The notes under the pieces: generated by a model
Database searches by the model: none
Told to the model about the DNA's origin: nothing
What the model saw: the letters and a program-made list of their open reading frames with translations, nothing else
Source: Planctomycetota bacterium
Lineage (GTDB): Bacteria; Planctomycetota; Phycisphaerae; Tepidisphaerales; Tepidisphaeraceae
NCBI GenBank assembly: GCA_026693085.1
Contig: JAPLNB010000381.1
Location: 1-64,000 of the forward strand
Length of the DNA stretch: 64,000 nucleotides
Reading direction: 5' to 3'
Shown here: positions 1-64,000 of the stretch, piece after piece
Numbering within the stretch: position 1 is the first letter of the stretch
How the letters are laid out: the number at the start of each line of letters is the position of its first letter
Position numbers and translations under genes: made by a program

Positions 1-101
1 CTATTGGTCGCATCCGCACCCACCCCCTCCACCGGCTCCGTGGGAAACGCCACCACCCCCCCCCCCCGCAAGCTCTCTACCGCGTTAGTAACGTCACTCA
101 T
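1..101 (-). CDS. tsaC: Threonylcarbamoyl-AMP synthase (TsaC/Sua5/YrdC), N-terminal fragment cut by window edge
   Basis: Reading the minus strand from ATG at 101 gives 33 codons open to the window edge. After about a dozen residues comes GGGVVAFPTEPVEGVGADA, which matches the start of the YrdC/Sua5 fold (usual form GGVVAYPTETVYGLGADA). The family makes threonylcarbamoyl-adenylate from threonine, bicarbonate and ATP for the t6A37 modification of tRNA. The PTEPVEG variant departs from the usual PTETVYG, and TsaC proteins do vary there. A 12-base C run (56-67) encodes the Gly stretch, so a length error there would shift the frame. The gene follows the DUF2103-like gene on the same strand after an 83-bp gap containing a heptad repeat. 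Family assignment is fairly sure; completeness cannot be judged. Confidence 0.6.
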   Translation of the reverse strand, partial: MSDVTNAVESLRGGGVVAFPTEPVEGVGADATN

Positions 102-168
102 GCATCCGCGATCATATCCGACAATCTCCATTCGGTCATCCGCCACCAATACCCCGCCTTGCTCTTCC

Positions 169-200
169 GTTCATCATTCATCGTTCATCGTTCATCGTTT
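169..200. repeat. Heptanucleotide tandem repeat (GTTCATC type)
   Basis: Degenerate 7-bp units of CATCATT, CATCGTT, CATCGTT, CATCGTT run across the 3' end of the DUF2103-like gene. They supply its last codons (NDER) and its stop, and continue into the gap towards tsaC. This is one of many period-7 tracts in the window. Confidence 0.75.
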
Positions 201-481
201 CCTCTAACGATCCCCTTCTCCACCAACCACCCCGTCGCCGCCTTCGCATCCGAGCAGATCAAAAACACCTCCTGCACCGTCCCCAGCCCCCCATACAAAC
301 ACTTCAGCCCCGCCGCCGTAGGATACTGCACCTTCAACCCCATCGGCCCCTTCCCCCGCCTCACGCTGATCCGCCCCGGCACGATCCGCGTCACAGCCGC
401 ACAGTTCTCCACAATAAAATCCAACACCTCATCCAACCCCCCCACCCGCCCATGCTGCCGCTTTACATTCCCAAATTTCAT
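185..481 (-). CDS. DUF2103-like small protein
   Basis: A 98-residue protein from ATG at 481; in-frame GTG codons at 484 and 487 are possible starts and no clear Shine-Dalgarno is visible. The pattern of a Gly-Arg-rich start, then VPGRISVRRGKGPMGLKV, then a hydrophobic strand and VQEVFLIC resembles the DUF2103 family of small predicted metal-binding proteins of unknown role. I recognise the pattern from memory only. The last four residues come from a heptad repeat, so the original C-terminus may have been replaced. It lies between the peroxiredoxin gene (divergent) and tsaC (same strand). No function is proposed. Confidence 0.55.
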   Translation of the reverse strand: MKFGNVKRQHGRVGGLDEVLDFIVENCAAVTRIVPGRISVRRGKGPMGLKVQYPTAAGLKCLYGGLGTVQEVFLICSDAKAATGWLVEKGIVRGNDER

Positions 482-506
482 CACCACATTATAGGTTTAT
501 CGCTCC

Positions 507-540
507 AATCGAAAATCGGCATTCGAAAATCGAAAATCCC
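507..540. repeat. Heptanucleotide tandem repeat (TCGAAAA type)
   Basis: Units TCGAAAA, TCGGCAT, TCGAAAA, TCGAAAA, TCCCCCT follow each other with an exact 7-bp period in the gap between the divergent DUF2103-like and peroxiredoxin genes. The same unit recurs near 3374, 6988, 26177, 52965 and 60183. Confidence 0.8.
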
Positions 541-589
541 CCTCCTCCCCGCCTATGATTGTTCCAACGACAAACAAGGAGAACCCATA

Positions 590-1063
590 ATGGCTGAGAA
601 CATGCTGAAGAACGGTGACCCCGCCCCGGATTTCGAGCTCATGGACGAAAACCGCAACAAGATCAGACTCTCCGACTTCCGCGGCAAGAAAAACGTCCTC
701 CTCCTCTTCTATCCCATGGATTTCAGCCCCGTCTGCACCGACGAGCACTGCGCCTTCGGCCCGCAGCTCGGCAAGATCACCGCCAACCCCGACACCGTCG
801 TCTTCGGAGTCTCCTGCGACAGCCCCTTCTCCCACGCCGCCTTCAAAAAACAGTACAACATCCCCTACTCCCTCCTCTCCGACCCCACCCGAAAAATGGC
901 CAAAGCCTACGCCATGTTCGCCGGCGAAGAACCCTTCAACTGCACCAAACGGGGCACCGTCGTCATCAACAAAGAAGGCAAAATCTCCTTCCACCAGGAA
1001 GTCCCCATGAAAGAACCCCGCACGGCAGACTCCCTGGCACAAGCCGCCGCCACCGCCAAATAA
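590..1063 (+). CDS. Peroxiredoxin, PrxQ/Bcp-like (AhpC/TSA family)
   Basis: A 157-residue cytosolic thiol peroxidase that reduces hydrogen peroxide and organic hydroperoxides using thioredoxin-type donors. The start at 590 is set by AAGGAG eight bases upstream. Seen: GDPAPDFELMDENRNKIRLSD (first strands of the thioredoxin fold, broken here only by description), then the active site PMDFSPVCTDEHC, with the peroxidatic Cys in the usual P-x3-(T/S)-x2-C arrangement. A second Cys five residues on is where atypical two-Cys PrxQ/Bcp enzymes carry the resolving Cys. The rest (VFGVSCDSPFSHAAF, KRGTVVINKEGKI) is canonical. Length is normal and the gene stands alone on its strand. Confidence 0.9.
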   Translation: MAENMLKNGDPAPDFELMDENRNKIRLSDFRGKKNVLLLFYPMDFSPVCTDEHCAFGPQLGKITANPDTVVFGVSCDSPFSHAAFKKQYNIPYSLLSDPTRKMAKAYAMFAGEEPFNCTKRGTVVINKEGKISFHQEVPMKEPRTADSLAQAAATAK

Positions 1064-1064
1064 T

Positions 1065-1097
1065 CACTACCAACTATCCACTACCAACTATCAACTA
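1065..1097. repeat. Heptanucleotide tandem repeat (ACTACCA/ACTATCC type)
   Basis: Five near-identical 7-bp units (ACTACCA, ACTATCC, ACTACCA, ACTATCA, ACTAGCG) fill the 38-bp gap between the convergent peroxiredoxin and oxidoreductase genes. Confidence 0.8.
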
Positions 1098-1101
1098 GCG
1101 G

Positions 1102-2268
1102 CTAATGCTTAAATGACGCCGAAATATCCGTCACCGCGTCCGCCCGCGCCGCCACCGTCTTCTTCCCCCCATACTTCGCCGTCAAATCCTTCAATAACCG
1201 ATCATACGCCTCCCCATCCAACGGCAGATTCACCGCCTCCCGCGTCACCCCCGCCATCAGCATCGCATTCCCGATCTCCAACCCCTTCGCCCCGTCCGCC
1301 GCCGGCGCAATCAACTCCTCACCCTTCAAAATCGCGTTCACAAAATTCTGCGTAATGATCGTGTGCGATTCCGCCCCGTCCGCCTTGTACGGAACCTCAA
1401 TATCCCACGCCTCGACATTCGCAAACGCCTCCGGGCTTTTCTCCCGTATCTCCCGCACGCCCTTCCGCGTCCGGGTAAACACGATCTTCCCCTTCTCCAG
1501 AACGATTTTCCCCCGATCCCCCGCGATTTCCAGCCGATTCGTCCCCGGCGCCTCACCCGTCGTCGTCACAAATTGCCCCACCGCACCATTCGGATACTCC
1601 AATATCGCGCTGACCTCATCCTCAACCTCGATCGGATGCGTCTTCCCGATGCTCGCGATCGCCGTGATCCGATTCGGCATCATCCCCGTAATCCAATGCA
1701 ATAAATCCAGGTTATGCGGGCATTGGTTCAACAAAACTCCACCACCCTCCCCAGCCCACGTCGCCCGCCATCCCCCGCTCCCATAATAGGTCCACGTCCG
1801 GAACCAATCCGTAATCAGCCACGTCACCCGCGAAATCTCCCCCAATTCCCCCTCCACAATCAGCTCGCGCACCTTCCGAAACATCGGAAACGTCCGCATC
1901 TGAAACATCATCCCGAACTTCAGATTCGTTTTCCCCGCCGCCTCCACCGTCCGCCGCGCTTCCCCAATCGTCACCGCCAACGGCTTCTCCACCAGCGCAT
2001 GCATACCCCGCTCAAACGCCAGCCGCGCAATCTCGCAATGCTGATAATGGGGCGTCGCCACCACCACCGCATCCACCGCCCCAGACCCTATCAATTCCGG
2101 ATACGTCCCAAAGCCCGCCACCCCACCGCCCGCGATCGCCCGCTCCACTCGCCCACGATCCACATCGCACACCGCCCCCAACACCGCCCCATCGATCTTG
2201 TTCATGTAAGAAACATGAAACGCCCCCATATTCCCCAGCCCGATCACGCCAATCCGAACCTTGCCCAT
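1102..2268 (-). CDS. Gfo/Idh/MocA family NAD(P)-dependent oxidoreductase
   Basis: A 388-residue dehydrogenase of the glucose-fructose oxidoreductase/inositol dehydrogenase family. ATG at 2268 is chosen because GGGAG lies about five bases upstream; a GTG at 2274 overlaps that site. Seen: the N-terminal Rossmann motif IGVIGLGNMGAFH; VEKPLAVT with the family EKP lysine near residue 97; and the C-terminal GFO_IDH_MocA domain with GGVLLNQCPHNLDLLHW, where the His is the usual catalytic residue. No Tat signal, so cytosolic. These enzymes oxidise sugars or cyclitols and are abundant in Planctomycetes; the substrate cannot be told from sequence. The neighbouring ThuA gene on the same strand often accompanies this family in sugar-oxidation loci. 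Confidence 0.9.
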   Translation of the reverse strand: MGKVRIGVIGLGNMGAFHVSYMNKIDGAVLGAVCDVDRGRVERAIAGGGVAGFGTYPELIGSGAVDAVVVATPHYQHCEIARLAFERGMHALVEKPLAVTIGEARRTVEAAGKTNLKFGMMFQMRTFPMFRKVRELIVEGELGEISRVTWLITDWFRTWTYYGSGGWRATWAGEGGGVLLNQCPHNLDLLHWITGMMPNRITAIASIGKTHPIEVEDEVSAILEYPNGAVGQFVTTTGEAPGTNRLEIAGDRGKIVLEKGKIVFTRTRKGVREIREKSPEAFANVEAWDIEVPYKADGAESHTIITQNFVNAILKGEELIAPAADGAKGLEIGNAMLMAGVTREAVNLPLDGEAYDRLLKDLTAKYGGKKTVAARADAVTDISASFKH

Positions 2269-2309
2269 GATCACTCCCGATCTAACTCACCACGGAGAAC
2301 ACGAAACAA

Positions 2310-2394
2310 GTCTGTGGTTTGTGGCCTGTTGTTTGTCGTGGCTTCTGCCAGTCGCAGACAACCCGCTGCAAACCACAAACAACAAACCACAGAC
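2310..2394. repeat. 85-bp interrupted inverted repeat
   Basis: Perfect 12-bp arms GTCTGTGGTTTG (2310-2321) and CAAACCACAGAC (2383-2394) enclose 61 bp. Inside are more TTGTTTG/ACAAACA heptad-like units, so the hairpin could extend with mismatches. It fills most of the gap between the ThuA and oxidoreductase genes. It could be a processing or termination structure or a relic of the heptad repeat family; it has no U-tract. Confidence 0.6.
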
Positions 2395-2413
2395 TGCATC
2401 TGGGTACACAACT

Positions 2414-3295
2414 CTACTTGATCTCGATCGTCGTCTTATCATACCCCGGCGCCACCTTCGTCAGGTTCGGCGTCAGTTCCACATTCGTCTTCCCCGACAC
2501 CCAATCCAACCCCGCGATCACCACCTTCTGAAACGTCGCGCTCGTCCACACATCTTCACGATGTCCCATCGACGTGTAGAACACCCGGCCGTTCCCGCTC
2601 ATCAACGCCCACGTCGCCGGATACATCGGCCTCTGATAAGCCCTCTCCCACACGCCCTTGTCCGTCCGCATCGCCAGCGTGTCCTGCACCAGAATCGCCG
2701 TCATCTCAGGATTGACGTTCTTGTTCGCATACCACTCATCCAGCATCTCATAGTCCTTCAAATCCTCCAGACCCGGGAACTTGAACGCCACATGCATCCA
2801 CGCCTTCTGCTGCGACTGGTGCGTCAAAAACTCCCCGCCCATCATCGTCGCAAACGCATCCACCTTGTTCCCGCCATGGAACGTGTCCGTCGCCGAGTGG
2901 AACCCGATCACGCCCTTCCCATCCTTGATCGCCGACAGCAACTTCTCCTTCTGTTCCGGCGTCATCCCCGCCCCGCCGTCCTTGCTGTCCTTCGTCAGGT
3001 TGCCGGTCGTATAGAACCCCAGCACATCATAGTTCCCCATCTCGTCCACAAACTTCTTCGCGTCCTTCGTGCACGTTACCTCATACCCCTTCTTCGCCGC
3101 GAACTCCACCAATACCTGTTCCGCGAACGACAGCTTCTCCGGCGTCTCCTTCTTCCGCGCAATCACCGAATGCTCAAACCCCTCCGACTTCGTCAAAAAC
3201 AACACCTTCTTCTTCGCCTCCTGTGCCAACGCCCCACCCGCAAACATCCCCACCACCACTGCCACCAACACCAATCCAACAATCTGGTTCATCAT
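2414..3295 (-). CDS. ThuA domain-containing secreted protein
   Basis: A 293-residue protein starting at ATG 3295, with GGAG six bases upstream. An N-terminal signal peptide (VGLVLVAVVVGMFAGGALA, cleavage after ALA likely) points to export. The mature part is a single ThuA domain (trehalose-utilisation, class I glutamine-amidotransferase-like fold): KVLFLTKSEGFEHSV, a Gly-rich turn, KGVIGFHSATDTFHGG, and ALMSGNGRVFYTSMGHR with the conserved Gly-His. The biochemical role of ThuA is not settled; it is linked to disaccharide oxidation and common beside Gfo/Idh/MocA genes, as here. Length is normal for secreted planctomycete members. Confidence 0.88.
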   Translation of the reverse strand: MMNQIVGLVLVAVVVGMFAGGALAQEAKKKVLFLTKSEGFEHSVIARKKETPEKLSFAEQVLVEFAAKKGYEVTCTKDAKKFVDEMGNYDVLGFYTTGNLTKDSKDGGAGMTPEQKEKLLSAIKDGKGVIGFHSATDTFHGGNKVDAFATMMGGEFLTHQSQQKAWMHVAFKFPGLEDLKDYEMLDEWYANKNVNPEMTAILVQDTLAMRTDKGVWERAYQRPMYPATWALMSGNGRVFYTSMGHREDVWTSATFQKVVIAGLDWVSGKTNVELTPNLTKVAPGYDKTTIEIK

Positions 3296-3373
3296 ATCTC
3301 TCTCCAAAATGAATTGACTGTCCCCCAGTATAACCACATTCCCCCCCGCTGTTGAACCCGTCCTGGACATCAA

Positions 3374-3412
3374 TCGCCATTCGAAACTCAAAATTCAAAA
3401 ATCGAAAATCCC
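3374..3412. repeat. Heptanucleotide tandem repeat (TCGAAAA type)
   Basis: Degenerate period-7 units (TTCGAAA, CTCAAAA, TTCAAAA, ATCGAAA) lie directly after the stop of the FHA-GspE gene and upstream of the ThuA gene. Confidence 0.7.
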
Positions 3413-3413
3413 C

Positions 3414-5285
3414 CTATCGTCCCACCGCCTTCTCGATCTCATCAAATGCCGTCAATCCCCCCGCCACCAACTGATACCCGCTCTCCACCAGCTTCACAAA
3501 CCGCGTCCCCTTCATCGCCTCTTCGATCAGCTTCGGCGTCGCGTGCTTCATCACCACCTCCCGCATCGCATCCGTCGTCACCAGCATCTCAAAAAACGCC
3601 CGCCGCCCCATATACCCCGTCTTCAAACACCGCGGGCACCCCCCCGGCATATAGATCTCCTTCACACCCACCCCCGCCTTCCCCATCTTCCTCACCTGCT
3701 CCGCCGTCGGCTTCATCCCGCGCTTGCAGTACGGACACAACTCCCTCGCCAGCCGCTGCGACACCACGACATGCAGGCTCGACCCCACCAAGAACGGCTC
3801 CACCCCCAGGTCCAACAGCCGAAACACCGTCCCAATCGAATCCTTGGTGTGTAATGTCGAAAACACCAAATGCCCCGTCATCGCCGCCTGCATCGCGATC
3901 CGCGCCGTCTCCCCGTCCCGTATCTCCCCGATCATCATCACGTCCGGGTCCTGCCGCAGCATCGACTTCAACAACGCCGGAAACGTATTCCCCTTCCCTT
4001 CCTTCACCGGCACCTGCGTCACCCCCTCAATCTCAATCTCCACCGGGTCCTCAATGCTCACCACGTTCCGCCGTTCCACCCCGCAGTCCCGCAACAACGC
4101 ATACAGCGTCGTCGTCTTCCCCGATCCCGTCGGCCCGCACACCAATATCATCCCCTGGTCCAGCTCCATCCCCCGCCTCACCTCCGCCAGCATCCACCCC
4201 GGCAGCCGCAGGTCTTTCGTGTGAATCGGAGCCGTCGTCGCGTCCAATACCCGGATCACCAGCTTCTGCCCGAACATCGCCGGCGCAAAACTCACCCGAA
4301 AATCAATCCGCCGCCCCGGAACATGCGCCGTAAAATGCCCCTCCTGCACGATATGCTTGAATTGTACGTCAATATCACACAAAATCTTCACCAACGCGCA
4401 CACCCTCACCCCAATCTCCTTGCTCATCCGCACAATATCAACCATGTTCCCGTCGATCCGCAGCCGTAGCTGATAATCATCATTCTTCGGCTCCACATGC
4501 ACGTCCGTCGCCCTCGCCCTCGTACAAATCAGAATGATGTACCGCAGCACGCTCACCGCTTCCCCAGACCCCGCCACACGCCGCTGTTTCCGATGCTCCT
4601 CGCTCTCCGCCTCGTGCACCACCTGCCCCCGGCAGTTCACCAACGCAATCTCGCCATACTCAAACGGCTTGTCCGGCAACAACTCCGCCAACACCGGCAA
4701 AAACTTCTCGTCATCCTCGCTGCTCGAACTGATCCCCAAATCCACCTGTCCCCACTCCGCATCGTTCAGCGGCCTCGACATAATCTCATTCACCCGCTCC
4801 GCCGCCTCGTCTTCCTCTGCCCGCACTCGCTCCACTTCCTCCAGCTCCACTTCCTCCAGCACCACTTCCTCCAGCACCTCCAGCCCCTCCGCCTCCTTCA
4901 CCTCCACCGGCTCTTCCACCTTCCCCGCCACCCTCTGTCCCGGCACCACCAGCCTCAGCTCCGTCGCACCAATCCGGATCACATCACCCCTCTTCAGAAA
5001 CACCGTCTTCACCGCCTGACCATTCACCTTCGTCCCATTCCGCGAATCCAGATCCTTCACCACCAGCCCCTTCGCCGTTGTCTCAATCACACAATGAAAT
5101 CGGCTCGCCTGCGCTTCCACCACCACCAGCCGATTCTCAGGATGCCTCCCAATCGTCAGTGGCTCATCTCCCAGAACCACCTTCTTCCGCCCCGCCGCAC
5201 TCGTCACCATCAAAAACGCCCGATCCATCCCCCCAATGTATTCCCCCACCCCCCCATGGTCCATACCCCCCACATCATCCATCAT
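3414..5285 (-). CDS. FHA domain - GspE/PilB family secretion ATPase fusion
   Basis: A 623-residue cytosolic ATPase of the type II secretion/type IV pilus GspE/PilB family with an N-terminal FHA domain. ATG at 5285 has GAGGG just upstream and follows the preceding gene after 17 bp. The FHA domain (about residues 35-112) has GRHPEN, SRFHC and NGTKVNG, which read phosphothreonine. A Glu-rich linker follows. The ATPase part shows TDVHVEP and the arginine fingers, Walker A GPTGSGKT at 384-391, the Asp box, Walker B MMIGEIRDGETA, the His box FSTLHT and a four-Cys zinc knuckle (CPYC ... CPRC). It should power pseudopilus or pilus assembly, with phospho-dependent control or docking through FHA. No other type II secretion gene adjoins it, though pseudopilin-like genes occur elsewhere in the window. 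Confidence 0.9.
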   Translation of the reverse strand: MMDDVGGMDHGGVGEYIGGMDRAFLMVTSAAGRKKVVLGDEPLTIGRHPENRLVVVEAQASRFHCVIETTAKGLVVKDLDSRNGTKVNGQAVKTVFLKRGDVIRIGATELRLVVPGQRVAGKVEEPVEVKEAEGLEVLEEVVLEEVELEEVERVRAEEDEAAERVNEIMSRPLNDAEWGQVDLGISSSSEDDEKFLPVLAELLPDKPFEYGEIALVNCRGQVVHEAESEEHRKQRRVAGSGEAVSVLRYIILICTRARATDVHVEPKNDDYQLRLRIDGNMVDIVRMSKEIGVRVCALVKILCDIDVQFKHIVQEGHFTAHVPGRRIDFRVSFAPAMFGQKLVIRVLDATTAPIHTKDLRLPGWMLAEVRRGMELDQGMILVCGPTGSGKTTTLYALLRDCGVERRNVVSIEDPVEIEIEGVTQVPVKEGKGNTFPALLKSMLRQDPDVMMIGEIRDGETARIAMQAAMTGHLVFSTLHTKDSIGTVFRLLDLGVEPFLVGSSLHVVVSQRLARELCPYCKRGMKPTAEQVRKMGKAGVGVKEIYMPGGCPRCLKTGYMGRRAFFEMLVTTDAMREVVMKHATPKLIEEAMKGTRFVKLVESGYQLVAGGLTAFDEIEKAVGR

Positions 5286-5302
5286 TCCCTCACCCCTGAA
5301 CC

Positions 5303-6087
<785 letters not shown>

Positions 6088-6109
6088 ACCACGACCTCTT
6101 CCTCCCACC

Positions 6110-6148
6110 CAATTGCCAATTGTCAATTGTCAAATGGCAATTGGCAAT
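6110..6148. repeat. Heptanucleotide tandem repeat (CAATTGT type)
   Basis: Units CAATTGC, CAATTGT, CAATTGT, CAAATGG, CAATTGG, CAAT follow one another with an exact 7-bp period, between the divergent membrane-protein and creatininase genes. Confidence 0.85.
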
Positions 6149-6156
6149 CCCCCCAC

Positions 6157-6190
6157 TCTTGAACCCTTGAACTCTTGACCCCTTGAACTA
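6157..6190. repeat. Octanucleotide tandem repeat (CCCTTGAA type)
   Basis: Units CTCTTGAA, CCCTTGAA, CTCTTGAC, CCCTTGAA have an 8-bp period and stop 14 bp before the creatininase start. The same unit recurs inside the AGE epimerase gene at 8004-8035. Confidence 0.8.
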
Positions 6191-6203
6191 CGCTACGCCT
6201 ACC

Positions 6204-6974
6204 ATGAACGACTTCATCCTCGCCGAACAAACCCACCACTTCATCCGCCAGCACAAATGGGACGCCGCCGTCCTCCCCTTCGGCGCCACCGAACCCCACA
6301 ACCTCCACATGCCCTACGGCACCGACACTTTCCAGGTCGATGAAATCGCCCGCCGCGCCTGCGCCCACGCCTACACCCGCGGCGCCAAAGTCCTCCTCCT
6401 CCCCACCCTCCCCTTCGGCGTCAACACCAACCAGCTCCAAATCCCCGCCGCCGTCACCCTCTCCGTCACCCCCACCACCCTCCTCAAAATCCTCGCCGAC
6501 CTCGTCGATTCCCTCGAACGCCAAGGCGTCCGCAAACTCCTCCTCCTCAACGGCCACGGCGGCAACGAACTCAAACCCCTCATGCGAGAACTCCACCACC
6601 GCTCCAACGTCTTCCTCTTCCTCTGCGACTGGTACAAGATCTGCGCCGACCAATACCCCAAAATGTTCGAAAAACCCTCCGAACACGCCGACGAAGTCGA
6701 AACCTCCCTCGCCCTCGCCTTCTTCCCCCAATTCGTCAAGATGACTCAAGCCGGCAAGGGCGAAGTAAAACCCTGCCGCTTCGAAGCCGTCCGCAAGAAA
6801 TGGATCTCCCTCACCCGCCCCTGGCACCTGATCACCACCGACACCGGCATCGGCGACCCCACCCCCGCCACCCCCGAAAAAGGCCAAGCCCTCATGGCCC
6901 TCCTCACCACCCGCATCGGCGATTTCCTTCACGACCTCGCCACCACTCCCATCGACAAATCCTTCCCCTTCTGA
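6204..6974 (+). CDS. Creatininase family hydrolase
   Basis: A 256-residue cytosolic metal-dependent amidohydrolase of the creatininase fold. Metal and active-site residues are visible in order: FGATEPHNLHMPYGTDT (Glu, His and Asp ligands), LLLNGHGGNE (near 120) and EHADEVETS (near 170). The family includes creatinine amidohydrolase and enzymes that open formamide or lactam rings in riboflavin/F420 or mycofactocin routes; planctomycete members lack an assigned substrate, so creatine metabolism is not implied. ATG at 6204 gives the canonical N-terminus; a TTG at 6183 lies in repeat sequence and is rejected. No strong Shine-Dalgarno is visible. The AGE epimerase gene follows after 45 bp on the same strand. 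Confidence 0.88.
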   Translation: MNDFILAEQTHHFIRQHKWDAAVLPFGATEPHNLHMPYGTDTFQVDEIARRACAHAYTRGAKVLLLPTLPFGVNTNQLQIPAAVTLSVTPTTLLKILADLVDSLERQGVRKLLLLNGHGGNELKPLMRELHHRSNVFLFLCDWYKICADQYPKMFEKPSEHADEVETSLALAFFPQFVKMTQAGKGEVKPCRFEAVRKKWISLTRPWHLITTDTGIGDPTPATPEKGQALMALLTTRIGDFLHDLATTPIDKSFPF

Positions 6975-6987
6975 CCCCTTGCACCTC

Positions 6988-7010
6988 CCATTCGAAAATC
7001 GAAAATAACC
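6988..7010. repeat. Short heptad repeat (TCGAAAA type)
   Basis: Three units (TTCGAAA, ATCGAAA, ATAACC) end just before the Shine-Dalgarno of the epimerase gene. Confidence 0.6.
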
Positions 7011-7019
7011 GGAGCTCTC

Positions 7020-8450
7020 ATGAACACAAACATTCCCCTTCTCATCGCCCTCCTCCTCGCCATCGGCTGCACCCACACCAAACCCTCCCCAACCACCCAA
7101 CAATCCGAAGAATCCCCCCTCACCCCACCCCCAACCCCCGCCACCCAACCCGCCCCCGCCGACTACACCCGCATCGCCGACGAAATCGAGTCCGCCCTCA
7201 ATCGCGACGTCGTCCGCGCCTTCTTCCCCGCTTGCATCGACCACACCTTCGGCGGCTTCCACTCCGCCTTCAACCGCGACTGGTCCAGAGCACCCTCCCA
7301 AGGCAAAGGCATCGTCTACCAGTCCCGACAAACCTGGATCGCCTCCCAACTCGCCCTCCAACGCCCACAACTCCGCGACGAATTCCTCGCCATCACCCGC
7401 CACGGCCTCAAGTTCCTCAAAAACACCATGTGGGACAAATCCTATGGCGGCTTCTACTGGCAACTCAACGACGACGGCTCCCTCCCCCAACGCCCGCAAG
7501 CCTCCGAGAAACTCCTCTACGGCGAATCCTTCGGCATCTACGCCTCCGCCTCCGCCTACCTCGCCACCCGCGACCCCGACGCCCTCGAACTCGCCCTCCT
7601 CGCCTTCCAGTGGCTCGACCAACACGCCCACGACCCCAAGAACGGCGGCTACTTCGAAGTCCTCGCCCGCGACGGCTCCCCCATCCGCACCCAAACCCCT
7701 CCCACCCCCTCCTCAAGATTCCACAACTCCGGCTTCCACTACAACTACAAATCCCAAAACTCCCACATCCACATCCTCGAAGCCCTCACCACCCTCTACA
7801 CCGCCTCCAAAGACCCCAAAGTCCGCGTCCGCCTCGAAGAGATCTTCCTCATCGTCCGCGACCGCATCGTCGTCCCCCCCGGCTGCCTCAACCTCTTCTT
7901 CACCCCCGACTGGCGCCCCGTCCCCGACCACGACTCCTACGGCCACGACATCGAAACCGCATTCCTCCTCCTCGAAGCCTCTGAATCCCTCTCCCCCCCA
8001 CGTCCCTTGAACTCTTCAACCCTTGAACCCTTGAACTCGGATGCAAAGACCCTCGCCATCGCCCGCATGCTCGTCGACCACACCCTCGACTGGGGCTTCG
8101 ACAACCAAATCGGCGGCGTCTACGACCGCGGCTTTGCCCTCGCCCCCGCCTTCGACAAGAAAAAGACCTGGTGGACCCAGGTCGAAGCCCTCAACTCCCT
8201 ACTCCTCATGCACGAACACTTCGGCCACCAATCCGACCGCTACTGGCAAGCCTTCCTCAAACAATGGAATTACATCAAAAACCACCAGATCGACCCCCAA
8301 TTCCCCGGTTTCTTCGCCGACACCGAACCCGACGGCAAACCCCTCCCCGGCCAAAAATCACAAAACTGGAAAGCCGCCTACCACGACGGCCGCGCCTTCC
8401 TCCAAACCACCGCCCGCCTCCGCCACCTGGCCTCGACACCCCCCCATTGA
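7020..8450 (+). CDS. AGE family epimerase/isomerase lipoprotein (N-acylglucosamine 2-epimerase-like)
   Basis: A 476-residue protein preceded by CCGGAG. The N-terminus (PLLIALLLAIGC) is a lipoprotein signal with Cys at about residue 17, so it should be membrane-anchored and exported, unlike classical cytosolic AGE enzymes. The (alpha/alpha)6 barrel hallmarks are present: RQTWIASQLA, KSQNSHIHILEALTTLY, YGHDIETAFLLLEA, WWTQVEALNSLL and WKAAYHDGRA. The family interconverts 2-epimers of GlcNAc, mannose or cellobiose; the substrate here is unknown. The stretch RPLNSSTLEPLNSDAK near residue 335 is encoded by octanucleotide repeats (8004-8035) and looks like an in-frame insertion into a surface loop. 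Confidence 0.85.
   Translation: MNTNIPLLIALLLAIGCTHTKPSPTTQQSEESPLTPPPTPATQPAPADYTRIADEIESALNRDVVRAFFPACIDHTFGGFHSAFNRDWSRAPSQGKGIVYQSRQTWIASQLALQRPQLRDEFLAITRHGLKFLKNTMWDKSYGGFYWQLNDDGSLPQRPQASEKLLYGESFGIYASASAYLATRDPDALELALLAFQWLDQHAHDPKNGGYFEVLARDGSPIRTQTPPTPSSRFHNSGFHYNYKSQNSHIHILEALTTLYTASKDPKVRVRLEEIFLIVRDRIVVPPGCLNLFFTPDWRPVPDHDSYGHDIETAFLLLEASESLSPPRPLNSSTLEPLNSDAKTLAIARMLVDHTLDWGFDNQIGGVYDRGFALAPAFDKKKTWWTQVEALNSLLLMHEHFGHQSDRYWQAFLKQWNYIKNHQIDPQFPGFFADTEPDGKPLPGQKSQNWKAAYHDGRAFLQTTARLRHLASTPPH
8004..8035. repeat. Octanucleotide repeat inside the epimerase gene
   Basis: Four 8-bp units (CCCTTGAA, CTCTTCAA, CCCTTGAA, CCCTTGAA) sit within the AGE epimerase reading frame without breaking it. 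They match the intergenic repeat at 6157-6190. Confidence 0.8.
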
Positions 8451-8546
8451 CCCCTCTGGCCACCTCACCAACGTGTTACGAAAACCCCACAATTCTCGCT
8501 CCAGAAAAGTGCGGTATTTCGCATCACAATTTTCTTGCGATTTCAT

Positions 8547-8575
8547 TTGACCGACTGGCATTTATCGGGCATACT
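8547..8575 (+). promoter_or_regulatory. Sigma-70-type promoter of PEP-CTERM gene 1
   Basis: TTGACC (-35), a 17-bp spacer and CATACT (-10), about 80 bp before the start at 8656. The block GATTTCATTTGAC covering the -35 is repeated exactly before the second PEP-CTERM gene (9509-9521). Confidence 0.6.
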
Positions 8576-8655
8576 TCGTTGTTATTGTAGTTATCGTGGG
8601 TTCATCACGGTGTCGTTCCCACACGTCATCTGGAACGCAAGAGATGGAGGAGCTA

Positions 8656-9243
8656 ATGGTTAAGAATGTAATTGTCGTCGCCTTAGTGCTTGGTCTCGCC
8701 TCGATCGCCAGCGCTGGGTTTCTCGCCACCGATGGGTCCGCTATGCCCGCCTTCCAAGGCACCCAGGCATTCGCCAGCGGCACCATGTCCGCTGATGTTG
8801 ACTACGCCGTCTACGCCCCCGGCAACTTCGGCAACATACTCACCCCAGACCCCTCCGGCGGTACTGACTATGTCTACGCCTACCAGGTCATGCCCACCGG
8901 CACTTTACCGGTGACCTTCCTGACCGTTGGCTTGGCCACGGGGAGCGGTGCACAAAACGAAGGAACCGCCCCTCTCTATGGTGCCGCCGGCGGAATTGCC
9001 CCCACCGCCTGGTCCATCCAATCCAGCAGCGCGGCCGCCGCCTTCCTCATTCCTGAGCTTAATGCCCCCTCGTTCTCCCAGGTTATGCTCTTCACCAGCC
9101 CCAATGGCCCCACCTTCGGTCCCGCTTCCGTCGGTGATGGCGGTAATAGCGATCAGCAGATCCTGACGACCCCCGTCCCAGAACCCGCCTCCCTCGCTTT
9201 CCTCGTCCTCGGCCTCGGCGCTTTGATCCGTCGTTCCCGCTAA
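8656..9243 (+). CDS. PEP-CTERM sorting domain protein (paralogue 1)
   Basis: A 195-residue exported protein. ATG at 8656 follows GGAGGAG directly; an upstream ATG at 8644 overlaps that site. It has a signal peptide (VVALVLGLASIASA), a beta-rich middle (VDYAVYAPGNF, YVYAYQV) and a C-terminal sorting signal: PVPEPASL, a hydrophobic helix (AFLVLGLGALI) and the basic end RRSR. PEP-CTERM proteins are processed by exosortase (EpsH/XrtA family) and delivered to the surface or exopolysaccharide matrix. No exosortase is in the window. The next gene is a clear paralogue with the same blocks, including AWSIQSSSA and GPASVGDGG. The gene has its own promoter and a strong terminator. Confidence 0.88.
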   Translation: MVKNVIVVALVLGLASIASAGFLATDGSAMPAFQGTQAFASGTMSADVDYAVYAPGNFGNILTPDPSGGTDYVYAYQVMPTGTLPVTFLTVGLATGSGAQNEGTAPLYGAAGGIAPTAWSIQSSSAAAAFLIPELNAPSFSQVMLFTSPNGPTFGPASVGDGGNSDQQILTTPVPEPASLAFLVLGLGALIRRSR

Positions 9244-9268
9244 CCGACTCCGATTCAGCTCAATTGTC

Positions 9269-9301
9269 CCCCGCCAGCCCCTCGCTGGCGGGGTTCTTTT
9301 T
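9269..9301 (+). terminator. Rho-independent terminator after PEP-CTERM gene 1
   Basis: A perfect 10-bp stem CCCCGCCAGC/GCTGGCGGGG (9269-9278, 9284-9293) with a 5-base loop is followed by TTCTTTTT. Confidence 0.9.
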
Positions 9302-9383
9302 GCCCAGCCCCATTTCCCCTCTTCAGCAGGTCAAACACCCTGTCCGACACCCTCTTCGGCACGCCGCAAACTCTTGTCCGACA

Positions 9384-9428
9384 CGAGTCTGCGAGCGGGG
9401 GAAGTACCCGTCCCCCCGAGCAGACTCG
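9384..9428. promoter_or_regulatory. Long imperfect hairpin between PEP-CTERM genes 1 and 2
   Basis: Arms CGAGTCTG (9384-9391) and CAGACTCG (9421-9428) pair perfectly; inside them GAGCGGGGG pairs with CCCCCCGAG with little distortion, leaving a loop of about ten bases. TTCTTCTCC follows. It could terminate or process read-through, or be a recombination-type stem. The gap from 9302 to 9617 otherwise holds only the promoter at 9517-9545 and a second small hairpin at 9566-9586 (GTGCGCT/AGCGCAC). Confidence 0.5.
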
Positions 9429-9516
9429 TTCTTCTCCCCAACCCCACTCACCACCCTCTGCGTAATCACCTTTCCATTTTCCTGCCTTCCTTTGCCACCA
9501 ACTCCCACGATTTCAT

Positions 9517-9545
9517 TTGACTAACCCTCACTCGTGAGCGATAAT
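9517..9545 (+). promoter_or_regulatory. Sigma-70-type promoter of PEP-CTERM gene 2
   Basis: TTGACT (-35), a 17-bp spacer and GATAAT (-10), 72 bp before the start at 9618. It shares the GATTTCATTTGAC block with the promoter of gene 1. A stem-loop (9566-9586) lies in the predicted leader. Confidence 0.7.
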
Positions 9546-9617
9546 CATTGGTATATCCGTGGGCCGTGCGCTCAGGCTAAGCGCACCCCTCGTCAGATCG
9601 TAACTTCAGGAGATGCA

Positions 9618-10196
9618 ATGTTTAAGTATTCACTCGCGTTCTGTCTCGCCCTTGGCTTCGCCTCGGTCGCCAGCGCCGGCTTCCTCGCCACTGACCCCGC
9701 CGCCCTGCCCGGATTCAAGGGATCTCAACCCTTCGTCTCTGGTGCACTGAATGTCAACGTCGACTACGCCGTCTTCGCTCCCGGAGCCTATCCCATCGCC
9801 GAAGACCCCTCTCTCGGCTCGGAATTCGTCTACGCCTACCAGATCTTCCCCCATGACTCCAAGCCCGTCACCTTCTTCTCCGTCGGCTTGGCCGTCAGCG
9901 GCACCAACAACGCCGCCATCGATCTGCTCCATGCAACCCTAGGCGGCACCCCCCCCACCGCCTGGGCCATCCAATCCAGCAGCGCCGTCGGCGCTTTCTT
10001 CACCCCCAATCTCCTCTCCCCAGCCTACTCCCCAGTCCTGATCTTCACCAGCGCCAAGGGCCCCGGCTTTGGCCCTGCCTCCGTCGGTGACGGCGGCCTC
10101 AGCAGCCAGCAAACACTCCCCACCCCCATCCCCGAACCCGCTGGCCTCGCCTTCGGCCTCCTCGCCGCTGGCGCTCTCCTCCGCCGATCCCGCTAG
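9618..10196 (+). CDS. PEP-CTERM sorting domain protein (paralogue 2)
   Basis: A 192-residue paralogue of the preceding protein; ATG at 9618 has AGGAG six to seven bases upstream. Signal peptide (FCLALGFASVASA), then GFLATDPAALPGFKGSQ, VDYAVFAPGAY, FVYAYQIFP, PPTAWAIQSSSAVGAFF and GPASVGDGG, each with a counterpart in paralogue 1. The C-terminus is a PEP-CTERM signal: TPIPEPAGL, a hydrophobic helix (AFGLLAAGALL) and RRSR. Predicted to be exported and handled by an exosortase encoded elsewhere. The function of the globular part is unknown. Conservation of both the coding sequence and the promoter block shows a duplication of the whole transcription unit. Confidence 0.88.
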   Translation: MFKYSLAFCLALGFASVASAGFLATDPAALPGFKGSQPFVSGALNVNVDYAVFAPGAYPIAEDPSLGSEFVYAYQIFPHDSKPVTFFSVGLAVSGTNNAAIDLLHATLGGTPPTAWAIQSSSAVGAFFTPNLLSPAYSPVLIFTSAKGPGFGPASVGDGGLSSQQTLPTPIPEPAGLAFGLLAAGALLRRSR

Positions 10197-10395
10197 TTGC
10201 CCTTTGTCAGTCCGCGCCGCGTATGTGAATGACAACCCCCCGATCCGGCAGTTTCACAGCCTGCCGCCTCACGGGTTCTAATATCCGCAGGATGCCTTCT
10301 TGGGTGTGATGTCGTGCCTTTTGGCATCATTGTCTGCACCCTGCGATACCGCCTCGTTGGCCGTTTAGTGGGTGCCCGAGCTCGGAGAAACACCT

Positions 10396-11103
10396 ATGCG
10401 ACTCTATTGCTGCGCTTCCTTGTTGGCACCCTGCGCGATGCTTCTGCTCGCCGCACAGGTCCAGGCTGATTTCGTCGACCACCCCCACCCACTTCCAACC
10501 AGTTCCGCCCTCCCAGGCTTCCATGGCTCCACCCACTGGGCCCTCTCCGGAGGCATCAGACACCTCGACGCCAACGTCGATTACGCCGTCTTCACCCCCT
10601 TTGCCTCAGCCGACCCCCACCAGTATCCGCGCGACTTGGCTAACCTCGTGCCGTACTCCTCCTTTGTGCAGACCTTTGGACCCCCCAAGCCAACCGATTA
10701 CCTCTACGCCTACGAGATCTACAACAACACCAACTCCAACGACAACTTCTTATTCCTGAGTGTCGGCATCGATTCCGATCAGCTCATCAACTCCCTGGCA
10801 CGCGACCTCGGCGCTGATCCCGGAGGTATTGACGCAGCCCTCGCCTTCCTCGGCTCGGACGGTGCCAAGTACTTCATGTTCTTCGGTGGCCAAGGCCATG
10901 AACTCGCCCCCGGCGAGCATAGCGTTGTCCTGATCATGTCCTCGCCTTACGCCCCCACCTTTAGAAGCTCCTACATCTTCAGCGCCAGCGGCATGACCGG
11001 CGAAGCCTTCCTCCCCTCCCCAATCCCCACCCCAACCGCCGCCATCGCCGGACTCGTCGGCCTCCTCTCCCTCGCCGCCTGGAAACTCCCCCGCCGCCAA
11101 TAA
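10396..11103 (+). CDS. Secreted protein, divergent third paralogue with a PTPT-type C-terminal signal
   Basis: A 235-residue protein; ATG at 10396 has GGAG eight bases upstream. It has a signal peptide (LAPCAMLLLAAQVQA), LPGFHGSTHWALSGG, DANVDYAVFTPF and DYLYAYEIYN, clearly related to the two upstream proteins but longer and more diverged. The C-terminus reads PSPIPTPTAAIAGLVGLLSL, then KLPRRQ: a short Pro motif, a hydrophobic helix and a basic tail as in PEP-CTERM, but with Pro-Thr-Pro in place of Pro-Glu-Pro. It may use a different sorting enzyme or tolerate the change. No shared promoter block was found in the 199-bp gap upstream, so it may be controlled separately. Confidence 0.75.
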   Translation: MRLYCCASLLAPCAMLLLAAQVQADFVDHPHPLPTSSALPGFHGSTHWALSGGIRHLDANVDYAVFTPFASADPHQYPRDLANLVPYSSFVQTFGPPKPTDYLYAYEIYNNTNSNDNFLFLSVGIDSDQLINSLARDLGADPGGIDAALAFLGSDGAKYFMFFGGQGHELAPGEHSVVLIMSSPYAPTFRSSYIFSASGMTGEAFLPSPIPTPTAAIAGLVGLLSLAAWKLPRRQ

Positions 11104-11131
11104 CCGGCCCCGTCCTTCAAGAACCCAAAAC

Positions 11132-11163
11132 GCCCACGGACCCGACGCCCGTGGGCTTTTTTT
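11132..11163 (+). terminator. Rho-independent terminator after the third paralogue
   Basis: Stem GCCCACGG/CCGTGGGC (11132-11139, 11149-11156) with a 9-base loop, followed by seven T residues. Confidence 0.85.
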
Positions 11164-11180
11164 CACAACAGGGGGTCCGG

Positions 11181-11224
11181 CGGGGGAGCGCCGGGGGAGC
11201 TACGGGGGAGTGGCGGGGGAGCGC
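11181..11224. repeat. 11-bp tandem repeat CGGGGGAG-NNN
   Basis: Four copies of CGGGGGAG plus three variable bases at exact 11-bp spacing, with a degenerate fifth copy. It lies just past the terminator of the third paralogue. A similar 11-bp array (GACCCCCG plus three bases) follows atpD at 44624-44667. Confidence 0.85.
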
Positions 11225-11285
11225 CGGGTGGTCTTTTTTACTGTTTCTCCACCCGATACAGGTGCACTCCATACCCCGCGAAACC

Positions 11286-12476
11286 TCAATCAAACTCAAA
11301 AGAGTCCTTCGCCATCACCAACGGCCGATGCCGCCCAATGTTTAGCAATAAGCCGACAACGATGAAACTCGCAAGTAGGCTCGATCCCCCATAGCTGACA
11401 AACGGCAAAGTGATCCCCGTGACCGGCATAAGTTTCAGTGAAACCATGAGGTTAAGAAAAGTCTGTCCCGCCAGCAGCGACACCGTCCCCACCGCCACCA
11501 GCCTCCCAAACGGCTCCCGCGTCCCCGACGCGATCTCAATCCCACTGGCAAACAGAACCAGGTACGACGCCAGCAGCACCGCCGATCCCACAAATCCGAA
11601 CTGCTCCCCAACGAGCGCAAATATCATGTCGTTATGAGCTTCCGGCACAGTCTGCCCCACCGGAATGCGCAACGCCCCTCGCCCCGACACCCCGCCGGAG
11701 CCGAAGGCGGTCATAGCACGATCTTGCTGAAACCCCGTATTCCACAACACCGCCGGGTCGCTGGAGAACAACGCATACACCCGATTACGCTGGTATGACT
11801 TGACCAAAACCGGCAGATGCTTCAGCACCGGCAACTCGAAACCCAGGCCAGTCCTATCTTCAGGCCCGGCAAACCACGCAATCGGTGCCAGGATCAGCGC
11901 CATCGCCACCACCGCCAGCAAATGCCGGATCTTCGCCCCCGCCACAAACAGCATCGCAAACAACGTCGGCACAAATACCAACGCCGTCCCAAGGTCCGGC
12001 TGTTTGAGGATCAAGAGCAATGGCACCAACGCCAAACCAAATGGCGGTAGTAAACCCCATAAGGTACGATAGTTAGAGCGAAACCGCAGGTAACGCGCCA
12101 GCACCATGCAGAACGCCACCTTGGTCAGTTCCGCCGGCTGCAGATTGATGAAGCCGAAGTTGATCCACAATCTTGCGTCGTGAACCTCCACCACCCCCAG
12201 GAACCTGCCCGTCGGCATCCCTGGGGCAATCGTGTAGATAAGCAGCAATAGGCTAAGGAGATAGAATCCCCAGGCATACCGGCCGATGTGCTGGTAGTTC
12301 ACCGCCTGCATCACAAACATGCACCCCGCCCCGACGGCAATGTACGCCAACTGCCTCTGCGAATCCGCCTGCGAACGCGCCAGAATCGACAGCCACCCCA
12401 GCGACGAAAGCACCGCCACCGCCACCAGCATTGGCCAGTTGGTTGCGATCGCGAGTTGTCGCCAAAGGCGGGACAT
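11286..12476 (-). CDS. rodA: Rod shape-determining protein RodA (SEDS peptidoglycan glycosyltransferase)
   Basis: A 396-residue integral membrane protein of the SEDS family with about ten hydrophobic segments. RodA polymerises glycan strands from lipid II and works with PBP2 and the MreBCD scaffold in side-wall growth. Seen: NLQPAELTKVA, LKQPDLGTALVF (with the conserved Asp), PEAHNDMIFALVGEQFGFVG and PVTGITLPFVSYGGSSLLA, all SEDS signatures. ATG at 12476 starts with a normal N-terminus; no clear Shine-Dalgarno. It is the last gene of the mre operon, 44 bp after the DUF3592-like gene. Location next to mrdA supports RodA rather than FtsW. Confidence 0.92.
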   Translation of the reverse strand: MSRLWRQLAIATNWPMLVAVAVLSSLGWLSILARSQADSQRQLAYIAVGAGCMFVMQAVNYQHIGRYAWGFYLLSLLLLIYTIAPGMPTGRFLGVVEVHDARLWINFGFINLQPAELTKVAFCMVLARYLRFRSNYRTLWGLLPPFGLALVPLLLILKQPDLGTALVFVPTLFAMLFVAGAKIRHLLAVVAMALILAPIAWFAGPEDRTGLGFELPVLKHLPVLVKSYQRNRVYALFSSDPAVLWNTGFQQDRAMTAFGSGGVSGRGALRIPVGQTVPEAHNDMIFALVGEQFGFVGSAVLLASYLVLFASGIEIASGTREPFGRLVAVGTVSLLAGQTFLNLMVSLKLMPVTGITLPFVSYGGSSLLASFIVVGLLLNIGRHRPLVMAKDSFEFD

Positions 12477-12520
12477 AGAAATAGACGATCATAAGCCCAT
12501 AGCCAAACATGGCTTGCTAT

Positions 12521-13345
12521 TCACTGATACAACGCGGCGACGACCGCCTGATCCGGCCGGTTCGGTTTGGCCACAACCCAGAAGAGGTCACCCGTCTGAA
12601 ACTGAGCCACGCGCATCGGGACGATCACCTTGAAAACCCGCCTGTCACGGGAATCGCGCAATGCAAATCGCACCAGGCGCGAGAATGGAGATGAGGGTGT
12701 CTGGCGAATCTCAACTACAATAGCTGCCATGGCTTGGCCGAAACGCCAGATCCGAACCACTCGGATACGCTGCATCACCGCGAGGATCAGCAAGAGGTTC
12801 ACAAAGGGAAGGATGATCAATCCCAGCAGCAGATCCTCACGGAGGGTGGTCTGCAACCGATCGGTCCAGAGGCTGGTATCCTTGGCGTCCCAATCTTTAA
12901 GTCTAGCGGAATCAACGTATAACGTCATGGAATTGCCGACCTTGTACGGGTCACGCTGGTCCCTCAGGCGACTGCGCTCGATAATGAGCGAGTCGCCGCC
13001 GGGAATCGGGAAGGACATCGTGAACTCGCCTCTTTCCGCGGGAAGGATGGACCGGTCTCTGCCGGGAGAACCGCCGCTGACGACAATTGCGGTTATGGTT
13101 GCATTGACCTTGAGGCCGGTGGCGACCAATCGACGATCCGAAGAGGAGCTTCGGACTTCACTTATGACGAAATAGGCACCGATGACAGCCAGCAGCAAAG
13201 CCGAGGTCCACCAGACGCGGACGCGTGGCTCGAGCCAGGCCCAGCGGTTGCCGCGAGGGGTCAGCGTCCGCGGCGGGTCCGGTGGTGAAGCCATGCGTGC
13301 AACCGGGCCGGCGGCAGTCGGATCAGGGTGGGTCGTTTCAGTCAC
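12521..13345 (-). CDS. DUF3592-like membrane protein in the cell-shape operon
   Basis: A 274-residue protein from GTG at 13345, supported by AGGAG five to seven bases upstream. It has a Pro-rich cytoplasmic start, a helix (ALLLAVIGAYFVISEV), an extracytoplasmic beta-rich domain, a second helix (LLGLIILPFVNLLLILAV) and a cytoplasmic C-terminal domain. The middle (VNATITAIV ... MSFPIPGGDSLIIE ... YKVGNSMTLYVD) resembles the DUF3592 arrangement, but that is pattern memory only. It lies between mrdA and rodA and should be cotranscribed with them. A role in cell-shape or wall synthesis is inference from position alone. Confidence 0.7.
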   Translation of the reverse strand: MTETTHPDPTAAGPVARMASPPDPPRTLTPRGNRWAWLEPRVRVWWTSALLLAVIGAYFVISEVRSSSSDRRLVATGLKVNATITAIVVSGGSPGRDRSILPAERGEFTMSFPIPGGDSLIIERSRLRDQRDPYKVGNSMTLYVDSARLKDWDAKDTSLWTDRLQTTLREDLLLGLIILPFVNLLLILAVMQRIRVVRIWRFGQAMAAIVVEIRQTPSSPFSRLVRFALRDSRDRRVFKVIVPMRVAQFQTGDLFWVVAKPNRPDQAVVAALYQ

Positions 13346-13432
13346 GCTATCTCCTGGACACAATAAGTCCTGCATTGGCAAGCTTTCCCGACGCGCCGCA
13401 CCGATGATCCTCGATCTGCAGCCACCGCGGGT

Positions 13433-15673
13433 TCAGTTCTGTACAGCAAGGTATCCGTGTTCCTTGCACGCTTCAAGGACCCCCTTGGCCACCACGGCCG
13501 CATCCGCGCCACCGGACCCGCCGTACTCGAGCAAGACGGCAAAAGCGATCTTGGGAGCATTGGCAGGGGCAAACCCAATAAACCAGGCATGAGAGAGTTC
13601 AGCGTTTTTGTGCCCGGTGCCACGATACCAGAGCGTTTCCGGGATTCGCTTCTCGCGGGTGCTGACGGGGTATTCTTCTCTAACGACTTGGCCATTCTGA
13701 TCGATACGCTTGCGGCGAAGTGGAGGAACCTGTGCGGTGCCGGTCTTGCCGGCGATGAGGATCTGCGGATCGCGAAGGGCCAAGCCAGTGCCAGCGCGAG
13801 AATTGACGACTCGGATCATGCCCTGCTTGGCGGCCGCGATGGCGGCGGGGGATGCTTTCAGATCCCTGCGGTCGGGGATGATCTCTTCGTGCCGAGCGTT
13901 GCGTGGAGGTGGGGCGTCGGCGTCGTTGGTCAGAAGCCTGGGACGGACCCAGATGCCGTCGCGGGCGATGGTGGCGGCAACATTGGCCATCTGGAGGGGC
14001 GTGGCGGCGATCTGTCCCTGGCCGATGGCGGCAAACCATTGCATGGAGGGGAAGACGGCGTCGCCGGTGTAGTCGTCGGGGACATAGCCGGGCCATTCGG
14101 GGATACCGATGCCGGTCTTTCGGCCGAGTCCGAACTGGTGGAACCAGTAGGAGAGGCCCTGGGCCTTGAGGCGGTCGCCGAGGGTTTCGAAGTAGACGTT
14201 GCAGCTTCGCTGGAGGGCATCGGAGAAGATGAGGTGGCCGTCGTGGTGGGGATCCTGGGTGGGAATCTGGTGGTGGGCGACCTTGTCGGGGTAGAGGGTG
14301 GCGAATTTGGAGGCGGTCCAGCAGCGACCGACGGATTGGCGTTTCCCGTTGATGATGAGGTAGCCGGTGCATTCGATGCCCTGGTCGGTGCGGATGAGGC
14401 CTTGGGAGATGGCGCCGATGCCGACGACGGGTTTGATAGCGGAGCCGGGCTCGACGGGCAGTTGGGTGGCGCGGTTGAGGAAGGGCTTGTTGAGTTGGTC
14501 GTCCTTGAGGAGCGGATACAGATCAGCGAATTTGTTGGCGTCAAACGTGGGATAGGAGACGAGTGCTCGGACCTGGCCGGTGGGGACATCGATGACGACG
14601 GCGGCGCCATGCATCTCGTGCTGCTCGACAAGTCCTTTCTCGTCGAACCATTTGACCTCGCGGAAGGCGTGTTCGATCTGGATTTGGAGTTCGGCGTCGA
14701 TGGTGATGCGGACGTCTTTTCCTGGGACGGGGTTGATGCAGGAGACGGGGCGGTTATCGCCGGCGATCCATTCGCGGCGGCCGCGACTGCCGCGGAGGAT
14801 TTGTTCGCAGAGGCCCTCGATGCCGCCGCGTCCGACGCGGTCGTTGGGGAAGTATCGACGGAGGCCGTCGGTGGGGTGGGGGTCGTTTTCGAGGTCGTCG
14901 GTGTCGGCGACGGCGAGATGGCCGAGAAGGTGGCAGGCGGTTTCACCGAGGGGGTAGACGCGGTGCTTGCTGTGGTCGAGAACGAGGCCAGGGAAGCGGT
15001 CGAGCTGTTTGGCGAGCCAGTTGTGGGTTTCGGTGGAGATGTTGGAGAGGATGATGTGTGGCTCGCTCTGCTCGGAGACGTCGATGGCGAAGCTGTCGAT
15101 CTGGGGAGCCCCTTCGCCGCTGAGGAGGAAGCGTTTAAACCAAGGCGGCGGCTCGGCCTGCTCGTGGTGCTCGGTGGCATCGTTGTAGCGGGTGTACCAG
15201 AGGTATCGGCGTCGGACTTCGACGCGGCGGCGGATGGCGGCCTGAGTTTGCGCGATGTCCTCGGGGCTTTTGCCGGAGACGGTGGCCAGCGCGAGCCACA
15301 TCTGGTCGAGGTCGTCGTTGACGCGTTTGGTTTCCTGTTGGAGCAGGTCGGCTTTGAGCTGTTTGTCGGCACGGCGGTACTGAGAGCCGAGGCGGCGGAG
15401 GGCAAGGTCCCTTATCCAGTTGGGGTTGCGTTCGATGGCGCGGTAATCGACGGAGGCGACGAGGCAAGGCTCGTCAAGAGCGAGCTCGCGGTCGCGGAAA
15501 TCGAGGATGCGGCCGCGGGTGGTTTCGAGCAGCTCGGGGCGGCGCATGCTGTCGGCGGCTTTTGCTCGGAAGTCGGAGGCTTTGATGATCTGGAGGTGGG
15601 CGCAGCGGAGCAGGAGGGCGGCGGTGGCGGCGATCAGGATCGCGAAGAAGATTTTGAGGCGGCGTTCGTACAT
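13433..15673 (-). CDS. mrdA: Penicillin-binding protein 2 (peptidoglycan transpeptidase)
   Basis: A 746-residue bitopic inner-membrane protein that cross-links peptidoglycan with RodA during side-wall growth. The start at ATG 15673, five bases after the mreD stop, gives the canonical MYERRLKIFFAILIAA membrane anchor; a longer reading upstream overlaps mreD and is rejected. The dimerisation domain has ETTRGRILDFRDRELA. The transpeptidase domain has SAIK (nucleophile Ser with its Lys, within VEPGSAIKP), SCN (within RSCNVYF) and KTGTA (within IAGKTGTAQ). Longer than many PBP2 proteins through inserts in the pedestal region. Downstream come the DUF3592-like gene and rodA. Confidence 0.93.
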   Translation of the reverse strand: MYERRLKIFFAILIAATAALLLRCAHLQIIKASDFRAKAADSMRRPELLETTRGRILDFRDRELALDEPCLVASVDYRAIERNPNWIRDLALRRLGSQYRRADKQLKADLLQQETKRVNDDLDQMWLALATVSGKSPEDIAQTQAAIRRRVEVRRRYLWYTRYNDATEHHEQAEPPPWFKRFLLSGEGAPQIDSFAIDVSEQSEPHIILSNISTETHNWLAKQLDRFPGLVLDHSKHRVYPLGETACHLLGHLAVADTDDLENDPHPTDGLRRYFPNDRVGRGGIEGLCEQILRGSRGRREWIAGDNRPVSCINPVPGKDVRITIDAELQIQIEHAFREVKWFDEKGLVEQHEMHGAAVVIDVPTGQVRALVSYPTFDANKFADLYPLLKDDQLNKPFLNRATQLPVEPGSAIKPVVGIGAISQGLIRTDQGIECTGYLIINGKRQSVGRCWTASKFATLYPDKVAHHQIPTQDPHHDGHLIFSDALQRSCNVYFETLGDRLKAQGLSYWFHQFGLGRKTGIGIPEWPGYVPDDYTGDAVFPSMQWFAAIGQGQIAATPLQMANVAATIARDGIWVRPRLLTNDADAPPPRNARHEEIIPDRRDLKASPAAIAAAKQGMIRVVNSRAGTGLALRDPQILIAGKTGTAQVPPLRRKRIDQNGQVVREEYPVSTREKRIPETLWYRGTGHKNAELSHAWFIGFAPANAPKIAFAVLLEYGGSGGADAAVVAKGVLEACKEHGYLAVQN

Positions 15674-15678
15674 GGGAG

Positions 15679-16230
15679 TCAGCTTCTTCCTGCAGCTCTG
15701 AGATGGCGTGCGCCGGGGGCGGTGGCGCGGAGGGTGCGGAATCCGAAGATCCATTTGATGCGAGCCAGGGGCGCCAGGAGCAAGGGGGCCAGAATCGCGC
15801 TGTAGGCAGCGGCGGCCAGAGCGAGGGAAACGGATGGTTTGGGCGTATCGATGGCGTGGTGAAGGATTGGATAGGCCCATTCGTTCAAGAGCACGACAGC
15901 ACCGGTCACCAAGCCACCCACGAGGGTAACAAACAGATGCGTGAGGGGATGATCGCGATAGACAGCGGGCCTTGCGCCAACAACGAACAGGCCGACCAGG
16001 CCATAGGAAAAGGCGTAGAGGCCCAGCGGTTGCACGGTGAACAGATCCTGGAGCACGCCGAGGATGAAAACCGCGATCAGGGCATCTTCGCGGCGGGCGT
16101 TGATGGCAATGAAGACGGCGATGGGGAGGACCAGATTGGGCGAAGCGATGCCGTAATTGATGAAGCCAGCCAAGGCCATCTGGATGGCGATGACCAGGTA
16201 GGCGAGGATGGCGAAGGCTAGCCAGCGCAT
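15679..16230 (-). CDS. mreD: Rod shape-determining protein MreD
   Basis: A 183-residue membrane protein with about five to six hydrophobic segments (LAFAILAYLVIAIQMALAG, LVLPIAVFIAI, ALIAVFILGVLQDLF, LYAFSYGLVGLFVV). MreD links MreC and PBP2 in the elongasome. The LQDLFTVQPLGLYAFSYGLVG stretch corresponds to the conserved DxxxxxPLG.....Y core, given here as key positions. Its start lies 28 bp after the mreC stop, and its own stop is five bases before mrdA. The family is poorly conserved, so assignment rests on this motif, topology and position. Confidence 0.85.
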   Translation of the reverse strand: MRWLAFAILAYLVIAIQMALAGFINYGIASPNLVLPIAVFIAINARREDALIAVFILGVLQDLFTVQPLGLYAFSYGLVGLFVVGARPAVYRDHPLTHLFVTLVGGLVTGAVVLLNEWAYPILHHAIDTPKPSVSLALAAAAYSAILAPLLLAPLARIKWIFGFRTLRATAPGARHLRAAGRS

Positions 16231-16258
16231 GGTTGGTGGATGATCAGAGGGTCCGGGA

Positions 16259-17224
16259 TTACCTAGGGGGTCCTTTTCGTTCGGTTTTTTTGGCGGCGGG
16301 TGCGGGAGCTTTGGCTGGGCGTGCGGCGGGTCGCTTGGCGGCAGGAGGGGCAGCGGCGGCGGAGGTGGCGGTTTGTGTCACGACCATGGCTTGTCGGAGC
16401 TGAAGCAGGTTGGCTGAGGGGCGGACGGTGATCTGGGCGAAGAGGCGCGCTTTGGGCTGCTCTTCGATTTTTTCGACGCGGCCGAGCTGGTAGCCGTTGA
16501 GGATGAGAGGCCAGTCTTCGGAGTCCTGGAGGACGACCCAGTCGCCGATTTGGACGGTCTTATCGACCTGTTTCATAGTGAGGTTGGTGATGGTCATGAG
16601 GCCGGCGCCGCGGCCTTCGAGCAGAGGGGGATCGGTGGCAATGGGGATGAAGTCGGCACCTTTGAAGCGGCCGAACGTGCCGTTGATGCGGAAGCCGCGG
16701 TCGGTAATGAGGCGAACCTGTGAGCCGCCGATACCGGCAGCGGTGAGGCGGCCGACAATGAAGTCGCGATAGACGACGGGCATGCCGACGGCCAGGCCAT
16801 CGGCGGTGGTACCGGCCAGAGCAAGCGAATCGCGCGAGGCGTCGGCGCCGATGACTTTGCAGGCGAAGCTGTACTGCTGGACATCGCCTTTGAGCTGATG
16901 GGCCTTCTGCTGGCGAAGAAGCTCGGCGTTCTGGACGGTGAGAGCAGCGATGGCGGCGCGGAGGCGGGCGATCTCGACCTGGGCATCGTCGGGAACGTTT
17001 TTGGAGTTGTAGGAGCCAGTGGGGGAGACGGTTGCGTCGGGGGTTCGGCGGAGACGGTGGGTCAGGAACTCAGCAAGTCGTCTGACCGGATAAGTGACGG
17101 GAGTGAAAAGGCCATCGAACAGGCAGCGGACCTGGCTGGAGTATTCTCTGGGGACAACGAAGGCGCAGACCGCGCTGAGCAGCAGGAGGGAGAGGAAAAC
17201 GTGATTGAAGCGAATGTGCGACAT
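16259..17224 (-). CDS. mreC: Rod shape-determining protein MreC
   Basis: A 321-residue bitopic protein: N-terminal helix (FLSLLLLSAVCAFVV), a short coiled coil (VEIARLRAAIAALTVQ, AELLRQQ), then the periplasmic beta-barrel domain with KVIGADAS, GLAVGMPVVYRDFIVGRL, VRLITDRGFRINGTF, IGDWVVLQDSEDWPLILNGYQ-type loop and LFAQITVRPSA. It organises PBP2 and RodA outside the membrane. An Ala-Pro-Lys-rich tail of about 40 residues (AAPPAAKRPAARPAKAPAP) is extra compared with model MreC proteins. It follows hicB after 52 bp, with no visible promoter in the gap, so it is probably transcribed from the mreB promoter. Confidence 0.9.
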   Translation of the reverse strand: MSHIRFNHVFLSLLLLSAVCAFVVPREYSSQVRCLFDGLFTPVTYPVRRLAEFLTHRLRRTPDATVSPTGSYNSKNVPDDAQVEIARLRAAIAALTVQNAELLRQQKAHQLKGDVQQYSFACKVIGADASRDSLALAGTTADGLAVGMPVVYRDFIVGRLTAAGIGGSQVRLITDRGFRINGTFGRFKGADFIPIATDPPLLEGRGAGLMTITNLTMKQVDKTVQIGDWVVLQDSEDWPLILNGYQLGRVEKIEEQPKARLFAQITVRPSANLLQLRQAMVVTQTATSAAAAPPAAKRPAARPAKAPAPAAKKTERKGPPR

Positions 17225-17276
17225 CCTTGTCTGGCAACGTAAACAGGTGATCCATCACGGCTGTTATGAGAATTGA

Positions 17277-17498
17277 TCACGCGGCTTCAACGGGCGCATC
17301 GACATACTCACAACGGGTGGTGGGCTTTGGAATCGGCTCACCGTCCTTTCGCATACCCTCAAGGTGCAGTTCGATCGCCTCCTGGATGTTACGGCGGACT
17401 TCATCCAGGGTGCGGCCGGTGCTGATGCACCCGGGCAGATCGGGGAGGTAAGCGCTGTAGTTGTGCGACGCCTTCTCGATCACGATGGCGTATTTCAT
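17277..17498 (-). CDS. hicB: HicB family antitoxin
   Basis: A 73-residue protein from ATG at 17498, chosen because GAGG lies six bases upstream; ATG at 17510 overlapping the hicA stop is the alternative. It shows the partial RNase-H-like HicB fold: MKYAIVIEKASHNYSAYLPD, LPGCISTGRTLDEVRRNI and EAIELHLEGM. It lacks a long C-terminal DNA-binding domain, so autoregulation may be weak or may use another mode. HicB neutralises the HicA mRNA interferase. It directly follows hicA and precedes mreC. Confidence 0.88.
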   Translation of the reverse strand: MKYAIVIEKASHNYSAYLPDLPGCISTGRTLDEVRRNIQEAIELHLEGMRKDGEPIPKPTTRCEYVDAPVEAA

Positions 17499-17506
17499 GG
17501 CTCGCC

Positions 17507-17695
17507 TCATTTCAGGCCCGCTTGTTTCAGAATGCTGTTGAGCGTACCGCGTCGGATATCGTCTGACAACGAGTGCCCCGGCACAGTGACTCTGCCGGGC
17601 TTGGTCGGGTGCTTATACTGCCGGTGGCTGCCACGAGTGGCAACCAGATACCAGCCATCGGCCTCAATCAACTTGATTACCTCCCGGATCGTCAT
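17507..17695 (-). CDS. hicA: HicA family mRNA interferase toxin
   Basis: A 62-residue dsRBD-fold ribonuclease. Seen: IREVIKLIEADGWYLVATRGSHRQYKHP with the catalytic His in the GSHRQY motif (given as part of the first 30 residues), KPGRVTVPGHSLSDDI and RRGTLNSILKQAGL. HicA cleaves mRNA and is held in check by HicB. It begins 11 bp after the mreB stop, leaving no room for a promoter, so toxin expression would follow mreB transcription unless a promoter lies inside mreB. Toxin-first order is usual for hicAB. Confidence 0.9.
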   Translation of the reverse strand: MTIREVIKLIEADGWYLVATRGSHRQYKHPTKPGRVTVPGHSLSDDIRRGTLNSILKQAGLK

Positions 17696-17706
17696 ACAGC
17701 CCTCGG

Positions 17707-18765
17707 CTAGGTCTTGTCCGCGTCGCTCTCCATTGTATCCTTCCAGAGCTCGAGGTTTTCCAGATACACGCTGGTGCCGCGGGCGACGCAGGTGAGGGGG
17801 TCTTCGGCAATTTTCACCTCCAGGCCGGTGGCGTTGGAGATGACGTTGGCAAGGCCGCGGAGGAGGGAGGATCCGCCGGCCATGGTGATGCCGTTTTCGA
17901 CGAGGTCGGCGGCGAGTTCGGGTTCGGCCCGTTCGAGGGTTCTTGTGACGGCTTCGATGATCTGGGTGATGGGTTCCTGGAGGGCTTCGCGGATTTCGCC
18001 GGCGGTGATGGTGGTTTTTCGGGGCAGGCCGCTGATCATGTCGCGGCCGCGGACGTCCATGGTGGGCTCGTTGTCGCCCCAGACGGGTGCGGCGGAGCCG
18101 ATTTCGATCTTGATGCGTTCGGCCATCTGCTCGCCGATGGCCATGTTGTAGGTTTTCTTCATGTGGCCGACGATGGCTTCGTCGAAGTCGTCGCCGGCAA
18201 CGCGGACGGATTCGCAGACGGAGATATCGGCCAGGGAGATGATGGCGACCTCGGTGGTGCCGCCGCCGACATCGACGATCATGCTGGCGGTGGGCTCGGT
18301 GACGGGGAGGCCGGCGCCGATGGCGGCGGCCCTGGGTTCTTCGACGAGGTAAACACGGCGGGCGCCGGCGCGTTCGGCGGAATCAAGGACGGCGCGTTTT
18401 TCGACGGCGGTGATACCGGAGGGGATGGCGATGACGACGCGAGGGCCGATGAAGTGTTTACGGCCATGCACACGGCGGATGAAGTAGGAGAGCATGGCCT
18501 CGGTGATCTCGAAGTCGGAGATGACGCCGTCCTTCATGGGTCGGATGGCACTGATGGATCCAGGGGTTTTGCCGAGCATTTCCTTGGCAACCAGGCCGAC
18601 GGCGTTGCCGTTCTGGAGGACGCGGTTGGTGCCTTTTTTAACGGCGACGACGCTGGGCTCGTTAAGGACGATGCCTTGGCCCTTGACGCAGACCAGGGTG
18701 TTACAGGTGCCCAGGTCAATGCCCATATCCAGACTGAAAAGGCCCAGAATCGAATCAAAGATCAC
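17707..18765 (-). CDS. mreB: Rod shape-determining protein MreB
   Basis: A 352-residue bacterial actin that guides side-wall peptidoglycan synthesis. The start is GTG at 18765, set by AAGGGAG eight bases upstream; the resulting (M)IFDSILGLFSLDMGIDLGT start is the usual MreB form, and an ATG 18 bases earlier overlaps the ribosome site. Actin-fold ATP-binding motifs: GIDLGTCNTLV (phosphate 1), MIVDVGGGTTEVAII (phosphate 2) and NGITMAGGSSLLRG (adenosine). RPMKDGVISDFE and LVEEPRAAAIGAGLP are typical. It is the first gene of the operon, so the promoter should lie in 18766-19119. Confidence 0.95.
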   Translation of the reverse strand: MIFDSILGLFSLDMGIDLGTCNTLVCVKGQGIVLNEPSVVAVKKGTNRVLQNGNAVGLVAKEMLGKTPGSISAIRPMKDGVISDFEITEAMLSYFIRRVHGRKHFIGPRVVIAIPSGITAVEKRAVLDSAERAGARRVYLVEEPRAAAIGAGLPVTEPTASMIVDVGGGTTEVAIISLADISVCESVRVAGDDFDEAIVGHMKKTYNMAIGEQMAERIKIEIGSAAPVWGDNEPTMDVRGRDMISGLPRKTTITAGEIREALQEPITQIIEAVTRTLERAEPELAADLVENGITMAGGSSLLRGLANVISNATGLEVKIAEDPLTCVARGTSVYLENLELWKDTMESDADKT

Positions 18766-19119
18766 GGCGCAAACTCCCTTCATCCCTGGATCAACTGGCG
18801 GGCAATCGCCAACCACACTGTCACGAAGAATGCAGACTCAAGGAGCAGGTCAGGCCCGGACATCCTCCAGGCGACCGCCTAAGACGGGAACAACCTAATG
18901 CACAACCCGCTCCATCGGGTCCGAATTCAAAGCCCCATGCTCAAACATCGGGCCGGGCGGGACCATGCCATTGCCCGATAACAATGCCCAGTGCGTTGTT
19001 AAAATACACAAGGCGGGGTCGGTTAGCAAATCAGCGGGGAGGGTTTGGGGGCGGCTTCTTGGCTGGTAATCGGCGCTGCTTTGGTCCAGAATGAACGGGC
19101 CACCTAGAATCGAGTCCCT
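18766..19119. other. Divergent intergenic region, mreB / ABC-2 permease
   Basis: A 354-bp gap between oppositely directed genes that must carry both promoters. On the minus strand TTAACA (near 18995) is a possible -35 but no convincing -10 follows at 17 bp. A short palindromic stretch with CATTGCCCGATAACAATG lies near 18965-18985. No coding potential or RNA gene was seen. Confidence 0.4.
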
Positions 19120-19977
19120 ATGAACGGACAAACGGTGCAACCGGTGTTAGATGGAGCGCAGACGGCATTGGGCGGGTGGCCGGGACTGATGCTGGCGTCG
19201 ATCTCGTTATGCCGGCGGGAGTTGGTTCGGTTTACGCGGCAGCCGAACCGGATCGTGGGGGCATTGGCAACGCCGCTGGTCTTCTGGCTGCTGATCGGCG
19301 GAGGGATGGGGGCAAGTTTGCATCTGGATATGCCGGGGATGCGGGGGGAAAGCTACATCCGCTTTTTCTTTCCGGGGACGCTGGTGATGATCCTGCTGTT
19401 CACGGCGATTTTCTCGACGATCTCGATCATCGAGGACCGAAAAGAGGGGTTCTTGCAGTCGGTCTTGGTGGCGCCGGTGCGGCGAGCGGCGGTGGTGCTG
19501 GGGAAAGTGCTGGGGGGGACGGTGCTGGCGAGCGTGCAGGGGTTGATTTTTCTGATTTTGGCGCCGCTGGTGGGATTTCATTTCAGTGTGTGGTCGTTCC
19601 TGGTGGCGGTGGCGTTCATGGTGGTGATGGCGTTTGCGCTGACGAGTTTGGGTTTTTGCCTGGCGTGGCGGATGAGTTCGACGCAGGGGTTTCATGCGAT
19701 CATGAACCTGTTTCTGATGCCGATGTGGTTCTTGTCGGGGGCGTTATTCCCGGTGGAGGGGGCGTGGTGGGGATTGAAGTGGGTGATGCGGGTCAATCCT
19801 TTGAGCTATGGGCTGACGGGGTTGCGGCATGCGATGGTGATGGCGGATGGGCGCGGGGCGGGGTTGGCCGGCCCGGGGATGGGGGTGAGCATGGCGGTGA
19901 GCTGTGCGTTTGCGGTGGTGCTGTATTTGATTGCGAGTTGGGTAGCAAACAGACATACCGCGGCGGATTTGCAGTAG
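19120..19977 (+). CDS. ABC-2 type transporter permease
   Basis: A 285-residue inner-membrane protein with six predicted helices (IVGALATPLVFWLLIGGGM, LVMILLFTAIFSTISII, VLGKVLGGTVLASVQGLIFLIL, FLVAVAFMVVMAFALTSLGF, IMNLFLMPMWFLSGALFP, AVVLYLIASWVAN). IIEDRKEGFLQSVLVAPVRR and MPMWFLSGALFPVE are ABC-2 (DrrB/NodJ/YadH-like) signatures. Such permeases export drugs, polysaccharides or lipids with a separate ATPase; none lies next to it here, so the partner must be elsewhere. The glycerate kinase gene follows after 30 bp and may be cotranscribed without being functionally related. Confidence 0.88.
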   Translation: MNGQTVQPVLDGAQTALGGWPGLMLASISLCRRELVRFTRQPNRIVGALATPLVFWLLIGGGMGASLHLDMPGMRGESYIRFFFPGTLVMILLFTAIFSTISIIEDRKEGFLQSVLVAPVRRAAVVLGKVLGGTVLASVQGLIFLILAPLVGFHFSVWSFLVAVAFMVVMAFALTSLGFCLAWRMSSTQGFHAIMNLFLMPMWFLSGALFPVEGAWWGLKWVMRVNPLSYGLTGLRHAMVMADGRGAGLAGPGMGVSMAVSCAFAVVLYLIASWVANRHTAADLQ

Positions 19978-20007
19978 GGTTGCTATCGGGTGTGGGAAGG
20001 ACATGGG

Positions 20008-21279
20008 ATGCGGATTGTGGTTGCCCCGGATAAGTTCAAAGGGTGTTTGAGCGCGGCCGAGGTGGCGGGCGCGATCGCAGAAGGGCTGCGCGCGGCGGAG
20101 CCTGGGGTGGAATTGGATTTGTGTCCGATGGCGGACGGGGGAGAGGGGACTGTGGATGCGCTGGTGGTGGCGACGGGGGGCAGGCTGGAGAGGCGGCGGG
20201 TGATGGGGCCGCTGCCGGAAATGAAAGTGGAGGCGACGTTTGGGGTGCTGGGGAATGGGCAGACGGCGGTGATCGAGATGGCGGCGGCGAGCGGGTTGCA
20301 TCTGCTGACGGAAGAGCAGCGGAATCCGATGCGGACGACGACGTATGGGACGGGGGAATTGGTGATGGCGGCAATCGAGATGGGGGTGAAGCGGATTATC
20401 TTGGGGATTGGGGGCAGCGCAACGGTGGATGCGGGGTTGGGCTGTGCGCAGGCGTGCGGGGCGATCATTGTGATGGATGATGGGAGCCGGAGTGGGATGG
20501 ACGATGAGGCGGTGTGCGGGCGGGATGTGGCGCGTGTGACTGGTGTGGAGCACGTTTGGGGGCAGAATGCGGCGATCACGGTGGCATGCGATGTGACGAA
20601 CCCGCTGTATGGGCCGACGGGGGCGGCGAGGGTGTTTGGGCCACAGAAGGGGGCCAGTGCGGAAGAGGTATGGGAACTGGATCGGGCGATGGAGCAGTTG
20701 TCGGAGCGGTTGGGGAAGGGCGAGCTTGCGAGAAAGCCGGGGTCGGGGGCGGCGGGAGGATTGGGCTTTGGGATGCTGGCGTTTTTCGGGGCGGAATTGC
20801 GGGCGGGGGTGGAGATTGTCATCGATGCGGTAAGACTGCGCCAGAGGCTCCTGGGGGCGGATCTGTGCATCACGGGAGAAGGAAGACTGGATGCGCAGTC
20901 GCTGGCGGGAAAGACGCCGATCGGGGTGGCACGAGTGTGCAGGGAGATGGGCGTGCCGTGCGTGGCGCTGGCGGGGGCGGTTGGCGAAGGGGCGGAGGGG
21001 GCAATTGATGAAGGAGTCAGCGCCTATTGGGCGATCTGCGATCGGCCGATGGACCTGGCGGAAGCGATGCGAGAGGCACCGCGGCTGCTGGCGGGGGCGG
21101 CGTGGAATCTGATGCGAGTGGTGCGGGTGGCGAGGGGGAATCCAATCGCACTGAATTATGAAAAGCCGCTCGAGTATCGGTATCAGTCGGACTTGGCACA
21201 GCAAGGGCCGGTGGGCAAGGCGTTCTGCCGGGCGTGCTATTGGCTGGGCCGGGGCGTGCGGGCGATGAGCGGGCGGTAG
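20008..21279 (+). CDS. glxK: Glycerate kinase (GlxK/GarK family)
   Basis: A 423-residue cytosolic enzyme that phosphorylates D-glycerate (to 2-phosphoglycerate in this family). ATG at 20008 has GGAAGG about seven bases upstream and gives the canonical MRIVVAPDKFKGCLSA. Also seen: LCPMADGGEGTVDAL, AAASGLHLL, TTTYGTGELV, LGIGGSATVDAGLG, NPLYGPTGAARVFGPQKGA, PGSGAAGGLGFGMLAF and GADLCITGEGRLDAQSLAGK. The family is usually about 380 residues; the extra 45 at the C-terminus (from VRVARGNPIA) are not conserved as far as I know. The gene is convergent with clpB. Confidence 0.93.
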   Translation: MRIVVAPDKFKGCLSAAEVAGAIAEGLRAAEPGVELDLCPMADGGEGTVDALVVATGGRLERRRVMGPLPEMKVEATFGVLGNGQTAVIEMAAASGLHLLTEEQRNPMRTTTYGTGELVMAAIEMGVKRIILGIGGSATVDAGLGCAQACGAIIVMDDGSRSGMDDEAVCGRDVARVTGVEHVWGQNAAITVACDVTNPLYGPTGAARVFGPQKGASAEEVWELDRAMEQLSERLGKGELARKPGSGAAGGLGFGMLAFFGAELRAGVEIVIDAVRLRQRLLGADLCITGEGRLDAQSLAGKTPIGVARVCREMGVPCVALAGAVGEGAEGAIDEGVSAYWAICDRPMDLAEAMREAPRLLAGAAWNLMRVVRVARGNPIALNYEKPLEYRYQSDLAQQGPVGKAFCRACYWLGRGVRAMSGR

Positions 21280-21431
21280 CAGAGCGGGGGCGCGGGAGGC
21301 GGGCGGCGTGCGGGCGACGGCGCTGCTATGGCAGAGGATTCCTCGGCCTTGAGGTCCGGCCGACGGGACAATGGCCCAACGGCATGGGTCATGGGCGAGG
21401 AAGTATAGCAGGGATCGCTGGCTGAGCGTTG

Positions 21432-23842
<2,411 letters not shown>

Positions 23843-24006
23843 GGATTCTCCCTCGTGATTAACCCAGTTGACGCGTGTGCAAAAGGAGGACCAGAGTGAT
23901 CGGTAGTATTATAAGAATGGTTTCTGACAAGAGTTATGTGTGCAGGCCGCAGGCCATCAACGAAACGACGGTCGAACAACCTGCCCAAATGGCAGTCGGC
24001 CGCTGT

Positions 24007-25005
24007 CTAGCGGAAGGGGGCGCTGACAAGCCTGCGGGAAGGTGGGCGTGCGGGTGGTTCGGTCGTGGTTCTGGGGGTGCCTTTGCGGGAAACTTTGGTG
24101 GCGTAGAGACGTTTGTCGGCTTCGACCAGAAGCGAGCCGGGGGAAGCATCGGGGATCTCGCTCAGGCAGACCAAGCCGGCGGAGATGCCGATGGCGGGGA
24201 CCGACTTGAGGGTCCGGCCGATCTCGTCAACAAGACAGACCAGTTGGCGGGCCAGCGCGTGGCCGACGGTATGGCCATGGTCAGGCAGAACGATGACAAA
24301 CTCGTCACCACCACAGCGAAAAGCCAGGTCCTGGTCGCGGATGCTGGAGCGGATGAGCTGGCCAACGGTGCGGAGCAGTTCATCGCCGGCGGCGTGGCCG
24401 AGGGTGTCGTTGAGGGTTTTGAAATTGTCCAGGTCGAGCATGATGAGGCAGAGGTCGGCGGCGGCGCGGGAGCGATCGACGATGGTGGGCAGGTGCTGGT
24501 CGAGCATTCGCCGGTTGTACAGGCCGGTGAGCGAATCGCGGTTGGCCTGCTGGCGGAGGGTGCCGACGAGGCGTTCGAGGGCATCGGTGCGTTGCGCGAT
24601 GCGCTGGCGCATCTCATGCTGGCAGATGGCCAGCTCGACCTTTTTTTGGCGGAGTTCGCAGAGCATGTCCTGGATGGTGCCACGGAACGATGCGAGGGGG
24701 CCGGTAATACGCGAGAGCTCGTCGATCGGGGCTTCGCCTTGGCGGATGAGCCAGAGCGTTTGCCGAAAACGGCGAAGCGGAAACCACCAGCGGCTAAGAT
24801 GATGCACCACGCCGACGGCCAACGCGCAGATGACCAGGAGCATCAGCGCCCAGGGGGCGGTATCGGGATCAGTGTGATAGAAAAGGAGGTACAGGGCAAA
24901 GGCAGCGGCACTGGCCAGGAAAGTCAGCACAACCCACCAGACGAAGCGCCAGCGCGGCTGGGCTGCAGGCTCAGGCGGGTGTGTGTCGCACGAATCGTCG
25001 GGCAT
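24007..25005 (-). CDS. Membrane diguanylate cyclase (GGDEF domain)
   Basis: A 332-residue protein: two membrane helices (VVLTFLASAAAFALYLLFY and ALMLLVICALAVGVVHHL), a HAMP-like/coiled linker (about residues 75-160), then a GGDEF domain. DSLTGLYNRRMLDQHL opens the domain; RCGGDEFVIVLP carries the intact GGDEF active site, so it should make c-di-GMP from GTP. RDQD lies exactly five residues before GGDEF, an RxxD inhibitory site for product feedback. No periplasmic sensor domain fits between the helices, so the input is probably the membrane or the linker. The C-terminus is basic and Pro-rich. Confidence 0.9.
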   Translation of the reverse strand: MPDDSCDTHPPEPAAQPRWRFVWWVVLTFLASAAAFALYLLFYHTDPDTAPWALMLLVICALAVGVVHHLSRWWFPLRRFRQTLWLIRQGEAPIDELSRITGPLASFRGTIQDMLCELRQKKVELAICQHEMRQRIAQRTDALERLVGTLRQQANRDSLTGLYNRRMLDQHLPTIVDRSRAAADLCLIMLDLDNFKTLNDTLGHAAGDELLRTVGQLIRSSIRDQDLAFRCGGDEFVIVLPDHGHTVGHALARQLVCLVDEIGRTLKSVPAIGISAGLVCLSEIPDASPGSLLVEADKRLYATKVSRKGTPRTTTEPPARPPSRRLVSAPFR

Positions 25006-25199
25006 GAGGCGGCATCTCCTTCAAGAAGATTATCGTCTGGGCGGAGCGGAGGGTTCATCGGCGAGGGCTGGGCGGGCAGCCAACAGAATATGGGACGTCC
25101 CGGGATCCGTCGTGCAAGGCGGCATGGACGGCGCAGGCGTTCGTGGCAATTCCGGGATTGGCAGGTAGAATGACCGGCTCGAATTGCAGGAGTAGTAAT

Positions 25200-25772
25200 A
25201 TGCGTCATGTGATTTCGGCGTTGGTGATGAACGAGCCTGGCGTGCTGGCGAACGTCGCGGGGATGTTCGCGGCCAGGGGCTTCAACATCGATTCGCTGGT
25301 GGTCGGGCGGACGGAAGACCCGGAGCTGTCGCGGATGACGATCGTCGTCACCGCCGACGATGCAACGCTCGAGCAGGTGCGCAAGCAGCTTGGGAAGCTG
25401 GTGCCGGTGGCCAAAGTGCGGGACTACAAGGGCTTGGCGTACGTCGAGCGGGATCTTTTGCTGATGACGGTGAACGTAGGGCCGGAAAAGCGGGCGGAGG
25501 TTATTGAGATCGCAGACCTGTTCCGTTGCCGAGTGGTGGATGTGGCGAAGGACAGCCTGATGCTGGAGCTGTCGGGGACGGAGGAAAAGATCGAGGCGTT
25601 TGTGGAATTGATCAAGCCGTATGGAATTGAGGAGCTTGCACGGACGGGTGTGATCGCGATGGCACGCGGGACGCAGACGGCGAAGGATAAGGCGGCAGCG
25701 ACGACCCCGCCGAGCAAGACGCGGACGCGAAGCGTTAATGCGCCATCGGCACAGGCGCTGCCGCCGAGCTGA
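25200..25772 (+). CDS. ilvN: Acetolactate synthase small (regulatory) subunit
   Basis: A 190-residue cytosolic protein; ATG at 25200 has AGGAG upstream. An ACT domain at residues 1-75 (ISALVMNEPGVLANVAGMFAARG, then FNIDSLVVG and LSRMTIVV) binds valine for feedback inhibition, followed by the C-terminal ALS regulatory domain (RDLLLMTVNVGPEKRAEVIE, LFRCRVVDVAKDSLMLELSG, LIKPYGIEELARTGVIAM). It activates and regulates the catalytic subunit IlvB in branched-chain amino acid synthesis. ilvB is not adjacent, which is unusual. A Thr/Pro/Ser-rich tail of about 30 residues is extra. Confidence 0.93.
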   Translation: MRHVISALVMNEPGVLANVAGMFAARGFNIDSLVVGRTEDPELSRMTIVVTADDATLEQVRKQLGKLVPVAKVRDYKGLAYVERDLLLMTVNVGPEKRAEVIEIADLFRCRVVDVAKDSLMLELSGTEEKIEAFVELIKPYGIEELARTGVIAMARGTQTAKDKAAATTPPSKTRTRSVNAPSAQALPPS

Positions 25773-25783
25773 CGCGGCAGGGG

Positions 25784-27100
25784 TCAGGGGATAGGGGTCA
25801 GATGAGAGAGAATGATCTGGGCGTGACGTTCGGTCGCGCCTTTTTCATTGGTGACGACCTGCTGGGCGTGCTGCGAGATCGCGCTCGCTGCGATGGGATC
25901 GCTCAGAAGGCGTGCAACGGCTTTGCGAAGTTCGTCGGAGGTGGTGACTTCGATCATTGCGCTGGCGGCACGGAAGCGGGACATGGCGTCGGCGAAGTTG
26001 CCGGTGCAGGGGCCGACGATGACGGGTTTGGCCAGGGCGGCGGGCTCGATCATGTCCGAGCCGTGCTGGCGAGGGCCGAGATCGACAAGGGTTCGGCCAA
26101 CGAAGACGACGGTGGCAAGGCTGTAGAATCTGCGGAGTTCGCCCATGGTGTCGCCGAGGATGACCGGCGGGATTCCCGATTTTCGATCTTCGATTTTCGA
26201 TTGTGCGGAGCGGCGGAGCAGGTCGAAGCCCTGTGAGGCGATCAGGGCGGCAACCTCGCCGAAACGCTGGGGATGGCGGGGGATGATCGCCAGACGCAAG
26301 GTCGGATGTTCGGCGAGGAGTTGGCGGTATTGGGTGAGGACGATCTGCTCTTCGCCGGGGCCGGTGGAGCCGCAGACCCAAATCGGCTCTTGCCCGGGTT
26401 TCAGGCCAACGGCGGCGGCGAGTTCAGCATCGCCAGGAACGCGATCCGTTACCGTCGCGGTGTCGAATTTCATCGTGCCGGTGACGCGGATGCGGTCGCC
26501 GAAAGCACCCAGGTCGGCGAAGCGGTCGGCGTTGGTCTGGTCCTGAACACACAGCGAGGCCATTCGCTGGAACATCCGGGCGACGACCGGTTTGATCAGC
26601 CAATACCGGCGGAAGCTGGGGGCGGTCATGCGCCCGTTCACCAGGATCACCGCGATATTGCGATTGGCGCATTGGCGGAGGAAATTCGGCCAGATCTCCA
26701 GTTCCATGAGCACGACAGCGGCGGGACGAAGATTGTCCAGCACCCGCCCCACCGCCGAACTGAAATCCAGCGGATAGTGGATGATGGTGATCGCGCCCGG
26801 CTCCTTGCCATACAGCTCCTGGGCACGGGCGAAGCCGGTGTCGGTGGTCGCGGAGAGGATCAGGTGCAGGTCGGGCCGGAGCTGGCGGAGCCGATCAACC
26901 AGGCCGCGCGTGGCATTCATTTCGCCGAGTGAAACCGCATGGATCAGAACCGCAGGCTGCCGCGAAGAGCGCGGGGCAACCTGGCCCATGCGATGGGAGA
27001 AGGCGGCAAATACCTTCCGCCGCAACGAGGGTCTCAGCAGCCAGAAAGGACAGGACAGGCCCAAGCCAAGGAAGTAGGCAATGTCGTAAAAGTTGATCAT
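25784..27100 (-). CDS. waaA: 3-deoxy-D-manno-octulosonic acid transferase
   Basis: A 438-residue GT30 glycosyltransferase that adds Kdo to lipid A precursor, implying lipopolysaccharide. A membrane anchor opens the protein (YDIAYFLGLGLSCPFWLL). Typical blocks: HAVSLGEMNATRGLV with the catalytic Glu, LILSATTDTGFARA, YPLDFSSAVGRVL, VLMELEIWPNFLR, VNGRMTAPSFRRYW, VTGTMKFD, CGSTGPGEEQIVL and the ligand site HGSDMIEPAALAKPVIVGP. The stretch AQSKIEDRKSG (near residue 305) is encoded by a heptad repeat at 26177-26203 and sits in frame between LLRRS and IPPVILGDTMGEL, so the gene has tolerated a repeat insertion. Confidence 0.93.
   Translation of the reverse strand: MINFYDIAYFLGLGLSCPFWLLRPSLRRKVFAAFSHRMGQVAPRSSRQPAVLIHAVSLGEMNATRGLVDRLRQLRPDLHLILSATTDTGFARAQELYGKEPGAITIIHYPLDFSSAVGRVLDNLRPAAVVLMELEIWPNFLRQCANRNIAVILVNGRMTAPSFRRYWLIKPVVARMFQRMASLCVQDQTNADRFADLGAFGDRIRVTGTMKFDTATVTDRVPGDAELAAAVGLKPGQEPIWVCGSTGPGEEQIVLTQYRQLLAEHPTLRLAIIPRHPQRFGEVAALIASQGFDLLRRSAQSKIEDRKSGIPPVILGDTMGELRRFYSLATVVFVGRTLVDLGPRQHGSDMIEPAALAKPVIVGPCTGNFADAMSRFRAASAMIEVTTSDELRKAVARLLSDPIAASAISQHAQQVVTNEKGATERHAQIILSHLTPIP
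26177..26203. repeat. Heptanucleotide repeat inside waaA
   Basis: Four units CGATTTT, CGATCTT, CGATTTT, CGATTGT with exact 7-bp period within the waaA frame. They are the reverse complement of the TCGAAAA-type intergenic repeats. Confidence 0.85.
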
Positions 27101-27187
27101 CGTGGCTCAATGGTTTTACCCTGAAAGCCCACGGAGGTATAGGTGGCTGCAAATGGGTAGAATGACAAGGCAAACAGAGGTTGCGAA

Positions 27188-27718
27188 ATGAGATACCCAT
27201 TGGGAGTAGTAGCGTTGTTGTGCGCGGTTGTACTGGGCGGATGCGCCAGCAATAGCAAACGGCGGGCGGAGGGCTCCTTGCCGGAAGAGGTGGCGCAGCC
27301 GCGGCTGCGGGAGGTGCTGGCCTATCTGGCCGAGCACGGATTTGAGCAGGCGAAGCACGCAGCGGTGTTCGACTTCACCGCTTGGCCGATGTACGAGGAG
27401 TGCAATTGGGAGGATTGCCCGCGCAAGCCGCGATTCGAGGCGGCGTCGTTCGTGTATGACGGCAAGCAGATCGACGTGAGCGTGTCGCCGGTGAAGGCGT
27501 TTCACTCGGACGGGAAGGTGTTCGAGAAGGTGGTGTTGACATACCCAAAGGATATGAAGGAGCCGAACGGCGCTGGGGTGGTCCTGGAGGGGCGAACATG
27601 GACGGTGGCGTACAAGCTGGAGGAGCCGAACGCGAAGCTGCAAGAGCGGCTGACGGAACTGGCGAGAGATTTCCTGCGGCAATATGTGCTGCGGCTGGCG
27701 GAGGAGAGCGCGCGATAG
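27188..27718 (+). CDS. Hypothetical lipoprotein
   Basis: A 176-residue protein with GAGG upstream of ATG 27188. The start is a lipoprotein signal (VALLCAVVLGGC, Cys at residue 19), so it should be exported and lipid-anchored. The mature part is mixed alpha/beta with an amphipathic helix near residues 37-60, a Cys pair (ECNWEDCPR), YDGKQIDVSVSP and a helical C-terminus. No family is recognised. It is divergent from waaA and precedes the TIM-barrel gene by 100 bp; an 11-base G run (27720-27730) lies just after its stop. Confidence 0.75.
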   Translation: MRYPLGVVALLCAVVLGGCASNSKRRAEGSLPEEVAQPRLREVLAYLAEHGFEQAKHAAVFDFTAWPMYEECNWEDCPRKPRFEAASFVYDGKQIDVSVSPVKAFHSDGKVFEKVVLTYPKDMKEPNGAGVVLEGRTWTVAYKLEEPNAKLQERLTELARDFLRQYVLRLAEESAR

Positions 27719-27818
27719 CGGGGGGGGGGGTCGATTCTGCGGGCGTATCCGCTATGTTAACGGCCTGTGAATCGCCCGGCTGTGGCGGCAAAAGATGTGA
27801 AATGGCGAAGGAAGCACC

Positions 27819-28769
27819 ATGGGCAAGAAGCTATCTCGGCGAGACCTGTTGGCGGCGGGTGGGGCGGCTGTTGGAGCCGGCGTGGCCGCGAGCTGGGGCG
27901 CGCCGCAAACCAATACCACAACGGTGAAAGGAGGCGTCATGTTCAGGTACTGCTTGAACACCAGCACCATCTCAGGCCAGAAGCTGGGGCTCGTCCAGCA
28001 GGTGGAAGTGACGGCCAAGGCGGGGTACAACGCCATTGAGCCGTGGATCCGCGACATTGACGGGTATGTCAAAGGCCGCGGGAAACTTGTGGACCTTAGA
28101 AAGCAGATCAGCGACCTGGGCCTGACGGTGGAAAACGCCATCGGGTTCGCCGCGTGGATCGTGGACAACGATGAGGCGCGGAAAAAGGGTCTGGAGCAGA
28201 TGAAGCGGGACATGGACCTGGTGTCGCAGATCGGCGGCAAGCGTGTGGCGGCCCCGCCAATCGGCGCGACCGACCAAGCAAGCCTCAGTCTGTACAAAGC
28301 AGCGGATCGCTATCGGGCTTTAGTGGAACTGGGACAGGAATTCGGCATCTCGCCGCAGATCGAAATCTGGGGGGGATCCAAGTGCCTCAGCAAGCTTGGC
28401 GAAGCAGCGCTGGTAGCCGTGGAGAGCGGAACCAAGCAGGCGTGTATCCTCGCCGACGTCTATCACATGTACAAGGGCGGTACGCCGTTCAGCGGCCTGA
28501 GGCTGTTGAGCGGCGCGATGCTGCAGATGATCCACATGAATGACTACCCCGACGATCCGGCGCGGGGAAGAATCCAGGATTCGCACCGCGTCTACCCCGG
28601 TGACGGGGTGGCGCCACTGACAGAGATCCTGACCGATCTGGCGGCAGTCAATTCACAGTGCGTGCTGTCGCTGGAGCTTTTCAACCGGGACTACTGGAAA
28701 CTGGATGCTCTCGAGGCAGCCAAGACAGGCCTGAAGAAGATGAAGGCGGCGGTCTCGAAGATCGCGTGA
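27819..28769 (+). CDS. Sugar phosphate isomerase/epimerase-like TIM-barrel protein with Tat signal
   Basis: A 316-residue protein with GAAGGAAG before ATG 27819. The N-terminus (LSRRDLLAAGGAAVGAGVAA) is a twin-arginine signal, so a folded, metal-loaded enzyme is probably exported. The mature part is an AP-endonuclease-2/xylose-isomerase-like TIM barrel: LVQQVEVTAKAGYNAIEPW, IGGKRVAAPP, PQIEIWGG with a candidate metal Glu, ADVYHMYKGG, MIHMNDYP and CVLSLELFNRDYW with the terminal Glu. Relatives include sugar and inosose isomerases or dehydratases; the substrate is unknown. Planctomycetes have many secreted members. The gene is convergent with nadD. Confidence 0.87.
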   Translation: MGKKLSRRDLLAAGGAAVGAGVAASWGAPQTNTTTVKGGVMFRYCLNTSTISGQKLGLVQQVEVTAKAGYNAIEPWIRDIDGYVKGRGKLVDLRKQISDLGLTVENAIGFAAWIVDNDEARKKGLEQMKRDMDLVSQIGGKRVAAPPIGATDQASLSLYKAADRYRALVELGQEFGISPQIEIWGGSKCLSKLGEAALVAVESGTKQACILADVYHMYKGGTPFSGLRLLSGAMLQMIHMNDYPDDPARGRIQDSHRVYPGDGVAPLTEILTDLAAVNSQCVLSLELFNRDYWKLDALEAAKTGLKKMKAAVSKIA

Positions 28770-28855
28770 TTTCACGCCGTGCGAACCGCGAGAGGTTCTG
28801 ATCTGACTGTGTTTTCCTCGCAGACACCGCGCGACCGGGCGGCCCGCATGCCACG

Positions 28856-29458
28856 TCACACGATGGATAGTCGATAGAGGCCGTGAGTCTTGATGTAGTC
28901 GATGACCGGGGCCGGCGTGAGAAATTCGATGCTCAGCCCGGCCGCCACTCGGCGGCGAATCTCGGTGGCGCTGATGTCAATCGCAGGGGCGGCGTGAACA
29001 TTCTTCTCCAGAGCGCGATAAACCGGCGGAAGCGTGGACCAGTCGAGTGACCAGCCCGGACGGGCAATCACGACGAAGTCAACTTCGCGTAGCAACGCCT
29101 CCGGCTGATACCACGTGGGAAGTTGGCGGAGCATGTCGGCGCCGAGCAGCCAGTGGACAGCCGGCCAGCCACGTTGCTTGAGCAGGCGAACGGTGTCGAT
29201 TGTGTAGCTGTGACCGGGTCGGGACAGTTCCAGATCGTCCACCTCAAATAGCTGAGGCTGGACGGCAGCGGCCAGGCAGCACATCGCAAGGCGGTGCTCC
29301 GCCGCAGCCAGATCAGCCGTCGCAGGCTTGTGCGGCGGCTGTGCCGAGGGGATCAGCACGACGCGATCGAAGCCGGCGGACTCAGCCAACGCCCGAGCAC
29401 AAATCAGGTGCCCATGGTGGATAGGGTTGAAGCTGCCGCCGAACGCCAATTTCCGCAT
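28856..29458 (-). CDS. nadD: Nicotinate-nucleotide adenylyltransferase
   Basis: A 200-residue cytosolic nucleotidyltransferase that converts nicotinate mononucleotide and ATP to deamido-NAD. It has the T/H-x-G-H motif in FGGSFNPIHHGHL, IPSAQPPHKP, SYTIDTVRLLKQ, LLGADMLRQLPTW and the C-terminal ISATEIRRRVAAG, all NadD signatures. Length is normal. A promoter-like sequence lies at 29466-29494 just upstream. It normally clusters with rsfS or obgE; here it stands alone. Confidence 0.95.
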   Translation of the reverse strand: MRKLAFGGSFNPIHHGHLICARALAESAGFDRVVLIPSAQPPHKPATADLAAAEHRLAMCCLAAAVQPQLFEVDDLELSRPGHSYTIDTVRLLKQRGWPAVHWLLGADMLRQLPTWYQPEALLREVDFVVIARPGWSLDWSTLPPVYRALEKNVHAAPAIDISATEIRRRVAAGLSIEFLTPAPVIDYIKTHGLYRLSIV

Positions 29459-29465
29459 ATTCTCT

Positions 29466-29494
29466 CGTTTATACCCGTTACGCCGTCCCTGACC
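29466..29494 (-). promoter_or_regulatory. Putative nadD promoter
   Basis: On the minus strand TTGGTC, a 17-bp spacer and TATAAA (29471-29466) end eight bases before the nadD start, leaving a very short leader. Confidence 0.4.
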
Positions 29495-29605
29495 AACCCC
29501 TATGATGGACTTGTTGTGTCAGGCTGCCGGCCGGAACAACAAACGGCACCATTTTTGAAACTATAGGAGCGCCGGGTGTATCTGACAGAATAATGGAATA
29601 GACTA

Positions 29606-29634
29606 TTGCATTCGTATTAGAATTATACTATATT
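29606..29634 (+). promoter_or_regulatory. Putative promoter of the sigma factor gene
   Basis: TTGCAT, a 17-bp spacer and TATATT, about 139 bp before the start at 29773, in a conspicuously AT-rich part of the 314-bp gap between nadD and the sigma gene (29459-29772). The rest of the gap holds no gene. Confidence 0.5.
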
Positions 29635-29772
29635 CGTAAATGTATTACATTCAGCCTCTTGTATGGATATCGGTGAATTTGCGGTAGACGTTGCCATATC
29701 GGAGTAGGAATATACGGAATCAAGATTTGAACCAAACTGCGTAGAGCAATCGGAATAGGAAGCGAGGCAGTA

Positions 29773-30771
29773 ATGGCCACTATGGCGTTAACACGACAAT
29801 TCGTCCGCTCGGCCGCAAGGCTGCCGCGAAGCTTGCGGGAGCGCGTTGAACCCATCTTGGGCGAGGACTACGCGTACATGGACTCGCCGGTTTACCGCCG
29901 CAAACACATCGAGCAGGGGCTATTTGGGCAGGATGCGGAGCCTGAGCTTCCGCCGACCGCTTGGTACCAACCGACGGCCGACGACTTGGGCGGCAGCGGC
30001 CTTCCCAATTCGCCCAAGCTAATGAAGGCCGACGAGGAACGGCTGATGTTTCTGCGGTTCAACTACTCCAAGCGGCGGCTGTGCAACTTGCAGCGGAAAA
30101 CCGCCAAGGAAGGGCTGACGCGGGAGCTTGCCGAACAGGTGGTGACATGGCACCGGCGATTCGAGCATTTCCGTGAGTACTTGGTGAGGACCAACCTGGC
30201 GCTCGTGCTGGCGATGGCCAAGCGGACCCGTTTGGGGCAGGCAGATTTCGCCGAAATCGTCAGCGAAGGCAACATGGCTTTGCTCCGTGCCGTTGATAAG
30301 TTCAATGTTGACAGGGGTTTCAAGTTTTCGACCTACGCCTGCCGGGCGATTCTGAAGGCGTTCAGCCGAACGGCGATGAAGGCTTCGCGCCACCACACGC
30401 GATTCCCGGTCGAGTTCGAGCCGGACTTGGAGAAGAGCGACTGGTCGGACCGCCGACGGGAAACGATCGAGGAAGAATGCATTGATGAGCTAAAGCACAT
30501 CGTTGATCGAAATCTGGCCGATCTGACGAACGTTGAGCAGACGGTGATCCGGCGGCGGTTCAACTGGCAGGAACAGGCCGAGTCGCCACTGACGCTCGAA
30601 GAGGTCGGAAAGATCATCGGCGTGACCAAGGAGCGCGTGCGGCAGATTCAGAACAAGGCGCTGGCGAAGATCCGTCAGGTGATGGAAGAAGGCGTGCTCC
30701 GGACGCAACCGGCTGAGCCGCCGGACGACCCGCAGGTTCAGCCCGCCAGCGACACCGGTACAGCCGGCTAA
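29773..30771 (+). CDS. RNA polymerase sigma factor, sigma-70 family
   Basis: A 332-residue cytosolic transcription factor; GAGG lies seven bases before ATG 29773. An N-terminal extension of about 130 residues has no sigma region 1.1 or 1.2 that I recognise. Region 2 (about 135-210): YLVRTNLALVLAMAKR, FAEIVSEGNMALLRAVDKF and FKFSTYACRAILKAF. Region 3 is very short. Region 4 (about 245-310): LTNVEQTVIRRRF, then LTLEEVGKIIGVTKERVRQI, an intact helix-turn-helix for the -35 element. This layout fits a group 3 or planctomycete-specific alternative sigma. No anti-sigma gene adjoins. It has its own promoter and terminator. Confidence 0.88.
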   Translation: MATMALTRQFVRSAARLPRSLRERVEPILGEDYAYMDSPVYRRKHIEQGLFGQDAEPELPPTAWYQPTADDLGGSGLPNSPKLMKADEERLMFLRFNYSKRRLCNLQRKTAKEGLTRELAEQVVTWHRRFEHFREYLVRTNLALVLAMAKRTRLGQADFAEIVSEGNMALLRAVDKFNVDRGFKFSTYACRAILKAFSRTAMKASRHHTRFPVEFEPDLEKSDWSDRRRETIEEECIDELKHIVDRNLADLTNVEQTVIRRRFNWQEQAESPLTLEEVGKIIGVTKERVRQIQNKALAKIRQVMEEGVLRTQPAEPPDDPQVQPASDTGTAG

Positions 30772-30789
30772 GTCGTTTCAGGTCGGTCA

Positions 30790-30820
30790 GGGGCACGGCT
30801 TGGCCGTGCCCCTTCTTTTC
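30790..30820 (+). terminator. Rho-independent terminator after the sigma factor gene
   Basis: A perfect 9-bp stem GGGGCACGG/CCGTGCCCC (30790-30798, 30804-30812) with a 5-base loop is followed by TTCTTTT. Confidence 0.9.
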
Positions 30821-30873
30821 GCGCTTCACGAGAAACAAAGACCGATAACTCCGACACCGCAATGCTCGGCTGC

Positions 30874-31314
30874 TCATGCGGCTTCGGGGACGAAGCGAAG
30901 CAGGAAGTGCGGGATCCGTTTGGCGCCGCGGCGGAGGGCTTTGCTGACGGCGTACTGCATCGAGCGATGGAAACGGCAGGTGACTTTCGCGTCCGGCTCG
31001 ATGCCGAGCTTGCGCATCTGTTCAAAGGCCCATAGCCAGGCGTGATATTCCTCTTCGCAACGTACGCGATAACGGTTGAAGCCGATGGCGTGATGGCCAA
31101 CCTCGTGCAGGAAGATGGCAAGGCTGATGGTGGTCTTGGGGTGAGGGGATTCGATCCAGTTGATGGCCCGGCCATCGTGGTACAGCACGCGCCAGGCGCA
31201 GCCGCTCATGTTCTTGCGCCATTTGTGAATGCGCAAGTCATGGCGGATCTTCATTTGACGAACGATCGCAGTGAAATCCGGCATTTTCTCTTGCTTTATC
31301 GGCAGATTCGCCAT
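30874..31314 (-). CDS. Small zinc metalloprotease-like protein (HEVGHH)
   Basis: A 146-residue protein from ATG 31314 (ATG 31284 is possible; neither has a good ribosome site). The reading frame stays open further upstream, but that stretch is low-quality antisense to the next gene and is rejected. Seen: IAIFLHEVGHHAIGF, written in the sequence as AIFLHEVGHHAIGF, an HExxH zinc site, followed by CEEEYHAWLWAFEQM whose Glu could be the third ligand, as in ImmA/IrrE and related peptidases. There is no signal peptide. The target is unknown; no phage or regulator gene adjoins. Confidence 0.65.
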   Translation of the reverse strand: MANLPIKQEKMPDFTAIVRQMKIRHDLRIHKWRKNMSGCAWRVLYHDGRAINWIESPHPKTTISLAIFLHEVGHHAIGFNRYRVRCEEEYHAWLWAFEQMRKLGIEPDAKVTCRFHRSMQYAVSKALRRGAKRIPHFLLRFVPEAA

Positions 31315-31480
31315 CGCAGATTGAGGGGCATGCAACGGCGCCCTCAGCTCCTCAGATACATACGGTTGCGGCGGCCGTGCCGTTCGGAGTTGTCGAAGCG
31401 AGGTCGGCAGACCGCCTCCATGAACAATCGGACGGAGCCACAGGCCCGGTACCGAGCGTGGGGTGGTAGAATGGCGCATC

Positions 31481-32149
31481 ATGTTGGCCAAGTACAGACT
31501 CTTCGGACTGGCGGTGCCCCTGGCACTACTGGGGATCCTGGCCGCATCGTGCGCGGTATTCTGGTCGCTGGTGGCGCAGTGGACGACGCGCCGGCGGTGG
31601 CTGGCCATGTCAGACTGGGCAGACGTCAACCGGCTTGCGTTGCGCAAGGGCGATGAAGCGTCCGTGCCGGACGCTTTGAAATCGCTCGGATGGGAGCCGG
31701 CAAAGGCGCTGCTGTCGCTCAGCGACAGCGACACGACGATCGTGCAGGTGGAAGCGGCGGCGCTACCGGGCAAGGCGACCCAGGGGCAGCGGACGCGATG
31801 GAATCTTTTGATCAGAAACGCAGGCTCGTCCTGGCCAATCGTCGGCCTGCGGCCGGCGGTGCACATCAATAGCATTCTGGACTATCTGCCGCCCGGAAGC
31901 GTGCAAGCGATGGCGCCGGGAGAGCGATTTGTCCTCTACGCCAGCCAAACAACCGCGGGGCGGACGCTGGCCCGGTCATCGGCCAGAGCACTCTTGCCGC
32001 CAGATGTGGGGATGATGCTCGCCGGAGAAAGCCTGGTGCTCGATTTCTCCACCCGGCCGTTTGATCCGCTGGAATTGCAGAGGATGGATGCGCTGGCCAA
32101 GCAACTCGTAGCGCATCTCCAAGCTTCAGCCGCCAGGGGACGGAACTGA
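31481..32149 (+). CDS. Hypothetical membrane-anchored protein
   Basis: A 222-residue protein; ATG 31481 gives an N-terminal helix (LFGLAVPLALLGILAASC), possibly a signal anchor with a Cys in a weak lipobox. The mature part is mixed, with ALLSLSDSDTTIVQVEAAAL, a Gly/Pro turn and a helical C-terminus. GTG 31463 is an alternative start. No family is recognised. Its 3' end overlaps the convergent metallophosphoesterase gene by 24 bp. Confidence 0.55.
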   Translation: MLAKYRLFGLAVPLALLGILAASCAVFWSLVAQWTTRRRWLAMSDWADVNRLALRKGDEASVPDALKSLGWEPAKALLSLSDSDTTIVQVEAAALPGKATQGQRTRWNLLIRNAGSSWPIVGLRPAVHINSILDYLPPGSVQAMAPGERFVLYASQTTAGRTLARSSARALLPPDVGMMLAGESLVLDFSTRPFDPLELQRMDALAKQLVAHLQASAARGRN

Positions 32150-32989
32150 GCAAACCCGAGGCTTGGGCGCCGGGGTTTGCCAGATGTCGCCGACCTTTTG
32201 GTAGCGGGTAACCGACGTTTCAACAAAACGATTGGCCGCCCAACTGCGGGCGGTGACCGTGACATCGCCGCCATTTATTGCGATGACATTATATGCATTG
32301 GGCTCGCGGCGGAGGCGAGTGGAGATGGTGGAACCGGCCTGCACAGAGAGGATCGAGCAGTTGATCGTTTCGTAGTGCGGGCGGACGTCGCCGCTGTAAC
32401 TGGTGTGGAGATGGCCAGCCAAAAGCATGTCAACGCCGCAACGCCGCAGCACGTCAAGCGCCGCAGGCGCTCCGCCGACAATCCCGTGAACGCGCCGGCG
32501 CGGCGGCGGGATGAACGGGTGGTGCGTCACGACGATCTTGAACACGCCGGCTGGAATCCCGCTGAAACACCGCTCCACTTCGAGCAATTGCTCGGCCGAG
32601 ATCCGCCCATCGCGCCAGAAACCCTTCCAGCTCCACATCCACGAACGGGCGGTGTTGATGCCGAGGACCGCAATGGCATCATCACGGTAAAAGGGGGACA
32701 AATCGGCCGTGATGTGCCGGCGGTAACGATCCAGGGGAAAATAGAAACGGCGGACAACGTCAAAAAGGGGAACGTCGTGGTTGCCAGGCACGACGATCTG
32801 CGGGCGAGGAAGACCCGCGAGGTAGTCAGCGGCCGCGGCGTACTGCCGCCGCCGACCCCGCTGTGTCAGATCGCCGCTGACCACCAGCAGATCGGGCGCA
32901 ACATCCCGCAGCTCCGCACCAAGCGCCTCGGCAATCGGAGCATTGACGCTGCCGAAGTGCAGATCGGAAATGTGGGCAATGATCGGCAT
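32126..32989 (-). CDS. Calcineurin-like metallophosphoesterase
   Basis: A 287-residue cytosolic phosphoesterase from ATG 32989, giving the canonical MPIIAHISDLHFG; a TTG 15 bases earlier is possible. All metal motifs are present in order: DLHFG, SGDLTQRG, PGNHDVP, VVTHHPFIPPP and LAGHLHTSY. This is the class III cyclic-nucleotide phosphodiesterase (CpdA-like) pattern, but substrates in the family vary widely. Length is normal. The 3' end overlaps the convergent gene. Confidence 0.9.
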   Translation of the reverse strand: MPIIAHISDLHFGSVNAPIAEALGAELRDVAPDLLVVSGDLTQRGRRRQYAAAADYLAGLPRPQIVVPGNHDVPLFDVVRRFYFPLDRYRRHITADLSPFYRDDAIAVLGINTARSWMWSWKGFWRDGRISAEQLLEVERCFSGIPAGVFKIVVTHHPFIPPPRRRVHGIVGGAPAALDVLRRCGVDMLLAGHLHTSYSGDVRPHYETINCSILSVQAGSTISTRLRREPNAYNVIAINGGDVTVTARSWAANRFVETSVTRYQKVGDIWQTPAPKPRVCSVPSPGG

Positions 32990-33188
32990 GGCTTGGGTGC
33001 TCAATCCTGAGCAATCGGGGGATTCTAGCGTGGCGGCGGATGCCAGGGATCAGCGGCGGCGGCAAATCCAGCGATTTTCATTGCTGAACAAGCTGCCAGG
33101 AGGTAGACTTTAGGCGTATTGGTCCTCGGACCGGCGGCACATCTGCCACAGGCAATGGATGTACGTTTCTCAAATCAGGTGCCAAGCC

Positions 33189-33902
33189 ATGCGCGGTCGA
33201 AAAGCTTTCACGTTGGTCGAGCTGCTGGTAGTGATCGGTATCATTGCGGTGCTCATAGCGATTCTCTTGCCGGCCCTTCGCCGGGCGCAGGAGCAAGGCA
33301 AGCGAATCTTCTGCATGAACAACCACAAGCAATTGCTGATGGCGGCGCGGCTGTACGCGGAAGATTGGAAAGGCAGACTGCCGTTCACCAACTCGAATAA
33401 TCACGAGACCGCCGGCAATGGCTGGAAGAAGGGAGGATGGCTCTACTTGGCGCCCAACAAGACCAAGCAAGAGGACGTGGAAACCGGCACGCTCTGGAAG
33501 TACCTGCGAAACTACAAGATCTACCACTGCCCGTTCGATGAACAGCCTTATTTGCCGCTGAATTCGGTCCACACCCTGACCAGCTACTGCATGAACTACC
33601 ACATCGCGCAGGAGAACACCCCGCCATGGCTGTCCTTCAAGATTACTCAATTCAAGGCAACCGATGTGCTGTTCTGGGAAACCGACGAAAAAGGCGATCC
33701 GGGGGGCTACTGGAACGATGGCAACAACACCTACGACCAAGGTATCACCGCCCGACATGGAAGCAAAAACTTAAAAAAATCGGCCGGTGCGATTGTCGGA
33801 TGCGTCGGGGGCCACGCGGAGTGGCTGACCGTAAGGCGGTTCGAGGAAGAGGCCGTCAGAAGAGGCGGCCGCGTGCTGTGCAGCCCGATCTATCGCAGAT
33901 AA
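33189..33902 (+). CDS. Pseudopilin-like protein (prepilin N-terminal methylation domain)
   Basis: A 237-residue protein; CAGGTG lies seven bases before ATG 33189. It begins RGRKAFTLVELLVVIGIIA, the type IV prepilin signal cut before Phe by prepilin peptidase, with Glu at mature position 5. The rest is the planctomycete pseudopilin type: ALRRAQEQGKRIFCMNNHKQ, a Cys-containing middle (KIYHCPFDEQP) and a C-terminal GCVGGHAEWLTVRRFE in place of the usual VDGH motif. Such proteins are numerous in this phylum and presumably exported by a type II/IV pilus-like machine. It is related to the three tandem copies at 44949-47263 but more distant. Confidence 0.85.
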   Translation: MRGRKAFTLVELLVVIGIIAVLIAILLPALRRAQEQGKRIFCMNNHKQLLMAARLYAEDWKGRLPFTNSNNHETAGNGWKKGGWLYLAPNKTKQEDVETGTLWKYLRNYKIYHCPFDEQPYLPLNSVHTLTSYCMNYHIAQENTPPWLSFKITQFKATDVLFWETDEKGDPGGYWNDGNNTYDQGITARHGSKNLKKSAGAIVGCVGGHAEWLTVRRFEEEAVRRGGRVLCSPIYRR

Positions 33903-33921
33903 CCAGCCGCCGCACAATCCT

Positions 33922-34185
33922 TCACTGATGGGCGTGGCCGCCACGCCCCTGGCTGAAGCCGGTGGCACGGTAGCCCGCCTGCACCACGGTGTCCATCAAC
34001 GCCCGCACAGTCACACTCGCCGGATCGTACAGCACCGACGCCTGCCCGCTGGGGAAATCGACCTCAACCTCATGCACCCCCGGATTCGCCTGCAACGCCT
34101 TGGTGATTGCCTGCTGGCAGCGGTGGCAGTGCATCCCCTCAATCTTAATCAAGACAAGTTGGTCACCGCTAACATCGTCAGCCAT
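33922..34185 (-). CDS. Heavy-metal-associated (HMA) domain protein, CopZ-like
   Basis: An 87-residue cytosolic protein with one ferredoxin-like HMA fold: LIKIEGMHCHRCQQAI carries the metal-binding CxxC (CHRC), then VHEVEVDFPSGQASVLYDP and VVQAGYRATG. It should carry Cu(I) or a similar ion to a P-type ATPase or regulator, neither of which is in the window. A His-containing tail (GRGGHAHQ) may add binding sites. Confidence 0.88.
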   Translation of the reverse strand: MADDVSGDQLVLIKIEGMHCHRCQQAITKALQANPGVHEVEVDFPSGQASVLYDPASVTVRALMDTVVQAGYRATGFSQGRGGHAHQ

Positions 34186-34555
34186 GATGTGAACTCCGCC
34201 GAGATCTGATAAAGCGAGTGCACAGCATACGCGAACCGCCGACCTGCGGCAACGGGTCGCGCCAACTCAAAAGGCACGGGCTTTTTTATTTACTAATCGA
34301 TCACTGTGAGTGCTGTTCAAATCACTCACCGCATCCGGTCGCTGGCAGAAGGCAAATGGCCGCCGGAAGCGACCAACGATGCCCTCGCATATCGATCCCG
34401 TCCGTCGTCACGATGGAGCTGCGGATCGGACACCATAGCCCGCGGCTGGTGCTCGGATAAAGCGTCAGTTGTTTTTTTTTCGCCTATAATCCCCTCATAA
34501 TGAAACCCTGCACAGACTGGCTTTTGCACCCGATCGAACGTAACTTTTATCCGCA
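34186..34555. other. Intergenic region upstream of pabA/trpG
   Basis: A 370-bp divergent gap. A TATAAT at 34485-34490 is a candidate -10 for the downstream gene, preceded by a run of nine T residues and no good -35. Open frames here have no convincing protein content. Nothing else is recognised. Confidence 0.4.
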
Positions 34556-35125
<570 letters not shown>

Positions 35126-35263
35126 TGCTCGCGGAAACATTGGCCTGGCGCCAGACTCCTCTCAACAATTCCCTTGCCAGTCAGGTAGAGCCATTGTAAG
35201 AACGCCTTGGCGGGCGCTGGTTGCCGGGCAGACCTTTCATAAGAGTATCAACAGAGAAGTCCT

Positions 35264-36820
35264 ATGCCGGATCGCATGCGTGCTAACAAGCCCCTTGGGA
35301 GAATCGTTTTCGTTTTTCTGGTTTGCCTCCTGGCGGCCGGCCAGGCAAGCCAAGCAGCAACCGCAAAGAACATCATTCTCCTGATCTCCGATGGCGCCGG
35401 CTACAACTGCTTCGAGGCGGCCAGCTATTACCAGTACGGCCGAACCGGCCAGCAGGCATACGAGCAGCCGGGCTGGGTCAGCTACGGCTGCCGCACCACC
35501 CCATTGACCCGCGTCACCAAGCCCAACGGTGAAGAGCAACAGGACACCGATATCCTCTACGATCCGGCCAAGGCCTGGGACAAAGCGGCGGAAACAGTCT
35601 TCGACCGCAACAACAACCCCCCCGGCACCGGGCCCTTCAAGGGCTACAACTTCCTCAAGACCACCTACACCGACTCCGCCTCCGCCGCCAGCGCTCTGGC
35701 CTCGGGCGTCAAGACCTACAACACCGCCATCGGCTACGCCAACGGCCCCGATCCCGACGGCAAACCCCTCCTGCGCCAGACCATCGCTGAACTGGCCAAG
35801 AGGCGCGGACTGTCCACCGGCGTCATCACCAGCGTCCCCTGGAGCCACGCCACCCCCGCGAGTATCGGCGGAGTCCACAACGCCAACCGCGACCATTACG
35901 AAGCCATCGCCAACGAAATGCTCGACAGCAGGCACCTCGACCTGATCATGGGCGCTGGCCATCCCGAGTTTGACGACAACGCCGCGCCGCGCGAGCCGAT
36001 GAGGAAAACCGACTACAAATACGTCGGCGGCCCCGATACCTGGAAGCAGCTCGTCGATGGCAAGCACCGCGGCCTCTGGAAGCTCGTGCAAACCAAAGCC
36101 GAGTTCGAGACGCTGATGAATGGGCCCACCCCCGCCAAGGTCGTGGGTACCGCCCAGGCAGCCAACACGCTCCAGCAAGGCCGCCGCACGCGCGACTGGA
36201 ACTCCGATGGATACACCGATGATCTCGATAAACGAGTGTCCCCCGCCTATGGCGACCCCTTGAATCAGGCCGTCCCCACCCTCCAGACCATGACCCGCGC
36301 CGCCCTCAACGTCCTGCACAACCGCCGGACCGGTTTCTTTCTGATGATCGAAGGCGGCGCCGTCGACTGGTGCAATCACGCCAACCAGCCCGGCCGAATG
36401 ATCGAGGAAATGTCCGACTTCAACAACGCCATCCGCACCGTTGCCGATTGGGTCGAAACCCACAGCAACTGGGATGAAACACTGGTGATCGTCACCGCCG
36501 ACCATGAGACCGGCATGCTCTTTGGGCCCGAGTCCCACAAGGTCGCATTCGACCGCATCGTCAACAACGGCGCCGGCAACATGCCCGGCATGCGCTACAA
36601 CTGCATGAACCACACAAACAGCCTTGTGCCGCTGTTTGCCAGGGGCGTGGGCACTGATCTGTTCGATCAGCGCCTCCTGGGCTACGACCTCAAGCGCGGG
36701 GCTTACGTGGACAACACAGATGTGTTCGAGGCAATGAAGAGCGTGTTGCCAAAAGCGAAGAAGGTCAAATCCCCCGCCGACGGCGGCAAAAAATCCCGCA
36801 AAAAATCCCGCGAAGAATAA
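35264..36820 (+). CDS. phoA: Alkaline phosphatase (PhoA family), secreted
   Basis: A 518-residue exported phosphomonoesterase; GAGAAG precedes ATG 35264. It has a signal peptide (IVFVFLVCLLAAGQASQA). The core shows NIILLISDGAG (metal Asp), TDSASAASALASGVKT with the nucleophile Ser, SVPWSHATPAS, MIEGGAVDWCNHAN (metal Glu, Asp and His) and VIVTADHETG. It scavenges phosphate outside the cytoplasm using two zinc ions and magnesium. A Lys/Ser-rich tail of about 25 residues (VKSPADGGKKSRKKSREE) is extra. The gene is convergent with the MgtE-like gene, with three bases between them. Confidence 0.92.
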   Translation: MPDRMRANKPLGRIVFVFLVCLLAAGQASQAATAKNIILLISDGAGYNCFEAASYYQYGRTGQQAYEQPGWVSYGCRTTPLTRVTKPNGEEQQDTDILYDPAKAWDKAAETVFDRNNNPPGTGPFKGYNFLKTTYTDSASAASALASGVKTYNTAIGYANGPDPDGKPLLRQTIAELAKRRGLSTGVITSVPWSHATPASIGGVHNANRDHYEAIANEMLDSRHLDLIMGAGHPEFDDNAAPREPMRKTDYKYVGGPDTWKQLVDGKHRGLWKLVQTKAEFETLMNGPTPAKVVGTAQAANTLQQGRRTRDWNSDGYTDDLDKRVSPAYGDPLNQAVPTLQTMTRAALNVLHNRRTGFFLMIEGGAVDWCNHANQPGRMIEEMSDFNNAIRTVADWVETHSNWDETLVIVTADHETGMLFGPESHKVAFDRIVNNGAGNMPGMRYNCMNHTNSLVPLFARGVGTDLFDQRLLGYDLKRGAYVDNTDVFEAMKSVLPKAKKVKSPADGGKKSRKKSREE

Positions 36821-36823
36821 GAC

Positions 36824-37816
36824 TCACCCCAGAATCCACCCCGCCAGATTGAAATAGAACAGCAGCGTCGCCACATCCGCCGTCGCCAGCACGATCGGCC
36901 CCGCCGCGATCTTCGGGTCCCCCCGCAGCGCCCGCACCGCCGTTGGCAGCAGTATCCCCAGCAGACACGCCGTGATGATCGCCAGGCAGATGCTCAGCCC
37001 AATGGCCACCGCGACCGCTGGCTGCCGCTTCCACACCCACGCCACAATCCCAACCACCAGCCCCGACGCACACCCCAGGAGCATCGACGTCAGAAACTCC
37101 GTGCCCACCGATCGCAACGTCTTCCGCCAACCCGCATGCCGACCGTGGAGCGATTGGAGCGTCAGCGTCATCGACTGCACGCTCACGCTCTCCGCCAGCG
37201 CCAAGACCACCGGGATGAACAGCGCCAGCACGATCACCGAATCGAGAAACCGTTCATACCTCCCCGCCAGGAACGCGCACGCGATCCCCCCGCCGATGTT
37301 GCACAGCAGCCACGGAAAGCGTTCGCGAAACGCCACAAATGGCGACATCCGCCGTCCCATCGCCAGCCGCACGCCGATCAATTGAAAGACGTCCTGCGCC
37401 GACTGCTTCTCGCTGACGTCAAACATCTCCTCCGTAAAAAGACTCACATCCACCACCCCCATCAGCCGGTTCTCACTGTCCACCACCGGAAACGCCAGTA
37501 GCCGGTGCATGACAAAAAACTCGCACGCTTCCAGCACCGTCATCGTGTCGGGGATACTGATGACGTTCGTCACCATGATCTGACCGATGCGCACATCCGG
37601 CGCACTCATCAGCAGCCGCCGCGTCGGAACCACGCCCACCAGACGCCGCTCGCCATCCACGACATAGAAGTAGATGATTTTCTCCGCCAGTTGCACCGAG
37701 CGAAGATGCTCCAGGGCCGCGGCAACCGTCTGATCCCCCAGCAACGCCGTGTAATCCCGCCGCATGTATTGGCTGACGGGTTTCTCCAATTCATCCTGCC
37801 GAAGCATCGTAGTCAT
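36824..37816 (-). CDS. MgtE-like divalent cation transporter without the N-domain
   Basis: A 330-residue protein: two CBS domains (about residues 15-135; VVPTRRLLMSAPD and VVDVSLFTEEMFDV mark their ends), then a transmembrane part with five helices (LCNIGGGIACAFLAG, DSVIVLALFIPVVLALAESVS, SMLLGCASGLVVGIVAWV, VAIGLSICLAIITACLLGILLP, ADVATLLFYFNLAGWIL). The membrane part has the MgtE order, including GDPKIAAGPIVLATADVATL in place of the usual GPFVTTL-x-D segment. The N-terminal helical superhelix of MgtE that senses magnesium is missing, so gating would rest on CBS alone. Magnesium is the likely ion. Confidence 0.82.
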   Translation of the reverse strand: MTTMLRQDELEKPVSQYMRRDYTALLGDQTVAAALEHLRSVQLAEKIIYFYVVDGERRLVGVVPTRRLLMSAPDVRIGQIMVTNVISIPDTMTVLEACEFFVMHRLLAFPVVDSENRLMGVVDVSLFTEEMFDVSEKQSAQDVFQLIGVRLAMGRRMSPFVAFRERFPWLLCNIGGGIACAFLAGRYERFLDSVIVLALFIPVVLALAESVSVQSMTLTLQSLHGRHAGWRKTLRSVGTEFLTSMLLGCASGLVVGIVAWVWKRQPAVAVAIGLSICLAIITACLLGILLPTAVRALRGDPKIAAGPIVLATADVATLLFYFNLAGWILG

Positions 37817-37951
37817 TGCGGCCGATTATAGACGACCCACGCCCGAGCCACCCCTGTCAAAGCAGCTTCCGCGATCAAACGTGGCCTTGGCATATTGCAC
37901 GACCGCCGCCACCCTGTTAGCGTCCGCCAGTTCAGCGGAGGATGGCAGCTC

Positions 37952-40900
37952 ATGGGCAAAGCAGCAATTGCGTTCGTGCTGATCTGCGGCGTGGCAACCA
38001 CCGTTCTTGGCGCAGCAGCCGAGGAATCCCTCTGGGGCAAAGAACCCATCGAGAACCAGACCGGCGCCCGAGCCGAAATCTGCCTCAACGGCATCTGGCG
38101 ATTTATGCCCGCAGCCGGACCCGCAGCCAAACAACCCACCGCCGACTGGGGACACATCCGCGTCCCCGGCGATTGGCGCAACACCCCCGCACGCCCCGGC
38201 ATCGTGAAAAAAGGCGCCGGCCCCGCATTCGCCGACTTCAAAAGCGATGAGCTGCCAACCGCCTGGTACGAGCGAGAGTTCATCGTGCCAAAGGAATGGG
38301 ACGGCCGAGGCATCATGCTCGACTTCCAACGCATCAGCACCGACGCCATCGTCTTCGTCAACGGCAAACAATGCGGAACCCTCACCTGGCCCGGCAACCA
38401 AGGGTCCGTCGACATCACCAGCGCCGTCCAACCTGGCCAAGAGGCCCGCCTGCGTCTCCTGGTCGCCGCCACCGACGACGAAAAAGAAGCCGCCGCATTC
38501 CTCGCCACCACCGACCCCGCCGCGCTCAAGAAGAAGTCCCACCTCGAATCCCGCGGCATCATCGGCGATGTAACCGTCCGCAGGCGTCCCAAGGCCGCCC
38601 ACGTCCGCGATGTTTTCGTCCAAACCTCCACACGCGAAAACCTCGTCCTCGTCGAATCCGAACTGAGCGGCATCAAGGAGCCCGGCGTCGTCCACATCGT
38701 CGCCAGAATGCTCGACGAAAACGGTCGCGAGGAAAAACGCTTCGAACGCGACATGGTCGTCGAAGCCACCGACCGCCAAATCGTCGCCGTCGCCTGGAAA
38801 TGGCACAACCCCCGCCTCTGGGATTTCGCCAGGCCCAACCTCTACACCTGCAAGCTCCAAGTCACCGGCCCAGGCCTGGCCGATGAATTCGCCCAGCAAT
38901 TCGGCTTCCGCGAGTTCTGGATCGATGGCCGAAAGTTCTTCCTCAACGGCGTCGAGTTTCGCCTCCGCCCCACGCTCGGCCTCGAACAGTGGAGCAACGT
39001 CGCCGGCACTCCCGAAATCCTCGAAGGCCAGATCGACGGCCTCATGCGCGCCGGCTACAACATCGAAGAGCATTGGCCCATCTCCCTCGGCACCCGCGGC
39101 GTCCCCAACTTCCGCTACATCCGCGCCGACATCGCCGACCGCAAAGGTTGGCCTCTGATGGGAGCCGCTGTCCCCGTTACCCCTTACATCGTGAGCCCCA
39201 CCTACAAGCTCCAATGGGAGGACAACGACAACAAGAAAAAGTGGGAAGCCGCCATGCTCGCCGACCTCCGCAAAATGCGCAATCACCCCTCCATCTTCAT
39301 GTGGTCCACCAGCGCCAACCTCTTCGCCTTCGGCCAGGACCAGAACCCCGTCATGCTCGGCAAGAAAGACTGGACCAACCCCGATCCCTGGGCCGCCCGC
39401 GCCTGCAAATACGGGCAGGAAGCCGCCGATATCCTCAAAAAGCACGACCCCACCCGCCCCGTCTTCAACCACCACGGCGGCTACGTCGGCGACCTCCAAA
39501 CCGTCAACATGTACCTCTGCATGCTCCCGCTCCAGGAACGAGAAGAATGGCCCACCTTCTGGGCCGACAACGGCCAAACCCCCTTCATCGCCATCGAGTT
39601 CGGCACTCCTCTGCACTGCTCCTTCATGCGCGGCCGCGTCGATTTCCCCCAGAATATCCAGACCGAACCCCTCATGACCGAGTTCTGCGCCACCTACCTC
39701 GGCAAAAAAGCCTACGAATCCGAGCCCAAAACCTATCGCGACGAAATTAGAAAGAAATTCGTGGACGCGCAGAAATACACCAACTGGCAAGGCAACACCG
39801 CCTTGGAAACTGCCCCCGCCTTTCAACAATTCCAGCACCTCTTCAGCACCAACACCTTCCGAAGCTGGCGCACCCTCGGCGTCACCGGCGGCATGGTCCC
39901 CTGGAACCTCGGCCACGGCTGGACTCGCTCCCCCGACGCCGACAAACCCGTCCCGCTACCCCCTGACCAGCCCGGCCAGCGCGGAACCCACGTCGATTCC
40001 GCCCGCAACGCCGAAATCAACTACCTCAAAGAAGGCCCCTGGAAAACCCTCCCCGCCGGCCAAGCCATCATCGCCAGCAACGGCCCAACCCTCGCCTGGA
40101 TCGCCGGTCCCAAAGACGCCATCGCCGCCAAAGATCACAGCTTTTCCACCGGCCAAACCATCCGCAAACAAATCGCCATCATCAACGACACCCGCCAAGA
40201 ACTCGACTATTCCTACGCCTGGCAAGTCCTCATCGCCGGCAAACCCACCAGCGCGCCCCGCACCGCCCAAGGCAAAATCGACCCCGCCAAAACCCTCCTC
40301 TTCCCCCTCGAATTCATTGCCCCCATGAAGCTCGACCTCGCCAACGCCCACGCCGAAATCCACCTCACCGCCAAGATCGGCGACCGCTCCCACGAAGACC
40401 GCTTCCCCTTCCGCGTCTTCAATCCACCCACGCCAACGCAGGACGAACTGTTCATCTTCGACCCCGTCGGCCAGACCACCAGAATGCTCCAGCAACAACG
40501 CTACAAAACCCGCGAATGGAAAGGCGAACGCGACGCCAGACTCCTCATCGTCGGCCGCGAAGTCCTCTCACAAAACAAGAAGCCCAAGGCCGACCTCGAA
40601 CCGTTCGTCCGCGACGGCGGCCGACTCCTCGTCTTCACCCAACAGCCCGATTGGATGCGCAAATCCCTCGGCCTGCGCATCGCCGAACACCTCCCCCGCC
40701 GAGCCTTCCCCGTCTCCGACTCCCACCCCGCCCTGGCCGGCCTCGACAGCACCGACCTGGGCGACTGGAACGGCGACAGCACACTCCTGGAAGCCCGCCC
40801 CGACTATTTCAACGGCGGCAAACTCGGCGCCCACCAAGTCCCCTACTACGGCTGGCACTGGGGCAACCGCGGCGCCATCAGTTCCGCCGCCATCGAAAAA

Positions 40901-42238
40901 CCCCACCGCTCCGGCTGGCGACCCATCATCGAATGCGAATTCGACCTCGCCTACTCCCCCCTCATGGAACTCGACTACGGGCAAGGCCGCGCCATCTGGT
41001 GCACCCTCGACCTCGAAGACCACGCCGACGAAGACCCCGCCGCCGCCAAGCTGCTCACGCAAATCATCACCTACGCCCAATCCGCCCCCCTCCGCCCACG
41101 CGCCCAAGGCGTCATCCTCATCGGCGACAACACCGACGCCGCCAATGCCGACGCCCTCGGCCTGAATTACCTCCGCCTCGAAAAAATCGAACCCTCCGCC
41201 AAGCTCACCATCGTCGGATCCAACGCCACTATCGACCCCGCCAACCTCGAAGCCTACCTCAACGCCGGCGGCAAGATCCTCTTCATGCCCCGCAAATCCC
41301 CTGAGTTTGCCCTCGGCGTGAAACTCGCGCAAGCAAGAGACTTCCATGGCTCACTCCAAGTCCCCGCCTGGCCAGAATCCGCCGGCCTCAGCCCCTCCGA
41401 CCTCCGCTTCCGCGCCAACGCCGACACCTGGCTCATCCAATCCGGCGGCGATATCGGCGCCACCGGCCTGCTCTGCCGCCTCACCCTCGGCCGCGGCGTC
41501 GCCATCTTCTGCCAGATCGACCCCGACTCCCTCGACGCCGACAACCGCACCTACTTCCGCTACACCCGCTGGCGACAAACCCGCGCCATCGCCCAGATCC
41601 TCGCCAACATGGGCGCCAGCTTCGACATGGACCACCGCTTCTTCCGCCCGGTTCCCCCCGAAACCGTCGAATCAATCCCGCTGGACGACCTCTGGCGCGC
41701 CAAGACCGTCGTCACCTTCCCCGCAACCGACGGCGCCAAGTTCCTCGCCGACCCCGGCCTTAGCGATCAAGCCAAAGAACTGCTCGCCCCCGAACTCGAC
41801 CACAGCACCTGGCCACAAATCCGCATGCCCGCAACCTATGCCCCATTCACCGACCGCGAAGGTGAAGCCGTCTTCCGCAAGTCCGTCAACCTCCCCGACG
41901 CCCTCGTCAACAAGGAACTCGTACTCTCCCTCGGCGTCATCGACGACTACGACGACGTCTTCATCAACGGCCAGCGTATCGGCGGCATCGACCGCAACAA
42001 CCCCGACGCCTTCAAAAAACCCCGCATCTACACGGTCCCCTCCGGCCTCATGACAGCCGGCAGAAACATCATCGCCGTCCGCGTCTGGGATCGCGCAGGC
42101 GCCGGCGGATTCGCCGGACCCGCCACCGATATGTTCCTCCGCCCCAAAGACTACCACCCGGCAACCGGCTTCTACCACACCGACTACCGCGACGATTTCG
42201 AGCTTGGCGACGACCCCTACCGCTACTTCCGCTGGTAG
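37952..42238 (+). CDS. Very large secreted glycoside hydrolase family 2-like protein
   Basis: A 1428-residue exported protein; ATG 37952 follows GGAGG and opens a signal peptide (AAIAFVLICGVATTVLGAAA). Residues about 20-210 form a GH2 sugar-binding domain (LNGIWRFMP, RVPGDWRN, AWYEREFIVP, VFVNGKQCGTL). An immunoglobulin-like domain and a TIM barrel follow (KFFLNGVEFRLRPTLG, MRAGYNIEEHWP, RNHPSIFMWSTSANLFAF). GH2 enzymes have Asn-Glu after MWS; here that Glu is replaced (STSAN). FIAIEFGTP keeps a candidate nucleophile Glu. Residues 800-1250 look like ThuA/glutamine-amidotransferase-like and beta domains, and the end (VIDDYDDVFINGQRIGGI) is a galactose-binding-like module. The substrate is unknown; it may be inactive or use another residue. 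Confidence 0.8.
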   Translation: MGKAAIAFVLICGVATTVLGAAAEESLWGKEPIENQTGARAEICLNGIWRFMPAAGPAAKQPTADWGHIRVPGDWRNTPARPGIVKKGAGPAFADFKSDELPTAWYEREFIVPKEWDGRGIMLDFQRISTDAIVFVNGKQCGTLTWPGNQGSVDITSAVQPGQEARLRLLVAATDDEKEAAAFLATTDPAALKKKSHLESRGIIGDVTVRRRPKAAHVRDVFVQTSTRENLVLVESELSGIKEPGVVHIVARMLDENGREEKRFERDMVVEATDRQIVAVAWKWHNPRLWDFARPNLYTCKLQVTGPGLADEFAQQFGFREFWIDGRKFFLNGVEFRLRPTLGLEQWSNVAGTPEILEGQIDGLMRAGYNIEEHWPISLGTRGVPNFRYIRADIADRKGWPLMGAAVPVTPYIVSPTYKLQWEDNDNKKKWEAAMLADLRKMRNHPSIFMWSTSANLFAFGQDQNPVMLGKKDWTNPDPWAARACKYGQEAADILKKHDPTRPVFNHHGGYVGDLQTVNMYLCMLPLQEREEWPTFWADNGQTPFIAIEFGTPLHCSFMRGRVDFPQNIQTEPLMTEFCATYLGKKAYESEPKTYRDEIRKKFVDAQKYTNWQGNTALETAPAFQQFQHLFSTNTFRSWRTLGVTGGMVPWNLGHGWTRSPDADKPVPLPPDQPGQRGTHVDSARNAEINYLKEGPWKTLPAGQAIIASNGPTLAWIAGPKDAIAAKDHSFSTGQTIRKQIAIINDTRQELDYSYAWQVLIAGKPTSAPRTAQGKIDPAKTLLFPLEFIAPMKLDLANAHAEIHLTAKIGDRSHEDRFPFRVFNPPTPTQDELFIFDPVGQTTRMLQQQRYKTREWKGERDARLLIVGREVLSQNKKPKADLEPFVRDGGRLLVFTQQPDWMRKSLGLRIAEHLPRRAFPVSDSHPALAGLDSTDLGDWNGDSTLLEARPDYFNGGKLGAHQVPYYGWHWGNRGAISSAAIEKPHRSGWRPIIECEFDLAYSPLMELDYGQGRAIWCTLDLEDHADEDPAAAKLLTQIITYAQSAPLRPRAQGVILIGDNTDAANADALGLNYLRLEKIEPSAKLTIVGSNATIDPANLEAYLNAGGKILFMPRKSPEFALGVKLAQARDFHGSLQVPAWPESAGLSPSDLRFRANADTWLIQSGGDIGATGLLCRLTLGRGVAIFCQIDPDSLDADNRTYFRYTRWRQTRAIAQILANMGASFDMDHRFFRPVPPETVESIPLDDLWRAKTVVTFPATDGAKFLADPGLSDQAKELLAPELDHSTWPQIRMPATYAPFTDREGEAVFRKSVNLPDALVNKELVLSLGVIDDYDDVFINGQRIGGIDRNNPDAFKKPRIYTVPSGLMTAGRNIIAVRVWDRAGAGGFAGPATDMFLRPKDYHPATGFYHTDYRDDFELGDDPYRYFRW

Positions 42239-42251
42239 AAGCCCCTCACCG

Positions 42252-42953
42252 TCACTTCGACAGGTCCTTCAGGTAAATGTCCTTGAACTGCACCTTCATC
42301 GGCGGCCCCGCGTGGACTTGCAGCGCCATAATCCCTTCCATAGCGCGCTTCGATTCCTGCTCGTCGGTCACGTCAACAACCGTCTTGCCATTGAGTATCT
42401 GCACCAGGTGATTGCCCTTGGCGATGATCACGTAATCGACCCATTCCTTCGGGTTGATCGTTCCGCGGAGTTCCTTGGCGTTGACCACGGTGCCGGTCGC
42501 ATTGAGCTTGCCATCGGCGTCGATCGTCACCTTCTGTCCCATCTGCGCCAGCACACCCCGCCCGCCCTCTTCATACAGGCTGGCCAGCCATTGCTTCGTG
42601 TCGTCGTAGTCGCCCTGGTAGCCATTGACGACCCAGTTGCCCTTGTCTTTGCTGCGGTACTGGATGCCGGTATTGCCATTGTCCAGCCGGATCTTCAAGC
42701 GAAGCTCAAAATCCTTCACGACGCCGCCCTTCCAGATCAGGAACGTGTTGCCCTTCGTCGGATTCTCCGCCGTAGTCTGGCCCGTGATCGTGCCATCCTG
42801 AACCGACCAGAACTTGGCATTGCCATCCCAGCCAGTCAGGTCCTTGCCGTTGAAGATGCTCTGAAAGCCCTCGGGCGCCTTGGGGGTTGCCGCTTGCGCA
42901 CGCACGGTTCCAGCCAGGCAAGCCACCATAATCAAAGATAGAGTCAAACGCAT
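42252..42953 (-). CDS. DUF1080 (3-keto-disaccharide hydrolase-like) secreted protein
   Basis: A 233-residue exported protein; AGGAG lies six to seven bases before ATG 42953. It has a signal peptide (SLIMVACLAGTVRAQA) and then one concanavalin-like jelly-roll of the DUF1080 family: FQSIFNGKDLTGWDG, FWSVQDGTITGQT, FELRLKIRLDNGNTGIQYRS, NGYQGDY, VDYVIIAKGNHLVQILNGKTVVDV and the end MALQVHAGPPMKVQFKDIYLK. Some members hydrolyse 3-keto-glycosides produced by Gfo/Idh-type oxidation. Planctomycetes encode many copies. It is convergent with the GH2-like gene, with 13 bp between them. Confidence 0.9.
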   Translation of the reverse strand: MRLTLSLIMVACLAGTVRAQAATPKAPEGFQSIFNGKDLTGWDGNAKFWSVQDGTITGQTTAENPTKGNTFLIWKGGVVKDFELRLKIRLDNGNTGIQYRSKDKGNWVVNGYQGDYDDTKQWLASLYEEGGRGVLAQMGQKVTIDADGKLNATGTVVNAKELRGTINPKEWVDYVIIAKGNHLVQILNGKTVVDVTDEQESKRAMEGIMALQVHAGPPMKVQFKDIYLKDLSK

Positions 42954-43043
42954 GGAGATCTCCTGTTGTGAAGTACCGGCAAGCGTACTCGCCGAAACAT
43001 GTCTTTGCCAGAGATAGTACAGCCATCAACGTTTGCCGTTTGA

Positions 43044-44576
<1,533 letters not shown>

Positions 44577-44623
44577 TCGGGTGGATTTTCCCCCCCCGAA
44601 TCCCCCCCGCCACCCCCCCGTCT

Positions 44624-44667
44624 GACCCCCGGCCGACCCCCGCCTGACCCCCGCCAGACCCCCGCCG
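44624..44667. repeat. 11-bp tandem repeat GACCCCCG-NNN
   Basis: Four exact-spaced 11-bp units (GACCCCCG followed by GCC, CCT, CCA, CCG variants) just after atpD, with degenerate C-rich copies on both sides. It has the same period and a similar core to the array at 11181-11224 read on the other strand. Confidence 0.85.
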
Positions 44668-44776
44668 GACCCCCTGTTCCGTTGGATGGGTGTTTGGAAT
44701 GGCGAGGGGACGGGATTTCCGAGCGTGAAGGGCGGCGACGGGAGATGTAATATAATAATATTGCTAGAACAAGTCG

Positions 44777-44816
44777 CGACCCGATTCTGACTTCGGCGAC
44801 CCGATTCTGACTTCGG
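44777..44816. repeat. 20-bp perfect tandem duplication
   Basis: CGACCCGATTCTGACTTCGG occurs twice head to tail (44777-44796 and 44797-44816), between the 11-bp array and the pseudopilin stub. The function is unknown. The wider gap from 44577 to 44855 holds no gene. Confidence 0.9.
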
Positions 44817-44855
44817 TTTCTCTGCCGGTTGCGGAAAAATAGCTGGGTCAATGTT

Positions 44856-44924
44856 TCATTGCACGGCGATGATGGCGATGACGACCAGAAGCTCTACAAG
44901 AGTGAAGGCCTTGTGCTTCTTCAT
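44856..44924 (-). pseudogene. Truncated pseudopilin copy (22-codon stub)
   Basis: From ATG 44924 the minus strand encodes MKKHKAFTLVELLVVIA and five more residues, then TGA at 44856. The first residues and the upstream ribosome-site region are nearly the same as those of the three full-length copies that precede it (45704, 46479, 47263). It is the last, broken unit of a tandem array. It could still be translated into a short membrane peptide, but a relic is more likely. Confidence 0.75.
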
Positions 44925-44948
44925 AGGTTGGTGCTCCATGGTTGGATA

Positions 44949-45704
44949 TCAGGGGAACAAGATGGGGTACTGGACAGGGCCGGTGTAGCGAGGGAGGTTG
45001 TAGAACATATCATGCGTCTTCCATCGCTCGAAGAACATGTAGTGGCCGTCGACGAAGATGACATTGGAGGAGCCTAGGGCCCAGCCTAACGAGTTGTGAG
45101 CCTCTTCGTTCACCTTGTTGTCGTGGCGGGCTGAGGGATAATGATTAGTGTTTTTGTTCTCGGGAGACGAGCGCCCGTTATGGTCGGCGTCCCACATTCC
45201 ATCGAAGATCGTCAGGCTGTTGACCTCGCCCAGGAGTAGCTTGTTTGCCGGGTTGAGCACCTTCGTGAGCCGGCACGCATTCTCCGGCCACGTGCGCACA
45301 TGCGGAATTCGATTACCGGCCCCCGCGATGAGCCTGTTCAAAGCATAGCTGTACTGATACTGATCGGGTGGGGTCAGGATGCCCAGAGGGCACTTGAGCA
45401 CTTTGTCGCTCTTCCCCAAGTACTGCCACAACGCGCTCTGCTTCATGTCGCGGTTGCTCTGCCAATGGATCCAGTCCTCCGGCTGCGGACCAAAGTACGC
45501 TGCCGCCAGCGGAAGCGCGCCCCGGTAGTCGTTCGCGTAGCCTAGCAACGCGATGCCAACCTGCCTCATGTTCGAGGCGCAGGCCACCCGATAGGACTGG
45601 CGCTTCACGCGGGAGAGCGCCGGAAGCAAGATGGCGATGAGCACTGCGATGATGCCGATGACGACCAGCAGTTCAACCAGGGTGAAAGCCTTGTGCTTCT
45701 TCAT
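44949..45704 (-). CDS. Pseudopilin-like protein, tandem copy A
   Basis: A 251-residue protein; GGAGG lies about eight bases before ATG 45704. It begins MKKHKAFTLVELLVVIGIIA, a type IV prepilin signal with Glu at mature position 5, then ALSRVKRQSYRVACASNMRQ, the planctomycete pseudopilin neck. The middle (PEDWIHWQSNRDMKQ, KCPLGILTPPDQYQYSY) is shared with copies B and C. The C-terminal third is its own up to NVIFVDGHYMFFERWK, the H-x9-DG-like end motif. It is expected to be cut by prepilin peptidase and assembled or secreted by a type II/IV machine. It lies 28 bp after copy B and may share a transcript. Confidence 0.87.
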   Translation of the reverse strand: MKKHKAFTLVELLVVIGIIAVLIAILLPALSRVKRQSYRVACASNMRQVGIALLGYANDYRGALPLAAAYFGPQPEDWIHWQSNRDMKQSALWQYLGKSDKVLKCPLGILTPPDQYQYSYALNRLIAGAGNRIPHVRTWPENACRLTKVLNPANKLLLGEVNSLTIFDGMWDADHNGRSSPENKNTNHYPSARHDNKVNEEAHNSLGWALGSSNVIFVDGHYMFFERWKTHDMFYNLPRYTGPVQYPILFP

Positions 45705-45732
45705 AGGTTGGTCCTCCGGGTTCTGCGCCGGC

Positions 45733-46479
45733 TCAATCCGCGCCTGGGGGCGTGTCGCACATGGGGCCGTCGAAGCGAGGATCGGAGTGGTACCATGTGC
45801 GTGTCTTCCATCGCTGGATGGGCATGTAGTGGCCATCGACGGCGATCACGTGGGTCCAGCCGATGAATACATAGACACAACGCAGGTTTTCGTTATCCGA
45901 GTAGTGGCGAACCGACAGTCTGTCCACAACATGGCCCGGCGGCCCCATGTGCATCATGTTGGGGGACCACATCCCGTCGAAGATGGATTCGGGATCCGGC
46001 TCCGCGAGCATGATCTTCTGCGAGGGATGGACCACTTTCGTCAGGCGGCACGCACTCTCCGGCCACGTGCGCACATGTGGATTTCCATTACCGCCCCCCG
46101 CGATGTCGCTGTTCAAACCATAGCTGTACTGATACTGATCGGGTGGGGTCAGGATGCCCAGAGGGCACTTGAGCACTTTGTCGCTCTTCCCCAGGTACGA
46201 CCACAATGCGCTCTGCTTCACGTCGCGGTTGCTCTGCCAATGGATCCAGTCCTCCGGCTGCGGACCAAAGTTCCATGCCGCCAGCGGAAGCGCGCCCCGG
46301 TGGTCGTTCGCGTAGCCCAGCAACGCGATGCCAACCTGACGCATGTTGGAGGCACAGGCGACGCGATAGGACTGGCGCTTCACACGCGAGAGCGCCGGAA
46401 GCAAGATGGCGATGAGCACTGCGATGATGCCGATGACGACCAGCAGTTCAACCAGGGTGAAAGCCTTGTGCTTCTTCAT
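45733..46479 (-). CDS. Pseudopilin-like protein, tandem copy B (mosaic)
   Basis: A 248-residue protein from ATG 46479 with the same GGAGG leader as copy A. Its first half matches copy A closely (NFGPQPEDWIHWQSNRD, CPLGILTPPDQYQYSY, HVRTWPE), while its last 60 residues match copy C (SVRHYSDNENLRCVYV, GHYMPIQRWK, DPRFDGPMCDTPPGAD). It is therefore a mosaic, best explained by gene conversion or unequal crossing-over in the array. It has the prepilin signal KAFTLVELLVV and the terminal AVDGHYM motif. Role as for copy A. Confidence 0.87.
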   Translation of the reverse strand: MKKHKAFTLVELLVVIGIIAVLIAILLPALSRVKRQSYRVACASNMRQVGIALLGYANDHRGALPLAAWNFGPQPEDWIHWQSNRDVKQSALWSYLGKSDKVLKCPLGILTPPDQYQYSYGLNSDIAGGGNGNPHVRTWPESACRLTKVVHPSQKIMLAEPDPESIFDGMWSPNMMHMGPPGHVVDRLSVRHYSDNENLRCVYVFIGWTHVIAVDGHYMPIQRWKTRTWYHSDPRFDGPMCDTPPGAD

Positions 46480-46507
46480 AGGTTGGTCCTCCGGGTTCTG
46501 CGCCGGC

Positions 46508-47263
46508 TCAATCCGCCCCTGGGGGCGTGTCGCACATGGGGCCGTCGAAGCGGGGGTCGCAGTAGTACGGGGCGCGTATCCTCCATCGTTGGATGGGCAT
46601 GTAGTGGCCATCGACGGCGATGGCGTGGGTCCAGCCGATGTATACATAGACACAACGCAGGTTTTCGTTATCCGAGTAGTGGCGAACCGACAGATAGTAC
46701 TGGGGTAGACTACCGGGTGGGATTACGGAGTGCGGCCCATCGGCGGACCACGCGCCGTCGAAGATGGTTTCGGGATTCGGCTCGACGAGCATGACCTTCT
46801 GCGAAGGGTGGAGGACATGGTTGAGCTTGCACCGGTTTTCCGGCCACCCGTGCAAACGGCTCACGGCCGAATCTGAGACCCCAGTGAGCTTCATATTGAC
46901 GGCATAGCTGTACTGGTACTGATCGGGTGGGCGCAGGATGCCCAGAGGGCACTTGAGCACTTTGTCGCTCTTCCCCAAGTACTGCCACAACGCGCTCTGC
47001 TTCATGTCGCGGTTGTTCTGCCAATGGATCCAGTCCCCCGCCTGCGGACCACTCCACATCGCCCCCAGCGGAAACGACCCGCGGTAATCCTGCGCGTAGC
47101 CTAGCAACGCGATGCCAACCTGACGCATGTTGGAGGCACAGGCGACGCGATAGGACTGGCGCTTCACACGCGAGAGCGCCGGAAGCAAGATGGCAATGAG
47201 CACTGCGATGATGGCGATGACGACCAGGAGTTCAACCAGGGTGAAAGCTTTTCGTTTACACAT
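46508..47263 (-). CDS. Pseudopilin-like protein, tandem copy C
   Basis: A 251-residue protein; GGAG lies eight bases before ATG 47263. It begins MCKRKAFTLVELLVVIAIIA, slightly different from the MKKHKAF start of A and B, so it may be the founder or the most diverged copy. The shared middle (CPLGILRPPDQYQYSY) is followed by unique sequence and then the C-terminus it shares with B (SVRHYSDNENLRCVYV, GPMCDTPPGAD). It is the first of the array in transcription order, 40 bp after the S8 protease gene on the same strand. Confidence 0.87.
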   Translation of the reverse strand: MCKRKAFTLVELLVVIAIIAVLIAILLPALSRVKRQSYRVACASNMRQVGIALLGYAQDYRGSFPLGAMWSGPQAGDWIHWQNNRDMKQSALWQYLGKSDKVLKCPLGILRPPDQYQYSYAVNMKLTGVSDSAVSRLHGWPENRCKLNHVLHPSQKVMLVEPNPETIFDGAWSADGPHSVIPPGSLPQYYLSVRHYSDNENLRCVYVYIGWTHAIAVDGHYMPIQRWRIRAPYYCDPRFDGPMCDTPPGAD

Positions 47264-47303
47264 TGTTGGTACTCCATGGAGTGGTACCACGTCCTGCTCC
47301 ATT

Positions 47304-50300
47304 TCAAGGAATGTTGGTCAATACATCGTTCGAATCATTGTCGATCACGGTGTCCGTCCCGGTTCCACCATCCACTGTGTCTTGCGTACCGTTATCCCAA
47401 GCATAGAACTCATCGTCCCCGTAACCTCCATACATATAATCGGATCCGGTGGCGCCTTTGAGTGTGTCATTCCCGTTCTCACCAAGGATGTAATCGTTGC
47501 CGTCCTCACCATAAAGTTCATCGTTCCCATCGCCGCCGTACGCGCCATCACCGCCCGGGCCACCGAAGATCGTGTCATTGCCATCGTTGCCCCAAATGTA
47601 GTCCCCTGTGCCTGTCGAAGCTCCGTCCGACTCGCCGAACAGTATGTCATCACCGTAGTCGCCGTAGATGGAGTCGGAGTCATCGCCGCCTGCGATGTAG
47701 TCGCTGCCGTAGGAGTCGTAGCCCCCTTGGCCACGGCCGTTGCCTTCATTCTCGACCCCGCCGTCGAGGTAGTCTGAGCCTTCTTCGCCGAAGATGGTGT
47801 CGTCGCCGATGCCGCCGTAGACGGTATCGTTGCCGAGGCCGGCCCATATTTCGTCATTGGCGGAGGAGCCGGTGAGGAAGTCGTTGCCGTCGCCGCCGGT
47901 GAGGGTGCAGGCGGCGGTTCCGCCGGTGAGGGTATCGTTGACGGAGCCGGCGATGATCCGTTCGATGTCGGAGCGGACGTTGTCGTATTCGGCGGCGGCG
48001 CCGTCGTTGGCGGTATTGTCGAGTGAGATGGAAAGGGCGGCGTTTCGGGAGGAGTAATCGGCGGTATCGATGCCTGGGCCACCCCAGAGGGCGTCGGCGC
48101 CGCCGGCGCCGTCGAGGGTGTCGTTGTAGGCGTTGCCATAGAGGGCGTTGGGGCGGGCGTTGCCGATGATGAGATCGCCGGATTGGTAGATATTCCACTC
48201 CTCATCGAGGCTGATCTCGTTGCTGCCCTTGACGTTTTCGATTCCGAGATCGCTGCTGAGGTAGAGGACGAGGGAATTCCAGTAATCGCTGAAGGCTGGG
48301 TTGCCGATGCCCGGAATGCCGGCGACGGAGAGGTCGAGGTTGAAAGCTTCGACGAAATCGGTGAAATCGAGGGTGTCGGTGTCGAGATTGGGGTCTTCGG
48401 TGACAAAGTCAGTGCCGAGGTTGCCGCCGGTGAATACGAAGACGTCGCTGCCGGCGCCGCCGTAGAGGGCGTCGTTGCCGTGGCCACCGTGGAGGGTATC
48501 GTTGCCGGCGACGCCATAGAGGCTGTCGTCAAGGTCGTTGCCGAAGAGCGCATTGGGGCGGGTGTTGCCGTCGATGGTATCGGTGAAGGGGGTTCCGCGG
48601 ACGTTTTCGATGGCGGTGTTGTCGCTGAGGTAGAGGACAAGGGAGGAGTTGCTGAGTGCGGCGGTGCCGGAGCTGCGGGTTCCGACATTGACGAGGCTGA
48701 GATTGATGGCCTCGGCGAAGGCGGCGAAATCGAGGGTATCGGCATCGGAGGAGGCGGCTTCGGTGATGACATCGGAGCCGAGGGTTTCGCCGGGGAAAGC
48801 GAAGGTGTCGCTGCCGGTGCCGGCGACGAGGTCGTCGTCGTCGGCGTCGCCGCGGAGGAGATCGCGGCCGGCGCCTGCGTCGAGGGTATCGTCTCCGGGT
48901 CCGCCGACGAGGGTATCGTCGCCGTCGCCACCGATGAGGGAGTCGGCACCGTCGCCGCCGTCGAGGCGGTCTGCGCCGGAGCCGGCGGTGAGGGTATCGT
49001 TGCCGGAGCCGCCGATGAGGCTGACGGAGGTGGTGACGCTGCTATTGACGGTGATGGTGTCGTTGCCGGCGAGGCCATCGATGGTGAGCCAACTGAGGTC
49101 GGAAGTGGTATAGGTATAGGTTGGGTTTTGGCTGTTGACGTAGACCTCGGTGTCGGTGCCATTGATTTGGACGGTGATGGTGTCAGCGGAGGCGGTTCCG
49201 GTGACGGTCTGAGGGCCGCGGATGAGGTCGAGGGTTCGTCGGGCGTTGAGGCGTCCGCCGGTGATGGTTTTGCCGACGAGATTCCCGATGGGGTCAACGC
49301 CGTCGCGGAGGGCGGCTATGACATCGGTATAGGTGGCGGTGGGAGCGATGGTGAAGGCGAGTGCGGCGACGGCGGTGACGAAGGGGGTAGCCATGGAGGT
49401 GCCGCCGATGGTTTCGTAGTCGGTGCTGAGCAGAAAGGTGTCCATCGCGGTGGTTGAGGAGGTGGGGAAGGTGCTCAGGATGCGGGTGCCGGGGGCGGCC
49501 AGAAGCACGCGGGTATCGCCGTAGTTTGAGAAGTCGGCGAGATTGTCGTTGCGATCGGTGGCGGCGATGGCGATGACGTTGTCGAAGTCATCGCAATAGG
49601 CGGCGGGGTAGACAGGGTTTACGTAGATGTCGGTGGAGTCGTTGCCGGCAGCGGCGACGAAAAGCATATCGGCGTCGTGATTCCGCTCTACTGCGTCCTT
49701 GATGGCTTGGAAGTCGCCGGAGCCCCCGTAGCTGTTGTTGGTGACCCAGATGTTGATGCCGGCATTGCGCAGGTCGGTGGCGTAGTTGATGCCGGCGGCG
49801 ATGATGTCATCACTAGTGTCGCCATACGCATCAAAGATCTTGATGGCCACGATTTTTGCATTCCAGGCCACTCCTGCGACGCCGCTGGAGTTGTTCCCCG
49901 CGGCGGCGATGATGCCGGCGACGTGGGTGCCGTGGTAGAAGTCGTCCATGGGGTCGCCGCGAGACGGGTCGTTTTCCGGGACGGTGAAGTTGGCGCCGTG
50001 GATGTCGTCGATGACGCCGTTGTTGTCATTGTCAATATCGTCGCCGGGGATTTCGTTGGGGTTGGTCCAGATGTTGGCGGCGAGGTCGGGATGGTTGTAA
50101 TCGACGCCGGTGTCGATGATGCCGATGACGGTGCTGGAGCTTCCGGTGGTGATGTCCCAGGCATCGGTGGCGTCGATGTCAGCGTCGGTGGTTCCGTATT
50201 CCTGAGCGGTGTTGTTGAGGGCGTATTGTGAACTGAAGGATGTATCGTTGGCGGTTTGATTGATCCACATGATTCCATTAGGCTCGGCCCAGAGGAAGAC

Positions 50301-50690
50301 GCCACGACGGGTGAGGGAGGCCGCCAGGTCGGTGTAGCCGAGGCCGTCGGGGAGCTTGACCAGGGCCACGTCGTCCACGCCGACCGTGTGCTGGAATTCG
50401 GCTGCGATGTCGAGGTCGGCAATGATGGATTTGGCAGTGGCGGGAGTGCCAGGGCGGTCCAGACGCAGTTTCACCAGCCATTCGCCTCGTTTCACGTACT
50501 GGTCATGGCCCTGCCAGTTGATCGAGGCCAGGTTGTGCTCGAGCATCTCCGAAGGGCTTAGTTGATGGGTCTCCAAGCGATCAATAAACCCTTGTGGGTC
50601 GTTGCCCACGGAGGACAGGAGCATTCGGCCTTCGAGCTGCTCGACTGTGGCACCTGCGGCGTTGGCGAGGAGTCGCCGACGGGTGCGCAT
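47304..50690 (-). CDS. LEPR-XLL type S8 (subtilisin) protease with RTX-type calcium-binding repeats
   Basis: A 1128-residue exported protease. ATG 50690 is preferred (TAGA after a 9-base G run); an in-frame ATG at 50708 lies beyond that run. EQLEGRMLLS near residue 20 is the LEPR-XLL-like N-terminal motif of planctomycete surface proteins. The S8 domain (about 90-480) has the full triad: IIDTGVDYNHPDL (Asp), HGTHVAGIIAAAG (His) and GGTSMATPF (Ser). The C-terminal half has about 20 GGxGxDxLx nonapeptides in several blocks (GGDGADSLIGGDGDDTLVGG, GGAGSDVFVF), which fold as calcium beta-rolls and favour export unfolded, folding outside the cell. It stands after the SecA-like gene on the same strand and is the likely cargo of the export locus upstream. 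Confidence 0.9.
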   Translation of the reverse strand: MRTRRRLLANAAGATVEQLEGRMLLSSVGNDPQGFIDRLETHQLSPSEMLEHNLASINWQGHDQYVKRGEWLVKLRLDRPGTPATAKSIIADLDIAAEFQHTVGVDDVALVKLPDGLGYTDLAASLTRRGVFLWAEPNGIMWINQTANDTSFSSQYALNNTAQEYGTTDADIDATDAWDITTGSSSTVIGIIDTGVDYNHPDLAANIWTNPNEIPGDDIDNDNNGVIDDIHGANFTVPENDPSRGDPMDDFYHGTHVAGIIAAAGNNSSGVAGVAWNAKIVAIKIFDAYGDTSDDIIAAGINYATDLRNAGINIWVTNNSYGGSGDFQAIKDAVERNHDADMLFVAAAGNDSTDIYVNPVYPAAYCDDFDNVIAIAATDRNDNLADFSNYGDTRVLLAAPGTRILSTFPTSSTTAMDTFLLSTDYETIGGTSMATPFVTAVAALAFTIAPTATYTDVIAALRDGVDPIGNLVGKTITGGRLNARRTLDLIRGPQTVTGTASADTITVQINGTDTEVYVNSQNPTYTYTTSDLSWLTIDGLAGNDTITVNSSVTTSVSLIGGSGNDTLTAGSGADRLDGGDGADSLIGGDGDDTLVGGPGDDTLDAGAGRDLLRGDADDDDLVAGTGSDTFAFPGETLGSDVITEAASSDADTLDFAAFAEAINLSLVNVGTRSSGTAALSNSSLVLYLSDNTAIENVRGTPFTDTIDGNTRPNALFGNDLDDSLYGVAGNDTLHGGHGNDALYGGAGSDVFVFTGGNLGTDFVTEDPNLDTDTLDFTDFVEAFNLDLSVAGIPGIGNPAFSDYWNSLVLYLSSDLGIENVKGSNEISLDEEWNIYQSGDLIIGNARPNALYGNAYNDTLDGAGGADALWGGPGIDTADYSSRNAALSISLDNTANDGAAAEYDNVRSDIERIIAGSVNDTLTGGTAACTLTGGDGNDFLTGSSANDEIWAGLGNDTVYGGIGDDTIFGEEGSDYLDGGVENEGNGRGQGGYDSYGSDYIAGGDDSDSIYGDYGDDILFGESDGASTGTGDYIWGNDGNDTIFGGPGGDGAYGGDGNDELYGEDGNDYILGENGNDTLKGATGSDYMYGGYGDDEFYAWDNGTQDTVDGGTGTDTVIDNDSNDVLTNIP

Positions 50691-51001
50691 TCTACCCCCC
50701 CCCATACCGAACTGAAACGATACGAGAAACACAAGTCCTTCTGTTCCCACCCGGTAGGAAATGGGGTTCTGGAGGGACCGGGGGGTGAATACCGGCGGTG
50801 CCAGCCAGCTATACGAATAGCCAAGGTATCCGGGCCAGCAGTTCCCCGCAAACACCCGAGGCTCCGCCACCAAGCCCGAGATACAACCTTGCGATTCAAG
50901 TTAGCGTTAGGCGGGCCAATGTCAACAAAAAAATAAGATAGGGGAGGATCCGCGGGAGGGCCGCGGGCGTTTTCTGCGGGGGGGGCGGTGTGTCGTTGGC
51001 G
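50691..51001. other. Intergenic region between the SecA-like and S8 protease genes
   Basis: A 311-bp gap. The 9-base C run at 50695-50703 lies between two in-frame starts of the protease. A protease promoter is expected here but no clear -35/-10 pair was found. No heptad repeat or RNA gene was seen. Confidence 0.4.
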
Positions 51002-52963
51002 TTAGAAGGGGAGGGATTCGTCCATCCAGTCGTCGGCGCGCATGACTTGTTTGCGGTTGAAGCGGGCGAGTTGTTCGGCTTTGCCTTGGGCGTATTTGAT
51101 GAGGCGTTTGGGGCCCATGAGTCGCCAGGAGTGGCGGAGGTGTTTGGCGTGTCGGATGAAGAGGTCGTCGGCGGCGCAGCAGTACATTTGAGCGGAGCCG
51201 GGATCGCCTTGTCGGGCGGCTCGGCCGAAGAGCTGGCGATCGACGCGGCCTGAGCCATGGGGTTCGGTGGCGAGGACGAAGAGTCCGCCGACGTCGACGA
51301 CGCCGCGGGCGAGCTTGATGTCGGTTCCGCGGCCGGCCATGTTGGTGGCGACGGTGATCTGGCCGAGCTGACCGGCCTGGGCGATGATATCGGCTTCTTG
51401 TTTGGTCTGATTGGCATTGAGGACGCGATGGGGGAGGTTGAGAGCGGTGAGTCGGTGGGAGAGTTCTTCGGAGGCCCAGACGGAGCGGGTGCCGGCGAGG
51501 ACTGGTGTTCCGCGTTCGTGGAGTTCTTTGATGCGGTTGGCGACGGCGGTCCACTTCTGGTCTTCGTTGTCGAACATGACGGTGGGAAGGTGTATGCGGA
51601 TACAGGGTTCGTTGGTGGGGACGCGGACGATGGCTCGGCGGTAGATTTGCCAGAGTTCGGTTCGGGCCTCCCAGGCGGTTCCGGTCATTCCGCAGAGGAA
51701 GGGGTATTGGCGGAAGAATCGTTGGAAGGAGAGTCGGGCGAGGTTTTCCTTGTCGGCAGTGACTTTGACGTTTTCCTTGACTTCGATGGCCTGGTGGAGG
51801 CCATGCCGCCAGGAGCGGTCGGCCATGATACGGCCGGTGAACTCATCGACGATGACTACTTTTTGCTCCATTTTCTTGGTTTTTTCGTTTTCCTCTTCGA
51901 CGACGAGGTATTGCTCGTCCTTGAGGAAGCAGTTGTGGGCGGTGAGTGCCTGGGTGACGAGTTCTTCGCGGCGGCGTTTGCCTCGCCAGAAGCCTTCCTC
52001 GCCGGCGAGTTCTTCGAGGCGGTTTTCGCCGCGTGGGGTGAGGTCGATGGAGCGGACGGTCCAGTCGATGGTGAAGTCTTTTTTATTTTCGAGTTTTTGG
52101 GAGAATTCGTTGGCCTTGCGGTAGCGTTCGGAGTTAGGCTCGTCGTCGGGGGAGTTGGAGATGATGAGGGGTGTGACGGCTTCGTCGATGAGTACGGAGT
52201 CGGCTTCGTCGACGATGCAACGGAAGAGTCCGGGGACCTGGAGTTGTCGGCCGAAGTTTCCGCGGAGCATTCCGACGGAGGTTTGGGCGGAGTTTCGGAG
52301 AGTTCCGAGGGCGATCTGGTCGCGGAGGAAATCGGCGACGAGTTCTTTTTGGGTGCAGTAGACGATTTCACGGCGGTAATGGTCGGGGCGTTGTTCGTGT
52401 TCGGTTTCGTGGATGATAAAGCCGACGCGGAGGCCCACAAGTTTGTAGATTGGGCCCATTTCTTCGGCGTCGCGTTGAACGAGGTAGTCGTTGACGGTGA
52501 TGATGTGAGTGGGTTTTCCGGCCCATCCCCAGAGGGAGGCGGTGATGGCGGCGGTGATGGTTTTGCCTTCGCCGGTGGCCATTTCGCAGATGTAGCCTTC
52601 GGACATGGCGAGGGCACCGACGATCTGGCAGAGGAAGGGGCGTTTTTCGATAGCGCGGAGGACGCCTTCGCGGACGAGGGCGACACCGCGATCGAGGGCG
52701 GGGCCTTTGAGTCGGCCGAGTCGGGCGAGATCGCGGTGGAGTTTGACGTGCTCCTGGAAGTGTGAGGAGGAGAGGTTATGGATTTCGGGTTCGAGGGCTT
52801 CGATGCGTTCGGCCTGTTTCCAGAGGCGAGGGAGGACGGGTTTTCGGTTTTTGTAGTATCCGACGAAGGAGCTGATGAGGGCGTCCGGGCCGCGGAGGTC
52901 GGGGGCTTTGACCTTGCGGGCGTTGAAGATTTGCCAGAATTCATTGACAGCGGTTTGGCTCAT
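51002..52963 (-). CDS. Short SecA-like translocase ATPase
   Basis: A 653-residue protein from ATG 52963. It has the SecA motor: Walker A MATGEGKT (near 130), IVDEADSVLIDEA, the preprotein cross-linking insert (about 220-370), IVDEFTGRIMADRSW, GMTGTA, TNMAGRGTDIKLA and GRAARQGDPGS. It ends about 50 residues after that, so the helical scaffold/wing and the C-terminal zinc tail of normal SecA (about 850-950 residues) are missing. This points to a second, specialised SecA (SecA2-like) rather than the housekeeping one. It is the fourth gene of the HlyD/M50 series and directly precedes the S8 protease, so a role in exporting particular substrates is inferred. Confidence 0.87.
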   Translation of the reverse strand: MSQTAVNEFWQIFNARKVKAPDLRGPDALISSFVGYYKNRKPVLPRLWKQAERIEALEPEIHNLSSSHFQEHVKLHRDLARLGRLKGPALDRGVALVREGVLRAIEKRPFLCQIVGALAMSEGYICEMATGEGKTITAAITASLWGWAGKPTHIITVNDYLVQRDAEEMGPIYKLVGLRVGFIIHETEHEQRPDHYRREIVYCTQKELVADFLRDQIALGTLRNSAQTSVGMLRGNFGRQLQVPGLFRCIVDEADSVLIDEAVTPLIISNSPDDEPNSERYRKANEFSQKLENKKDFTIDWTVRSIDLTPRGENRLEELAGEEGFWRGKRRREELVTQALTAHNCFLKDEQYLVVEEENEKTKKMEQKVVIVDEFTGRIMADRSWRHGLHQAIEVKENVKVTADKENLARLSFQRFFRQYPFLCGMTGTAWEARTELWQIYRRAIVRVPTNEPCIRIHLPTVMFDNEDQKWTAVANRIKELHERGTPVLAGTRSVWASEELSHRLTALNLPHRVLNANQTKQEADIIAQAGQLGQITVATNMAGRGTDIKLARGVVDVGGLFVLATEPHGSGRVDRQLFGRAARQGDPGSAQMYCCAADDLFIRHAKHLRHSWRLMGPKRLIKYAQGKAEQLARFNRKQVMRADDWMDESLPF

Positions 52964-52964
52964 G

Positions 52965-52999
52965 ACATTTTTGATTTTTGACTTTTGATTTTCGAAACT
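52965..52999. repeat. Heptanucleotide tandem repeat (GATTTTT type)
   Basis: Units GATTTTT, GACTTTT, GATTTTC, GAAACTG fill the gap between the SecA-like and M50 fusion genes, right at the expected ribosome site of the SecA-like gene. Confidence 0.75.
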
Positions 53000-53023
53000 G
53001 GGATCGGCAATCGAAAAGGTTCA

Positions 53024-55252
53024 TCAGGTCCACTTGCTGCGCTGCGTACTGCTTTGGATCAACTGCCAGAGGCGGCGTTCCCAGCGTTTGTAGATGGGTT
53101 CGTTGAGGAGAGGGAAGCGGACGTGGGCGCGTTGGCCGGGGAGGTAATGGTAATCGGGATTGGGGAGGACCATGTAGGCGGCGTACATGGGGCGCAGGAG
53201 GCGTTTGTAGTTCTGGTCGGCGGGGTCGGTCTGGATGTCGCCGCCGGCGGCTTGCCCAAGAGCCGAAGTGGGGAGTTCGGCGATGGGGCTGGGACGCCGG
53301 AAGGGGTGGTTGGGGCCGGAGCCGGTGCGTTCGAGGGGTGCGGAGAGGTTTTTGGAGCGGTAGAGGGAGCCGTCCTTGATGCCGACGAGGCGGACCTCGG
53401 GGTTGAGGTTTTTCTGGAGGGCGATGGGAAAGGCGTCGAAGATTTGCTGGGCATCTTCCTGGTCGATGACGGCGGTGATGCGGAGGTTATTGACGTCGGC
53501 GACGGTGGCGACTTCCTCGGCCTGCTGGATGTACTTACCGTGGAGGTCCTTGATCTGGGGTGCGATGAGCAGGCCGTCGAACGGGGCGCGGATGGTGAGG
53601 GCGGCGAGCTTGGCATTGAGTTCGGCGAGCTTGCCTTCGGTGGCGGTGAGCTGTTCTTTGTAGGTATCGATTCGGCTGGAGTCGGTGGCGCGGGCGAGGC
53701 GAACGTATGCTTCGTAGGCTTTTATGTCGGCCCGGAAGCTGGCGATCTGGGCCTCGAGTTCGCGGTCGCGGCAGACGAGGATGATGTCGTCTTTTTTGAG
53801 GGACTGGCCGTCGCGGGCGAGGATTTGCTCGACGATGCCGGGGACTTCGGCGTGGATTTTGATTTCGCGGATGGGTTGGGCGACGCCTTCGGCGTAGAGG
53901 CCGAGGGGGACGGGGATGAAGCCGACGATGAAGACAGCGACGGCGACGGCGGAGAGGACCCAGATGGCGGCGCGGGTGCGTTTGCGGTGGAGTTCGGGTT
54001 CGATGAGGAGGTATTTGAGGGTTTTGATGACGGGGACGGCGAGCCAGGTGATGACGCCGCCGATGGCCATGAGGATACCGAGGACGGGGACCTGCTCGTA
54101 GACCATGAAGATGATGAAGATTCCGACGAGGGTTCGGTAGAAGGAGGAGGTGATGCAGTAGTTGAAGAGCCAGAAGCGTTGGATGGGCGGGGGGAGTGGC
54201 TGGGACATCTTAACGCGGAAGAGATGGCGTTTGATGAGTCCCATGGTGTATTCGGTGGAGCGGTAGCGGAGGTTGGGGATTTCGAGGAAGTCGGCGAGCA
54301 TGTAGTAGCCGTCGTAACGGAGCAGGGGGTTGGCGTTGAAGAGGAGAGTGGAGACAGAGGCGACGAGCATGGCGTTGTAGGCGAGGTGGTTGACGGAGTT
54401 GGTGGGGCTGGTGTTGAGCCAGACGAAGGCCATGATGGCAGCGACGAAGAGTTCGAAGATCATCCCTCCGGCGCCGACGGCGATGCGTTGCCACTTATTG
54501 GAGAAGGCCCAGGCGGAGGAGGCGTCAACGTAGGGAGCTGGGACGAGGACGAGGAACATGATGCCGAGTTCGTGGACTTCGCCGCCGTAGCGACGGCAGA
54601 TGAATCCGTGTCCGAGTTCGTGGATGGCCTTGATTCCGATGAAGGTAGCCCAGAGCCAGAGCCAGTTGGAGGGTGCGATGGCGTTGGAGGCGGCGGCAGT
54701 GAGGGTATTCCATTCTGGGGCGAGTTTGGCGACAGCGAGGCCGACGACGAGGATCCAGATGATGGCACCGAAGGTTGAGAGGAAGGGGCCCATGACGGGC
54801 ATCCAGCGTTTGAGGAAAGTGTCGGCGTCCCAGAGTGGGATTCTGGGGAAGAGGATGTTCATCAAGCGGCCTTGCCATTGTCGCTTGACCATTTGTTTGT
54901 GACGTCGGAGGAGGACGGCGGCGTCTGGGGTGACGTCGGCCTCGATGAGGTTAGCGGAGTGGAGTTGGGAGAGGATCTGGATGACTTCGGGCTGAGTGGG
55001 CGCATCATCGGCGAGTTGTCCGCCGACGAGTTCCCAGCATTCGGCGACGGTGCGGGATCCGTCGAGGAGTCCGACGAATCGCCAGGCGGGCGCGCTGAGG
55101 CGGTGGAACTGGTTTCCGGCGGGGTCGCGGACGACGTACCAGCGGTCGCCCCGGTAGAATTGGCGGGAGACCTGGGTGCTGGGTCGGAGCTTGGCTTTGA
55201 GGTCCGCGACGCGGTACCAGGACTCGGAAAACGTTGGACGCATTTGTGGCAT
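53024..55252 (-). CDS. PqqD-like / M50 site-2 protease / HlyD fusion membrane protein
   Basis: A 742-residue inner-membrane protein; AAGG lies eight bases before ATG 55252. Residues about 30-105 form a PqqD-like winged helix (YVVRDPAGNQFHRLSAPAWR, LLDGSRTVAECWELV), a peptide-binding module in RiPP pathways. The membrane part has about eight helices, HELGH at 211-215 and NPLLRYDGYY near 308, a modified form of the S2P NPxxxxDG motif. A final helix leads to an HlyD/biotin-lipoyl domain (IKIHAEVPGIVEQI, APFDGLLIAPQIKDLHG) and a coiled coil. M50-HlyD proteins of this type occur in RiPP and planctomycete export loci. It may bind cargo leaders, cut them or act as a channel part. It is flanked by the GAF-HlyD and SecA-like genes. 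Confidence 0.85.
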   Translation of the reverse strand: MPQMRPTFSESWYRVADLKAKLRPSTQVSRQFYRGDRWYVVRDPAGNQFHRLSAPAWRFVGLLDGSRTVAECWELVGGQLADDAPTQPEVIQILSQLHSANLIEADVTPDAAVLLRRHKQMVKRQWQGRLMNILFPRIPLWDADTFLKRWMPVMGPFLSTFGAIIWILVVGLAVAKLAPEWNTLTAAASNAIAPSNWLWLWATFIGIKAIHELGHGFICRRYGGEVHELGIMFLVLVPAPYVDASSAWAFSNKWQRIAVGAGGMIFELFVAAIMAFVWLNTSPTNSVNHLAYNAMLVASVSTLLFNANPLLRYDGYYMLADFLEIPNLRYRSTEYTMGLIKRHLFRVKMSQPLPPPIQRFWLFNYCITSSFYRTLVGIFIIFMVYEQVPVLGILMAIGGVITWLAVPVIKTLKYLLIEPELHRKRTRAAIWVLSAVAVAVFIVGFIPVPLGLYAEGVAQPIREIKIHAEVPGIVEQILARDGQSLKKDDIILVCRDRELEAQIASFRADIKAYEAYVRLARATDSSRIDTYKEQLTATEGKLAELNAKLAALTIRAPFDGLLIAPQIKDLHGKYIQQAEEVATVADVNNLRITAVIDQEDAQQIFDAFPIALQKNLNPEVRLVGIKDGSLYRSKNLSAPLERTGSGPNHPFRRPSPIAELPTSALGQAAGGDIQTDPADQNYKRLLRPMYAAYMVLPNPDYHYLPGQRAHVRFPLLNEPIYKRWERRLWQLIQSSTQRSKWT

Positions 55253-55262
55253 GGTCGGGCCT

Positions 55263-55299
55263 TGTTATTTGTTATTTGTTATTTGTTATGTGTTATTCG
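55263..55299. repeat. Heptanucleotide tandem repeat (TTATTTG type)
   Basis: Units TTATTTG, TTATTTG, TTATTTG, TTATGTG, TTATTCG with exact 7-bp period, upstream of the M50 fusion gene. A second short period-7 motif (GACAAGT, GGCAAGT) follows at 55330-55349. Confidence 0.85.
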
Positions 55300-55354
55300 C
55301 AGCAACCTGTGCGTGAGGGGGCTCGGCGAATGACAAGTGGCAAGTGACCATCCT

Positions 55355-57343
55355 TTAGATCCAGAACTTGAGTTTCATCCAGTCGACGAGGCGGTGGGTC
55401 CACCACCAGATGAGGCGGCGAGGCTCGATGTTGACACGGGCTTCGCCGGTGAGCTCTGGGCCCATGTTGTCATCGGGGTTTTGGATGGCGGCGAAGACGC
55501 TGAAGACGTTCTCGGCCTCTTTGGGGCTTCCTTGGGGGACGATGCGGGTGATGTCGAACTTGAAGCCCTTGTTGGGATCGGTGGTGGTGGCGAGTTCGCC
55601 GTCGAAATCGCGTTTGATCTGGCCGGAGCGGGCGAGGTCGAGGATGCGTTTGACTTCCTGGACGTCGCGGTCGGGGATCTGGAGTTCGGCTTCGACGGCG
55701 ATGCGTTTTGGGTTCTTGGGGTCGGTGATGGCGATTTCAAAGAGGGGGTCGCCTTGCTTGACGGGAGCGCCTTGGCGTTCGTAGAGGTCGCCTTTGAGGA
55801 TCATGCAATCGAAGAGGGCTTTGATGTCGCCCTGAGAGATCTGGTATTCGAGGAGTTGGACTTGGGCCTCGGCTTTTTCTCTCCTGGCCATGGCGATGTT
55901 GAGTTCGCCGCCCTTGTTGTCCTCGGAGCGGACCTTGATGATCTCGGCATCCTGGGTATTGACTTCGGCTTTGGCTTCGAAAAGCCTAATTTTGAGCTCG
56001 AAGGTATCCATGCGGGCCATGACTTGGCCTTGCTTGACGGGAATGCCGGGCTTGAAGAAGACTTCCTTGAGCTTGCCTTCGTAGGGGGCACAGACGGCGC
56101 GTTTTTCCAGGGCGACGAGGCGGAAGGGAGCGCGGACGCGGTAGGTGGGTTTGAAGAAGGTGACGAAGCAGATGAGTGCGATGGAGAAGAGGATAATGAG
56201 CTTGACGCCCATGTGTTTTGGGCCGAGGGCATGCTTGGAGATATCGCGGATGGAGTGGCCGATTTTGACCCAGATGACGCGGTCGTTTTCGTAGCGGTCG
56301 TAGAGCTGAGGAGCGAGGAGTTCGATGGCGACGGCGACGGCGCCTTCAACCTGTTCGCTGATTTTCTGTCGTGGGGGGAACTCGAGGGTGATGACGCCGA
56401 CGGTTTCGTCGCGGCGGCGGAGAGGAGCGGAGAGGACGGCGCCGCCACCGTAGTTACGGGAGAGTTGTGCGGCGGAGCGAGTGACGTTTTGGGAGGATTG
56501 TCCTTCGGGGTCGTATTGGACGGGCTCTTCCTGGTCGTAGCACTCTTCCATGGTTTTCTGGAGTTCGACGATGAGTTCCTGTTTTTTGTCGAACTTTTCG
56601 GTATGGGAGAGGGCTTTGACCTTGACGAGTCGGCCCTTGTACCATCCGAGTGCGACGCGGGAGGCGCCGGTTCGTGTGGCGAGTTCGTTGCAGAGTCCCA
56701 TGGCAGCGGCCTCGAAGCCTTCGGCGTTGGAGACGGCGCCTGTGAACTGGAGGACGTTTTGATGGCGTTCGGCCATGACGCGGGCCTGGTCGGCGCCGCG
56801 ACGGAGGCCGAAAAGCTCGAAATAACCGGCGACGAGCTGCATGGAGGAGAGGCGTTGCTTGGCGCGGTCCATGTCTCGGCAGCGGGTGATGACGGCGGAG
56901 ACGGCGATGGTTTGGCCTTCGGCGGCGAGGATGGTGACGAGGCAGTATTGGGAGTCGCCGCCGTCGGGTGATCCGATTTCGATAGCGCCATCCTTGGCCT
57001 GCTGGACGCAGGGCTGGGCGAGGTTTTGGAAGGCGCGGATGGCAGCGGCGCGGACATCCTGGGTGCTCTCATCGGGTCGGATATGGGCAATGAGGCGAAG
57101 GCCCATCTGGTCGCCTTGGCGTTCGAGGAGGAAGGCAGCGGCCTCGGTGCCTGCGACATGTACGGCCTGTGTGGTCAGCAGGTCGTTGAGAAAAGACTGC
57201 AGATCCTTGGCATCGAGCAGCCGTTGCACGATTTTGGAGCGTGCTGGGGCGGCTGGGGTCTGCTGCGGTTGCTGGTCCTGCTGTCCCGTTGATGGCTCGA
57301 CGATTTTGGAACTCACGTTACTATCCACCGGTAAGAAGGCCAA
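55355..57343 (-). CDS. GAF-GAF-transmembrane-HlyD fusion protein
   Basis: Up to 662 residues from TTG 57343; GTG 57316 is equally possible and neither has a ribosome site. Residues about 35-190 and 200-340 read as two GAF-like sensor domains (GLRLIAHIRPDE, CLVTILAAEGQTIAV; RTGASRVALGWYKGRL, GAVLSAPLRRRDETVGVITLEF). One helix follows (LIILFSIALICFVTFF), then an HlyD/lipoyl adaptor domain (VCAPYEGKLKEVFFKPGIPVKQGQVMA, KGDLYERQGAPVKQGDPLFEI) and a coiled coil. It therefore joins a cytosolic ligand or redox sensor to a periplasmic adaptor. HlyD proteins bridge inner-membrane transporters to outer-membrane channels. A fusion to GAF is rare; it may gate export. It lies between the HlyD gene and the M50 fusion. 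Confidence 0.82.
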   Translation of the reverse strand: MAFLPVDSNVSSKIVEPSTGQQDQQPQQTPAAPARSKIVQRLLDAKDLQSFLNDLLTTQAVHVAGTEAAAFLLERQGDQMGLRLIAHIRPDESTQDVRAAAIRAFQNLAQPCVQQAKDGAIEIGSPDGGDSQYCLVTILAAEGQTIAVSAVITRCRDMDRAKQRLSSMQLVAGYFELFGLRRGADQARVMAERHQNVLQFTGAVSNAEGFEAAAMGLCNELATRTGASRVALGWYKGRLVKVKALSHTEKFDKKQELIVELQKTMEECYDQEEPVQYDPEGQSSQNVTRSAAQLSRNYGGGAVLSAPLRRRDETVGVITLEFPPRQKISEQVEGAVAVAIELLAPQLYDRYENDRVIWVKIGHSIRDISKHALGPKHMGVKLIILFSIALICFVTFFKPTYRVRAPFRLVALEKRAVCAPYEGKLKEVFFKPGIPVKQGQVMARMDTFELKIRLFEAKAEVNTQDAEIIKVRSEDNKGGELNIAMARREKAEAQVQLLEYQISQGDIKALFDCMILKGDLYERQGAPVKQGDPLFEIAITDPKNPKRIAVEAELQIPDRDVQEVKRILDLARSGQIKRDFDGELATTTDPNKGFKFDITRIVPQGSPKEAENVFSVFAAIQNPDDNMGPELTGEARVNIEPRRLIWWWTHRLVDWMKLKFWI

Positions 57344-57487
57344 AGCGAAGTCGGAAAAGCGGCAGCGTGATTCGGCAGATGCCGATATCCGCGATTCCTG
57401 GGCTTCACGTCAGGCCGAGATTAGCTGAAACATCCGGGAGCCCGGGGGCGTGGCACTGATCGACGCACGCGGGCATCCAGCCACGGC

Positions 57488-58375
57488 TCATTGCGCTTTC
57501 GTTTCAACCTGGGCAATCTTGCTCGGCAGGACCACGCGGACCTGCAACCCGGAGGGCTTGGCCTCGGGGTTGAGCATTTCAAGGCGAACCACTTGTCTAT
57601 CGCTGTCGGCTTTAACAACAGGCGAGATAAAGATGATCTTGGCTTTACGGAGTTTGGGGTCGTCGGTGTAGTAGACGTCGAGTTCCTGGTCTATTTTGAG
57701 GGTGAGCGAGACGGCGGATTTGGGTGTGAATTGGATCCAGAGGGGGTGGTTGTTGACGATGGTGATGGCGGGTTTCTGGAAGTCGATGACTTCGCCGGCC
57801 TTGGCGTCGATGCGTTCGACGATGCCATCGAATTTGGCGCGGAGTTCCATGGCTTGGAGGACCGCCAGAGCCCGCTTGTACTGGTCTTCGTTCTTTTTCT
57901 TTTCGTTCTGTGCCTTCGTGATTTCGAGGGCGGTCAACTCGACATCGAGCTTGGATTTTTCCCATTCGACGACGGAGGCAACCTGGCCGTTCTTGAAGAG
58001 ATCATCCAAGCGGGCGAACTCGTTCCTGGCTTGCTTGTGCTTGGTTTCGGCGGCATTGATATCAACGTCGCTATGAGCGACGAGGTCCTTGTACATGTCG
58101 GCCTCGGTCTGTTCGACGCGGACGTCGAGGCGCATGAGGAGTTGGCCGGCTTTGACTTTATCTCCGCATTTAACCAGGACTTCATCGATGACGCCGCCGA
58201 GCTTGAGGCGTTGCTCGGAGCGATCGGAGGGTTCGGTGTTGGCGACTTTTTCGACATCAGTGGCGGATTGGATAGGGGCAGGGGCGGGGACTTCGGCAGC
58301 GGAAGCGGAAAGGGAAAGGCAGAGGGCGAGCAGACTCGTGGGCAGCGCTGAAGCCAGAAAACGAGTTAGAAGCAT
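57488..58375 (-). CDS. HlyD family periplasmic adaptor
   Basis: A 295-residue exported protein; AAAGG lies six bases before ATG 58375. It has a signal peptide (ALPTSLLALCLSLSASA), a split lipoyl domain (KLGGVIDEVLVKCGDKVKAGQLLM and ELRAKFDGIVERIDAKAGEVID, given as key parts), a long alpha-hairpin coiled coil between them (about 85-175) and a beta-barrel with membrane-proximal strands (LWIQFTPKSAVSLTLKI). This is the RND/ABC adaptor layout. It is the first gene of the HlyD, GAF-HlyD, M50-HlyD, SecA-like series, with gaps of 144, 102 and 60 bp. No RND pump, ABC exporter or TolC gene is in the window. Confidence 0.9.
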   Translation of the reverse strand: MLLTRFLASALPTSLLALCLSLSASAAEVPAPAPIQSATDVEKVANTEPSDRSEQRLKLGGVIDEVLVKCGDKVKAGQLLMRLDVRVEQTEADMYKDLVAHSDVDINAAETKHKQARNEFARLDDLFKNGQVASVVEWEKSKLDVELTALEITKAQNEKKKNEDQYKRALAVLQAMELRAKFDGIVERIDAKAGEVIDFQKPAITIVNNHPLWIQFTPKSAVSLTLKIDQELDVYYTDDPKLRKAKIIFISPVVKADSDRQVVRLEMLNPEAKPSGLQVRVVLPSKIAQVETKAQ

Positions 58376-58711
58376 TAGGAACCTTTCCGGCAACAATTGC
58401 CGATGTCGCGCATACACATGTTATTAAACCGGACCCCGTCGAAACCAAAAGCCGTGATAACCTATCCAAGAGGGATGGGCGGTCAAGGGGTTTTGGGAGT
58501 CCAAATAACCAAGCAATGCCACGGCCTATCTTAAGAACCGAGCGGTACCATAGCACAAAGACGGCACCAAGCCCATACCAGTTACGCTATCGGCGCGTTA
58601 TTGTTTGCCGCTTAACCGGATTGGGGAGCCGGCGGGATTGGGGGTAGCGTGGCAAGTGGCGGCGGGCGGGAGTCCGATAACTTTGGTGGAAAGGAGGAGA
58701 TATAAGGCGGC
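58376..58711. other. Intergenic region upstream of the HlyD gene
   Basis: A 336-bp gap between two minus-strand genes; it must hold the promoter of the export series. A small inverted repeat (CCGGCAA/TTGCCG at 58387-58402) lies just before the ribosome site of the HlyD gene. No RNA gene or other open frame of note was seen. Confidence 0.4.
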
Positions 58712-59092
58712 TCAGGAATAGCCGAGGGCGTCGAGGTCGTCTTCGTCCATGCCGAAATGGTGGCCGATTTCATGTAGGACGGTGGTTCGGACTTCTCGGA
58801 CGAGATCGTCCTGGGTGTCACTGACGAGTTCGATGTCTTCCTGGAAGATGAGGATGACATCAGGCAGGCGGGCGGTCTCGGTAACGGAGCGGTCGGTGAG
58901 GGGGTGGCCGAGGTAGAGTCCGAGGAGCAGTTCGTCGTCATCGAGGCCGGAATCGCGGAGTTGTTTGCGTGTGGGACGGAAGCGGATTTCGACGGCGATC
59001 TCTTCGAGGTGAGTGGCGAAGGGCTGGGGGACGTCGGCAAGGGCTTGCTCGACGAGTTCGGCGAATTTGCGTTTACTGACGTGGTAAGCCAC
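58712..59092 (-). CDS. Zincin-like metallopeptidase (MMP-like/PF06262 type)
   Basis: A 126-residue cytosolic protein from GTG 59092 with AAAGGA about ten bases upstream. The family is small conserved proteins with a minimal zincin fold: FRPTRKQLRD, LLGLYLGHPL, PDVILIFQEDIE and the zinc site TTVLHEIGHHFGMDEDDL (HExxH with a following Asp). Function is unproven. It is divergent from sppA with 75 bp between the starts. Confidence 0.88.
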   Translation of the reverse strand: MAYHVSKRKFAELVEQALADVPQPFATHLEEIAVEIRFRPTRKQLRDSGLDDDELLLGLYLGHPLTDRSVTETARLPDVILIFQEDIELVSDTQDDLVREVRTTVLHEIGHHFGMDEDDLDALGYS

Positions 59093-59167
59093 GGTACATA
59101 TCCTTTATTGTGCGATGGAATGATAGCGGGGGAGGGAGAAGAAGACAGGCGGGGGTGAGAGGTGATC

Positions 59168-60178
59168 ATGAGAAGTCGAAGCAGCATCGGCGGCGTTATG
59201 GGGTTTCTCAGGGTGATGGGGTGCATGGTGACGGTGGTTGTGTTGGCGGGGTGCGGGGTGCCGAGTTTTTTGGTGACTCCGGTTTCGTCGTCAACGAAAT
59301 TGAGGGAGGAGGTGGTGGAGGAGGGGAAGGGGTTGTGGCCGGAGAAGGTGGTGATCATCGAGGTGGAGGGGTTGATTATCAATGCGAGGTCTGGGGGGTT
59401 TCTGCAGACGAAGGAGAATGCGGTGAGCCTGTTCGTGCAGCAGATGGAGAAGGCGGCGAAGGATCCGAAGGTGAAGGCGGTGGTGTTGCGGGTGAATTCG
59501 CCGGGGGGGACGGTGGCGGCGACGGATGTGATGTATGAGACGGTGTTGAAATTCAGGGAGAAGACGAAGAAGCCGGTGGTGGCGTCGGCGCAGGAGGTGG
59601 CGGCGAGCGGGGGATATTATGTGTCGTGCGCGGCGGACAAGATTGTGGTGCAGCCGACGAGCGTGGTGGGGAGCATTGGGGTGATTTTCCAGACCTTCGA
59701 CATCAGCGGGACGCTGGGGAAGATCGGGGCGAGGACGGAGGCGATCAAGAGCGGGCCGATGAAGGATATGGGCTCGCCGTTCAAGCCGTTGACGGGGCCG
59801 GAACGGGCGGTGATGCAGGGGATGGTGGACGAGTTTTATGGGCGGTTCAAGGGGGTTGTGAAGGCAAGGCGGGGGTTGGAGGATGGGCGAGTGGAGTCGG
59901 TGAGCGACGGGCGGGTATTCAGCGGGGAGCAGGCGGTGAGATTGGGGCTGGCGGATCAGGCGGGGATGCTGACGGATGCGATCGAGATGGCGAAGGAGAT
60001 GGGGAAGGCCAGTGATGCGGAGGTGGTGTTGTATAAGAGGCCATACGGGTATGGGGGTTCGATTTATGCGAAGGATTCGGGTGGGGTGCCGACGGCGAAT
60101 GTGATCCAGCTTAATTTGGAGCCATCGCGGGCATTTTTGCCGACGGGGTTTTATTATTTGTGGGAGCCGGGACAGTGA
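59168..60178 (+). CDS. sppA: Signal peptide peptidase SppA (S49 family), lipoprotein type
   Basis: A 336-residue protein; GAGAGG lies five bases before ATG 59168 (a GTG at 59162 overlaps that site). The signal ends VVVLAGC, a lipobox, so it is lipid-anchored rather than bitopic. The S49 core has LRVNSPGGTVAATD, EVAASGGYYVSCAAD with the nucleophile Ser, TSVVGSIGVIF and AIKSGPMKDMGSP with the general-base Lys. It degrades cleaved signal peptides and perhaps membrane proteins. Length is that of the short, single-domain bacterial SppA. The zinc-ribbon/VWA-like gene follows after a heptad repeat. Confidence 0.9.
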   Translation: MRSRSSIGGVMGFLRVMGCMVTVVVLAGCGVPSFLVTPVSSSTKLREEVVEEGKGLWPEKVVIIEVEGLIINARSGGFLQTKENAVSLFVQQMEKAAKDPKVKAVVLRVNSPGGTVAATDVMYETVLKFREKTKKPVVASAQEVAASGGYYVSCAADKIVVQPTSVVGSIGVIFQTFDISGTLGKIGARTEAIKSGPMKDMGSPFKPLTGPERAVMQGMVDEFYGRFKGVVKARRGLEDGRVESVSDGRVFSGEQAVRLGLADQAGMLTDAIEMAKEMGKASDAEVVLYKRPYGYGGSIYAKDSGGVPTANVIQLNLEPSRAFLPTGFYYLWEPGQ

Positions 60179-60182
60179 TTGC

Positions 60183-60215
60183 CGATTTTTGATTTTTGAT
60201 TTTCGAATGGAGGAG
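60183..60215. repeat. Heptanucleotide tandem repeat (GATTTTT type)
   Basis: Units GATTTTT, GATTTTT, GATTTTC, GAATGGA follow the sppA stop; a possible reverse remnant (ACAAAAA, TCAAAAA) follows at 60247-60260 in front of the next start. Confidence 0.75.
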
Positions 60216-60263
60216 GGGTGAGGGGCTTGCAAAATGGGGAGGGAGAACAAAAATCAAAAAGCC

Positions 60264-61280
60264 ATGATTCGCATCAGTTGCACAGATTGTGACGCGGTGT
60301 TGGAGATTGACGACGCGTTTGCGGGTGGGGTGTGCCGGTGCAAGCATTGCGGGACGATTCAGACGGTGCCGAAGGAGCTGAAGCGGGCGGCGACGCCAAT
60401 GGCGGCGGGGGTGAAGGGGGTGAAGGCGGCGGAAGAGAAGCCGAAGGCGCTGGTTCATCAGGCGACGGGGGCTGGAGCGCTGGATGAGTTGGCGCATGTG
60501 GTGGCCAGCAGCGGGCTGGCGGGGGCGCATCATGTGCAACGGGAAGCGCATCGGGCGGAGGCGAGGGGGAATAACAGGAAGAGGATGGTGCTGATGGGGG
60601 TTGGGGCGGTGGTTTTGGTGCTGCTGGGGGCGGCGGTGACGTATTGGGTCATGCGAAGCGGGCGGGCGACTGGTGGTGGGCAGCAGAATGGGGCGGCGGA
60701 GGTGGTGGGGAAGGTGGCGGAGCCGAAGAAGGTCGGGTCGGGGGTGGCGGCGGTGAAGGGGCCGAGCTTTATGGGGGTGGCGCTGAAGGGGCCGAGCGTG
60801 GTGTATGTGCTGGATCGGGGGCAGGGGACGGTGGAGACGTTTGATTCGATGAAGGCGGCAGTGATCAATTCGGCGGCGTCGCTGGGGGTGGAGCGGAAGT
60901 TTGCTGTGATATTTTGGGAGACGGATACGATCATCGCGTGGCCGGGGGAGGGGCTGAGGGCGGCAACGGAGCAGAATGTGAATGAGTGCAGGGGGGCGGT
61001 GACGGATGTGTATTGTCTTGGGCAGAGCAAGGTGGGGCCGGCGCTGGAGAAGGCGATTGCGCAGAACCCGGCGGAGATCGTGCTGGCGACGGGGAAGGGG
61101 GGATTGGATGAGCAGTTTGTGAATGCGGTGATGGCGGCGAGGAAAAGCGGCAGTGTGAAGATCCACACGTTTTGTCTGGGGAATGGGGGGTCGGTGGAGG
61201 CGATGAAGGCGGTGGCGACGAAGACGGGGGGTGAGTTTCGGGCGATTGGGACGGGGGAGTTGAGGGAGTTTGTGGAATAA
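60264..61280 (+). CDS. Zinc-ribbon, transmembrane, VWA-like protein
   Basis: A 338-residue protein. ATG 60264 gives the natural MIRISCTDCD start; ATG 60234, which has a better ribosome site (AGGGG, eight bases), would add ten residues rich in Lys/Asn. Four Cys (CTDC ... CRCKHC) form a zinc ribbon at about residues 6-32. A linker and one helix (LMGVGAVVLVLLGAAVTYWVM) follow, then a von Willebrand A-like domain (GPSVVYVLDRGQGT, KFAVIFWETDTIIAW, EIVLATGKGGLDEQF, VKIHTFCLG). The MIDAS DxSxS is degenerate (DRGQGT), so metal binding is doubtful. Planctomycetes have many such proteins. The role is unknown. Confidence 0.75.
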   Translation: MIRISCTDCDAVLEIDDAFAGGVCRCKHCGTIQTVPKELKRAATPMAAGVKGVKAAEEKPKALVHQATGAGALDELAHVVASSGLAGAHHVQREAHRAEARGNNRKRMVLMGVGAVVLVLLGAAVTYWVMRSGRATGGGQQNGAAEVVGKVAEPKKVGSGVAAVKGPSFMGVALKGPSVVYVLDRGQGTVETFDSMKAAVINSAASLGVERKFAVIFWETDTIIAWPGEGLRAATEQNVNECRGAVTDVYCLGQSKVGPALEKAIAQNPAEIVLATGKGGLDEQFVNAVMAARKSGSVKIHTFCLGNGGSVEAMKAVATKTGGEFRAIGTGELREFVE

Positions 61281-61364
61281 GGGGATGGGGTACTGGTTCA
61301 TTTTGAAATTCACGCCCCGCGCTTTCCCGTTGACTTCCCGCCGCCCATGTGCCACAGTTAGACC

Positions 61365-61601
61365 ATGCCTACACGAGCAAGCACGCGCCGGGACTTCACA
61401 CAGACTGCTAAAGCCGTTGTCGATGCCGCCACGGGGAACGCGCCGCCACCAGAGCCGGATACCCGCAACCCACATGCGGTGGCGATGAGCAAGCTGGGGG
61501 CGAGCAAGGGAGGAAAGGCAAGGGCGGCAAAGCTCACGGCGAAGCAGCGGAGCGAGATCGCGAAAAGGGCGGCCAAGAAAAGATGGAATCCTAAAGGTTG
61601 A
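61365..61601 (+). CDS. Small basic conserved protein
   Basis: A 78-residue protein from ATG 61365. A short N-terminal motif (RRDFTQTAKAVVDAATG) is followed by MSKLGASKGGKARAAKLTAK and RSEIAKRAAKKRW. This Gly-Gly-Lys-Ala-Arg pattern occurs in many small bacterial proteins of unknown role, often near mobile genes or toxin-antitoxin pairs. The Lys/Arg content suggests nucleic-acid binding. Its 3' end overlaps the convergent PIN-like toxin gene by 11 bp. It marks the left edge of the mobile island. Confidence 0.7.
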   Translation: MPTRASTRRDFTQTAKAVVDAATGNAPPPEPDTRNPHAVAMSKLGASKGGKARAAKLTAKQRSEIAKRAAKKRWNPKG

Positions 61602-61992
61602 GTCTTCGCGTCACCTTCAATGTGCTTGGACTAACCTCGTAGACGGCAGGTCGGAGATTGTGCTTTGCGTCCTCAACGATGGCCGGCCAGACCTTAATTA
61701 TCTTCCACGCGTAAGTGTTCCATCCCGTATGAGTCCATCCGCTACTAAGGCAAAAAAATGTCAGACCAGAACTCCTCAAAGCTGAGAGTTCCACCTTGTT
61801 CGTTAGTATTCTGCCATCCCCAGATATCACGAACGGCTTGGGATCCCATTTCCCAATCTCGGGAATCCAAACTGTATCGGCTGTTCCCTTGTCAAAGTGG
61901 TCAACCAACGCACGAACCTTATGGTCCCTATCGAAAGCCTCAAGCAGTTTAGCTGCCTGATATATGAAGTTTTCGTCAGTAAAAAATGTCAC
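61591..61992 (-). CDS. PIN-like toxin of a DUF433-linked toxin-antitoxin pair
   Basis: A 133-residue protein from GTG 61992, whose GTGA overlaps the antitoxin stop (4-base overlap, translational coupling). It opens with TFFTDENFIYQAAKLLEAF, where the Asp-Glu pair matches the first acidic residues of PIN-like nucleases; ALVDHFDKGTADTVWIPEIG and FVISGDGRILTNKVEL supply the later acidic positions and Asp-rich loop. This is the DUF5615/PIN_10-like arrangement, often paired with DUF433. It probably cleaves RNA. Base composition is less GC-rich than the flanks, suggesting transfer. Confidence 0.7.
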   Translation of the reverse strand: MTFFTDENFIYQAAKLLEAFDRDHKVRALVDHFDKGTADTVWIPEIGKWDPKPFVISGDGRILTNKVELSALRSSGLTFFCLSSGWTHTGWNTYAWKIIKVWPAIVEDAKHNLRPAVYEVSPSTLKVTRRLNL

Positions 61993-62657
61993 GCTACCCG
62001 GAGACGAAGCCCATACTTCAACTCGAAATTGACCGCATTTACCACATCGCACTCGGAAATATCAAACAGGTCGGCCACTACCTCGGCGCTTCCGTCGTTC
62101 GCATTAACCTGGTTCGCCAAGACGAATGTGGCGATTCCAGAGGATTCAGTGGACGGCTTTCCATACGCGCGGCATGGATCTATCACAACGCCAGTAGCAA
62201 TATTCCATTTTACTGCGAGCTTTGTGTCACCCGCGTATACAATCCGCTTCAGGTGTTTGGCCATTTGAGAAAACCATCCCTGACGCGAGATCACATCTGT
62301 AAATTCAGTGCTTCGAACCGCTCCTGCGGCCTTGCGGATTATTCGCACTCCGTCGGTGCAAAGTTCAGCATGAGCAAATGGATGCTTTGTGCTAAGTTCG
62401 ACTTGCAGATTCTCACGCGCTTTGCGTATAATCCCCGGACTGACGCCCTCTTGCCTGAAGAACCGTGCAACATAGGCGTCAACAAGATCAAGGAAACTCA
62501 CCGCATAATCATCATCAACAGGATCGTAGTCAGCGCGAAAGATCGGCCCGCGGCCCGCCGAATCCGATCGTTCCTTAAACCATGCGCGTACAGTGGACGC
62601 CGGCAATCGTGCGTACCTTGCGACATCGCTAAGTCGATATGCGCCTTGCCCAAGCAT
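61989..62657 (-). CDS. DUF433 / MerR-like HTH antitoxin
   Basis: A 222-residue protein from ATG 62657 with GGGAG 11 bases upstream. It has an N-terminal winged helix (YRLSDVARYARLPASTVRAWF), a long alpha-helical middle and a DUF433 domain (about 150-215; VKWNIATGVVIDPCRAYGKP, VLANQVNANDG, VADLFDISECDVVNAV). DUF433 proteins act as antitoxins and probably bind their own promoter. It overlaps the toxin gene by four bases and is led by a strong promoter. Confidence 0.8.
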   Translation of the reverse strand: MLGQGAYRLSDVARYARLPASTVRAWFKERSDSAGRGPIFRADYDPVDDDYAVSFLDLVDAYVARFFRQEGVSPGIIRKARENLQVELSTKHPFAHAELCTDGVRIIRKAAGAVRSTEFTDVISRQGWFSQMAKHLKRIVYAGDTKLAVKWNIATGVVIDPCRAYGKPSTESSGIATFVLANQVNANDGSAEVVADLFDISECDVVNAVNFELKYGLRLRVA

Positions 62658-62684
62658 GGTCAGTCTACTCCCAAGAGTTCAAAT

Positions 62685-62713
62685 AGTATGGGCTTTAAAT
62701 AGTCTCGTGTCAA
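62685..62713 (-). promoter_or_regulatory. Promoter of the DUF433/PIN-like pair
   Basis: On the minus strand a perfect TTGACA (62713-62708), a 17-bp spacer and CATACT (62690-62685), 27 bp before the antitoxin start. It is the best -35 box in the window. Confidence 0.7.
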
Positions 62714-62835
62714 GATTGCAAGTGTATATATAAAACGAACTTGCGCTAACTCAAGTCGTGGCGCTGCTTTACGGAGGAACTAAATTCAATGAAAATGTGT
62801 TGGCTATGCCTGCACGAGCAAGTATATTGTTCATT

Positions 62836-63663
62836 ATGAACAAGCTTGATAACCAAACCCGCGTGCAGATCGTCAAGGCCCTGGTGGACGGGGTTGACAT
62901 CAATGCCACAGGGCGAATCGTGGGAGTGGCCAAGAACACGGTTCTCAAGCTCCTGGCTGAGCTTGGCGAAGCCTGCGCTCGGTATCACGATGAGAACGTC
63001 CGCAACGTCAAGGCCAAGCGGATTCAGTGCGATGAGATTTGGAGCTTCTGCCACAGCAAACAGAAGAATGTGCGGCCAGAGCTTCAAGGCACATTTGGCT
63101 TTGGCGACGTATGGACGTGGACCGCAATTGAGGCCGAGAGCAAGCTGATCGTGTCCTATCTGGTTGGGCTTCGCGACGGTGGGTACGCCACTGAGTTTAT
63201 CCGCGACGTTGCCGACAGGCTCGCCAACCGCGTGCAGCTCACCACCGATGGCCACAAGGCATATCTGGAAGCGGTGGAGGACGCATTTGGAGGCGATATC
63301 GACTATGCTCAACTTATTAAGCTGTATGGCGCGGAGCGGCCCGGAGAAGCCCGCTACAGTCCAGCGGTGTGCATCGGGGCGCGTAGCAACGTGGTGGGCA
63401 GGGATCCCGAACAGAAGCACGTTTCAACCAGCTACGTCGAACGGCAGAATTTGACGAAGAGGATGGCCATGCGGAGGTTTACCCGCCTCACCAACGGGTT
63501 CTCCAAGAAAATCCAGAACCACATGCACGCCATCGCCCTGAACTTCATGCACTACAACTTTTGCCGGATTCACATGTCCCTGAGAGTGACCCCCGCCATG
63601 GCCGCCGGCCTGACAACGAAGCTCTGGGAAATTGAGGATTTGCTTGCCCTTTTGGACAAATAG
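62836..63663 (+). CDS. IS1-like family transposase
   Basis: A 275-residue transposase of the IS1-like group common in environmental bacteria. ATG 62836 gives MNKLDNQTRVQIVKALVDG; an earlier in-frame start would add non-conserved residues. Seen: an HTH (INATGRIVGVAKNTVLKLL), VKAKRIQCDEIWSFC with a catalytic Asp, WTWTAIEAESKLIVSYLVG, VQLTTDGHKAYLEAV with the second Asp and STSYVERQNLTKRMAMRRFT with the Glu, so the DDE triad is complete. A TGAACCACTACCG sequence just after the stop could be the right end, but I found no matching left repeat. Confidence 0.9.
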   Translation: MNKLDNQTRVQIVKALVDGVDINATGRIVGVAKNTVLKLLAELGEACARYHDENVRNVKAKRIQCDEIWSFCHSKQKNVRPELQGTFGFGDVWTWTAIEAESKLIVSYLVGLRDGGYATEFIRDVADRLANRVQLTTDGHKAYLEAVEDAFGGDIDYAQLIKLYGAERPGEARYSPAVCIGARSNVVGRDPEQKHVSTSYVERQNLTKRMAMRRFTRLTNGFSKKIQNHMHAIALNFMHYNFCRIHMSLRVTPAMAAGLTTKLWEIEDLLALLDK

Positions 63664-63849
63664 ATCAAACTGAACCACTACCGGGGATGGCGGGCGGAGG
63701 GCAGCCTATTGGATGGCGCGTGGGTCGTTGCTGATCGGGGGGATTATTGTAGACTTTGCAGACGACTGGCCGATGAAGGAGCATGTTGAGCCGGCGGTAT
63801 TATAGGACGATACCGCGGATGCCAGTTCCTCCCAGCGAAAAGCAAAGCC

Positions 63850-64000
63850 GTGAGCAATAGCAGACGCACTTCCAGCAGAGGGTCGAAGGACGGAGCCGCC
63901 ACGAAGGGAAAAGGGGCGGGGCGGAAAGTGATTGTATTGGTGAGTTTGTTGGGGTCGCTGACCCTGGCGAGCATACTGCTGTTGGTGTGGGCGCCGGCGC
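63850..64000 (+). CDS. N-terminal fragment of a membrane or exported protein, cut by window end
   Basis: From GTG 63850 a frame stays open to the window end (50 codons): a Ser/Arg/Lys-rich start (SNSRRTSSRGSKDGA, KGKGAGRK) and a strong helix (VIVLVSLLGSLTLASILLLVW). The positive-inside start and single helix suggest a bitopic protein or signal anchor. An ATG at 63818 is in another frame. The product cannot be named. The 186-bp gap upstream (63664-63849) holds only the possible IS end. Confidence 0.5.
   Translation, partial: MSNSRRTSSRGSKDGAATKGKGAGRKVIVLVSLLGSLTLASILLLVWAPA

Follow-up and report, generated by a model that had tools for sequence, protein, structure and literature searches.

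The window analysed here, a stretch of 64,000 nucleotides from a Planctomycetota bacterium, encodes a protein in which a PqqD-like domain, an M50 protease and an HlyD adaptor are joined, and the question raised by the locus is what such a protein would recognise, cut and transfer. The fusion gene is one open reading frame of 742 aa with an ATG start at positions 53024-55252, read from 55252 to 53024; the coordinates given in an earlier sequence-only reading stand, and the strand is corrected to minus. The presence of all three parts in a single chain, as that reading had proposed, is confirmed. The RRE/PqqD-fold domain, a predicted cytosolic leader reader, comprises residues ~27-105 (54938-55174, minus strand). 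The Pfam PqqD model matches the fusion protein weakly (E 0.0035, 18.1 bits vs a gathering cut-off of 23.4) and finds 17 of 18 family members, with a best E of 1.5e-6. The AlphaFold model of residues 1-135, computed with 52 sequences, has a pLDDT of 84.8 and the three-strand, three-helix arrangement of an RRE (strands 27-33, 36-43 and 48-53; helices 54-61, 69-83 and 87-99). The best credible PDB matches of this model in Foldseek are leader-bound TbiB1, a leader/substrate-bound heterocyclase and MibB, with probabilities of 0.80-1.00 but E-values of 0.015 or weaker, none below 0.001. Matches to HIV integrase were of low probability and TM-score and were rejected as spurious. The assignment of the RRE fold, which agrees with the PqqD fold suggested earlier for residues 25-110, is based on the AlphaFold model, the family-wide Pfam matches and the Foldseek matches taken together, with the daptide protease model NF041824 also covering this region.

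The M50 site-2-protease membrane region comprises residues ~157-446 (53915-54784, minus strand), as delimited by Pfam M50, conservation and AlphaFold, and has ~7 predicted membrane helices with an N-in/C-out orientation; an odd number of helices would give a cytosolic RRE domain and a periplasmic adaptor. The HELGH zinc motif lies at residues 211-215 (54608-54622, minus strand), and the third zinc ligand motif of M50 is NPLLRYDG at residues 308-315 (54308-54331, minus strand), which is what the sequence-only reading had called a modified NPxxxxDG. No variation is seen at H211, E212, H215, N306, N308, R312 and D314 across 40 planctomycete sequences, and the residues of the zinc site (HExxH, NPLxRxDG) are again invariant in 53 sequences from many phyla. 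Such invariance across phyla implies that the M50 part is probably catalytic. The HlyD/lipoyl-hairpin adaptor, predicted to be periplasmic, comprises residues ~447-719 (53096-53914, minus strand). Both Pfam M50 and HlyD_3 score above their cut-offs, the full-length AlphaFold model (pLDDT 89.9) shows a membrane domain and, after it, the barrel and hairpin of an adaptor, and in Foldseek the adaptor part matches MexA, AcrA and MacA with E down to 1e-12, in keeping with the lipoyl/coiled-coil adaptor recognised before.

The fusion gene is the third in an operon on the minus strand, preceded by a free HlyD adaptor (309 aa, 57488-58417), whose position is kept in most planctomycete loci, and by a GAF-HlyD gene (662 aa, 55355-57343; Pfam GAF and HlyD_3) that is found beside most homologues, and followed by a SecA-like ATPase (653 aa, 51002-52963). 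Three HlyD-containing proteins are thus encoded in the operon by Pfam. Directly downstream lies a candidate cargo, an S8 subtilase with RTX repeats by domain matches (47304-50873, minus strand). No ABC transporter was recognised in or beside the operon by domain search, and genes of the OEP (TolC) type are encoded elsewhere in the host genome. Among its neighbours the fusion gene counts HlyD, GAF-HlyD, SecA-like and S8-RTX genes, as well as pseudopilins and other peptidases.

A scan of GTDB species genomes returned at least 555 confirmed relatives of the fusion protein, of which 80 were kept for locus comparison. These belong to the Planctomycetota, Verrucomicrobiota, alpha-, beta- and gammaproteobacteria, Desulfobacterota, Nitrospirota and others, although single phylum assignments may be wrong because most of the genomes are metagenome bins. 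A match to the fusion protein at E≤0.001 is present in 51 of 61 related genomes, most of full length, so the joined protein is no chance product, and the four-gene operon is found in most of the planctomycete loci examined. Relatives are annotated publicly as 'PqqD family peptide modification chaperone' or 'HlyD family efflux transporter', and for this reason the fusion is visible in the databases. The SecA-like gene adjoins the fusion gene in 37 of 40 planctomycete loci, as does the GAF-HlyD gene in most, and in 72 of the 80 kept loci across phyla. The SecA-like protein shares with SecA and SecA2 the Walker A motif, the DEAD box, and the preprotein-crosslinking and P-loop domains, and is unlike them in its length (~640-680 aa), in its place beside a protease-adaptor gene and in its score, which lies below every SecA and SecA2 cut-off (at best 537.6 bits vs 814). 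Its 96 homologues measure 638-683 aa, all end early in the C-terminal region, and none extends more than 29 residues beyond the end of the window protein. Ordinary SecA2 is excluded as its identity by score and length, and the host genome encodes a separate SecA elsewhere in a longer open frame. SecA is missing from many gammaproteobacterial loci and from all loci seen of a more distant branch (described below), so the SecA-like protein is not essential to the core; OEP genes sit within the gammaproteobacterial operons.

The segment VEQLEGRMLLSS near the N-terminus of the S8-RTX protein resembles the NCBIfam family NF012209 (LEPR-XLL), and the LEPR-XLL-like LEGRMLL is located at 50616-50636 (minus strand); NCBI's own model was therefore searched across genomes. 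NF012209 gave no match to the S8-RTX protein of the window at E≤10, despite LEGRMLL at the corresponding place. It was found in 26 of the 61 related genomes, all of which have a fusion homologue at E≤1e-50; among these planctomycete relatives the model occurs in 26 of 47 genomes with the fusion vs none of 14 without it (Fisher p 1e-4, phylogeny ignored). When 20 genomes were picked solely for carrying the fusion, 18 had NF012209 proteins, usually one each, vs 0 of 14 control genomes. In 13 of the fusion-selected genomes the NF012209 gene is on the operon's own contig, and in 10 of the 18 LEPR-bearing genomes it lies at most 6 kb from the fusion gene, where 0.17 would be expected within 10 kb. 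In a gammaproteobacterial order (195 genomes; fusion counted at E≤1e-140) 16 genomes have both, 9 the fusion only, 3 LEPR only and 167 neither, giving LEPR in 16/25 with the fusion vs 3/170 without (Fisher p 1.5e-14, phylogeny ignored). In the Rhodobacterales, the order of Jannaschia seohaensis (G062), the corresponding numbers among 198 genomes are 8, 1, 1 and 188, that is 8/9 vs 1/189 (Fisher p 1.6e-12, phylogeny ignored), and in the sole LEPR-only genome of this order (G370) a still more distant relative lies ~3 kb away from the LEPR gene. The branches are separated by E-value thresholds chosen after the scores were seen to be bimodal, and all co-occurrence tests ignore phylogeny. Two genomes in which the operon is duplicated have two LEPR proteins, each pair being adjacent in G196 and on its own contig in G397.

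Within the gammaproteobacterial order 9 of the 25 genomes with the fusion have no NF012209 call, and in 2 of these 9 a motif that the model does not recognise lies next to the operon. The giant open reading frames adjoining the operon in L239 and L238 carry LEPRLLFSATLD and MEERLLYSATVD, in genomes free of NF012209 calls, and the model therefore misses likely members. In the fusion loci the LEPR motif is enriched at the N-termini of large open reading frames and not in internal stretches; in planctomycetes a motif protein is near the operon in a minority of loci only. The largest likely cargo is an open frame of 14,672 aa. With a profile (A4) built from 25 LEPR segments, including that of the S8-RTX protein, 58 matches at E≤1 were obtained in the host genome, against an expectation of about 1; its match to the S8-RTX protein is circular because that segment contributed to the profile. 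Elsewhere in the class, A4 matches at E≤0.01 in 13 of 15 planctomycete genomes that carry the fusion vs 1 of 14 that do not (p 2e-5), the profile having been built partly from genomes like those in this test. The likely cargo proteins do share a leader-like motif, LExRxLL or LFDGA, as the sequence-only reading would lead one to expect.

A distant gammaproteobacterial branch (E ~1e-40 to 1e-110 to the fusion), in which no SecA was seen, is accompanied by giant proteins whose open reading frames start with LExRx[LM]FDGA, for example LEPRMLFDGA, LEQRILFDGA and LEKRYLFDGA. The E. coli plasmid NZ_CP081687 (L298, L329) has a TolC, HlyD, HlyD, M50-HlyD operon beside an Ig-like giant; the giant is encoded by a 13.4-kb gene and starts with LESRQLFDGA, as predicted from the distant branch. 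The same expectation, applied to a Pseudosulfitobacter plasmid, led to FEPRVLLSAD. Of the 5426 complete E. coli genomes, 24 carry a near-identical M50-HlyD gene, which is mostly plasmid-borne. No ABC transporter was recognised in the two annotated homologous operons (E. coli and Pseudosulfitobacter plasmids), and the sugar ABC transporter near the latter belongs to a separate sugar cluster. The RSP proteins of IncHI plasmids were considered because the E. coli plasmid locus holds an Ig-like giant, and were rejected as the same system, since the papers on them describe plasmid type IV export and mention no HlyD, TolC or M50. In four distant-branch loci an open reading frame of ~170-180 aa lies between the protease gene and the LFDGA giant (L234, 9808-12110; L257, 9101-11405; L259, 7627-9914; L258, 11146-13506).

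The closest characterised relative of the fusion protein is MpaP, in which an RRE is joined to a site-2 protease. MpaP cleaves off daptide leaders that contain ELExMEAP, the products being cut after ELExxxxx (PMC10036551, PMC12338566). MpaP/DapP (NF041824, daptide_HExxH) and the fusion protein both have an N-terminal RRE on an M50 site-2 protease, and NF041824 matches fusion residues 27-397 with E 1.9e-47. The leader of MpaP has an N-terminal ELE motif (PMC10036551), so that the L-E-x core is common to it and to LExRxLL, although few residues are shared (LExM vs LExR). The substrates of MpaP are short peptides in a RiPP cluster, whereas the fusion protein has a C-terminal HlyD part, a secretion operon and large-protein neighbours, and with 162 bits vs a cut-off of 300 it is excluded from the daptide proteases. 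The epipeptide metalloprotease YydH/LiaK (NF058609) has a similar M50 HExxH core (E 1e-9) but acts on peptides, and its model has 246 positions, without HlyD; the fusion protein scores 38 vs a cut-off of 225. Type I systems (HlyB-HlyD-TolC, RTX adhesins) resemble the operon in HlyD, in the TolC-type channel of gammaproteobacteria and in giants with RTX or Ig repeats; the operon differs from them in having no recognised ABC transporter, a protease-fused adaptor, an N-terminal signal motif and, in one branch, a SecA-like motor. LEPR-XLL proteins (NF012209, LEPR-8K) have the same N-terminal motif as the giants linked to the operon, and the open-access full-text papers found name neither a machinery nor a function for it. 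The system does not fit the definition of a daptide protease, a RiPP cluster, a type I system (no ABC transporter being recognised) or SecA2. Among the full texts searched, mostly open-access papers, none describes a PqqD/M50/HlyD system; a prior description may exist outside them.

The fusion protein probably forms the core, in the inner membrane, of an apparatus dedicated to exporting and processing large LExRxLL-tagged proteins, and it probably reads and cuts the tag during export, because its gene cluster adjoins tag-sharing giants in many phyla. The cytosolic N-terminal RRE/PqqD domain would bind the LExRxLL segment of a newly made large protein. In the SecA-bearing branch the truncated SecA-like ATPase may push the chain, the passage of which would be aided by the three HlyD adaptors (free, GAF-linked and fused to the protease), and the chain would be delivered to a TolC-type outer-membrane channel. 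The M50 site may cut the leader just after the motif, between LExRxLL and S or between LExRxLF and D, and so free the cargo; this position is suggested by analogy with daptide leader cleavage. Binding of LExRxLL by the RRE and its cleavage by the M50 part are the most economical reading, since MpaP has the same pair of domains and its leader the same L-E-x core. The earlier proposal of recognition, cutting and transfer in one chain is retained as the best account of the protein, with large proteins rather than peptides as the likely cargo.

Classical site-2 proteases cleave regulators, and a GAF sensor domain is encoded in the operon. On these grounds the cluster and the LEPR giants might travel together as a giant-adhesin module while the PqqD-M50 part has another substrate, such as a regulator or an anti-sigma-like membrane protein, and does no more than sense export status through the GAF and HlyD parts. 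We consider this unlikely, since leader-processing proteases have RREs of this kind, the closest characterised relative being one such protease, and since the N-terminal motif is the only element found to be shared among the products of the fusion's neighbours. Somewhat less probable still is an ordinary type I system in which the fusion protein serves as assembly factor or adaptor and its PqqD and M50 parts hold the LEPR segment uncut, as a retention or targeting signal. RREs can act purely as binding modules, and RTX-type or Ig-like giants with TolC and HlyD do recall type I adhesin systems, but the invariant zinc site implies catalysis and no ABC transporter was recognised in the two annotated homologous operons or beside that of the window.

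A divergent RiPP cluster would account for the homology to the daptide and epipeptide metalloproteases; here the fusion protein would process and export a short modified peptide encoded by an overlooked gene, and the giants would have no part in it. This is largely refuted and highly improbable, for any short intergenic open reading frame near the operon is conserved in at most 3 of 41 planctomycete loci, no RiPP-modifying enzyme adjoins it, and the score is far under the daptide cut-off; a classical RiPP cluster is excluded on the same absence of conserved short reading frames and modifying enzymes, and the RiPP pathway with short peptides suggested by the sequence-only reading is abandoned with it. 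The fusion protein is best placed with the RRE-guided site-2 leader proteases, and there is a substantial chance that the system as a whole is categorically new. Our fuller reading is more tentative, a serious possibility: an undescribed, ABC-free secretion system of many phyla which would select giants by their LExRxLL/LFDGA signal, cut them and export them, by means of RRE leader recognition and intramembrane proteolysis, joined in one branch by a truncated SecA motor.

Many very large bacterial proteins carry the NCBI name 'LEPR-XLL domain-containing'. With the motif tied to a conserved RRE-protease-adaptor operon, it is probably a signal for export and processing, and the fusion operon is the candidate machinery for it. 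If this holds true, leader recognition of the RiPP type enters mainstream protein secretion and the SecA-like motor has a new use. Cargo annotation would also be gained for planctomycetes, in which a single operon may serve dozens of proteins.

The surroundings of the operon in the window contain several further genes. Three consecutive genes of the N_methyl pseudopilin type follow the S8-RTX gene (44949-47302, minus strand), two of them with weak DUF1559 matches. Upstream of the operon lies a Zincin_1 metallopeptidase (58712-59092, minus strand), and its cluster of open reading frames recurs in 14 loci. On the plus strand, an S49 peptidase (59162-60178) and a VWA/zinc-ribbon gene (60234-61280) recur in 10 and 11 loci, respectively, and at 62758-63663 lies a gene resembling transposases, to which DDE and IS1 match weakly.
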